A stretch of DNA of 34,132 nt from assembly GCF_006861665.1 (NCBI RefSeq), contig NZ_RKLU01000005.1, positions 111,145-145,276 of the forward strand. The letters are read 5' to 3'. This document shows positions 1 to 34,132 of this stretch, piece after piece (position 1 is the stretch's first letter; each line of letters opens with the position of its first letter). This DNA is from Halonotius terrestris. Lineage in GTDB: Archaea > Halobacteriota > Halobacteria > Halobacteriales > Haloferacaceae. The position numbers were made by a program, and so were the translations under genes. The notes under the pieces are model-generated. The model did not search any database, was not told the DNA's origin, and saw only the letters and a list, made by a program, of their open reading frames with translations.

Positions 1-174
1 GCGAGCTGTGCAATCCTCGGTGGCAGTGCGTACTGGGCAGTGGGCATGATCGGAGCAGCAGAGGGCACAGCTGCTGTGGTTTGTGCGTTGGTGACTGTTG
101 GGACTCGGTTGGCTGCGGTTCTGTACAACTGGAACCTCCCGACAGTACAGACGTTAGGGCTCCGAACCGACTGA
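1..174 (+). CDS. C-terminal fragment of a UPF0126/TRIC-type membrane protein
   Basis: The reading frame is open from the first base and ends at TGA 172-174, giving the last 57 residues of a gene that starts outside the window. The fragment is hydrophobic, with two membrane segments: a Gly/Ala-rich stretch containing GGSAYWAVG, and AAVVCALVTVGTRLAAVLY. It ends in a short polar tail with NWNLP. Two-helix repeats of this kind with a basic and aromatic tail are typical of the UPF0126 (glycine transporter/TRIC channel-like) family, so a small-molecule or ion channel in the cell membrane is the likely role. The family call rests on the C-terminal portion only. It reads toward the minus-strand glycan block and looks unrelated to it. 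Confidence 0.6.
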   Translation, partial: ASCAILGGSAYWAVGMIGAAEGTAAVVCALVTVGTRLAAVLYNWNLPTVQTLGLRTD

Positions 175-185
175 CAAACAGACCG

Positions 186-461
186 CTAGGCGAGGTTCTG
201 GGCTTCGATGGTTTCCCAGATTGACTCGCCTTCTTCGGTGATGCCGTAGACACGGCCCTTCTGTCGCTCCTCGGAGACCAACAGCTCGACGAGGTCGTGA
301 TCGCGCAAGCCTTGAAGCGCACGCGAGACGTGCGTCGTCGGCCGATCGGTGTCGGTGGCGATCCGCGACGGCGTCGCCGGCGAGTCAGCGAGCCGCTGCA
401 GCACCTTCACGCGGTACGACGAGGAGATCACGTAGCTAACCTCGTCCCACTCATCGCTCAT
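186..461 (-). CDS. Winged-helix transcriptional regulator
   Basis: A 91-residue protein with a compact winged helix-turn-helix filling most of its length. An N-terminal helix (residues about 8-25, SYVISSSYRVKVLQRLADSP) is followed by the HTH (about 30-55, SRIATDTDRPTTHVSRALQGL) and a wing with GRVYGITEEG. This architecture is very common among haloarchaeal MarR/ArsR-like regulators, which bind DNA as dimers. It is the last gene of the minus-strand glycan block, and its ATG overlaps the TGA of the HAD phosphatase gene by 4 bp, so it is probably cotranscribed and coupled to it. It could regulate the block; no ligand-binding domain or metal-binding cysteines are present. Confidence 0.85.
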   Translation of the reverse strand: MSDEWDEVSYVISSSYRVKVLQRLADSPATPSRIATDTDRPTTHVSRALQGLRDHDLVELLVSEERQKGRVYGITEEGESIWETIEAQNLA

Positions 462-1165
462 GGTTTCCCCCCGATTTCGCTCCCGGACGCCGCCGACTCG
501 TCGTCGCTGGCGTCGATGGTCGCCGGCAGTTCGTCGAGGCTCCGAATCTCCGCGTCGGGCTCGGATCGTTCATCCGGCGGTTCGATGTCAGCATATCGGC
601 CGCGACGGAGGCGTACGGTCGTCATGCCGAAGGCGTTCGGCACCCGGAAGTCGACACGCGGATCGTCGCCGACGTAGACCGTCGACCACGGCAGCACCGA
701 CAGCGAGTCGAACATTCGCTCGAACACGCGACGGTCCTGTTTCGAGCTATCTATTTTGGGGGTGACGACCACGTCATCGAAGTGGTGGGTGAGCCCAAGC
801 CGATCCAGTTTGGCGTGGCCACCGCGACCGTCCGTAATCAGTCCGAGTCGATACGCCTCGCCCAACTCGGCGAGAACCGCCTCGGTTTCGGGGTACGGCT
901 CCAGCGGCGTCGTACTACTGTGGAAGGCCTCGACAGCCCGAGCCACGAGTCCGTTATCGAGGTCGTGCCGAGCGACGAGCACGCCGAAGGTACCCTCGGT
1001 GATGCCGGATTCGAAGTAGATATCGCGCAACTCCTCGTGGTAGCGGCCACCGGTTTCGGTTTCGATGTAGTCGGCGGCCGCATCGAGGCCGGCCCGTGCG
1101 TAGCGGGCGTAGGGGTACAGCGTGTCGTCCAAGTCGAAACAGACGGCGTGAATGGGAAGGCTCAT
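458..1165 (-). CDS. HAD-superfamily hydrolase (phosphatase-like)
   Basis: A 235-residue HAD hydrolase. Motif I is FDLDDTLYP, with the nucleophile Asp11 and acid/base Asp13. A helical cap domain follows. Then come LITDG (motif II), a Lys in TPKIDSSKQD (motif III) and YVGDDPRVDF (motif IV), so all catalytic motifs look intact. I chose the ATG at 1165 because it overlaps the stop of the upstream ATP-grasp gene by 4 bp (ATGA) and the HAD fold begins immediately; an upstream in-frame extension would run inside the ATP-grasp gene. HAD proteins in glycan loci commonly dephosphorylate sugar phosphates or similar intermediates. The specific substrate cannot be read from the sequence. Confidence 0.88.
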   Translation of the reverse strand: MSLPIHAVCFDLDDTLYPYARYARAGLDAAADYIETETGGRYHEELRDIYFESGITEGTFGVLVARHDLDNGLVARAVEAFHSSTTPLEPYPETEAVLAELGEAYRLGLITDGRGGHAKLDRLGLTHHFDDVVVTPKIDSSKQDRRVFERMFDSLSVLPWSTVYVGDDPRVDFRVPNAFGMTTVRLRRGRYADIEPPDERSEPDAEIRSLDELPATIDASDDESAASGSEIGGKP

Positions 1166-2295
1166 TGCACACCTGCCTGCGGCGGTGCCTCGCGGTCGGC
1201 AGGCTCCGCGCCGACGTGATACGATCGACCGTCCGGCGATCGGAATAGCTCCTGCCAGTAGCGCACCATGTGGGTGCCCCACTGCACGTCGACCGCCGGG
1301 AGCGACTCGCCGAGGGCGTGTTTGACGCCGAGATACGGCATGTTCGCGCCCGCGCCGACGCACATGATGATCGTCCCCGAGACGCGGGGGTTGATTTCGA
1401 TGACTTTCGGCTCGCCGTCGGCGTCGTATTTGAACTGGATGTTGATATTGTACTCTAAGCCGAGCTGCTGGCTGATTTCCGTGGCAGCCGCAATGAGGTC
1501 CTCGCGGCGTTCGACGGTGCCCTCGAAGGAGATGCCGGCCCGCGTTCGCGTTCTGGAGCGCGGGATCACCGGGCCGACGTCCTCGCCCATCGCCAACACG
1601 TCAACGCTGTACTCCTCGCCGGGCAGGTATTCCATGACCGCCAACTCGGGAAACTCCTCGGCCGACGCGAGGATCGGCCGCATCTCGTCAAGCGTCGTCA
1701 CCGCGGTATCGGGTTTCGACTCCAGTAGTCGGGTCAGGCGATCAGTGCTTTCGTCCAGCACCCGAAAGCCGCGCATCCCGCTTGCGACCGGCGGCTTGAA
1801 ACAGACCGGGTTCTCGGGGTAGCCGAGATCTTCGACGGCTGCGACGAACTCGGCTTCGGTGTCGACGCGGCGGTAGTCAGGCGCGGCCGCGAACCCCTCG
1901 CTGTCGAGGAACTCGTAGAGTTGGCCTTTGTCGTTGGCGACGCCGAGAGCCTCCGTTTCGGAGACCATGACCGTCCCCTTGAAGGCGTCGCGATTGGCCG
2001 CCAGGGGCTCGATCTCGGCGGTCGTCAGCGGCAGAATCACGTCGGCGTCGACGTGGTCGGCGATCTCCGCTAACCGCGGGACGAACGCCTCGTCGTCGCC
2101 AGCCGGTACTGTCGCGTGCTCGTCGACGAGCGCGAAGCCGTAGGCCTCGCTGTCCATGTCGACGCCGACGATGTGGAACTCACGTTCATCGGTCGTTCGG
2201 AGACTGCGGATGATCCCCGACGCACCCGGCGCGCCGGCACCCGTGATGAGGACTGTGCAATCGGTATCACCCGATCCCGCTGTGTGGTGGCTCAT
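1162..2295 (-). CDS. ATP-grasp ligase, carbamoyl-phosphate-synthase-like
   Basis: A 377-residue ATP-grasp enzyme. The N-terminal pre-ATP-grasp domain starts with a dinucleotide-like glycine motif (LITGAGAPGASGIIRSL, about residues 15-31). A central ATP-binding region follows, with VCFKPPVASGMRGFRVL as the lysine/glycine-loop segment and YLPGEEYSVDVLAMG as the second nucleotide-binding strand. The metal-binding signature is IEINPRVSGTI (Glu and Asn). This family ligates a carboxylate to an amine, thiol or phosphate through an acyl-phosphate. The gene lies between a GT2 glycosyltransferase and a HAD phosphatase with 4-bp overlaps on both sides, so a role in decorating a glycan or its precursor is inferred. 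The exact substrates are unknown. A second ATP-grasp protein is encoded at 12675-13871. Confidence 0.87.
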   Translation of the reverse strand: MSHHTAGSGDTDCTVLITGAGAPGASGIIRSLRTTDEREFHIVGVDMDSEAYGFALVDEHATVPAGDDEAFVPRLAEIADHVDADVILPLTTAEIEPLAANRDAFKGTVMVSETEALGVANDKGQLYEFLDSEGFAAAPDYRRVDTEAEFVAAVEDLGYPENPVCFKPPVASGMRGFRVLDESTDRLTRLLESKPDTAVTTLDEMRPILASAEEFPELAVMEYLPGEEYSVDVLAMGEDVGPVIPRSRTRTRAGISFEGTVERREDLIAAATEISQQLGLEYNINIQFKYDADGEPKVIEINPRVSGTIIMCVGAGANMPYLGVKHALGESLPAVDVQWGTHMVRYWQELFRSPDGRSYHVGAEPADREAPPQAGVQ

Positions 2296-3461
2296 GAGTC
2301 CTCCACCGCCGGCGAATCAGCCGGCTGATCCTCGGTGAGATCGTCGGTTGGGACGCCGAGAGCAGCGTGCTCGCCGTTCTTGTCAGCCGCGAGCGTCGGC
2401 GGGTCGGCTGCCGACGCGTCGTCCGTTGTCGACTGGGTAGCTGTCGCGTCGTCGACGGTGTCGTCGCCAACATCCGCGTCGTCGGCATCGGGCGCGATGT
2501 GTGCTTCCAGATGCCTGTTGGCGTCCTGATCGCGGACGGTCGCATACAGCAATGTCAGCGTCCCGACGACCGTCGAAAGCAACCATGAACCGCTATCGTC
2601 ATCGCGGCTGAGCAGTGATTTCAGCAGACCGAGGACGCCGAGGCCGGTCACGGCAGTCCCAAGCAGGTACAGCGGCGCGACCGGGTTGTAGCTGGTCATC
2701 AGGTACTTCCGGCGGAGTCGCCAGCCGAAGCTCCGCAACAACATTAGGGAGACACGTGGGATGTACTCCTTGTAGTCGATGTGGCTTTTCCAGCCCTCGG
2801 TGTAGGCGTACTCCGAGGAGCGCGGCACGTCGGCGATCCGCACGTCTGCGGCGTTAAGCCGGACGAGCAGGTCGTTGCAGTAGCCGTAATACTCGTACAT
2901 GCCCTCGATGTCAGTGTCTTCGAGTGCCTGCTGGGAGATCGCGGTGTAGCCGTTCTGGGAGTCCATCGATCCCCAGTAGCCGCTGGCGATTTTGGTCAGA
3001 TACGAGAGGATCACGTTCCCCAGCAGGCGGAACCGTGGCATCTCCGCCCAGTCATCCGGGCGCGCAAAGCGGTTACCCTTGGTGTAGTCGGCGACGCCGT
3101 CGGCGATGGGGTCGAGATATCGCGTTAGTACTCTGGGGTCCATCTGGTCGTCGCCGCCGAGGACGGCTGTCACGTCGATGCCCTCGCTGTGAGCGCGATG
3201 GTAGCCGGTCTTGATCGCGCCGCCGACGCCGCGGTTCTGCTCGTGTTGGATCGGGACGACCAGCTCCTCAAAGTGGCCCTCGTGGGCTGCGTTGCGGGCG
3301 TCGGCGTGGTCGCAGATCTCGCCCCACGTGTCGTCAGTGCTCCCGTCCTCGACGACGTAGGCGCGGTCGATGAACGCCGGCAGGTCGTCGATGACGCTGC
3401 CGACGAAGCCCTCCTCGTTGTAGGCGGGGATAACGACCCCGACGGTCAGCTCCCTATACAT
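2292..3461 (-). CDS. Family 2 glycosyltransferase with C-terminal membrane segments
   Basis: A 389-residue GT2 transferase of the polyprenyl-phosphate/dolichol-phosphate type. The GT-A domain begins VGVVIPAYNEEGFVGSVI (about 8-25). It carries EDGSTDDT around residues 38-45 for nucleotide-sugar binding and a GGDDQMDP metal-binding (DXD-like) segment near 105. Two hydrophobic helices (about 265-310) anchor it in the membrane. The final 75 residues are very acidic and low in complexity (Asp/Ala/Thr-rich), which is unusual for this family and probably disordered. Its stop overlaps the ATP-grasp start by 4 bp. It probably transfers a sugar to a lipid carrier or growing glycan on the cytoplasmic face; donor and acceptor are not predictable. 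Confidence 0.88.
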   Translation of the reverse strand: MYRELTVGVVIPAYNEEGFVGSVIDDLPAFIDRAYVVEDGSTDDTWGEICDHADARNAAHEGHFEELVVPIQHEQNRGVGGAIKTGYHRAHSEGIDVTAVLGGDDQMDPRVLTRYLDPIADGVADYTKGNRFARPDDWAEMPRFRLLGNVILSYLTKIASGYWGSMDSQNGYTAISQQALEDTDIEGMYEYYGYCNDLLVRLNAADVRIADVPRSSEYAYTEGWKSHIDYKEYIPRVSLMLLRSFGWRLRRKYLMTSYNPVAPLYLLGTAVTGLGVLGLLKSLLSRDDDSGSWLLSTVVGTLTLLYATVRDQDANRHLEAHIAPDADDADVGDDTVDDATATQSTTDDASAADPPTLAADKNGEHAALGVPTDDLTEDQPADSPAVEDS

Positions 3462-3524
3462 GGGCGGCTCCCGCGGTGATACGTGTCGGCTGTCGGTTCG
3501 GTCGTTGGTTGAATCGTAGTCTCA

Positions 3525-4271
3525 TTATGCTGTTTCTCCGTCGATGAACTGCTCGCGGGTGGTGCGGTCGGCGTGCCCACAGGCCGCCTCGGTCGCCTGC
3601 GCGACGCGCTCGGCGAAGGTGGCGTCGCTGCGTCCCCACAGCCCGGGATGGGTGAGCACCTGTGCGGTATCAGGGAAGTCGTCAACGTCGGGCGAGTTAT
3701 TCCGCCATCGCTGGCTGGAGTCGGCGACGTAGCCGATTTCGTCCAGCAGAGCCGACTCGTAGGTGCTCCGGAAGGCGTCGAACTCACGGTTGAGCACCCA
3801 CGTCGGCGGCCGGTGGAACGACACCGTCTCGCTCGGCGAGACGATGGTTTCCAGCATCGACTGCTCCTCGCGGACGCGTGCCTCGATGTCGCCGGTCGCC
3901 GGCGGCTCGTCGGCCGGCCAGTACTCGTGGGTGCTGAAATGGAGAGCCACGTCGTGGCCGAGTGATTCGATCTCCCGGAGTGCCGCCCGGTGGGTCGCCT
4001 CGTGTGGGTTGTACAACGACGACGTGAGCAACACGCAGTACGTCGCCTCGATTCCGAGGTCTGCCTCGATGTGGGCCATCGTGACGGCCGCATCGACTGA
4101 GAGGTCCATATCGTGCCGGAGGACGATGTCGCCGTAGCCGATGGACGCCGAAAACGGCCGGAACCGGTAGCCGTTGGCGCGGAGCTCCTGGAGGAACTTC
4201 CGGTACCACCGATAGGTGAACGCCATCTCGCCGGACGGGCCGGTGTCTTGCTCAGTGAGTCGTTCAGCCAT
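3525..4271 (-). CDS. Polysaccharide deacetylase-like protein
   Basis: A 248-residue protein resembling NodB/polysaccharide-deacetylase-fold proteins. The metal-binding-like motif RHDMDLS (His53-Asp54-Met55-Asp56) sits on an early strand. LHFSTHEYW supplies His111 and His115, matching the family's HxxxH-type metal ligands, and SFHRPPTW resembles the catalytic RPP segment. Family members remove N-acetyl or other acyl groups from amino sugars with a bound divalent metal. I chose the ATG at 4271 rather than an upstream TTG at 4328 because a TATA-like box lies about 30 bp before it and the upstream codons look unstructured. A 63-bp gap separates it from the GT2 gene. Deacetylation of a glycan precursor is the likely role. 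Confidence 0.75.
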   Translation of the reverse strand: MAERLTEQDTGPSGEMAFTYRWYRKFLQELRANGYRFRPFSASIGYGDIVLRHDMDLSVDAAVTMAHIEADLGIEATYCVLLTSSLYNPHEATHRAALREIESLGHDVALHFSTHEYWPADEPPATGDIEARVREEQSMLETIVSPSETVSFHRPPTWVLNREFDAFRSTYESALLDEIGYVADSSQRWRNNSPDVDDFPDTAQVLTHPGLWGRSDATFAERVAQATEAACGHADRTTREQFIDGETA

Positions 4272-4298
4272 GCCACTTTCACGGAGGCGGTAACTGGG

Positions 4299-4312
4299 AG
4301 TAGTAATAGATC
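4299..4312 (-). promoter_or_regulatory. Candidate TATA-like box for the deacetylase gene
   Basis: On the minus strand the sequence reads TCTATTACTACTCC, centred about 33 bp before the ATG at 4271, the spacing expected for a leaderless haloarchaeal promoter. It lies in the 120-bp gap after the DUF457 gene and would allow the second half of the glycan block to be transcribed separately. Confidence 0.35.
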
Positions 4313-4391
4313 GCTTATCGGTGGCCAATGGGTCACTACCTGTCAGTAGCCCGTCCCTGTCGGGTTCGGTTGCGGTCGCTCTGCGTTTCCC

Positions 4392-4988
4392 TCACGATCG
4401 TCCGCGTTCGAGTCGTGTTCGGAGTCGCTCTCCGAGCTGTCCGGGGAGGCCAACTCCCGGCGCGCCATCAGCGAACCAGAGAGCCACCGTTGCCAGCGTG
4501 AGGAGGAGATACGCGACCACCAGCGTCACCGAATCGATCGACAGCAACGACTCGAACAGCTCACCGAAATAGACCAGTCCGCGACCGAGGCCGAGGTCTT
4601 GGTCGTACGGCTCCTGTGCGACGAACGGCCAGAGCACGCGGTCGACGGCTATCGGATCACCGTACCGAAGCGGATTCACCACGTCGCCGACCAGATGTGA
4701 CCAGTAGCCGACGACGAAGCCGGCTCCGAGCGCTCGCCGGTCGGTTCGTACCGCGGCGACGCCGATGAGGAGCCCAAGCGGCACCGCGAACAGTAGCGAG
4801 TGGCCGAGTGCCGAGCCCGTGGTAAAGATGCCGAGGCCCCACGAGAGCGGTTTGTCTATCAGGTCAGGCAGCTGTGTTCCGAAAAGGAGGGCGACGGTTG
4901 GGAGTTCAGCTGGCGGTGCCTGCCCGCGGGCGCGACGCGACAGCGAGTAGGTCAGATACCCCAGTGCCGCGTGTTCCCACGGCCACAT
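4392..4988 (-). CDS. DUF457-type (YdjM-like) integral membrane protein, putative metal-dependent hydrolase
   Basis: A 198-residue membrane protein. It begins MWPWEHAALGYLTYS, the conserved N-terminal His-containing motif of the PF04307/DUF457 family. It continues with FGTQLPDLIDKP (Asp/His-type ligand motif), a HSLLFAVPLGLLIG helix and GYWSHLVGDVVNP (His-Asp motif). About four membrane spans are visible, the last near residues 155-175 (LVVAYLLLTLATVALWF), followed by a basic tail. These proteins are annotated as membrane-bound metal-dependent hydrolases, but their substrates are largely unknown. It sits 11 bp from the aminotransferase stop, so it is probably cotranscribed with the sugar-amination genes. 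It may act on lipid-linked material, which is inference. Confidence 0.85.
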   Translation of the reverse strand: MWPWEHAALGYLTYSLSRRARGQAPPAELPTVALLFGTQLPDLIDKPLSWGLGIFTTGSALGHSLLFAVPLGLLIGVAAVRTDRRALGAGFVVGYWSHLVGDVVNPLRYGDPIAVDRVLWPFVAQEPYDQDLGLGRGLVYFGELFESLLSIDSVTLVVAYLLLTLATVALWFADGAPGVGLPGQLGERLRTRLERGRS

Positions 4989-4999
4989 TCAGGAGCCTC

Positions 5000-6094
5000 T
5001 CATGCCCGGAGCTGGGTCACCGCACCGCGGGTCGCCTCAACGATCCGATCGAGCTCCGTCTCGGTCAGGTTGGGATGCACCGGCAGCGACAACACCTCGT
5101 CGGCGGCCGCTTCCGCGACCGGCGCGTCAGCGTCGTACCCGTCGTAGGCGGCCAGTTCGTGGATCGGCGTCGGATAATACACCCCCGAATCGACGCCGTT
5201 GTCAGCGAGGTGCGCTTGCAGCCGCTCGCGGTCGGGCACGCGAACCGTGTACTGGTGATAGGCGTGTTCAACCCCGTCGGGAGCGTTGGGGGTAGTGAGC
5301 CCATCGATATCGCTCAGTTCGTCAGTCAACCGCTGGGCGTTGGCGCGACGGCTGGCGACCCACTCGGGCAGGCGGTCGAGTTGGACGCGGCCGATGGCGG
5401 CCGCGAGACTCGTCATCCGGAAGTTGTGGCCCACGCGCTCGTGGGCGTAGCCGCCGTCGCTACCGCGGCCGTGATTGCAGAAACTCGCCGCCCGATCGGC
5501 GACTGCTTCGCGGTCGGTGAGGATCATCCCACCTTCACCGGTCGTCATGTTCTTCGTCGGGTAAAACGAGAAGGCCGCGGCATCGCCGAACGTGCCGACC
5601 GCGTCGCCGTCGACGGTCGCCCCGTGGGCTTGGGCGGCGTCCTCAACGAGCGGTATCCCTGCGTCGTCGGCAATGTCGCGGAGTGCGGCGACGTCAGCAG
5701 GCAGTCCGTAGAGATGCACCGCCAGTATCGCGTCGGCGTCGGCCTTGCGGACGGCACGCTCGGTCGCGGCCGGATCGAGATTGTACGTCTCGGGGTCGAT
5801 ATCGGCGAAGACCGGCCGCGCGCCGGCCAGCCGGATCGCGTTCGCGCTGGCGACGAACGACAGCGGCGTCGTGACGACGCGGTCGCCCGCGCCGATGTCG
5901 AGGGCTTCCAGCGCGGCGTGCAGCGCGGTCGTCCCGTTGGAGGTGGCGACGGCGTGGCCGGCCCCGCAGTAGTCGGCGAACTCCGCCTCGAACGCTCTGA
6001 CTTCGGGGCCGTCGGCGACCATCCCGCTTTCGAGTACGTCGTCGACGGCGTCGATCTCGTCGGGGCCGAACGTTGGGTTTGCGAGCGGGATCAT
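5000..6094 (-). CDS. DegT/DnrJ/EryC1/StrS-family sugar aminotransferase (WbpE-like)
   Basis: A 364-residue PLP-dependent aminotransferase of the usual length. It starts IPLANPTFGPDEIDAV, typical of nucleotide-sugar aminotransferases. It has the phosphate-binding SNGTTALHA (about 52-60), the PLP-ring motif EDAAQAHG with Asp152 and Gln155, and the Schiff-base lysine Lys181 in FSFYPTKN followed by TGEGGM. The active site therefore looks complete. The ATG overlaps the acetyltransferase stop by 4 bp. Aminotransferase plus hexapeptide acetyltransferase is the standard pair that makes an N-acetylated amino sugar nucleotide. With the Gfo/Idh/MocA dehydrogenase and the WbpA-like dehydrogenase elsewhere in the window, a 3-keto to 3-amino uronic-acid step is the best guess. 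Confidence 0.92.
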   Translation of the reverse strand: MIPLANPTFGPDEIDAVDDVLESGMVADGPEVRAFEAEFADYCGAGHAVATSNGTTALHAALEALDIGAGDRVVTTPLSFVASANAIRLAGARPVFADIDPETYNLDPAATERAVRKADADAILAVHLYGLPADVAALRDIADDAGIPLVEDAAQAHGATVDGDAVGTFGDAAAFSFYPTKNMTTGEGGMILTDREAVADRAASFCNHGRGSDGGYAHERVGHNFRMTSLAAAIGRVQLDRLPEWVASRRANAQRLTDELSDIDGLTTPNAPDGVEHAYHQYTVRVPDRERLQAHLADNGVDSGVYYPTPIHELAAYDGYDADAPVAEAAADEVLSLPVHPNLTETELDRIVEATRGAVTQLRA

Positions 6095-6675
6095 GCGATG
6101 ACGTTCTCTCCCTTGAGCTCCTCCGGCAGCGGGCGGTGGTTCGCGGGGACGCCCATCGCCAACATCCCCGGCGGCACGTCCTCGCTGACGACCGCGCCCG
6201 CGGCGATAAACGCGTTCTCACCGACGGTAACGCCCGGGAGGATCGTCGCGTTCGCGCCGACGGAGACGCCGTCCCGTAGCGTCGGCCCCTCAAGATCCTC
6301 GTCACGCCGAAGCGGATAGGGGTCGTTCGTCAGCACGGCGTTCGGCCCACAGAAGACGCGATCGCCGAGTTCGGTCTCCGGCGGGACGTAGACGCCGGTC
6401 TGGATGCTGACGTTGTCGCCGACCGTCACCGAGCCATCGAGGACCGATTTCGTCCCGAGAATCACGTCGTCGCCGACGATCGTGTGTTCGCGGACGAGCG
6501 CGTCGTGGCCGGTGGTAAATCCGCGGCCGAGATCAACGTCCGCGTAGATCTTCGTGCCGGATCTGATTCGTGCGTCCGCGCCGATCAACGTCGGGCCAAC
6601 GTCGTCGGCGTACTGGTAGCCGACAGTCGCACCGTCGTCAACCGTCGGGTTCGCGCCGAAGACGACGCGGCTCAT
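6091..6675 (-). CDS. Left-handed beta-helix (hexapeptide) N-acetyltransferase, WbpD-like
   Basis: A 194-residue acyltransferase built of hexapeptide repeats (for example IGADARIRSGTKIYADVDLG and VGDNVSIQTGVYVPPETELG). It has a PNAVLTNDPYPLRR loop, VSVGANATILPGVTVGENAFIAAGAVVSEDVPPG and a GVPANHRP tail. This order, including the Asn-Asp-containing loop, matches sugar N-acetyltransferases such as WlbB/WbpD that acetylate an amino sugar nucleotide with acetyl-CoA as a trimer. I chose the ATG at 6675 because a strong Shine-Dalgarno GAGGTG lies 5 nt before it; a GTG two codons upstream would overlap that site. It is the first gene of the minus-strand block and overlaps the aminotransferase start. 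Confidence 0.9.
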   Translation of the reverse strand: MSRVVFGANPTVDDGATVGYQYADDVGPTLIGADARIRSGTKIYADVDLGRGFTTGHDALVREHTIVGDDVILGTKSVLDGSVTVGDNVSIQTGVYVPPETELGDRVFCGPNAVLTNDPYPLRRDEDLEGPTLRDGVSVGANATILPGVTVGENAFIAAGAVVSEDVPPGMLAMGVPANHRPLPEELKGENVIA

Positions 6676-6767
6676 TCGCACACCTCAACGCCGAGGGGCA
6701 GTCGGCCCCTCGCGCAACCTCGCTCGTCCGGCCACCCGATCCACGCGCTCCGTGTGGCACCAGTAAG

Positions 6768-6782
6768 TAGTGGTATATCCAT
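6768..6782 (-). promoter_or_regulatory. Candidate promoter of the glycan block
   Basis: On the minus strand the sequence is ATGGATATACCACTA, with a TATA-like ATATACC about 95-105 bp before the acetyltransferase ATG, next to GATACCAA. A start about 25 bp downstream would leave a leader of roughly 70 nt, consistent with the Shine-Dalgarno of the first gene. There are two direct GGTAT copies 12 bp apart on the plus strand. Confidence 0.35.
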
Positions 6783-6846
6783 TGGTATCTCCGTGTTTCG
6801 CGGGGGTGAACGGGGGCCCGCTACGGGAGGGACGTTCGGCTGAAGC

Positions 6847-6896
6847 GGGCTTTGTTATAGATCGCTTTCAGCGAATCATCGCCTCGCTTTCAGCGA
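6847..6896 (-). repeat. Regulatory element: TATA-like box plus two 13-bp palindromes
   Basis: Positions 6847-6863 read GATCTATAACAAAGCCC on the minus strand, and the same 17 bases recur exactly at 9018-9034. Beside it are two copies of TCGCTTTCAGCGA (6862-6874 and 6884-6896), each an inverted repeat with 5-bp arms, 22 bp apart or two helical turns. A diverged copy of the box and one palindrome lies at 7931-7959. This looks like a promoter or operator module. Confidence 0.45.
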
Positions 6897-6967
6897 CGAA
6901 CTGAATCGGTACAGGAACAATCGGTTCGGTGTTCGACACAACGGTCGATTCCTCTCCGGGTCCGACA

Positions 6968-7681
6968 TCAATCGGCTCTGTGGGTCCAAACGAACGCACC
7001 GAGCCCGTAGGCCACAAACACGATAACAAGACAGCCGACGGTCCCGTCGATCACGGGGAGCGGTGTCATCGGATCGACGAGCAGTGCGGTTCCGAGCGCG
7101 GCTGCCCCACCCACCGAAAGGATCGTGGAGTAGCGGTACCAGTCGGGTTCAGCACCCGGGGCCGCGGTTTCGAGGTAGTCGTACACTGCGTCCGTATTGG
7201 CTGCGCGTGCGACGGTCCCGCGGGACTTGTTGAACTCGATAACGTCCATGCTGTCCATCTTCGGGAGGTGACACTGGTAGAGGCCGACATAGACACACTT
7301 GCGCTCGCTGGAGGTGAGCTGTTCGATCGGCTTGTCGTTCTCCAACGCGGCGATCCGCTCGGCGAGATCGCTCAGCGAGAGCTTGTCGTCGGTCTGCTTG
7401 AGCATCCCCAACACGCGGCGACGACGCTCGTTTTTCAGGACAGCGAACACCTGATCCAGCGGCAACGAGGCGTCGGCCATATCGTCCGCTCCCGGTTCGG
7501 CCGCGGAAGCGGCTGTCATCGCAGCCAACGTCTCCGTGTCGTCGGTTGGTTTCGTGATGCTCGTCCATGGGACGACGCTACCGTTCTCACTCGATCCGTC
7601 GGTATCGGCGTCGGTCGCCGCCTGTGCGTCGTGGTCAGTTACTGGTTCCGCCGTGTCGGTGCCCGTCTCACTTTGTGGCAT
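6968..7681 (-). CDS. DUF7344-type winged-helix protein with C-terminal membrane segments
   Basis: A 237-residue protein with three parts. Residues 1-75 are acidic and low in complexity (probably disordered). Residues about 75-170 form a winged helix starting LPLDQVFAVLKNERRRRVLGML and containing LSLSDLAERIAALEND and YVGLYQCHLPKMDSMDVIEFN. Residues about 180-230 form two membrane helices. Proteins of this design are common in haloarchaea and are annotated DUF7344; they are thought to be regulators, but I know of no defined target. It is closely similar to the protein encoded at 8002-8655 and more distantly to that at 9258-9818. The gene stands alone, with its own 5' region. A membrane-tethered DNA-binding regulator is inferred. 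Confidence 0.85.
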   Translation of the reverse strand: MPQSETGTDTAEPVTDHDAQAATDADTDGSSENGSVVPWTSITKPTDDTETLAAMTAASAAEPGADDMADASLPLDQVFAVLKNERRRRVLGMLKQTDDKLSLSDLAERIAALENDKPIEQLTSSERKCVYVGLYQCHLPKMDSMDVIEFNKSRGTVARAANTDAVYDYLETAAPGAEPDWYRYSTILSVGGAAALGTALLVDPMTPLPVIDGTVGCLVIVFVAYGLGAFVWTHRAD

Positions 7682-8001
7682 ACTGGTCTTCCTGTGTGTG
7701 TCGTTCGGGGTCGTTGGTTATGCATCCGTAGTCGTTGGGGTTGTAACTCCGGATCGGCAGGCGAATGCCCGGCAGCCGTATCTGCTTAACTCAATGTCAG
7801 GAAGGAAATCAACTCGTTGCATGGTTCATAATGTCTTTAATATCATCAGTACCGTAACCGTGCAAGCATCGTTCCCGTCTTCCTCCCGGTTACGGGTCGG
7901 CCAATGGGCTGACTGAACCGAGGCTACTAGCAGGGGTTGTCATGGATCGTCTTCAGCGAGAAAACCGCACGCCACATGAATTGGCTACTGTGGTAATCGA
8001 A
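7682..8001 (-). promoter_or_regulatory. 320-bp intergenic region with promoter elements for the 7681 gene
   Basis: No gene is visible. On the minus strand there is a TATA-like GATATTAAAGAC near 7835-7846 and a weak Shine-Dalgarno (AGGAAG) just before the ATG. At 7931-7959 a diverged copy of the repeated element is present (GATCCATGACAACCCC preceded by TCGCTGAAGACGA). The stretch immediately after the 8002-8655 gene is recognisably similar to that after the 6968-7681 gene, so the duplication included flanking DNA. Confidence 0.4.
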
Positions 8002-8655
8002 CTATTCCGGAGCCGATGAGTCTTCAGCTTCCGCTCGGCGGGATGTCCAGTGGAGACAGACGGCTCCGTAGGCGGCGAAAGCGACTAACAGGGCGACGAC
8101 GGCGATGTCCATGACCGGAAGCGTCGTCATCGGCTGGGTAAGCAGCGCGCTCCCGAGGCCGGCGACCCCGACCAGCGACAGTCCCATGGAGTAGCGGTGC
8201 CATTCCGGCTCGTCGGGCTCGTCGGCGGTATCGAGATACCGGTACATGATCTCCATGTTGTCACCGAGTTCGATCGTGCCGCGGGGCTTGTTGAAGTTGA
8301 TGACGCCCATGCCGTCCATCTTCGGGAGGTGGCACTGGTAAAGGCCGACATAGACGCGCTTGCGCTCGCCGGAGGTGATCTGTTTGATCGGTTTGTCGTT
8401 CTCCCAGGCGGCGATCTGCTCGGCGAGGTCGCTCAACGAGAGCTGGCCGTCGGCGTCCTGCAGCATCCGCAGCACGCGCCGGCGACGCTGGTTTTTCAGG
8501 ACGCCGAAGACCTGATCTAACGGGAGGGGCGCGTCCTCGGGCTCCGCGTCGGCTGGCTCCTCGGTCGGCATCGACTCGGCAGACGCAGGTGACGAGGGCT
8601 CGGCATTAGCTGGTGACGGTGGTGTTTCAGGGGGCGCGTCACTCGCTTGCGACAT
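8002..8655 (-). CDS. DUF7344-type winged-helix protein with C-terminal membrane segments (paralogue 2)
   Basis: A 217-residue paralogue of the protein encoded at 6968-7681. It has an acidic, Pro/Ala-rich N-terminal region (about 1-50). The winged helix follows (LPLDQVFGVLKNQRRRRVLRML, LSLSDLAEQIAAWENDKPIKQITSG, YVGLYQCHLPKMDGMGVINFN). Two membrane helices (about 160-200) are followed by a charged tail. The start ATG at 8655 is preceded by a clear Shine-Dalgarno GGAGG (8662-8666 complement), so the transcript has a leader, unlike many promoters in this window. The acidic N-terminus differs strongly from its paralogue while the wing and helices are nearly identical. It is probably a membrane-tethered regulator, and its partners are unknown. 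Confidence 0.85.
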   Translation of the reverse strand: MSQASDAPPETPPSPANAEPSSPASAESMPTEEPADAEPEDAPLPLDQVFGVLKNQRRRRVLRMLQDADGQLSLSDLAEQIAAWENDKPIKQITSGERKRVYVGLYQCHLPKMDGMGVINFNKPRGTIELGDNMEIMYRYLDTADEPDEPEWHRYSMGLSLVGVAGLGSALLTQPMTTLPVMDIAVVALLVAFAAYGAVCLHWTSRRAEAEDSSAPE

Positions 8656-9257
8656 AGCTATCCTCCTGTGGGCATCGGGGGGGGCGGGGGGTAGATTGTG
8701 TGGGGATCATAGAGTGTGGAACCGAGTTCTTACCGGTCGAAATGCCCGGATACTCAGCTCCTGAAGGCGTTTGGTGGATAGCCGGAGGCCGGTTAAAGAC
8801 AGTGCATGATGCTCGCTTTCCTAACATATTCGGCCCCGTTGTGACTGACTGTGCGGCGATACGGAAGGGGGGTTCGGGACTGGCGGTATGGTTCTCCATG
8901 GATGATAGTGGGGACGACGGTGTCGGTTGTCGCGTTGTCGGTCGGGTAGTAGTTCGTGGCTTCGGTGACGGTAGGCCACGTTCCGACGCTCGCGTCCTCT
9001 GTGTGGAGCCATCGATGGGGCTTTGTTATAGATCACATATCGCCACGGTTGCGCCGGATCGCCCTGAGTTGTCGCCGAATTATTGTCGTGGTTCTGCCCA
9101 GCAATCGCCTGTCGGAACATGACAATCACGCCGGCGGAGTATGCGGTTTGTACTCGCAGTACTGCCGGCGTAACAAAGCCGATACAACCGGTTCGTAGGT
9201 GTATGACCACGCTGCCACTGACCAACGGGACGACGGGAGCGTCGACGAGCCCTTACC
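8656..9257. other. 602-bp divergent intergenic region
   Basis: No convincing gene; the longest frames have non-haloarchaeal composition and no recognisable motifs. It contains the Shine-Dalgarno for the 8655 gene, a G-rich run (eight G, one C, six G at 8677-8691), and the 17-base box at 9018-9034, identical to the one at 6847-6863 and oriented toward the 8655 gene. A TATA-like GATACAA near 9180 could serve the 9258 gene. Confidence 0.5.
9018..9034 (-). promoter_or_regulatory. Second exact copy of the 17-base TATA-like box
   Basis: On the minus strand it reads GATCTATAACAAAGCCC, identical to 6847-6863. The same core with ATAACAAA occurs at the minus-30 position of the promoters for the 18868 and 31957 starts, so it probably acts as a TATA element. 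Transcription toward the 8655 gene would give a leader of about 340 nt, which is long for this group. Confidence 0.45.
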
Positions 9258-9818
9258 ATGAGTACTGACGCACCTACACAGGAGCTGTCCCAAGATCTCG
9301 TCTTCGATATCCTCAGTAACACGCGTCGTCGGATGGTGTTGTACTACCTCCGCCGCCATGGCGGCCCGGCCGCAGTCCAGGATATCGCCGAAGAGATCGC
9401 CGCCCTCGAAAACGATGTCGACCCCGAAGAACTGAGTCGCCAACAGCAGAAACGCGTCTACGTCTCGTTGTACCAGACGCACCTGCCGAAGCTCGAAACC
9501 GCCGGCGTCATCGAGTACGACGAGGACGATGGGCGTGTTTCACTCACTGCCCGCGCGATGGACATCGATGGATACCTCACGCCGACGACGACGGCCGACT
9601 ACCCGTGGCAACTCCACTATCTCGTGTTGGCAGTTGCCGGCGGGCTCCTGTTTTCGCTTTCCGCAGTCGGTGTGCCGGTAATCGCGGCGATCCCGACGCT
9701 CGTATTGGGCGTCGGCATCATGCTCGCGTTCGCGGCCTCGGCCGGCGTGCAGTACTGGCGACGCCGCCAGCGAAAGCAGTCGTTGCCGGCGGAGCTGCTG
9801 CGGCATGAGGACGGATGA
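9258..9818 (+). CDS. DUF7344-type winged-helix protein with C-terminal membrane segments (paralogue 3)
   Basis: A 186-residue protein of the same family as its two neighbours but without the long acidic N-terminus. The winged helix begins at once (LSQDLVFDILSNTRRRMVLYYLRRHGG). It continues with VQDIAEEIAALENDVDPEELSRQQQKRVYVSLYQTHLPKLETAGVIEYD. Two membrane helices (about 115-160, with LHYLVLAVAGGLLFSLSAVGV and a second Ala/Val-rich one) are followed by a basic RRRQRKQ tail, suggesting that the tail is cytoplasmic. It is transcribed away from the other two. This short form is close to the version most often seen in haloarchaea, so it may be the parental type. It is inferred to be a membrane-bound regulator. 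Confidence 0.86.
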   Translation: MSTDAPTQELSQDLVFDILSNTRRRMVLYYLRRHGGPAAVQDIAEEIAALENDVDPEELSRQQQKRVYVSLYQTHLPKLETAGVIEYDEDDGRVSLTARAMDIDGYLTPTTTADYPWQLHYLVLAVAGGLLFSLSAVGVPVIAAIPTLVLGVGIMLAFAASAGVQYWRRRQRKQSLPAELLRHEDG

Positions 9819-9868
9819 ATCCTGCTCGGAACCGAACCGCTGCTCGACCAGGTACTCTCCTGTCGCCG

Positions 9869-9898
9869 ACCACCGGCATCGACTCGGCGGCCGGTGGT
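9869..9898. terminator. Hairpin between convergent genes
   Basis: ACCACCGGC (9869-9877) and GCCGGTGGT (9890-9898) form a perfect 9-bp inverted repeat with a 12-nt loop. It lies between the stop of the 9258 gene and the stop of the minus-strand gene at 9923. There is no T-tract, so termination is inferred from position only. Confidence 0.4.
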
Positions 9899-9922
9899 GG
9901 CCGTCTCACGGCTCGATGATCG

Positions 9923-10171
9923 TCAGCGACACTCCTCAAGGAGACAGACGCTGCCGGGGTCGGCGACCATGAACTCGTCGTCGGAAAGGTGATCTTCCTC
10001 GCCGGGGAGAATCATGTAGTGCCCGCCATCGCCGGTTTTGATGATCGTCAACGGTTTGATCTCGTAGTCGAGGTCGGTGTTCGGATCGGGATCGAGCGGG
10101 GCATCCTGCCACGCCTCCGCGAGCGATGATTCCACGGTCAGCACTCCATCCGGTGGCGGTAACTGTGCCAT
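9923..10171 (-). CDS. Small acidic haloarchaeal protein of unknown function
   Basis: An 82-residue acidic protein with no membrane segment or signal. It starts MAQLPPPDGVLTVESSL, has several Asp-rich turns (DPDPNTDLD) and a strand-like middle (IKPLTIIKTGDGGHYMILPG), and ends DPGSVCLLEECR. The composition (high Asp/Glu, few Lys) fits a real haloarchaeal cytoplasmic protein. I chose the ATG at 10171 because the codons upstream of it lose that composition. I do not recognise the family. It lies among regulatory genes (three winged-helix/membrane paralogues and a HalOD1 protein), but this does not establish a function. Two cysteines near the C-terminus are notable. Confidence 0.65.
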   Translation of the reverse strand: MAQLPPPDGVLTVESSLAEAWQDAPLDPDPNTDLDYEIKPLTIIKTGDGGHYMILPGEEDHLSDDEFMVADPGSVCLLEECR

Positions 10172-10446
10172 ACTGTCACACTCGCAGCGTCGCTGGTGTG
10201 TCGTGCTGATCGATCGGTTACTACTCGGGGAGCGGCCGCGGTGGCAGCCAGTCGCTCGGAACACACGCGTTCCGGAGTGGAAGCTGGGTGCATATCAGGT
10301 ATGTCCCACCTACCCGAAATAACCGTTCTGCCGGAGTAGCGACCGAGTAGTGACCGGCTGCAACACGATAGGGACCGACCGCAGTCGGCGAATGTGAGCT
10401 GTTGGCACGGTCACGTAGTATGACCATACGTCCCGGAGGAAAAATA
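10172..10446. other. Intergenic region with a short palindrome
   Basis: No convincing protein gene. It contains GTATGACCATAC at 10418-10429, an inverted repeat with 5-bp arms and a 2-nt spacer, followed by a Shine-Dalgarno-like GGAGG at 10435-10439. The palindrome resembles the GTAT-N7-ATAC sites elsewhere in the window, but its spacer is shorter. Confidence 0.4.
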
Positions 10447-10533
10447 ATGAAAAATATAGGGGCAGCTTACCGGCTCACTGCTCGAAGATCGACTGCCGAA
10501 AACGGACGCCTGCGTCGCGGATTACGTCGCTGA
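10447..10533 (+). CDS. Possible 28-residue Arg-rich small ORF
   Basis: An ATG at 10447 lies 7 nt after a near-ideal Shine-Dalgarno (CCCGGAGGA) and opens a frame of 28 residues ending RLRRGLRR, with nine arginines. It overlaps the end of the convergent HalOD1 gene by 12 bp. The start signal is good, but the basic composition is unlike most haloarchaeal proteins and the frame is very short, so it may be chance. Confidence 0.2.
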   Translation: MKNIGAAYRLTARRSTAENGRLRRGLRR

Positions 10534-10842
10534 CGGGCCGCGCTCGCGGATCGTGATCTCGCCGGCGGCCGTCGCGGTCACTTCGTAGCCGTCGACCGGG
10601 AACGTCACCTGTCCGGTGCGGTGCGTGCCGGCCACGGGGCTGAACAGGTCGTCGAGTGCGTCGAGATCGATATGCTCGAAGACGACGCTGTTGCTGTTTT
10701 CGAGATCGTAGCCGGGGACGGAATCAAGGGCCATGAGGATCGCCGTACTGAGCGCGATATCTTCCTCGGGGTCCTGCTGGGAATGATGCACGATCGAATT
10801 GGCCGTCTGTCTCGATGACTGCGAGACACTACCGTCGGACAT
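10522..10842 (-). CDS. HalOD1-type output-domain protein
   Basis: A 106-residue protein whose second half matches the haloarchaeal HalOD1 output domain. This includes LSTAILMALDSVPGYDLENSNSVVFEHIDLDALDDLF, then GQVTFPVDGYEVTATAAGEITIRE. HalOD1 domains occur alone or at the end of signalling proteins and are of uncertain biochemical role. I chose the ATG at 10842 because GAAAGATACAAG, a good BRE plus TATA-like box, lies about 30 bp before it (10867-10878), the geometry of a leaderless promoter. An upstream ATG at 10989 would add 49 residues (LKAVVINRLLAHPADERYKLLDF) and cannot be excluded. The gene is alone and faces away from the flippase gene. Confidence 0.8.
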   Translation of the reverse strand: MSDGSVSQSSRQTANSIVHHSQQDPEEDIALSTAILMALDSVPGYDLENSNSVVFEHIDLDALDDLFSPVAGTHRTGQVTFPVDGYEVTATAAGEITIRERGPSAT

Positions 10843-10866
10843 TATCTCGTGTACAAAATCGAGTAG

Positions 10867-10878
10867 CTTGTATCTTTC
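10867..10878 (-). promoter_or_regulatory. Leaderless promoter of the HalOD1 gene
   Basis: The minus strand reads GAAAGATACAAG, centred about 30 bp before the ATG at 10842, with a purine-rich BRE followed by a TATA-like core. It supports the shorter start of the HalOD1 gene. Confidence 0.5.
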
Positions 10879-11083
10879 GTCTGCCGGGTGAGCCAGTAGT
10901 CGATTAATAACTACCGCCTTCAGACGGGTTTGACGGGCCAATGCTTCCGCCGGGCAATCCCTCGGGGGATCTGCGCCGACCCGTATCAAGCGACGGAGCC
11001 GTGAGCGGCCGGTATCGACTCACAGCGGATGCCCCGCTATCGGCTCTTCGATCTCACCGTTGTAACGGCCAGCGGTCGCCGCT

Positions 11084-12583
11084 ATGAGCGGAACGACACG
11101 GCTCTTTCAGCGGTTCCTCTCGTTGCTCGGGCCCAAACTCGTGACGACGCTGCTGGCGGTCATTGCGACACCCGTGATCGTCCGGCTGCTCGGCCCCGCC
11201 GACTACGGCGATTACGCCGTGTTGCTCTCGATTTACTCGCTGTATATGATCCCGATCAGTGCGGCGATCACCGAGGGCGTCCAGAAGTTCGTCGCCGAGC
11301 AGCGTGACGATGCGGCGTGGGTCGAGCGCGTCCTCCAATTCTACTTGCTGTTGGCCCTCCTGTTGGCCATCGTCGGCAGCGGCGTGTTGCTCGCGGTCAC
11401 CGGTCTCGGCGTCGCCGAACGGGTCGGCGAGGGGTTCACGCGCTACTTCTATCTCCTCACCGGCTTCGTCTTCGTCGGCCAGTTCCGGGCGTTCTCGATG
11501 CACTCGCTGCTCGGCTTCGGCCTCGAACGCGTCAATGGCCCGCTCGGCGTCGTCAAGAAGTTCGTCACCGTCGCCGTCGGCATCGGCCTCGTGGCCGGCG
11601 GCTTCAGCGTCGTCGGCATGCTCGTGGGACATATCGCGGCCAACGCCCTGACGGCGATCATCGCGGGCGTCGTTATCGCCCGCCGGATCTCGCTCCGTGA
11701 GTTGTTCCGGATTCCCGACTCGCTGCCCTATCGAGAATTTCTCTCGTTTAACGGCCTCAACATCGTCCTCGTGTTGCTCGTGATGTCGCTGTTCCACGTC
11801 GATGTCATCATGGTCCGAACGCTCGTCGGCGACAGGGCGACCGGCTACTACAAAGCCGCGCTCTCGCTGGCGGAGTATATCTGGATCGTTCCGATTGTCC
11901 TGCAGGGGCTCCTTCTGCATTCGAGCTCGACGCTGTGGAGCGAGGACCGCTACGACGAACTCGCCGCCCTCGCCAGTCGGATCACCCGCTATACCGCCCT
12001 GCTGGTCGTGTTGATGGCGATCGGCCTCGGGACGCTGGCCGATCGGGTCGTGCCGCTGTACTACGGCGAGCCCTTCGCGGTGGCGACGACGCCGCTGTTG
12101 CTGTTGTTGCCGGGAGCGGTCGGCTTCGCGGTCGCCCGCCCGCTACAGGCGATCTGTCAGGGATCGGGCCGGCTTCGCGTGCTCATTGCGGCCGTCGGTG
12201 TGGCGGCCGCGCTCAACGTCGGCTTGAACGCCGCGCTCATCCCGCTGTTCGGCATGAACGGCGCGGCGACGGCGACGAGCGTCGCCTACGGATCGATGTT
12301 CGTCCTGCTCGTGTGGGCCTCCCGCCGCCTCGGCTACGATCCCCTCGTGGATCTGCGCGCAGCCCGGATCGGCCTCACCGCCGCGGCGGCCGCCGGCGTC
12401 ATCGTCGGTACGGACCGCCTGATCGACGGCGATATCCTCGCCTTGGGTGTCGTACCCGTCATCGGCCTCGCTGCCTTCGCGCTGCTGGCGATCATCCTCG
12501 GTGCGATCGATACCGATGAGATCGTTGAGATACTGATGAAGCTACCGCTGCCGCCGCGGGTCACGGCGTTGCTCCCGGGATAG
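11084..12583 (+). CDS. Polysaccharide/lipid-linked oligosaccharide flippase (Wzx/MATE-like)
   Basis: A 499-residue integral membrane protein with about 12-14 hydrophobic helices along its whole length. The N-terminal pattern PKLVTTLLAVIATPVIVRLLGPADYGDYAVLLSI is the hallmark of the polysaccharide-biosynthesis (RfbX/Wzx, PST) family, which moves undecaprenyl- or dolichol-linked sugars across the membrane. Other features include a conserved NGLNIV...D-V-I-MVRTLVGDRATGYYKAALSLAE region and the late LNVGLNAALIPLFGMNGAATATSVAYG. In haloarchaea such proteins (for example AglR) are tied to N-glycan translocation. It probably flips the product of this locus. There is no overlap with the next gene; an independent promoter appears 90 bp downstream. 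Confidence 0.92.
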   Translation: MSGTTRLFQRFLSLLGPKLVTTLLAVIATPVIVRLLGPADYGDYAVLLSIYSLYMIPISAAITEGVQKFVAEQRDDAAWVERVLQFYLLLALLLAIVGSGVLLAVTGLGVAERVGEGFTRYFYLLTGFVFVGQFRAFSMHSLLGFGLERVNGPLGVVKKFVTVAVGIGLVAGGFSVVGMLVGHIAANALTAIIAGVVIARRISLRELFRIPDSLPYREFLSFNGLNIVLVLLVMSLFHVDVIMVRTLVGDRATGYYKAALSLAEYIWIVPIVLQGLLLHSSSTLWSEDRYDELAALASRITRYTALLVVLMAIGLGTLADRVVPLYYGEPFAVATTPLLLLLPGAVGFAVARPLQAICQGSGRLRVLIAAVGVAAALNVGLNAALIPLFGMNGAATATSVAYGSMFVLLVWASRRLGYDPLVDLRAARIGLTAAAAAGVIVGTDRLIDGDILALGVVPVIGLAAFALLAIILGAIDTDEIVEILMKLPLPPRVTALLPG

Positions 12584-12641
12584 GAGCTGGCTGACTGCTG
12601 TAGGCCGAGCCAAAACGGTGATCGGCGGCAAGTAAGGAAAC

Positions 12642-12650
12642 CATAACTTA
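12642..12650 (+). promoter_or_regulatory. Leaderless promoter of the second ATP-grasp gene
   Basis: A BRE-like GGAAAC runs into CATAACTTA, centred about 29 bp before the ATG at 12675. The core CATAAC resembles the ATAACAAA-type boxes elsewhere in this window. Confidence 0.55.
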
Positions 12651-12674
12651 GCTGTCTTCCCGCCCTTTTCGACC

Positions 12675-13871
12675 ATGTCTCAGACGGATGCCGACGCGGT
12701 GATCGTGCCGGCTATCGGAACTGGTGGCTCGCTCAGCGTGATTCGATCCCTCGGACGGGCAGGCTATACGACGATCGCCGCCTCCGAAAAGCAGCGACCG
12801 CCATCGTTCAGCTCTCGCTACTGTGACGAGCGGTACCGCGTTCCGTCACCGCAAACTGACCTCGACGGCTACGCCGACGCTCTCCTGACGCTCGCTGCCA
12901 ACGACGATGTCGGCACCATCGTCCCAGTACGGGAACCCGATGTCTATGTCCTCGCCCAACGCCGCGATGAGTTCGCCGAGCACGTCGGCGTCCTCTGGCC
13001 GACCGCCGACGGCCTGAACAAAATTCACGACCGAAAACGGCTGTTCGCCGCCGCCGAGGACGCTGGCGTGACGGTGCCCGAAACGATCCCACTGGACGAG
13101 GTCGAGGACTGGGATCGAGAGCGGATCGTCAAAGGGCGACACGCGATCCTTACCGCTGAGACTTCCGAGTCGGTGCCAGAGGGCGAGTTCCGATCACCAC
13201 CGAAAACGATTTTCCTCGAACCGGGCGAGGAGCCCGATGTCGAGGCGATCATCGACTCGATGGATCATATCCCGATCACGCAGGCCTACGTCGCTGGCAC
13301 GGAGTACTGTTTCCGCGGGCTCTACGACGACGGCGAGGCCGTCGTCACCTCCCAGAAGAAGCTGGTTCGCGGCTACAAGTACTGTCGTGGGCCGAGTATC
13401 TACCACGAAGCCGTCGACGAGCCGGCACTCGAAAAAGCGGGCCGCGCGCTGTTGGACGAACTCGACTACACCGGGATGGCCTCGGTCGGCTTCATCCGCG
13501 ATGCCGACGGCGAGTTCAACCTCCTGGAGATCAATCCTCGAATCCCCTCCAGCCTGCCGATGGATATCCACGCGGGCCTCGATTATCCCGAGTACTTCTG
13601 GGAACTCGCTACCGAAGGCGAGGTCACCGCAGAACAGGATTACCAACCTGGGACAGCGAGTCACTTGCTTCGGGGTGAGGCCGTCCATCTCCACAGCGTC
13701 CTCCGCGAGGAGTATCCGCTCACTCCTCGGCCATCGGGAACGAAAACGACGTGGAACATCGTCCGTTCGCTCGTCGAACAGCCGCAGTTTGATTATCTCA
13801 GCCTCGACGATCCCGCGCCGTTCCTCCGCGATATGGCGAACGCCGGCCGGTCGATGGTGTCGTTGCTCTGA
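12675..13871 (+). CDS. ATP-grasp ligase, carbamoyl-phosphate-synthase-like (second copy)
   Basis: A 398-residue ATP-grasp enzyme distinct from the one at 1162-2295. The N-terminal domain starts AVIVPAIGTGGSLSVIRSLGRAGYTTIAASEKQRPPSF. It has VPETIPLDEVED and VKGRHAIL (nucleotide-binding lysine region), then ITQAYVAGTEYCFRGLYDDGE. The metal-binding motif is LLEINPRIPSSLPM, with Glu and Asn. The family joins a carboxylate to an amine through an acyl-phosphate. Upstream is the flippase and downstream an SDR, each with its own promoter. Its place in a glycan locus suggests it attaches an amino acid or carboxylate to a sugar or lipid carrier, but the substrates are unknown. Signature residues look intact. 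Confidence 0.88.
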   Translation: MSQTDADAVIVPAIGTGGSLSVIRSLGRAGYTTIAASEKQRPPSFSSRYCDERYRVPSPQTDLDGYADALLTLAANDDVGTIVPVREPDVYVLAQRRDEFAEHVGVLWPTADGLNKIHDRKRLFAAAEDAGVTVPETIPLDEVEDWDRERIVKGRHAILTAETSESVPEGEFRSPPKTIFLEPGEEPDVEAIIDSMDHIPITQAYVAGTEYCFRGLYDDGEAVVTSQKKLVRGYKYCRGPSIYHEAVDEPALEKAGRALLDELDYTGMASVGFIRDADGEFNLLEINPRIPSSLPMDIHAGLDYPEYFWELATEGEVTAEQDYQPGTASHLLRGEAVHLHSVLREEYPLTPRPSGTKTTWNIVRSLVEQPQFDYLSLDDPAPFLRDMANAGRSMVSLL

Positions 13872-13875
13872 GGAA

Positions 13876-13880
13876 TTAAA
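13876..13880 (+). promoter_or_regulatory. TATA-like box of the SDR gene
   Basis: TTAAA within GGAATTAAACG sits about 32 bp before the ATG at 13910, consistent with a leaderless promoter in the 38-bp gap after the ATP-grasp gene. Confidence 0.45.
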
Positions 13881-13909
13881 CGTCGCTGAATCCCGCATGT
13901 AGACTTCTC

Positions 13910-14677
13910 ATGAACTCCTCAGAGGAACGCCGTGTCGTCGTCCTCACCGGTGCGAACGAGGGCATCGGCTACGGGATGCTCACCGCACTCGTCGAGAATG
14001 GGTACCGTGTTGCCGGGCTCGATGTTCGCGGCGACGCCATCGAGTCGCTACAGGAATCACATCCCGAAACCGTCCGCTACTACGACTGTGATGTGACCGC
14101 GGACGCGGATGTCGAGCGCGTAGTCAGGGAGATCATCGACGAGTGGGGCCGGATCGACGTTCTGGTCAACAACGCAGCGGTGCTGAACTTCGGCTTTTTC
14201 GACGAGCAGACCGAAGCCGACATGGACCGAGTGTTTGCGGTGAATTTCTTCGGTGCAGTCCAGCTGATTCGGGCGGTTCTCCCACACATGCGAGCGCAGG
14301 ACGGGGGCATTATCCACAACGTCAGCTCCGGGGCCGGGCGCGTCGGTAACCCTGGATTGACCGGCTACGCCGCGACGAAAGGAGCAATCGAATCGTTTAC
14401 TCGGTCGTTGCGCCACGAACTGCGGCACGAACCCGTGACGTGTACGATCATGCACCCCCGATTGGCAGCAACACGCTCGGCGAAAGCACTCGGCTATCCG
14501 GAGTCACAGCTGAGCGATCCCGACGACGTGGGCCGCAAACTGGCCGGCAAGATCGAATCGACCCGCACCGTCATTTACACTGACTGGGTCACGCGGATCG
14601 GGCTCTTCGTTGCACAGCGAGTCCCGTCACTCGTCACGCGGAGCACGGAGCGGTTTCTCAGGTACCGCAAGCGGTGA
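13910..14677 (+). CDS. Short-chain dehydrogenase/reductase
   Basis: A 255-residue classical SDR. The NAD(P)-binding motif is TGANEGIG (13-20), with an acidic LDVRGD after strand 2 that favours NAD(H). NNAA follows at 87-90, the catalytic serine region NVSSG near 140, and YAATK gives Tyr153 and Lys157. The catalytic tetrad is therefore present. The C-terminal 40 residues contain a hydrophobic helix (IGLFVAQRVPSLVT) and a basic end, suggesting membrane association. SDRs of this form act on lipids, sugars or small ketones; no clear glycan link beyond location is visible. The stop is 19 bp from the convergent DUF6069-like gene. Confidence 0.9.
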   Translation: MNSSEERRVVVLTGANEGIGYGMLTALVENGYRVAGLDVRGDAIESLQESHPETVRYYDCDVTADADVERVVREIIDEWGRIDVLVNNAAVLNFGFFDEQTEADMDRVFAVNFFGAVQLIRAVLPHMRAQDGGIIHNVSSGAGRVGNPGLTGYAATKGAIESFTRSLRHELRHEPVTCTIMHPRLAATRSAKALGYPESQLSDPDDVGRKLAGKIESTRTVIYTDWVTRIGLFVAQRVPSLVTRSTERFLRYRKR

Positions 14678-14696
14678 CGAAGGACAGAATCTGCTT

Positions 14697-15131
14697 CTAC
14701 ACGTCGACGGCACCGATAATGAATGCGACCAACGGCACCGCGACCAAGACGTGGTACAGGACAAGGATCGCTTGGCCCGCCGCCGTCACCCCCATTGAGG
14801 GAGAAACCACCGCGACCGGGACGAGCATTAGCACGAAGACACCCACCGCGACCGCGATGAAGTTCCGTGCGGGCTTGTCGGTGAATTTGGCTACAACCGT
14901 GTAGACGACAGCGGCACCGATACCCGAAACGAGTGTCGTCCCGATCAAGGGGCCGGCCGCGAACGGCGACATCTCTCCCGACGCGCCGACATCGATGCCG
15001 AGTGCGGTGACGATCGCCTGTGTCAGCAGCAGTGCGACGATAGCGACGACGACGCCCAGCGTTGTCCGCCGAGCGAGCGCGACGCCTGATTCGGGAACTG
15101 GGTACCGAACACGCTTGGAGGAAATTTCCAT
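14697..15131 (-). CDS. DUF6069-like four-helix membrane protein
   Basis: A 144-residue membrane protein with four hydrophobic helices (about 21-45, 60-83, 89-112 and 120-140). The sequence between the first two contains a short loop with SGEMSPFAAGPL, and DKPARNF precedes helix 3. This pattern fits proteins annotated DUF6069 in actinobacteria and haloarchaea, whose role is unknown. A TATA-like ATATACC lies about 30 bp before the ATG and is embedded in a 17-bp palindrome (15159-15175), so expression is likely controlled by a DNA-binding repressor or activator. It faces away from the NmrA-like gene. Confidence 0.75.
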   Translation of the reverse strand: MEISSKRVRYPVPESGVALARRTTLGVVVAIVALLLTQAIVTALGIDVGASGEMSPFAAGPLIGTTLVSGIGAAVVYTVVAKFTDKPARNFIAVAVGVFVLMLVPVAVVSPSMGVTAAGQAILVLYHVLVAVPLVAFIIGAVDV

Positions 15132-15158
15132 CCCACCGCTTGGTGGCCGACCGAATTA

Positions 15159-15175
15159 GGTATATGACACATACC
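15159..15175. promoter_or_regulatory. 17-bp palindromic operator candidate at the DUF6069-like promoter
   Basis: GGTATATGACACATACC has perfect GGTAT/ATACC arms and further inner matches. It overlaps the TATA-like box about 30 bp before the ATG at 15131. The same GTAT-N7-ATAC arrangement occurs at 21597-21611 and 25357-25373. Confidence 0.55.
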
Positions 15176-15454
15176 GACCGGAATTCTGTGCCCTATCGAG
15201 TGACACGTGACGCCCGCAGAACGACCACCGGAATCTATCTGCCAGCTGAGGAGAAGCAGTTGGATGCTGCCACTTAGCGATAGTAGCGCAACATTGGTGC
15301 GTGGCTCGTCCGTGTAAGACAGTCGTTCCGTTACTACCCGGCGGCTAACAATGTGACTGCGCCGCAGACGACGATTCGGTATGAGACCGCAAACAATGTG
15401 TAACGCCGCAGGGGTTCAGCTTCGGTTGGACGACGGTGCGGATGGGTGCCACCA
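15176..15454. other. Intergenic remainder before the NmrA-like gene
   Basis: With the palindrome region this makes a 323-bp gap. I see only short frames without haloarchaeal character. A half-site GGTATGAGACC occurs near 15378. No clear promoter for the 15455 gene can be assigned. Confidence 0.5.
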
Positions 15455-16333
15455 ATGACGACCAAGGTACTCGTGATCGGCGCAACCGGCACACAGGGCG
15501 GGAGTGTCGTTAGTCACCTTCTCTCCGGCGAGTTCGGTGCGTGCGACGTATACGGCGTGACCCGGACAGCTTCCAATCAGGCCTCCCGGACGCTCGAATC
15601 ACGTGGCGTGACCGTTCTCGAAGGGAATCTCACCAACGCCGAACGCATGCGTGAGTGCTGTGCGGACATGGACGCCGTCTTCGGCATGACGACGTTCTTC
15701 GAGGCGGGGACCGATGCCGAAATCGAACAGGGGATCACGCTCGCCGAGGCCGCTGACGATGCCGGCGTCGCGCGGTTCGTGTTCTCCTCGGGGGGACGCG
15801 CCGACAAAGCCCCACTGGCGCACTTTGCCTCGAAGGCACAAGTCGAGAAACGGATCAAGGAGCTCGGCTTCGAGTATACGATCCTCCGGCCAGTGTTCTT
15901 CATGCAGAATTTCGCCACCTACCACGGTGAAGAACTCGCCAATGGGAGGCTTTCGATGCCAATGTCGTCCGACAGGCCGCTCGCCCTCCTCGACGCGACG
16001 GATATCGGCAAGGCCGTCGGGATGGCACTGAGAGACACCGACCGCTTCGGCGGGGAGACCATCGAACTCGCCGGTGACAACCGCACACCAGCGGAGATCG
16101 CAACGGCCCTCTCGACGGAACTCGGCCACGAGGTCACGCACGCCCGGCCCGATCTCGACGACTACCGGGCGATGGCCGGCGACGAAATGGCCGAGATGTA
16201 CGACTGGTTCGAAACGGCCGGCTACGGATCGAACCCGACAGCCGACGCGGAGGCCTACGGGATCGAGCCGAACGACTTTGCGACGTTCCTCTCGAAAGGG
16301 AAGCCGTTCCAGTCTGCCCCGCCGGGCGTCTGA
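15455..16333 (+). CDS. NmrA-family NAD(P)-binding protein
   Basis: A 292-residue Rossmann-fold protein starting MTTKVLVIGATGTQGGSVV, with the NmrA-type GATGTQGG nucleotide-binding loop (9-16). The central part has FVFSSGGRADKAPLAHFASKAQVEKRIKELG and TILRPVFFMQNF, typical of atypical SDR/NmrA proteins such as those that sense redox state or reduce quinones or ketones. The active-site Tyr of classical SDRs is replaced by other residues, which is normal for this family. I chose the ATG at 15455 rather than an in-frame GTG three codons before it because the fold begins at once. It is probably not part of the glycan pathway. It converges on the GT2 gene with a 32-bp gap. Confidence 0.88.
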   Translation: MTTKVLVIGATGTQGGSVVSHLLSGEFGACDVYGVTRTASNQASRTLESRGVTVLEGNLTNAERMRECCADMDAVFGMTTFFEAGTDAEIEQGITLAEAADDAGVARFVFSSGGRADKAPLAHFASKAQVEKRIKELGFEYTILRPVFFMQNFATYHGEELANGRLSMPMSSDRPLALLDATDIGKAVGMALRDTDRFGGETIELAGDNRTPAEIATALSTELGHEVTHARPDLDDYRAMAGDEMAEMYDWFETAGYGSNPTADAEAYGIEPNDFATFLSKGKPFQSAPPGV

Positions 16334-16365
16334 AACGCCAGTGTGGGATTCGACAGCTCGTCGAT

Positions 16366-17457
16366 TCAGTCCTGCTGCGCTGTCGATTCCGTTGACCCGT
16401 CGGTCGATGCTGTTTGCTTCTCCGTATCCAACGGCGATCCCTGTAGCACGCGGCCAGTCGCAACGACTTCGATAGCCGACAACGGGTACGCCGAGGCCGG
16501 TCGCGGCGACCGTGTGAGCCCTTCGGCCACGCCGCCGATAGCGAGGGTCTTGGTAGCCAGGAAGTCAACTGCGCCCATCGGTCCGCGCTTGGTTGCAATC
16601 ATGACGAAGCCGATAGCCGAGAGCACCACCCACCCGAGCAGCAGTTGGGTGAACACCAGCGACAGCGCGCCGGCTGCGAACCACGCGACCAGAGCGAGTT
16701 TGAATCGCTGGCGACGAAGCAACAGCCGCAGGACCGCGGGCTCGCCGAGCCACTTCCGGATCGTCTGGCCGGGCGCGACGTAGTAGCCTTGTCGCCACCG
16801 TCGCAGCGGCTCAGGAATCTCGGAATCAACGTCGTGGGTCGCCGAGACCTCAGGTAGCCGCACCAGCCGGTTGCCGGCGGTCGTCAGCTGGAAGCCGACA
16901 TCAACGTCCTCGTAGCCCTGCAGCCAGGGATCGAAACCGCTGATGGCAGCGAGTGCCTCGGCGTCGTAGAGGGTAACGCCGCCGATCTTATCGACCTCCA
17001 TAACGCCGGTTTGCGTGGACTCGTCGAGACAGCCTTCGACGCCGACAGTATCCGCGTTGTTTCGGAGGTAGTCGATTGCCCGTGGGAGCCACTCGTCAGT
17101 CAGCGTCATATCGCCGTCGACGTGGAGCACCAACTCACCGCGAGCGACCTGGTCGCCGACGAACCGGCCCGCACCGCAGGAAACGGTGTGTTCCTCGGGA
17201 ATCCGGAGGATGGTCACCGGATACTCGCGTGCGCGTTCGACTGTCCGATCGGTCGACGCCGAGTCCACGAGGATCACCTCGAAAGCAGACACGCCGCGAC
17301 AGGCCGCGAACACGCTCTCGATGCAGGCTTCGATCTGCTCCTCCTCGTTTTCGGTGATGATGACGACCGACAGCGGGAGCTGTCCCTTTTCGGCTGGCGT
17401 CGTCGGATCAACGACCCAGTCCAATGCGGTTTCGGGTGTCGCTTCGTCATCGGTCAT
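16366..17457 (-). CDS. Family 2 glycosyltransferase with C-terminal membrane segments
   Basis: A 363-residue GT2 transferase. An acidic N-terminus (1-28) precedes the GT-A domain: LSVVIITENEEEQIEACIESVF, LVDSASTDRTVERA, an ELVLHVDGDMTLTDEWL metal-binding DGD motif and LQGYEDVDVGFQL (ED motif that often positions the acceptor). Two hydrophobic helices near residues 250-290 anchor it, and a polar tail follows. This resembles haloarchaeal AglE/AglG-type enzymes that add sugars to a dolichol-linked glycan. Its start overlaps the end of the exported beta-helix gene by 11 bp, so those two are probably cotranscribed, which is an unusual pairing. Confidence 0.88.
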   Translation of the reverse strand: MTDDEATPETALDWVVDPTTPAEKGQLPLSVVIITENEEEQIEACIESVFAACRGVSAFEVILVDSASTDRTVERAREYPVTILRIPEEHTVSCGAGRFVGDQVARGELVLHVDGDMTLTDEWLPRAIDYLRNNADTVGVEGCLDESTQTGVMEVDKIGGVTLYDAEALAAISGFDPWLQGYEDVDVGFQLTTAGNRLVRLPEVSATHDVDSEIPEPLRRWRQGYYVAPGQTIRKWLGEPAVLRLLLRRQRFKLALVAWFAAGALSLVFTQLLLGWVVLSAIGFVMIATKRGPMGAVDFLATKTLAIGGVAEGLTRSPRPASAYPLSAIEVVATGRVLQGSPLDTEKQTASTDGSTESTAQQD

Positions 17458-18868
17458 CGTTGCCCCCTGGTGGGAAGTCCGACTCGGTCGCTGCCAACTC
17501 CTTGATCTCCTCGGTGCCGTCGGGGGTGACGAGCGTGGTGTTCTCGATCCGGACGGTCGAGTTCTGCAGTACGAGCGGGTAGTTCGTTACGTCGATCCGA
17601 GAGTCGATGATCCGGCAGTCCGACGAATCCCGGAAGTGGATGCCGTTGCGGTTCTCGCCCGACTGGCTGATGGTACAGTTCCGAAAGACCGTTTCGTCGC
17701 GGTCCGCCAGCAACACGGCCCGCCCACCGGCTGCACCCCCCGTAATCTCGACGTTTTCGACTGTCGGTGTCTCGGGGTTGTCCGTACTGCGGGGAAACAG
17801 CCGGATCGCCGGCGTCTCGTCGCGGTCGATGTCGATCCGCGTTTCCCGTACCGTCGCGCCGCCGTTGGTTTCGTGGAAGACGATCCCGCCGTGGGTGAAC
17901 CGCGAGTCGTCGGTAATTCGGACCGTACAATCCTCGATCAGTTGGCCGTGGCCGCTTCGGAGGCGGAAACCGCGAGCGTTGGCGGTGACCTCGCCATCCG
18001 ACGGCGGCGGTGAGTCGCTGATCGAGGTGACGCCGCGGGCGACCGAGCCAGCCGAGCCGAGCCGGACGTTGGCGACGTTGTTGTTGCGGTAGGTGCCGCC
18101 CTCGACGTGGACGATGCCGCCCTCGCCGTCCGGTAGTCCGGGAGCGGATGCGTACAGGCCGTTGTCGGTGAATCCTTGAATCGTACAGTTCCGAAAAACG
18201 ACATCGCCTGCGTGCTGTTTCCCAACATAGATTCCGGTCAGCCACGAGTCGGAGCTGTGGTTGTCGAGTCGAAGCCTCTGGGCGACGGCTGTCGCCGACT
18301 CCTCGACGACATCGAGGCGGAACAGCGCGACCTGATCGTCACACTGCCCGGAGGCGCGGACGTTGGTGATAGTCGCGTCGCCGTCGGCAGTGATCCTGAC
18401 GATGCCGCCGGTCGAATCGCCGGTAAAATCGAAGGCGACGCTGTCCATGAGGAAGCCATCGACGTTCTTAACGTGCAGATAGGAGCTGCCGCCGCCGACG
18501 CAGTTGCCCGCTTCGGCGACGAACGTCGGCTTGGCACCTCTCGCGCCGGCGATACCGAACCGGCTGTAGTCGGCCAGCGTGATCGGCTGGAGTCGGTAGG
18601 TGCCGTCGGGAAACGACAGCAGCGTGTCGTCGCCGGCGTACTCTTCCAGCACTCCGTTGATCGGCTCCCCGCCGTCGGGATCGGCCCCGACCGCGACGGC
18701 GTCGACGACGGTGCCGAACTCGTCTGCGTGTGGGACATCCACGGACTCGGGCGTCTCCGTCGTCGCCCCGGATTCCTTCTCGTCCAACACAGCCACCCCA
18801 ATGCCAGCGATTCCGAGGCCGCCGGCGACGCCGGCCCCGATCAACAGCTCTCGACGCTCCAGATCCAT
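17447..18868 (-). CDS. Tat-exported right-handed beta-helix protein
   Basis: A 473-residue protein with an N-terminal twin-arginine signal (ERRELLIGAGVAGGLGIAGIGVAV), then a short Thr/Glu-rich linker. A long series of beta-helix coils follows (GDVVFRNCTIQGFTDNGLYAS, GGIVHVEGGTYRNNNVANVRL, GQLIEDCTVRITDDSRFTHGG, NCTISQSGENRNGIHFRDSSDCRIIDSRID). The parallel beta-helix fold is shared by pectate-lyase-like enzymes, glycan hydrolases and adhesins. No definite catalytic motif stands out. It lies directly upstream of a GT2 gene, suggesting an extracellular role on the glycan made here. A leaderless promoter (ATAACAAA, about 31 bp before the ATG) precedes it. Confidence 0.87.
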   Translation of the reverse strand: MDLERRELLIGAGVAGGLGIAGIGVAVLDEKESGATTETPESVDVPHADEFGTVVDAVAVGADPDGGEPINGVLEEYAGDDTLLSFPDGTYRLQPITLADYSRFGIAGARGAKPTFVAEAGNCVGGGSSYLHVKNVDGFLMDSVAFDFTGDSTGGIVRITADGDATITNVRASGQCDDQVALFRLDVVEESATAVAQRLRLDNHSSDSWLTGIYVGKQHAGDVVFRNCTIQGFTDNGLYASAPGLPDGEGGIVHVEGGTYRNNNVANVRLGSAGSVARGVTSISDSPPPSDGEVTANARGFRLRSGHGQLIEDCTVRITDDSRFTHGGIVFHETNGGATVRETRIDIDRDETPAIRLFPRSTDNPETPTVENVEITGGAAGGRAVLLADRDETVFRNCTISQSGENRNGIHFRDSSDCRIIDSRIDVTNYPLVLQNSTVRIENTTLVTPDGTEEIKELAATESDFPPGGNDDR

Positions 18869-18895
18869 TTGTGCGGGCCGACGCGTCTTGCGAGG

Positions 18896-18903
18896 TTTGT
18901 TAT
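18896..18903 (-). promoter_or_regulatory. Leaderless promoter of the exported beta-helix gene
   Basis: The minus strand reads ATAACAAA, centred about 31 bp before the ATG at 18868. The same octamer occurs in the 17-base repeated box and before the glmS leader ORF. Confidence 0.55.
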
Positions 18904-18942
18904 GCTCAGCCTATTCGGCTACCCGAACGGCGGGCTGGCCGA

Positions 18943-21315
18943 TTAGGTCCGCCAGCCGTCGTAGCCCGGAATGATGTCGGAGTACGAGACGTTCGCGTCC
19001 TCGCCGTAGGCGTTGTCGCTGAACGAGACGTTCGTCCACTCGGAGACGTTCTCTTGGACGATGGTCTGGCCGCCAACGTCCGGTTCGCCGTCCGGATCGG
19101 GCGCGTTGTCGTTGAAGAACCAGTTGTCGTGGATCGTGGCGACATCGTCGGGGACGCCGCGGACATCGACCGAGTGATTCAGGTTATCGTCCCACTCTCG
19201 GCGGATGGTTTCGACCACGTTGTTGTGGATCTCGTAGCGGTCGCCGGCCGGGTCGTGGGCGTCGATGTTGTGCATCACCTCGGTCGGCCCGAAGTGGTTG
19301 TAACGGCAGATGTAGCCCGGGTTGTCGCCCGAAGTCGCCACCGAGTGGCGGTTGTAGTTGAAGTAGTTGTACTCGATAACCGGCGTGCCGGAATTGGCCG
19401 CGACGCCGTAGCCGAGCCCGCTTTTGTTGCACTCTCGGATCACGTTGTGATGGATGTGGGCACCGTCGCCCTCGTCCACGTCGATGCCGGAGTAGGCAAA
19501 GCCCCAGATATCGCAGTTATCCACTTCGCACGCGCCGCGGAGCTGCACGCCGTGGGCGTAATCGCCGCTCCAGTCGTCGCCGGGGTGAGGTCCCTCGACG
19601 CGAAGGCCGGTCAGCCGCGCGTCGCCGCGCAGCCGGAGCAGTTCGCCGGGCTCGTAGTCGGTGTGCAGCCGCCCGCCGGCCGCGCCGTCGATCCCGCGGT
19701 CGGAGGCCAGCGTTACGCCGTCGTCGATCTCGTAGGTGCGGTCGCCGAGTTCGATGCTCGTCCCGCCAGCAACGTAGACGATGTCGCCGGCACTCGCTGC
19801 CGACAGCCCGTCGACGAATTCGCTATGCGTCCGCACGACGATATCGGCCGCCGACTGCGAAACAGTGTTGGCGTAGCCGGTGCCGCCGCCGACTGTCCCG
19901 TCGCCGCTTGTTTCGGTCGTGGTGCCGTCGCTATCGTCCTGCCACGGGAAGCCGCCTTTCCAGCCGTCGCCCGTCGCGTTCGGGCGTGGATACCAGTCGA
20001 GATCGGAGTCCTTGCCGTTGACCGTTGCATCGGCCTTACCGTCGACAGTCACGTCAAGCAGACCGGTGTCGAAGGCGTAGGCGTGGGTATCGCCCGCCTG
20101 GACGCGGCCGGCGGCCTTCGTCCCGTTGTCGCCGATCCAGAAGAACTCGTATTCGATCACCGACTCGTCGACCGTCGACGGGATGATCGCGCCGCCGTCT
20201 TTGACTTCGATGTAGTAATCGACGTACTCCTCGCCGGTCGCCTCGATGGAGTACCAGTGTTTCCGTGTCTCGCCGTCGATCTGCCACGGGAAGTAGCCCT
20301 TCCAGTGGTCGCCGGTCGCGCCCGGCTGTGGGTAGTAGTCGAGATCAGAGGGATTGCCGTCGACCGTTGCCGCGGCCTCGCCCTCGATTGTCACGTCGAG
20401 AACGAGGGTATCGAAGGCGTAAGCGTGGGTGTCGCCCGCGTGGACACGACCTGCTGCCTTCGTTTTGTCGTCGTTGAGCCAGTAGAAGTCGGATTCGATG
20501 ATCGCATCGTCGACTGTCGAGGCGACCATCTCGCCGCCGTCCTCGACTTCGATGTAGTAATCGACGTAGGAATCACCGGTCGCTTCGACGGAGTACCAGT
20601 GTTCGCGGTCGACGGTGTCGGCCTTCTGCCTGGTGAGTTCGGTGACAGTCGTTTCTTCGCCGTTGAGGAACAGCGTGAAATCGCCCGTTACTGGATCGAT
20701 GCTCTTTATCGCGCCGGCGAAATCGTAGGTGTCGCCGCTTCCGGTCGCAGTCGAGCCGTCGACCAGCCAGCCGTCGCTGGTCTCGGTGATGCTGTCGGTA
20801 TCGTCGGCGGATCGATCGCCGTTGTCCAGCACCTTGGTGACGGCTTCCGGACTCGTGATCTCGTAGTCGATGGTCGCGTCACTGCCGGCGACGATTTCGA
20901 GGCGATCCACGTCCGCCGTGCCGTCGTCACCGTACAGCAGCGTGACTTCGGCCATGTTGCCCACATCGAGGGCTTGCAGGCTCTCGCTGAATTTGTAGGC
21001 GTGGGTGTCCGTCGTCACCGACCCGGTTACGGAGCCGTCGGTTTCGGTGACTGTTTCGTTCGAGCCGATGTCCGGGTGGACGGCCACGGAGCCGGAGACC
21101 TGAAACTCGTAGGATGCGGTTACCGGCGAGCCGCTGCCGTCGATGATGATGCTGTGCGGCAGCTCACTTGAGCCGGACGTGACGCCGGCTGCACCCGCTG
21201 TCCCGGCGGCGAGGCCGACGCCGCTGATCTGCAGTAGTCGTCGCCGACTGACGCCAGTGGTAATGTTGTTGTGCTCGGAGCCGTCGTCGGTAGGCTGGTC
21301 GTTCCGGTGCGCCAT
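18943..21315 (-). CDS. Large Tat-exported protein: tandem repeat modules plus beta-helix domain
   Basis: A 790-residue secreted protein. The Tat signal is SRRRLLQISGVGLAAGTAG (about 23-42). An N-terminal beta-rich module (PHSIIIDGSGSPVTASYEF...THAYKFSESLQALDV) is followed by two near-identical 114-residue modules (236-349 and 350-462), each with HWYS-EATG, YVDYYIEV-DGG, THAYAFDT and ending FPWQ. A Gly/Thr linker leads to a right-handed beta-helix (about 490-790) with many H/N-rich coils (HIHHNVIRECNKSG, YNYFNYNRHS, EIHNNVVETI). I chose the ATG at 21315 because a textbook TATA box is 26 bp before it. Likely an extracellular polysaccharide lyase, hydrolase or binding protein; no catalytic residues are certain. 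Confidence 0.88.
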   Translation of the reverse strand: MAHRNDQPTDDGSEHNNITTGVSRRRLLQISGVGLAAGTAGAAGVTSGSSELPHSIIIDGSGSPVTASYEFQVSGSVAVHPDIGSNETVTETDGSVTGSVTTDTHAYKFSESLQALDVGNMAEVTLLYGDDGTADVDRLEIVAGSDATIDYEITSPEAVTKVLDNGDRSADDTDSITETSDGWLVDGSTATGSGDTYDFAGAIKSIDPVTGDFTLFLNGEETTVTELTRQKADTVDREHWYSVEATGDSYVDYYIEVEDGGEMVASTVDDAIIESDFYWLNDDKTKAAGRVHAGDTHAYAFDTLVLDVTIEGEAAATVDGNPSDLDYYPQPGATGDHWKGYFPWQIDGETRKHWYSIEATGEEYVDYYIEVKDGGAIIPSTVDESVIEYEFFWIGDNGTKAAGRVQAGDTHAYAFDTGLLDVTVDGKADATVNGKDSDLDWYPRPNATGDGWKGGFPWQDDSDGTTTETSGDGTVGGGTGYANTVSQSAADIVVRTHSEFVDGLSAASAGDIVYVAGGTSIELGDRTYEIDDGVTLASDRGIDGAAGGRLHTDYEPGELLRLRGDARLTGLRVEGPHPGDDWSGDYAHGVQLRGACEVDNCDIWGFAYSGIDVDEGDGAHIHHNVIRECNKSGLGYGVAANSGTPVIEYNYFNYNRHSVATSGDNPGYICRYNHFGPTEVMHNIDAHDPAGDRYEIHNNVVETIRREWDDNLNHSVDVRGVPDDVATIHDNWFFNDNAPDPDGEPDVGGQTIVQENVSEWTNVSFSDNAYGEDANVSYSDIIPGYDGWRT
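19930..20610 (-). repeat. Tandem 342-bp duplication inside the large exported protein gene
   Basis: Units 20269-20610 and 19930-20268 are offset by exactly 342 bp (114 codons) and remain alike at DNA level (for example GTACCAGTGTT at the same phase). They encode repeated modules, probably carbohydrate-binding-like beta domains. Confidence 0.8.
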
Positions 21316-21334
21316 GAACCGGTAAGATCCGGTT

Positions 21335-21346
21335 ACTTTTATAGAT
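21335..21346 (-). promoter_or_regulatory. Strong leaderless promoter of the large exported protein
   Basis: The minus strand reads ATCTATAAAAGT, centred 26 bp before the ATG at 21315, the clearest TATA box in the window. A short inverted repeat (CCGGATCTTACCGG) lies between it and the ATG and could be an operator. Confidence 0.75.
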
Positions 21347-21596
21347 ATTTTTACAGGATAGCCGCCGGATACTGGCGGGAACGATTCCGCTGGCGGCGAC
21401 GATGCCAAAAGATACGGACAGCTTACTATCCACATGTCTTCGTCGCTCCGTGACACGCAAATCCCGCCGTAACCACCGAATACCACCGGTAAGCTGTTCC
21501 TACCGGCCGATATCGGACAGTACACGGCCAGCCCACACCAGAACCGAGAATCTCGCCCGCACCACGATTCTATCAAATACTATACTATTTACGACC
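21347..21596. other. Divergent intergenic region between the exported protein and the DUF354 gene
   Basis: No gene is convincing. An A+T-rich stretch at 21571-21592 contains TATACTATTTA, a possible TATA box directed toward the 21645/21710 starts. Confidence 0.45.
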
Positions 21597-21611
21597 GTAT
21601 GCTGTGCATAC
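21597..21611. promoter_or_regulatory. 15-bp perfect palindrome, operator candidate
   Basis: GTATGCTGTGCATAC has perfect 6-bp arms and a 3-nt centre. It follows the A+T-rich TATA-like region and shares the GTAT-N7-ATAC form and a trailing CTAA with the site at 15159-15175. Confidence 0.55.
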
Positions 21612-21644
21612 CTAACCTCGCTGCCGCGATACGCCGGACATACC

Positions 21645-21713
21645 ATGCCCGACAGCACACGCTTCCGTAGCTCTCTATTCCGGCAGCACCGCGGATTGTG
21701 GGGACAACAATGA
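21645..21713 (+). CDS. Possible 22-residue leader peptide ORF before the DUF354 gene
   Basis: An ATG at 21645 opens a 22-codon frame (MPDSTRFRSSLFRQHRGLWG and two more residues). Its TGA (21711-21713) overlaps the ATG of the next gene as ATGA. A TATA-like GCATACCTAA lies about 34 bp upstream, the distance of a leaderless start. It could couple translation to the downstream gene. There is no protein-family evidence, and the basic composition is atypical. Confidence 0.3.
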   Translation: MPDSTRFRSSLFRQHRGLWGQQ

Positions 21714-22786
21714 GAGTCGTCATTACGATTCAGCACCCCGCTCACGTGCATTTCTACCGCCACGCGATCACCGCACTGGAAGCTGGCAACCACGCAGTCC
21801 ATGTCTTCACGCGTGATCGACCGATGGCGATCTCGCTGCTGGAGGCCTACGGAATCGACTACGAGATTCTGACTGGCCGATTCGACTCCAAACTCGAAAT
21901 GGTCGTCAATCAACTCCGGTATGAGTTGAATCTCCTCCGAAAGGTCCGACAACTCGATCCGGATGTCATCACGGGGATCGGCGGGCTGGCGATGTCGCAT
22001 GCGGCTGCCCTCACCGACACCGAGGCGGTCCTCTTTACCGACACCGAACACGCGACGCTGTCGAACGGGCTCGCGTTCCCGTTTGCCGACCGGATCTGTA
22101 CGCCCGACTGCTACGAGGACGATATCGGCCCGAAACAATACCGGTATCCGGGCTATCATGAACTCGCGTACCTCCACCCCGACCGCTTCGATCCCGACCC
22201 GAGCGTCCTGACTGACATCGGCCTCGACCCGGATGAACGGTTCGTCGTGCTCCGCCTGTTAGACTGGAAGGCCGCCCACGATATCGGCGACAGCGGGTTC
22301 GACGAGATCGATAGCGTCGTCGACGCCTTAGAGGACACCGGCGCGGAGGTGTTCATTACGGCTGAGGGTGATATTCCTGAATCGGTCGCCCGCTGTCAGC
22401 TGCCGGTCGCACCCGAGCAAGTCCATCACCTGCTGGCCTACGCCGATCTCTTCATCGGCGAAAGTGCGACGATGGCGGCCGAAAGCGCGGTGCTGGGCAC
22501 GCCGGGAATCTACGTGTCGACGATCCGGCTGGGATATACGGCGGAACTGGAAGATCGGTACGACCTCCTGCAGAACTTCGCTGGGCCGAACCGCCAATCC
22601 GAGGCGATTGCAGCGGGGGTTTCGATCCTTGAGGAGTACGACCAACCCCTGTGGAATCGACGACGACAGCGAATGTTAGCCGACAAAATCGACACGACGA
22701 CAGTCATACTGGAGCAACTCACAGGAACAAAATCCACTACCGAAGCCAACACACCGAAACAGGCTCCCGACCCACCGTCGCAGTGA
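21710..22786 (+). CDS. DUF354-family protein (UDP-GlcNAc 2-epimerase/GT-B-like fold)
   Basis: A 358-residue protein beginning MRVVITIQHPAHVHFYRHAITALEAGNHAVHVFTRD, the signature N-terminus of the archaeal DUF354 family. This family resembles UDP-GlcNAc 2-epimerases and GT-B glycosyltransferases. Further family features are GIGGLAMSHAAALTDTEAVLFTDTEHA, YPGYHELAYLHPDRF and LLAYADLFIGESATMAAESAVLGTPGIYVS, where the Glu/Ser-Gly type loop would bind the nucleotide. I chose the ATG at 21710. It could be a 2-epimerase or a transferase. Its stop abuts the stop of the convergent GT4 gene, and a palindrome and leader ORF precede it. Confidence 0.85.
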   Translation: MRVVITIQHPAHVHFYRHAITALEAGNHAVHVFTRDRPMAISLLEAYGIDYEILTGRFDSKLEMVVNQLRYELNLLRKVRQLDPDVITGIGGLAMSHAAALTDTEAVLFTDTEHATLSNGLAFPFADRICTPDCYEDDIGPKQYRYPGYHELAYLHPDRFDPDPSVLTDIGLDPDERFVVLRLLDWKAAHDIGDSGFDEIDSVVDALEDTGAEVFITAEGDIPESVARCQLPVAPEQVHHLLAYADLFIGESATMAAESAVLGTPGIYVSTIRLGYTAELEDRYDLLQNFAGPNRQSEAIAAGVSILEEYDQPLWNRRRQRMLADKIDTTTVILEQLTGTKSTTEANTPKQAPDPPSQ

Positions 22787-23761
22787 TCAGTGATCGAGTG
22801 CCTGCTGGTACACGTCGAGAATTCGGTCGGTCGTCGCCGCCACACTGAGATCCACCGCGTGAACCCGCCCGTCGGACCGGCGACCGCTGGCCAGCACGTC
22901 GGCGAGTCGCGCTGAAAGGTCGATATCGGACTCACAGACGTAGCTGTTCTCGACCGGCCCGAGTCGTTCCCGCAGCCCGCCGACATCGGTCGTCACGACC
23001 GGGAGGTTACAGGCCATCGCCTCCTTGATCGCGTTCGGGAACCCCTCGTGTTTGGAGGTCAGCAGGAGTGCGTCGGCCGCGTTCATGTACTGTGGGACCA
23101 TCTCGTGGTCGACCCCGTAGACTGGCTTGAGCGTGATCGACTCGTCGCTGTCGGCTTGTACGTCGGCGACGATCCGCTCGGCTCGTGGGTAATCCTTGAC
23201 CGGGCGGCTGGGATCGTACGGAAACAGAACATAGGTGCCATCGGTGTCCCAGCCGACCGCTTCCCGTGCCGCGGCTTGCTCCATCGGTTGAAACGTCTCG
23301 AAATCAATGCCGTGCGGGATAATGTGGGCATCGTGACCGAGTTCTCGGCGCATCTCCTCACTCATCACGATCCGCTCCGCACAGTGGCCGGCACTCCGTT
23401 TGGCGACCCAATCGAGGGAGCCCATCACGTCCGACCCCCACAACGACGCTACGACCGGGCGGTGGGGCTGGGCCAGTGCGAATGGAACAGTCAGCCCGTA
23501 GTTCGCGTGAACAAGATCGTAGTCAGCGCGGGCCGTACCGAGAACCGTGCGATAGAATCGGAGATAATCAACCGCTGATCGGCTCTCATCGGCCGAATCA
23601 AGGCCCGGGACGGCGACGACATCGACGGTGACACCTCGTTCTCTGAGAGCAGTTACTTCCTCGTCGTAGAACGGGCGAGGATAGGTCACCAGCGACAATA
23701 CCCGCAGATCGGCGGTCTCAGTCTGAATGTCGGCCGCAACGGCGGGCGAATCGGCAGCCAT
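22787..23761 (-). CDS. Family 4 glycosyltransferase (GT-B)
   Basis: A 324-residue GT4-type transferase. The N-terminal Rossmann half has LRVLSLVTYPRPFYDEEVTAL and DLVHANYGLTVPFALA. The hinge is RIVMSEEMRRELGHDAHIIPHGIDFETF, and the C-terminal half has the EGFPNAIKEAMACNLPVVTTDVGG motif with two glutamates that bind the nucleotide sugar. The start is ATG at 23761, overlapping the dehydrogenase stop by one base (TGATG); a GTG one codon earlier is possible. It is probably cotranscribed and coupled with the WbpA-like dehydrogenase, so it may transfer the uronic-acid sugar made by that enzyme or a derivative. It is shorter than many GT4 enzymes but has the essential motifs. Confidence 0.9.
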   Translation of the reverse strand: MAADSPAVAADIQTETADLRVLSLVTYPRPFYDEEVTALRERGVTVDVVAVPGLDSADESRSAVDYLRFYRTVLGTARADYDLVHANYGLTVPFALAQPHRPVVASLWGSDVMGSLDWVAKRSAGHCAERIVMSEEMRRELGHDAHIIPHGIDFETFQPMEQAAAREAVGWDTDGTYVLFPYDPSRPVKDYPRAERIVADVQADSDESITLKPVYGVDHEMVPQYMNAADALLLTSKHEGFPNAIKEAMACNLPVVTTDVGGLRERLGPVENSYVCESDIDLSARLADVLASGRRSDGRVHAVDLSVAATTDRILDVYQQALDH

Positions 23762-25068
23762 CACAGGCGAACGACGTTGTCGGCCTCGTACTCGCTGGTC
23801 GCGTTGCGGGTGTCGAAGACGAGCGAGGATTCCGCGACGATCTCGTCAAGATCGAACACAGAGTGATCAGTGACGAGCAACACGCAGTCGGCTGCGGCGA
23901 GTCGCTGCGGCGTCAGCGGCACCGACTCGTAGGTCGTCTCACGCACGTCGAGCGTCGGGACATGTGGGTCGTGATACGTCACAGTCGATTCCCAGTCGGT
24001 CAGTTGGTCGATGATGTCGATAGCAGCCGATTCGCGGGTATCCGAGACATCCGGCTTGTAGGCGACACCGAGGACGAGGATATCGGCGTTCGACAGCGCG
24101 GTCCCACGAGTGTTGAGTTGTTTGACAACGCGGTCGACGACGTGGCCTGGCATCCCGCGGTTGACCGAATCGGCGTGCTCGATAAACGGCATATCGATCC
24201 CCTGTTGACCCGCCTTCCACGAGAGGAAGAACGGGTCGATGGGGATGCAGTGGCCGCCGAGCCCCGGTCCTGGATAGAACGGCATGAAGCCGAACGGTTT
24301 GGTCGCCGCCGCGTCGATCACGTTCCAGATGTTCACGTCGAGTTCGTGAGCGACCTGCGCGAGTTCGTTGATCAGCCCGATGTTGACCGCGCGGAACGTG
24401 TTTTCGAGCAACTTCACGAGTTCGGCTTCGGTGGCGGCGTCGACGCGGACCACCTCGTCGAAGACTGGCTGGTAGAGGGCGGCTGCGTGATCGCCACAGG
24501 CCTCGGTGATGCCGCCGAGGACCTTCGGAATGCTTGTCGGCTCATAGTCCTTGTTGCCCGGATCGATCCGCTCAGGTGAGAAGGCAACGTAGATGTCCTC
24601 GCCGAGTACGAGCCCGTTGTCAGTAAGGATGTCGCCGATGATCTCCGATGTTGCGCCGGGATACACCGTACTTTCGAGGATGATCGTACAGCCTTCGGGG
24701 ACGACGCCGGCGAGCCGTTCGACGGCGTCGATGACGAAGGAGAGATCAGGCGTCTCCGATTTGCCCAGCGGCGTCGGGACGCAGATCGAGACTGCGTCCA
24801 CGTCAGCAAGCGCGCTGTAGTCGGTGGTAAACGAGAGTCCTTCATCGACCGCGCCGGCGACCGCGTCGTCGGCGACATCGCTGATCGTTGATCGCCCACC
24901 CGACAGCTCGGCGACTTTGGTATCATCCACATCGACGCCGACGACTTCGTAGCCCGCGGCGTGCATCGCCAGCGACAGCGGGAGCCCGACGTAGCCGAGG
25001 CCGACGACGCCGACGCGGGGCTGGGTGGTCGCCGTCGCCGTACTGCTGGCGGCAGACGTTCGGCTCAC
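23761..25068 (-). CDS. UDP-N-acetylglucosamine 6-dehydrogenase (WbpA-like)
   Basis: A 435-residue nucleotide-sugar dehydrogenase. The NAD motif is VGVVGLGYVGLP (19-30), with VDVDDTKV after strand 2. The segment FSPERIDPGNK is followed by the central helix region LLENTFRAVNIGLINELA. The catalytic Cys274 lies in KPFGFMPFYPGPGLGGHCIPIDPFFLSWKA, a close match to WbpA-type UDP-GlcNAc dehydrogenases. Those make UDP-GlcNAcA using two NAD+. The start is GTG at 25068 with a Shine-Dalgarno GGGAGG just upstream (minus strand), so the transcript has a leader; the promoter is likely CTATACTAAACC near 25210. It probably begins the GlcNAc-uronic acid pathway and is coupled to the GT4 gene. Confidence 0.93.
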   Translation of the reverse strand: MSRTSAASSTATATTQPRVGVVGLGYVGLPLSLAMHAAGYEVVGVDVDDTKVAELSGGRSTISDVADDAVAGAVDEGLSFTTDYSALADVDAVSICVPTPLGKSETPDLSFVIDAVERLAGVVPEGCTIILESTVYPGATSEIIGDILTDNGLVLGEDIYVAFSPERIDPGNKDYEPTSIPKVLGGITEACGDHAAALYQPVFDEVVRVDAATEAELVKLLENTFRAVNIGLINELAQVAHELDVNIWNVIDAAATKPFGFMPFYPGPGLGGHCIPIDPFFLSWKAGQQGIDMPFIEHADSVNRGMPGHVVDRVVKQLNTRGTALSNADILVLGVAYKPDVSDTRESAAIDIIDQLTDWESTVTYHDPHVPTLDVRETTYESVPLTPQRLAAADCVLLVTDHSVFDLDEIVAESSLVFDTRNATSEYEADNVVRL

Positions 25069-25356
25069 CGCTGCCCTCCCATTGCTCGGTACTGCGGTGG
25101 ATCACCGTTCTCAGCAGCGGCTCGTGAGTTGGGAGGCAGTGTCCAGACACCAGACGGCAAACCGACGAACGAAGCGGGATTCACACCTTCGACGACCACG
25201 GCTGCGGGGTTTAGTATAGAGTCGCTACGGGCAGGTGGTGTCTCTCTCCCGAGTTAGCCATCAACGCTACACACCTCGTTGCGCTCGATCGGTGCCGGCC
25301 GTTTGAAGCGTCCAGTTATCGCCGCATATTCCGGTTTTGGCATCCACAATTCCACC
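25069..25356. other. Divergent intergenic region upstream of the WbpA-like gene
   Basis: No gene is visible. On the minus strand it holds the Shine-Dalgarno (complement of 25073-25080) and a TATA-like CTATACTAAACC at about 25209-25220 serving the WbpA-like gene. It ends at the palindrome before the 25403 gene. Confidence 0.5.
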
Positions 25357-25373
25357 GGTATGCGATCCATACC
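25357..25373. promoter_or_regulatory. 17-bp palindromic operator candidate at the 25403 promoter
   Basis: GGTATGCGATCCATACC has perfect 6-bp arms GGTATG/CATACC. It is centred 38 bp before the ATG at 25403 and so overlaps the expected TATA position. It is the third GTAT-N7-ATAC site, closest in arms to that at 15159-15175. Confidence 0.55.
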
Positions 25374-25402
25374 TTTGCAGCCAACACCCGTTGCACACGC
25401 AA

Positions 25403-26692
25403 ATGCAGTCGGACACTTCATCGTTCGTTCAGCGAGTCCGTCGTCGCGTTCGCCAGACGAGCCAAGAGAGCCAGTCACCACGGCGACACCGTCGGTTCAG
25501 ACGCCTGCCGCCCGCGATCACACCGATCACGGCGCGCGATCTCGTTGCCGGCATCGCAGGGTACCGCCGCGGTACCGGCCGCGAAGCGTTCCAGCGCGAG
25601 ATCGGCTCGACGCTCGGTGCAGATTCAACGGCGACCTACACCTCCTTCAGGCGCGCACTCGGTGCCTGTCTGGGGACGATGGCCGAGGCTGCCCGCGGTG
25701 ACGAGACGGATATCCTGATTCCGGCGTTCTGTAGCTCGGATTACCCCGATGCCATCGAAGGTGCTGGACTGACAGCCAGTCGCTACGACATCGATCCCGA
25801 GTCGCTGTCACTGGATATGGATTCGCTGGCGGCACTCCCGACCGAGAACGCGCTGGCAGTCGTCGTCATCAACGTCTTGGGCTACGGCTCGGAGATGGAC
25901 CGGATCGCGGCCTACTGCCGGGAGCACGATATCTATCTGATCGAAGCACTGGGCTACGCCTACGGCGCGTCCTACGACAGCGACCACCTCGGCACGTTCG
26001 GCGACTGCTCAGTGCTGAATTTCCAGCAGGGCAAGCCGATCCCGATCGGCGGCGGGATGGTCGTCTCCCGGAACTCCGAGCTACAATTCAGTGACGAGGG
26101 ACGGCCGGCGGTCGACCCGAACATCGGAACGATGGCCGGCTACGCGGCCCTGTCGCATCCGCGACCCTATGCCTGCTACTCGTTGGCGACCCGCTGGCTG
26201 GAGAAACTGGACGCAGCACCCGAGGACGTTAGCACACATCCGGAATCCAAGTTCGGCGTCCCCTACGAGCCGCCGTTTGCGACGCTGTCGAATTTTCACG
26301 GTACAGTCGGCCGGCGCGTCCTCGATCACCTCCCCGAGCATCGACGCCAGCGGGCGGAGACAGCGGAGGTGTACGCTACAGAGTTAGCCGACTGCCCGCA
26401 CGTGCGACAGCTTCAGCCCGTCGCGGGGCTTTCGAACCACCAGCACGTCAGATACCCGCTCGTCGTTGACGACATTGAGATCCGAGCCGAAATTCGGGAC
26501 GGGCTGGCGGCCGTCGGCGTCGAAACGGCCGTCCTCTACGACTGGCCGCCGCTGTCGGCTGACGAGTTTCCCGGCGCGGCACAGCTCCAAGACGAGATTG
26601 TTACGCTCCCGACGCATCCCTACGTCGATGCGGCTGATCGCCAGCTGATCGTTGACACCGTTCGTGATATCGCAGTATCGGTCGGTGGCTGA
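25403..26692 (+). CDS. Atypical DegT/DnrJ-fold aminotransferase-like protein
   Basis: A 429-residue DegT-fold protein. An Arg-rich N-terminal extension (1-35) precedes the large domain: FRRALGACLGTMAEA, ILIPAFCSSDYPDAIE, VVINVLGYGSEMDRI, then IEALGYAYGAS at 180-190 and LNFQQGKPIPIGGGMVV with Lys211 in the Schiff-base position. In ordinary members the first motif is EDAAQAHG; here the PLP-ring Asp is Ala182 and the Gln is Tyr185, although the Lys remains. The small domain (SNFHGTVGRRVLDHLPEHR onward) is normal. It may be an altered PLP enzyme or a non-catalytic paralogue. The ATG at 25403 was chosen over an upstream in-frame start. It is monocistronic, with a palindrome at its promoter. Confidence 0.83.
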   Translation: MQSDTSSFVQRVRRRVRQTSQESQSPRRHRRFRRLPPAITPITARDLVAGIAGYRRGTGREAFQREIGSTLGADSTATYTSFRRALGACLGTMAEAARGDETDILIPAFCSSDYPDAIEGAGLTASRYDIDPESLSLDMDSLAALPTENALAVVVINVLGYGSEMDRIAAYCREHDIYLIEALGYAYGASYDSDHLGTFGDCSVLNFQQGKPIPIGGGMVVSRNSELQFSDEGRPAVDPNIGTMAGYAALSHPRPYACYSLATRWLEKLDAAPEDVSTHPESKFGVPYEPPFATLSNFHGTVGRRVLDHLPEHRRQRAETAEVYATELADCPHVRQLQPVAGLSNHQHVRYPLVVDDIEIRAEIRDGLAAVGVETAVLYDWPPLSADEFPGAAQLQDEIVTLPTHPYVDAADRQLIVDTVRDIAVSVGG

Positions 26693-26752
26693 GAACAGGA
26701 CTGCTATTCGTCATCGTTTGCAGCAGCTAAGCTCGGCTTATCTCGGGTAGTG

Positions 26753-26761
26753 CGCATATAG
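26753..26761 (+). promoter_or_regulatory. TATA-like box before the exported protein at 26792
   Basis: GCATATAGC lies about 35 bp before the ATG, in the 99-bp gap after the aminotransferase-like gene. The distance is slightly long for a leaderless start. Confidence 0.35.
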
Positions 26762-26791
26762 CTAATCGCCCTCGACGCCTGCTGATACTGG

Positions 26792-27412
26792 ATGAAAGAT
26801 ACGAACAAAGCTACCGACAACGACACCACCCGCCGCAGCGTCCTGCGAACGCTCGGCGTCGGCACCACCGCACTGCTCGGCGTGGGGTCGCTTTCGGGCT
26901 CGGCTGCCGCGTGGGAACGCAACGATATCGATTTCAAAGGCTGCAGCGAGGTCTGGATCATCGTCGCACCGAGCGATATCGATCCCTCGATCTACGATCC
27001 GCCAACCGTCGCTCATGTCATCGTTGCGACCGCCGATGGCACGCTTGAGTGCCGGCTTCAAGAGTTCACGCCGGAGACGACGACAACGATCCCGGGTCGC
27101 TACGGCGACGCGCCAGTGTTGAAGTACGCGCCGCCGTCAGGCGAGAAGGTACTCGGCGTCATCATCTACAACTACTCGGACACGGCGGACCGCTTCGAGC
27201 GCACCTCGCCGCTGACACTGAATCCCCACCGCTGTGCGAACACGCCGGGGACGCCCGATCCGACCAAGGCCCCGTGTGCGGACAATACCTACCTCTCGAC
27301 GGAGGATATCCAAACCGGTCCGGGGCGGAGCAACGGCGGCGGAGGTGGGCCACCAGAGCGCACGAAGGAAACCTCTCGTGATACCAGAAACGGACGCGAC
27401 CTGAACCGGTAA
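26792..27412 (+). CDS. Tat-exported protein of unknown function
   Basis: A 206-residue protein with a clear Tat signal (TTRRSVLRTLGVGTTALLGVGSL, about 13-35, cleavage probably after SGSAAA). The mature part has a beta-rich region (FKGCSEVWIIVAPSDIDPSIYDPPTVAHVIVATADG), a GRYGDAPVLKYAPPSGEKVLGVIIYNYSD segment and a Cys pair (NPHRCANTPGTPDPTKAPCADN). A Gly-rich low-complexity C-terminus carries a PGRSNGGGGG linker and ends very basic and polar. It looks like a secreted haloarchaeal protein, perhaps bound to the surface layer. I do not recognise the family. It lies between sugar-metabolism genes, so a link to the glycan is possible but unproven. Confidence 0.75.
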   Translation: MKDTNKATDNDTTRRSVLRTLGVGTTALLGVGSLSGSAAAWERNDIDFKGCSEVWIIVAPSDIDPSIYDPPTVAHVIVATADGTLECRLQEFTPETTTTIPGRYGDAPVLKYAPPSGEKVLGVIIYNYSDTADRFERTSPLTLNPHRCANTPGTPDPTKAPCADNTYLSTEDIQTGPGRSNGGGGGPPERTKETSRDTRNGRDLNR

Positions 27413-27762
27413 TTGCTACGTTCCGGGTTTGGGACTCGTTGGTAGGGATATTCATACCCTATCATACCGGCGTTTCAGCGGCTATATCGGACGATTCGTG
27501 GAAAGTGTCGATAGCGGCCGGGCACCCCGTGACTACGGACTGCTTATCGCGTGAACGGTGGTGATAACAATGCGGTCACGGACGAGACGGGAACTGTGTT
27601 CAACCGAGAGATCGAATACCACCGCCTTACTGCCTCCCAGTCGGGTGATTACCGCCGAGTAACACGGCCTTACAGCGATCACCCCGACCGGAATCGGCTA
27701 CAATCAGCCCGTACAGCTTCGGTGCGACCGCGCGAGCAGTCACAGGAGCGACGCCACGACGC
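27413..27762. other. 350-bp intergenic region before the Gfo/Idh/MocA gene
   Basis: I see no convincing gene. A GTG-started frame (27551-27766, 71 residues) ends at an ATGA overlap with the next gene but has weak composition. TATA-like CTATATCGG occurs near 27482. Direct CATACC repeats occur at 27453-27468, preceded by GGTAGGGATA, vaguely like the palindromic operators but with a different spacing. Confidence 0.4.
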
Positions 27763-28749
27763 ATGAGTGATCGACCTCCCGCCACCGACACACTCGCGGC
27801 CGGCGTCATCGGCGTCGGCTCGATGGGCCGCCACCACGCACGCGTCTACAGCGAGCTCCCCGACGTGGAACTCGTCGGCGTCACCGACGTCGATACCGCC
27901 GCCGCCGAATCGGTCGCCGCGGAGTACGGTACGCAGGCGATGAGCCGCGAGGAACTCCTCGCCGCCGCCGACATCGTCTCGATCGCGGTCCCGACGCCGT
28001 ACCACTACGAGACCGCGGTCGCCTGCATCGACAACGACGTTGACATCCTCATCGAGAAACCGTTCGTCGAGAAACTCGACCAGGGACGGGACCTCGCCGA
28101 ACGCGCACGCGAGGCCGGCGTCACCTTGCAGGTCGGCCACATCGAGCGGTTCAACCCCGCGACGAGCGTCCTCAGCGAGATCGTTCCGGACCTCGATATC
28201 GTCGCTATCGACATCGACCGCCTCGGCCCGCCGGTCGACCGCGGCGGCGACGACAGCGTTGTGATGGACCTGATGATCCACGACATCGACATCCTCCTCT
28301 CGCTGGTCGATGGCGACATCGACTCGATGTCGGCCGCCGCCCGCGATGAAGGCCACGCGAACGTCCAGTTCGAGTTCGACGACGGAGCTATCGCGTCGCT
28401 GACTGCCAGTCGGCTCACTCAACAGAAGGTCCGCCAGCTCTCGGTCACGGCGGAATCCTGCCGGGTGAACGTCGACTTCATCAGCCAGACCGTCGAGATC
28501 CACCGCCACTCGATGCCGGAATACATCGAGTCCAACGGCGACATCCGATTCCGCCACGAGAGCGTCGTCGAACGCCCCATCGTCGACAACGGCGAACCGC
28601 TGAAGGCCGAACTCGCGGCGTTCGTCACCTCCGCCCGCGAGGGTAGCGAGCCGGTCGTCACCGCCGAAGACGGGCTTCGCGTCCTGGCGGTCGCAAACGA
28701 GATCGAGGCCCTGACCGAGCCGACCGAACGGATGGTGCCCCAGCAATGA
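27763..28749 (+). CDS. Gfo/Idh/MocA oxidoreductase (WbpB/WlbA-like)
   Basis: A 328-residue NAD(P)-dependent dehydrogenase. Its nucleotide-binding motif is AGVIGVGSMGRHHARVYSEL (from residue 13), and the conserved EKP motif is IEKPFVEKL (Lys99). It continues with VGHIERFNPA and the C-terminal alpha/beta domain VMDLMIHDIDILLSLVDG, which carries the catalytic His. HIERFNPA and MDLMIHDID are seen in UDP-GlcNAcA 3-dehydrogenases of the WbpB/WlbA class. Its stop overlaps the start of the nucleotide-sugar dehydrogenase by 4 bp, so the pair is coupled. Likely reaction: oxidation of C3 of a UDP-uronic acid before amination by the DegT aminotransferase at 5000-6094. Confidence 0.9.
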   Translation: MSDRPPATDTLAAGVIGVGSMGRHHARVYSELPDVELVGVTDVDTAAAESVAAEYGTQAMSREELLAAADIVSIAVPTPYHYETAVACIDNDVDILIEKPFVEKLDQGRDLAERAREAGVTLQVGHIERFNPATSVLSEIVPDLDIVAIDIDRLGPPVDRGGDDSVVMDLMIHDIDILLSLVDGDIDSMSAAARDEGHANVQFEFDDGAIASLTASRLTQQKVRQLSVTAESCRVNVDFISQTVEIHRHSMPEYIESNGDIRFRHESVVERPIVDNGEPLKAELAAFVTSAREGSEPVVTAEDGLRVLAVANEIEALTEPTERMVPQQ

Positions 28750-30152
28750 GCCAGCAACTCGATCACGGCGCGGGCCTCTACGGCACGGAGCTATCGGAGC
28801 CCGCCCAACGCGAGGCGTTTACCAACGGCGACGTACCGGTCGCCGTCTACGGCCTCGGGAAGATGGGTCTCCCGCTGGCGGCGGTCTACGCCGACGTTTC
28901 CGGCAACACCATCGGCGTCGACATCGACGAGGAAGTCGTCGAGACGGTCAATCGCGGCGAGTGCCACGTCAAACGCGAACCCGGCCTCGCGGACCTCGTC
29001 AGCGAGACGGTCGCCGACGGTTCGCTACGAGCGACAACGGACGCGACAGCCGCCGCTGCGGACGCGGCAGTACACGTCCTGATGGTCCCGACGCTGCTGA
29101 CCGACGAGCAGGAACCGGATCTGTCGATCCTGACGGCTGCCGTCGAGTCAATCGGCGCGGGCCTCTCGCCGGGCGATCTCGTGATCGTCGAATCGACGGT
29201 CCCGCCGCGAACGACTGTCGACCACGTCGTCCCGCGGCTGGCCGAGGTCAGCGGGCTCGACCCGGACGAATTCGGCGTCGCCGCCTGCCCCGAGCGAACC
29301 GTCAGCGGCGAAGCACTCCAAGATATTCGCGGTACGCACCCGAAGGTTGTCGGCGGTGTCGACAGCGAGAGCGGTCGTGTCGCCGCCTTGCTCTACGGCG
29401 AACTCAGCGACAACGAAATCATCGAAACCTCGGATGCGACGATCGCGGAGGCCGTCAAGGTCTTCGAGGGCGTCTACCGCGACGTGAACATCGCCCTGGC
29501 GAACCAGTTGGCGACGTACGCTGAGGCGATGGACGCCGACGTGACCGAGGCGATCGACGTTGCCAACACCCAGCCGTTCTGTGAGATCCACGACCCTGGC
29601 CCGGGTGTCGGCGGCCACTGTATCCCCGTCTACCCGTACTTCCTCACCGGCGCGTTCGATGTCGACGACGACCTGCTGCCGACCGCCCGCGCGGTAAACG
29701 ACGGGATGGCCGACTACACGGTGTCGATGCTGGAGGCGATCCTCGCGGCTCACGGTGTCGATCGCGACGATCCGACGGTCCTCCTCCTTGGCCTGACCTA
29801 CAAAGCCAACATCGAGGAACTGCGGAACGCGCCGTCGCTGCCGATTGCCAGCCACCTCCGAGAGACGGGTGTGAAAGTCCTCGGCGTCGATCCGATGATC
29901 GACAGCGACGACTGGGGCGACCTCGACGACATCGAGCGTGTCGATCTCGCCGACGCGACGGCACAGCAGGCCGACGCCGTCGTCGTCGTGACACCACACG
30001 AAGAGTTCGCGGCCCTCGATTGGGATGCCTTCGACGCGCCGATCCTCGACGGCCGCGGCTCGATCGACGCCGACGCTACCGACGCGCCGATTTACCGAAT
30101 CGGCGGCGTCTGGCCGAACGTCCCTGCCGACCACGGGAGCAACCATGAGTAA
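28746..30152 (+). CDS. Nucleotide-sugar dehydrogenase (WecC/UDP-ManNAc dehydrogenase-like)
   Basis: A 468-residue dehydrogenase with a 30-residue N-terminal extension. The NAD motif is VAVYGLGKMGLPLA (33-46). ESTVPPRTTVDHV and ACPERTVSG precede the catalytic Cys291 in PFCEIHDPGPGVGGHCIPVYPYF. The PGVGGHCIPV form with IHDPGPG is typical of WecC-like UDP-ManNAc dehydrogenases and distinct from the WbpA-like enzyme at 23761. Two dehydrogenases of different subtype suggest two uronic acids. Its stop TAA overlaps the following small gene by 8 bp, and it overlaps the Gfo/Idh/MocA gene. UDP-glucose cannot be excluded as the substrate. Confidence 0.92.
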   Translation: MSQQLDHGAGLYGTELSEPAQREAFTNGDVPVAVYGLGKMGLPLAAVYADVSGNTIGVDIDEEVVETVNRGECHVKREPGLADLVSETVADGSLRATTDATAAAADAAVHVLMVPTLLTDEQEPDLSILTAAVESIGAGLSPGDLVIVESTVPPRTTVDHVVPRLAEVSGLDPDEFGVAACPERTVSGEALQDIRGTHPKVVGGVDSESGRVAALLYGELSDNEIIETSDATIAEAVKVFEGVYRDVNIALANQLATYAEAMDADVTEAIDVANTQPFCEIHDPGPGVGGHCIPVYPYFLTGAFDVDDDLLPTARAVNDGMADYTVSMLEAILAAHGVDRDDPTVLLLGLTYKANIEELRNAPSLPIASHLRETGVKVLGVDPMIDSDDWGDLDDIERVDLADATAQQADAVVVVTPHEEFAALDWDAFDAPILDGRGSIDADATDAPIYRIGGVWPNVPADHGSNHE

Positions 30153-30435
30153 CCGAAATCTCAGCCCCACCGACGGACCGAGTGCGGACAGTGATCCGGC
30201 CGCTGGCCGGCAGCTCCGGCTCGCAGAGCATCTCAGCTCACGGATCGAACAGCGGCTGCCCGGCACGGAGTTCGACTCCGTTGAAGAGTACGTCACCTTC
30301 GTGATGGAGTCCGTCCTCCGCGAGATCGACGAACAGATCGATGAACAGGACGACGCGGGACACGATGCGAGTGACCGCGAGTACGATGACACGGAGGCGA
30401 TGCAGGATCGACTCGAATCGCTCGGCTATTTGTAA
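30145..30435 (+). CDS. Small acidic protein with a sulfatase-tail-like C-terminus
   Basis: A 96-residue protein cotranscribed with the dehydrogenase (8-bp overlap). An N-terminal polar segment is followed by a helical region LRLAEHLSSRIEQRLPGTEFDSVEEYVTFVMESVLREIDEQ, then an acidic stretch and the end MQDRLESLGYL. The last residues (RL-x-x-LGYL) resemble the C-terminal tail of many sulfatases and alkaline-phosphatase-fold proteins. The FDSVEEYVTFVMESVL segment resembles small ribbon-helix-helix-type or sulfate-metabolism-associated proteins. No catalytic site is visible, so it is probably an accessory or regulator. It could be tied to sulfated uronic acids, which occur in haloarchaeal glycans; that link is inference. 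Confidence 0.65.
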   Translation: MSNRNLSPTDGPSADSDPAAGRQLRLAEHLSSRIEQRLPGTEFDSVEEYVTFVMESVLREIDEQIDEQDDAGHDASDREYDDTEAMQDRLESLGYL

Positions 30436-30613
30436 CTCTGGCTCTCGGCTCAGTTCGCTGTAACAGCTGTCGACACCGATCTCCTGTGGGAAAGCTTGAA
30501 CCGTATTCTTCCGTCAATAGTCGTTAGGACGGTATCTAACCGCATCTCGACCTGTGTCCAACCTACCGACGAGAGCAGTGATCAAAACAACTCCCGCAAG
30601 CTGACTATCTGTC
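30436..30613. other. Intergenic region between convergent genes
   Basis: This 178-bp gap lies between the stop of the small acidic gene and the stop of the epimerase. No gene and no strong hairpin is visible; short T- and A-tracts (AAAACAACTCC) occur near the epimerase end. Confidence 0.5.
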
Positions 30614-31528
30614 TCAGTTTGTCGGCGGCGACGCCGCCTCAACGAGCGTGTCGAGCCCCTCGTCGAGACCGACTTCCGCCTCGTAGTCGAGGGCCGCACG
30701 CGCTCGTGACACGTCAGCCCGGCTGTGGCGGATGTCGCCCTCACGGGCATCGGTATGAACGATCGACGAGTCGCTGCCGACACTCCGTTTGATCCGCTCG
30801 GCGAGCTCCGTAATCGTCACCGACTCGCCGGTCCCAACGTTGTACGCAGTGCCGACGTTTTCGGTTTTGGCCGCCAGCCTGTTGGCCCGGACGATGTCGT
30901 CGATGTGGACGAAATCCCGGGTCTGCTCGCCGTCGCCGTGGACGGTGATCGGCTCGCCGCTGCGGGCCTGCTCCCGAAAAATGTCGATGACGCCGGCGTA
31001 GTCGCCGCCGGTCTGGCCCGGGCCGTAGACGTTGAAATACCGGAGGGCGACCGTCTCAAGGCCGTAGAGCTCGTGATACAGGCGGGCGTAGTGATCGACA
31101 GCGAGTTTGTTCAGCCCGTACGGCGAGGTCGGGTTGAGGCGTGCGGTTTCGGCGACCGGCACGCTGTTGGGATCGCCGTAGACTGCTGCGCTGGACGCGA
31201 GGACGACGCGGGCGTCGTGCTTTCGGGCGGCTTCGAGCACCTGCAGCGTCCCGGTCGTGTTGACCGCGTGACTCTCCAGCGGGTCGGCGATCGAGTCATC
31301 GATGCTGATGAGAGCGGCTTCGTGAAAGACGGTGTCGACGCCCTCGACGGCTGCTTCGACGGTCGCTGGGTCTCGAACATCGCCCTCGATCACCTCTACG
31401 TCGTCTGGGGGGTTCGCCCCGGGGTTCGTATCGAGTATTCGTACGGCCGCTTCCTCGCGCAGTGAATCGACGAGCGCGCCACCGATGAAGCCGCTGCCGC
31501 CGGTGACGAGCACGCGCTGTCCGTCCAT
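30614..31528 (-). CDS. NAD-dependent sugar epimerase (GalE-like extended SDR)
   Basis: A 304-residue extended SDR. The NAD motif is VLVTGGSGFIGGALVDSL (GGSGFIG, 10-16). Next are EGDVRD, an FHEAALISIDDSI loop, VLASSAAVYGDP (catalytic Ser/Thr region) and SPYGLNKLAVDHY with Tyr137 and Lys141. RYFNVYGPGQ and the UDP-sugar binding loop VHGDGEQTRDFVHIDD follow. This is the pattern of UDP-glucose/UDP-GlcNAc 4-epimerases. The promoter is CTACTAAACCG about 30 bp before the ATG (31528). It converges on the small acidic gene and diverges from the DUF7511-like gene. It probably makes UDP-Gal, UDP-GalNAc or the corresponding uronic acid for the glycan. Confidence 0.92.
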   Translation of the reverse strand: MDGQRVLVTGGSGFIGGALVDSLREEAAVRILDTNPGANPPDDVEVIEGDVRDPATVEAAVEGVDTVFHEAALISIDDSIADPLESHAVNTTGTLQVLEAARKHDARVVLASSAAVYGDPNSVPVAETARLNPTSPYGLNKLAVDHYARLYHELYGLETVALRYFNVYGPGQTGGDYAGVIDIFREQARSGEPITVHGDGEQTRDFVHIDDIVRANRLAAKTENVGTAYNVGTGESVTITELAERIKRSVGSDSSIVHTDAREGDIRHSRADVSRARAALDYEAEVGLDEGLDTLVEAASPPTN

Positions 31529-31551
31529 ACGGCGTCGGTGGCCCGACGGGC

Positions 31552-31563
31552 GGTTTAGTAGCC
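31552..31563 (-). promoter_or_regulatory. TATA-like box of the epimerase gene
   Basis: On the minus strand CTACTAAACCG is centred about 30 bp before the ATG at 31528. It resembles the CTATACTAAACC box of the WbpA-like gene. Confidence 0.5.
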
Positions 31564-31605
31564 AGTCGCTACCCCGGCGTCGGCTGGTGGTAGCATCGGG
31601 ATAAC

Positions 31606-31613
31606 GATATACG
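31606..31613 (+). promoter_or_regulatory. Leaderless promoter of the DUF7511-like gene
   Basis: GATATACG is centred about 28 bp before the ATG at 31637, the expected distance for a leaderless transcript. A four-residue frame (ATG at 31630) ends just inside the gene. Confidence 0.5.
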
Positions 31614-31636
31614 TGAGCCGTTTTCGGCTATGTACG

Positions 31637-31822
31637 ATGAGTAATTCACGAACACCAGTGCAACCGGAACGGGCGATCACTGGCATGCTCGTTGCCAGCC
31701 TCTATGAGGGTGAAGAAGACCTACTGACGCTGCATCCAGCCAACCCACCCGAAGACAAGCGGCTGTCGGCGTGGATGACGGCCGAAGGTGATTCCTACGT
31801 CTCGCTGGCGGCGTGGGAGTAG
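31637..31822 (+). CDS. Small DUF7511-like haloarchaeal protein
   Basis: A 61-residue protein. A short polar start (MSNSRTPVQPERAITG) is followed by MLVASLYEGEEDLLTLHPANPPEDKRLSAWMTAEGDSYVSLAAWE. The pattern of a beta strand, a HPANPPEDKRLSAW turn and a final W/E-type end resembles small haloarchaeal proteins annotated DUF7511, function unknown. I chose the ATG at 31637 because a TATA box (31606-31613) lies 28 bp before it. It faces away from the epimerase gene and precedes glmS by 247 bp; there is no evidence of cotranscription. Confidence 0.7.
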   Translation: MSNSRTPVQPERAITGMLVASLYEGEEDLLTLHPANPPEDKRLSAWMTAEGDSYVSLAAWE

Positions 31823-31923
31823 CCTGCTGCGGCCCGACGGCGATGGGTTGTCGCTTCCGAACCCACCGGTCAGTAGTAGTCACTTACCGCATACAGATTT
31901 TTTTCAATCGCTACAAACGCGTT

Positions 31924-31933
31924 CATAACAAAG
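31924..31933 (+). promoter_or_regulatory. Promoter before the glmS leader ORF
   Basis: CATAACAAAG (with ATAACAAA) is centred about 29 bp before the ATG at 31957. It has the same octamer as the 17-base repeated element and the promoter of the exported beta-helix gene. Confidence 0.55.
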
Positions 31934-31956
31934 CTGTTTTTCGGCGTTCTCCCGGT

Positions 31957-32070
31957 ATGCGACTCAGCAATCCGCATAGCGGTGACGGCCCGGGAGCGAC
32001 CCGGCGCGTGCGACGACAGGCTTCCGATTACACCCACTACGGCGAGATTACCGGCGAGGTGTCCGCCTGA
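31957..32070 (+). CDS. Possible 37-residue leader peptide ORF overlapping glmS
   Basis: An ATG at 31957 starts a 37-codon frame (MRLSNPHSGDGPGATRR, then RQASDYTHYGEITGEVSA). Its TGA (32068-32070) shares one base with the glmS ATG as TGATG. The TATA-like box is 29 bp before the ATG, so transcription would begin at this start codon. The glmS Shine-Dalgarno (GAGGTG, 32056-32061) lies inside the ORF, so ribosomes finishing the leader could re-initiate on glmS. No protein family is recognised; a regulatory leader peptide is proposed. Confidence 0.45.
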   Translation: MRLSNPHSGDGPGATRRVRRQASDYTHYGEITGEVSA

Positions 32071-33881
32071 TGTGTGGGATTACTGCCCGGATCGGCGAGG
32101 ACGACTCGCTGGCTCCTTTGTTGGCGAGCCTGCAGAATCTCGAATACCGCGGCTACGATTCGGCGGGCGTCGCCGTGCAAAACGGTCGCGGCATCGAGAT
32201 CAACAAATTCGAGGGCGAGGTCTCGAAGCTGCAGTCCGAACTCGCCGACAGCGCCCACGACGGCCCCGTCGGCATCGGCCACACGCGGTGGTCAACACAC
32301 GGTCCGCCGACCGACGCCAACGCCCACCCACACACGGGCTGTGAGGGCCGCGTCGCCGCCGTCCACAACGGAATCATTGAGAACTATACTGAGCTCCGTG
32401 AGGAACTCCAGGGCCGCGGCCACGAGTTCACCAGCGACACCGACACCGAGGTTATCCCGCATCTCGTCGAGGAACGCCTCGCCGATGGCCTCGATCCCGA
32501 AGCCGCGTTCCGGGACGCCATCGACCAGCTTGAGGGCAGCTACGCTATCGCGCTGATCGTCGACGGCGAGCCGACGATCTACGCGACGCGGAACGGCTCG
32601 CCGCTGGTGATCGGTGTCGGCGAGGACGCCAACTACCTCGCCAGCGACGTGCCCGCGTTCCTCGAATTTACCGACCGCGTCGTCTATCTCGAAGACGACG
32701 ACGTGGTGGCGATCACGCCCGAGGACCACCGGATCACCGACGCCAACGGCGATCCCGTCTCCCGCCCGGTCGAAACCGTCGAGTGGGACCCAGAAGACGC
32801 CGAGAAGGGAAGCTACGATCACTACATGCTGAAAGAGATCCACGAGCAGCCGGTCGCGCTCCGACAGACGCTCCACGGCCGCATCGACGGCGACGACGTA
32901 TCCCTCGAAGACTTCCCACCGGGCAGCTTCGAGGGCGTCGACAGCGTCCAGTTCGTCGCCTGCGGCACCTCCTATCACGCCGGGATGTACGGCGAGTGGC
33001 TGCTCTCGAAGGACGGCGTTGAGGCCAACACGTTCATCGCCAGCGAGTACGCCGCCTCGCCGGCTCCCGTCGACGAGGACACCCTCGTCATCGGCGTCAC
33101 CCAGAGTGGCGAGACCGCCGACACGCTGGAAGCCCTCGAAAGCGCGCGGCAGCGCGGAGCTCGGACGCTCGCGCTGACGAACGTGATCGGCTCGACGGCC
33201 GCCCGCACCTGCGACGACGCCCTATTTATCCGTGCCGGCCCGGAGATCGGCGTCGCCGCCACCAAGACGTTCTCCTCGCAGGTCGCCACGCTCGTCCTGC
33301 TGGCCGAGCGGCTCGTCCGCGATCTCACTGGCTCGCCGACCGACGATCACGCGGCCCGACTCGACGCGCTGGAATCCCTGCCGGAGCACGTCGAAGTCGT
33401 CACGAACGACACGCAGGCCGCGGACGTGAGCCAACGCTGTCTCGGCGACAACGGCCACTTCTTCATCGGTCGGGGCAACGCGTACTCGGTTGCCTTGGAG
33501 GGCGCGCTAAAGTTCAAGGAGATCACTTACGGCCACGCCGAGGGGTTCGCTGCGGGCGAACTCAAACACGGCCCACTGGCGTTGGTGACGCCGGAGACGC
33601 CGATCTTCGCTGTCGGGACGGGCCACTATCAGAACCGACTCGAAAGCAACGTCAACGAGATTCAGACGCGTGGCGCGCCCGTCATCGCCATTGCGCCGCG
33701 GACGGCCTCCGGGCTCGTCGACACCGCCGACGAGTTCCTGCCGGTGCCGGCGACGCATCCGGATCTGGTGGCGATCCTCGCCAACGTCCAACTCCAGTTG
33801 ATCGCCTACCACGCAGCCAACGAGATGGAGCGATCTATCGACAAACCGCGGAATCTCGCCAAGAGCGTCACCGTTGAATAG
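32070..33881 (+). CDS. glmS: Glutamine-fructose-6-phosphate aminotransferase (isomerizing)
   Basis: A 603-residue GlmS of normal length. The glutaminase domain begins MCGITARIG, with Cys2 as nucleophile after Met removal, and contains YRGYDSAG (26-33) and GHTRWSTHGPPTDANAHPH. Two SIS domains follow, with CGTSYHAGMYGEWLL, VTQSGETADTLEAL, GVAATKTFSSQVATL and GRGNAYSVALEGALKFKEITYGHAEGFAAGELKHGP. The C-terminus ends NLAKSVTVE, as in other GlmS proteins. It makes glucosamine-6-phosphate from fructose-6-phosphate and glutamine, the entry to UDP-GlcNAc used by the locus. A leader ORF overlaps its start, and a T-rich stretch follows its stop. Confidence 0.97.
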   Translation: MCGITARIGEDDSLAPLLASLQNLEYRGYDSAGVAVQNGRGIEINKFEGEVSKLQSELADSAHDGPVGIGHTRWSTHGPPTDANAHPHTGCEGRVAAVHNGIIENYTELREELQGRGHEFTSDTDTEVIPHLVEERLADGLDPEAAFRDAIDQLEGSYAIALIVDGEPTIYATRNGSPLVIGVGEDANYLASDVPAFLEFTDRVVYLEDDDVVAITPEDHRITDANGDPVSRPVETVEWDPEDAEKGSYDHYMLKEIHEQPVALRQTLHGRIDGDDVSLEDFPPGSFEGVDSVQFVACGTSYHAGMYGEWLLSKDGVEANTFIASEYAASPAPVDEDTLVIGVTQSGETADTLEALESARQRGARTLALTNVIGSTAARTCDDALFIRAGPEIGVAATKTFSSQVATLVLLAERLVRDLTGSPTDDHAARLDALESLPEHVEVVTNDTQAADVSQRCLGDNGHFFIGRGNAYSVALEGALKFKEITYGHAEGFAAGELKHGPLALVTPETPIFAVGTGHYQNRLESNVNEIQTRGAPVIAIAPRTASGLVDTADEFLPVPATHPDLVAILANVQLQLIAYHAANEMERSIDKPRNLAKSVTVE

Positions 33882-33883
33882 TC

Positions 33884-33936
33884 GCCCGTAGCGTGTCGTA
33901 GACTCCTCGACCGGGCAATTTTCGATTTTCTTTTTG
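33884..33936 (+). terminator. Terminator-like T-rich region after glmS
   Basis: A 5-bp inverted repeat (GCCCG at 33884-33888 with CGGGC at 33912-33916) is followed by three T-tracts (33919-33935), the typical form of archaeal transcription termination. The stem is weak, so the T-tracts carry the call. Confidence 0.55.
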
Positions 33937-33995
33937 TAGCCTTCGGACACCGACTGATCAGTTCGACAGGCGACAGCCATAGCGAACCATCGTGT

Positions 33996-34132
33996 TTAGT
34001 TAAGCGAATTCCACCAGACGGCGAACGATTGCAGCCACGTTTCTGCGGTTGCTGGATCGACATGGCTGAAACTATTGCTAAACGAAGACGTTCGACGTTT
34101 TATTTCTCTAAAGACACGTTCGACAGCATTCC
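33996..34132 (-). mobile_element. C-terminal fragment of an IS6-family transposase
   Basis: The minus strand from the edge encodes 44 residues, starting NAVERVFREIKRRTSSFSNS, then FSHVDPATAETWLQSFAVWW, NSLN and stop TAA (33996-33998). NAVER-x-FREIKRRT is the conserved C-terminal segment of haloarchaeal IS6-type (DDE) transposases. The rest of the element lies outside the window, and its terminal inverted repeat could not be identified with certainty between about 33940 and 33995. A functional insertion sequence or a remnant is possible. Confidence 0.8.

Follow-up and report, generated by a model that had tools for sequence, protein, structure and literature searches.

A haloarchaeal clade of DegT-fold proteins that keeps the Schiff-base lysine without the ring aspartate

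A gene of the haloarchaeon Halonotius terrestris (genome of 2.84 Mb) encodes a 429-residue DegT-fold protein that has lost the Asp residue serving the pyridine nitrogen of PLP and has kept the Lys residue that ordinarily forms the Schiff base with this cofactor. The gene occupies positions 25403-26692 (plus strand) of the stretch of DNA analyzed herein, which is 34,132 nucleotides long and is called the window. Because the rebuilt pocket and the Lys are common to a whole clade, these proteins probably have a different job in the building of cell-surface polysaccharides. The explanation that we favor, although our confidence in it is tentative and falls a little short of even, is that of a lineage-specific DegT-fold enzyme that acts on a sugar nucleotide via Lys211, is no longer a PLP transaminase, and operates within a haloarchaeal surface-polysaccharide island.

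The protein and its clade

The open reading frame at 25403-26692 matches the DegT_DnrJ_EryC1 profile (PF01041) with 121 bits (cut-off 19.8; E 7e-35), and this match together with a fold type I architecture places the protein in the DegT/DnrJ/EryC1/StrS superfamily. No NCBIfam model scored above its cut-off against the protein. An upstream TTG at 25337 would extend the product by 22 residues. The final structural model, built from a 28-sequence alignment, has a pLDDT of 91.2 and a pTM of 0.89, with all five models alike; it replaced an earlier model from a shallower alignment that was unstable across its five versions. The top Foldseek matches to this model are all DegT-type aminotransferases (E ~1e-23), and the best PDB matches are TlmJ, GDP-perosamine synthase, AtmS13, WbpE, and similar enzymes. 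Thus, the predicted model shows the fold to be intact at high confidence.

Two features distinguish the chain from those of ordinary DegT proteins. The first is a clade-specific insertion of ~45 residues (residues ~235-290, encoded at 26105-26272, plus strand) that is missing from ordinary DegTs in our alignments. It follows the strand after Lys211, includes several conserved residues, and is modeled as two helices (residues 241-250 and 253-268). The second is the Arg-rich N-terminal extension recognized in an earlier sequence-only reading of this DNA, which indeed has 11 Arg residues among residues 1-37 (25403-25513, plus strand). Residues 1-25 mostly have pLDDT values below 50, and most of the Arg-rich tail is predicted to be disordered. 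An Arg cluster directly N-terminal of the PPAxTP motif is also present in relatives, among which the length of the tail varies. A tail of this kind contrasts with the usually acidic nature of haloarchaeal proteins.

The sequence-only reading had also reported that Asp is replaced by Ala182 and Gln by Tyr185 with retention of Lys211, and these residues are seen in the translation in the motifs EALGYAYG (Ala182, Tyr185) and FQQGKPIPIGGG (Lys211). Their codons are at 25946-25948, 25955-25957, and 26033-26035, respectively, all on the plus strand. The reading likewise gave the intact motif of the DegT gene at 5000-6094 correctly, as EDAAQAHG (Asp152, Gln155); that protein also carries SFYPTKNMTTGEGG, which includes its Lys181.

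Among 293 genomes of the order, we obtained eight strong matches (E <1e-110), including the one from the window itself, after which the next matches are generic DegTs at ~1e-20. Searches of the order, class, phylum, GTDB contigs, and plasmids together gave a set of 15 distinct sequences, all from Halobacteria. The relatives are 46-73% identical, and the nearest relative of the window protein is from Halonotius roseus. In the phylogenetic tree, the 15 members are separated from the rest by a branch with an SH-aLRT value of 99 and a long stem (1.2 changes per column), which bears out the suggestion that homologues with Ala and Tyr at these sites might constitute a clade. The alternative that the window holds one mutated copy among homologues with the ordinary motif is ruled out, as all 15 members carry the change. 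GTDB contigs searched with strict motifs and the phylum draw revealed no members outside Halobacteria, and the plasmid search found only one plasmid-borne member, in Haloarcula. A viral or phage origin was considered and set aside: the IMG/VR search returned no relative, and among phages there was only a partial, generic match of 27% in a 2.6-kb Salmonella record.

Another divergent DegT (L071, genome G253) has the Asp residue along with an unusual phosphate loop, FGRATTGLAL, and the sequence FNDKKPIDAGHGG. Its branch adjoins the clade described here, and because this branch is long, the placement is unsure. A database record labels one member of the clade as an aminotransferase, and automatic labels of this type risk being misleading.

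A rebuilt cofactor pocket

We compared the 15 clade sequences with 37 ordinary haloarchaeal DegTs, assigning pocket contacts by alignment to the ordinary proteins and by what is generally known of DegT structures. The ring-Asp column is Asp in 37/37 ordinary DegTs and is Ala (14 members) or Val (one member) in the clade. Three residues further on, at the column (Asp+3) otherwise held by Gln, His, or Glu, all 15 clade members have Tyr185. The Schiff-base Lys (Lys181 of ordinary DegTs, present in 36 of 37) corresponds to Lys211 and is found in every clade member.

The sequence-only reading had pictured an otherwise normal PLP site that lacks one Asp and one Gln, and this picture does not hold. 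Gly54, Thr55, His127, Asp152, Ser176, Glu187, Asn224, and Arg226, each present in at least 35 of the 37 ordinary DegTs, are all replaced in the clade. The former PLP-phosphate loop (25634-25660, plus strand) reads TYTSFRRAL in place of (S/N)GTxAL, with the Gly-Thr pair gone and Arg83 present in 15/15 members. In place of the Gly-Thr of the phosphate loop, the Ser of the pocket, and the Asn from the partner subunit in ordinary enzymes, the clade has Phe/Tyr82-Arg83, Asn206, and Phe292. The aromatic Phe80 aligns with Ser111, which is invariant in the clade. Structural columns, namely Glu151, Gly130, Gly158, Gly167, Gly170, Phe177, and a Gly pair, are retained. Therefore, the claim that the fold is otherwise complete stands for the fold, albeit with an added insertion, and fails for the PLP site, which is mostly rebuilt.

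Could the missing Asp be supplied from elsewhere, such that the protein is an ordinary PLP aminotransferase whose lost residue is compensated in three dimensions? The retained Lys, the retained fold, and the family context would fit such an enzyme. However, the profile-profile alignment (hhalign) between the clade and ordinary DegTs has no gaps over the motif (probability 100, E 5e-41), and so in sequence no other Asp shifts into the ring position. This alignment and the clade itself rule out an alignment artefact as the source of the missing residue. No acid has been gained near the motif, and the preceding Glu181 is invariant also in ordinary DegTs (37/37), which makes it an ancestral residue rather than a displaced substitute. 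With the remaining cofactor contacts also gone, and with an intact aminotransferase already encoded nearby, we consider compensation to be very improbable.

The replaced positions are not drifting. Nine of 11 former cofactor-site columns are identical in at least 14 of the 15 members, compared with 111 of 377 core columns (hypergeometric p 4e-4), and dN/dS is 0.25-0.26 against three relatives; both values are approximate because the 11 columns were picked from general knowledge of DegT structures and because dS is fairly high (0.76-1.19). As judged from these alignments, the new pocket residues Arg83, Arg84, Ser111, Tyr185, Asn206, Gln208, and Gln209, together with Lys211, are retained under purifying selection. 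Such strong conservation argues against a passive pseudoenzyme. According to a review (PMC9309667), aminotransferases that are catalytically active conserve both the Lys and the Asp, of which the Asp is essential for the aldimine-to-ketimine step. Given that this residue and most of the cofactor site are gone, ordinary transamination is unlikely.

Retention of the Lys and the presence of Tyr at Asp+3 could equally be a sign that PLP is still bound. In such an arrangement, PLP would remain on Lys211 with its ring nitrogen unprotonated, and the enzyme would carry out a reaction that does without a strong quinonoid sink, such as imine exchange, elimination, or epimerisation. Tyr185 would hold the ring oxygen in the manner of class I aminotransferases, and Arg83, Gln209, and Thr294 of the partner subunit would replace the phosphate cup. 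Lys211 is invariant (15/15), and Tyr185 resembles the class I Tyr, with its register extrapolated from a profile alignment with class I enzymes, the last aligned residue of which is 180, two before the Asp column. Class I enzymes have Tyr214 at the ring, class IV enzymes (SerC) have Arg77 and Gln197 at the phosphate, and in classes II and IV a Thr from the partner subunit is at the phosphate (PMC9309667). However, the parallels with SerC are drawn by sequence position and not by superposition. Moreover, the Asp, the phosphate-loop Gly-Thr, Ser176, Asn224, Arg226, and the aromatic Phe80 are all lost, which leaves Lys211 as the only canonical contact. We also considered Asn157 as the counterpart of the class I ring-oxygen Asn and dropped it when profile alignment gave no firm match. 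The two readings are close, and retention of PLP in an altered setting seems to us the more doubtful one; PLP-free chemistry at Lys211 is preferred.

A conserved surface-polysaccharide island

The gene for the Asp-less protein resides in a syntenic surface-polysaccharide island made of fixed gene blocks, which spans 458-30152 in the window. We mapped 11 such loci over ~30-60 kb: the window plus ten others (nine genomes and one Haloarcula plasmid; L036-L042, L080, L113-L126). No published description of this island was found in the papers searched. In 11/11 loci, one block has the same order, which begins with a WbpD-like acyltransferase, the intact DegT, and a YdjM-like membrane protein, and continues with a polysaccharide-deacetylase-like protein (a label that comes from the Haloarcula record), a GT2, ATP-grasp ligase 1, and a HAD protein. 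Separately, 11/11 loci have the gene for the Asp-less protein and then those for a Gfo/Idh oxidoreductase and a nucleotide-sugar dehydrogenase; another GT2, a flippase, and beta-helix proteins that are exported are encoded as well.

Several of these genes resemble members of the WbpA/B/E/D set. The intact WbpE-like DegT aminotransferase (5000-6094, minus strand; PF01041, E 1.9e-124) overlaps the gene for the WbpD-like hexapeptide acyltransferase (6091-6681, minus strand; PF00132, NeuD/PglB/VioB-like), and the two adjoin each other in all 11 loci. The WbpB-like Gfo/Idh oxidoreductase (27763-28749, plus strand) is closest to NF040723, the model for archaeal UDP-GlcNAc 3-dehydrogenase, which it matches with 228 bits, below the cut-off of 450. 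Adjoining it in every locus is the WbpA-like nucleotide-sugar 6-dehydrogenase (28746-30152, plus strand; TIGR03026 above cut-off). With such a set, the islands encode a WbpA/B/E/D-type route to a 2,3-diamino-uronic acid that needs no contribution from the Asp-less protein.

Across the ten other loci, the intact DegT shares 66-81% identity with its counterpart in the window, and its PLP motifs are complete in all loci checked. A view limited to ±10 kb had suggested that the Asp-less protein might be the only aminotransferase of its island, an idea that was dropped because the intact DegT and WbpD are found in every island. As the gene order and motifs show, it is this predicted WbpE-like enzyme beside WbpD, rather than the Asp-less protein, that covers the standard 3-transamination in 11/11 loci. 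In genomes G267 and G131, and similarly in G103, the WbpD, DegT, Gfo/Idh, and dehydrogenase genes occur together where the Asp-less protein is absent, and so the 3-amino-sugar pathway is independent of it.

The co-occurrence of the two DegT proteins in all mapped islands raises the prospect that the Asp-less protein is a catalytically silent partner of the intact one, serving as a pseudo-subunit or regulator, and a heterooligomeric DegT-type aminotransferase does exist (PDB 8y96). However, the intact type is common (198/286 genomes) and is found in many genomes that lack the Asp-less protein, and thus it is independent of such a partner. Furthermore, a mixed dimer would spoil the active site of the intact enzyme because the Asp-less protein has lost the Asn normally supplied by the partner subunit. 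Neither the conserved Lys nor the new pocket is expected of a silent subunit, and we judge this role to be unlikely.

A closer association is seen with ATP-grasp 1 (1162-2295, minus strand; PF15632, carbamoyl-phosphate-synthase-like with a PylC-like N domain) and the HAD-IA phosphatase-like protein paired with it (458-1171 with a provisional start, minus strand; PF13419), whose genes adjoin in 11/11 loci. At a threshold of at least 62% identity, ATP-grasp 1 is present in 7/272 genomes, which are 6/6 of those bearing the Asp-less protein and 1/266 of the others. The single exception is G267, in which ATP-grasp 1 lies elsewhere in the genome with a HAD gene. Because ATP-grasp 1 is rare and almost always accompanies the Asp-less protein, the latter appears to travel with ATP-grasp 1 and HAD. 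This linkage is partly simple co-inheritance of one island, and one close cousin island tests it. In G155 (L131/L135), a near-identical island has the flippase, GT2, beta-helix genes, ATP-grasp 2, Gfo/Idh, dehydrogenase, WbpD, and DegT. The Asp-less protein is absent from it, as are, throughout the stretch that was read, ATP-grasp 1, HAD, and the close deacetylase homologue, and the expected site of the Asp-less gene holds no recognisable remnant. The G155 island therefore amounts to a natural deletion of the Asp-less gene, ATP-grasp 1, and HAD.

Other components of the island are less tightly placed. A second ATP-grasp gene (12675-13871, plus strand) directly adjoins the Asp-less gene in five other loci, and is present, beside it or elsewhere, in six of the 11 loci (including the window) as far as the stretches reach. 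The exported parallel beta-helix protein encoded at 18943-21576 (minus strand; PF13229) is the divergent neighbor of the Asp-less gene in 9/11 loci. It and a second such protein, at 17447-18868, are conserved in the islands and are possibly polysaccharide-modifying epimerases or lyases; relatives of the beta-helix protein occur in 30/279 genomes. The Haloarcula island has a sulfatase-like gene between the two. Three related small proteins (6968-7681, 8002-8655, and 9258-9818) share a winged-helix-like core, LKN.RRR.VL..L, and have hydrophobic ends, and two of them recur near several islands.

Possible function and comparison with known systems

We infer that the Asp-less protein is an enzyme with a sugar nucleotide as its ligand. 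The ligand in the pocket would be anionic, and a plausible candidate, judging by gene neighborhood only, is a 3-keto or uronate UDP-sugar that the WbpB/WbpA-like dehydrogenases encoded nearby would produce. Perhaps Lys211 might act directly on the carbonyl or carboxyl group of this ligand, either by forming a Schiff base or by acid/base catalysis, with no PLP electron sink, and perhaps the modification step might be shared with the ATP-grasp and HAD genes. A more specific version, in which this is a DegT-fold family without PLP whose former Schiff-base Lys itself attacks a sugar nucleotide of the keto or uronate kind in the modification of a haloarchaeal 3-amino-uronic-acid polysaccharide, is one that we regard as rather unlikely as it stands, though worth stating. 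The clade also draws attention to an uncharacterised modification of sugars in the surface polysaccharides of archaea, and its retention of the Lys, loss of the Asp, and rebuilding of the pocket constitute a natural test of the DegT fold beyond standard cofactor geometry.

The open literature on Asp-less or heteromeric DegTs offered nothing useful. Comparisons can be made with characterized members of the fold. TlmJ (PDB 5uid) is the best sequence and fold match, at 23% identity over ~400 columns, but in TlmJ the Asp is retained (VEDSAC) and the Lys loop is of the ordinary type. WbpE and Pcryo_0616 (PDB 3nu7 and 8e75), which are DegT-family UDP-3-keto-GlcNAcA 3-aminotransferases, agree with the Asp-less protein in fold, in Lys position, and in a context of WbpA/B/D homologues. 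In contrast to them, the Asp-less protein is devoid of the ring Asp, the phosphate loop, the Ser, and the partner-subunit Asn, it has the ~45-residue insertion, and the WbpE role in its island is held by the intact DegT at 5000-6094. The heterooligomeric enzyme from Serratia sp. ATCC 39006 matches in fold and indicates that mixed DegT oligomers are possible. However, the Serratia enzyme keeps the Asp (EDASHAHS), and the link of the Asp-less protein with an intact DegT is one of co-location.

A further comparison is with ColD and E1 (PDB 2gms and 3bb8), the PMP-dependent sugar 3-dehydratases in which the Schiff-base Lys is replaced by His and the Asp is kept. The sequence-only reading had proposed either a changed reaction, perhaps dehydratase-like, or a non-catalytic role. 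That ordinary transamination has been abandoned seems very likely, and the strong conservation of the new pocket lowers the odds of a purely non-catalytic role. With Lys rather than His present in 15/15 members, nothing points to a ColD-type dehydratase. A haloarchaeal DegT with His at the Schiff-base Lys column (SFFFSHHISTIEGG), like the ColD/E1-type 3-dehydratases, does occur elsewhere (L030, genome G149). In ColD and E1 the DegT fold serves another reaction, as it probably does in the clade described here, and with respect to the two residues the clade is their reverse, with the Lys kept and the Asp lost.
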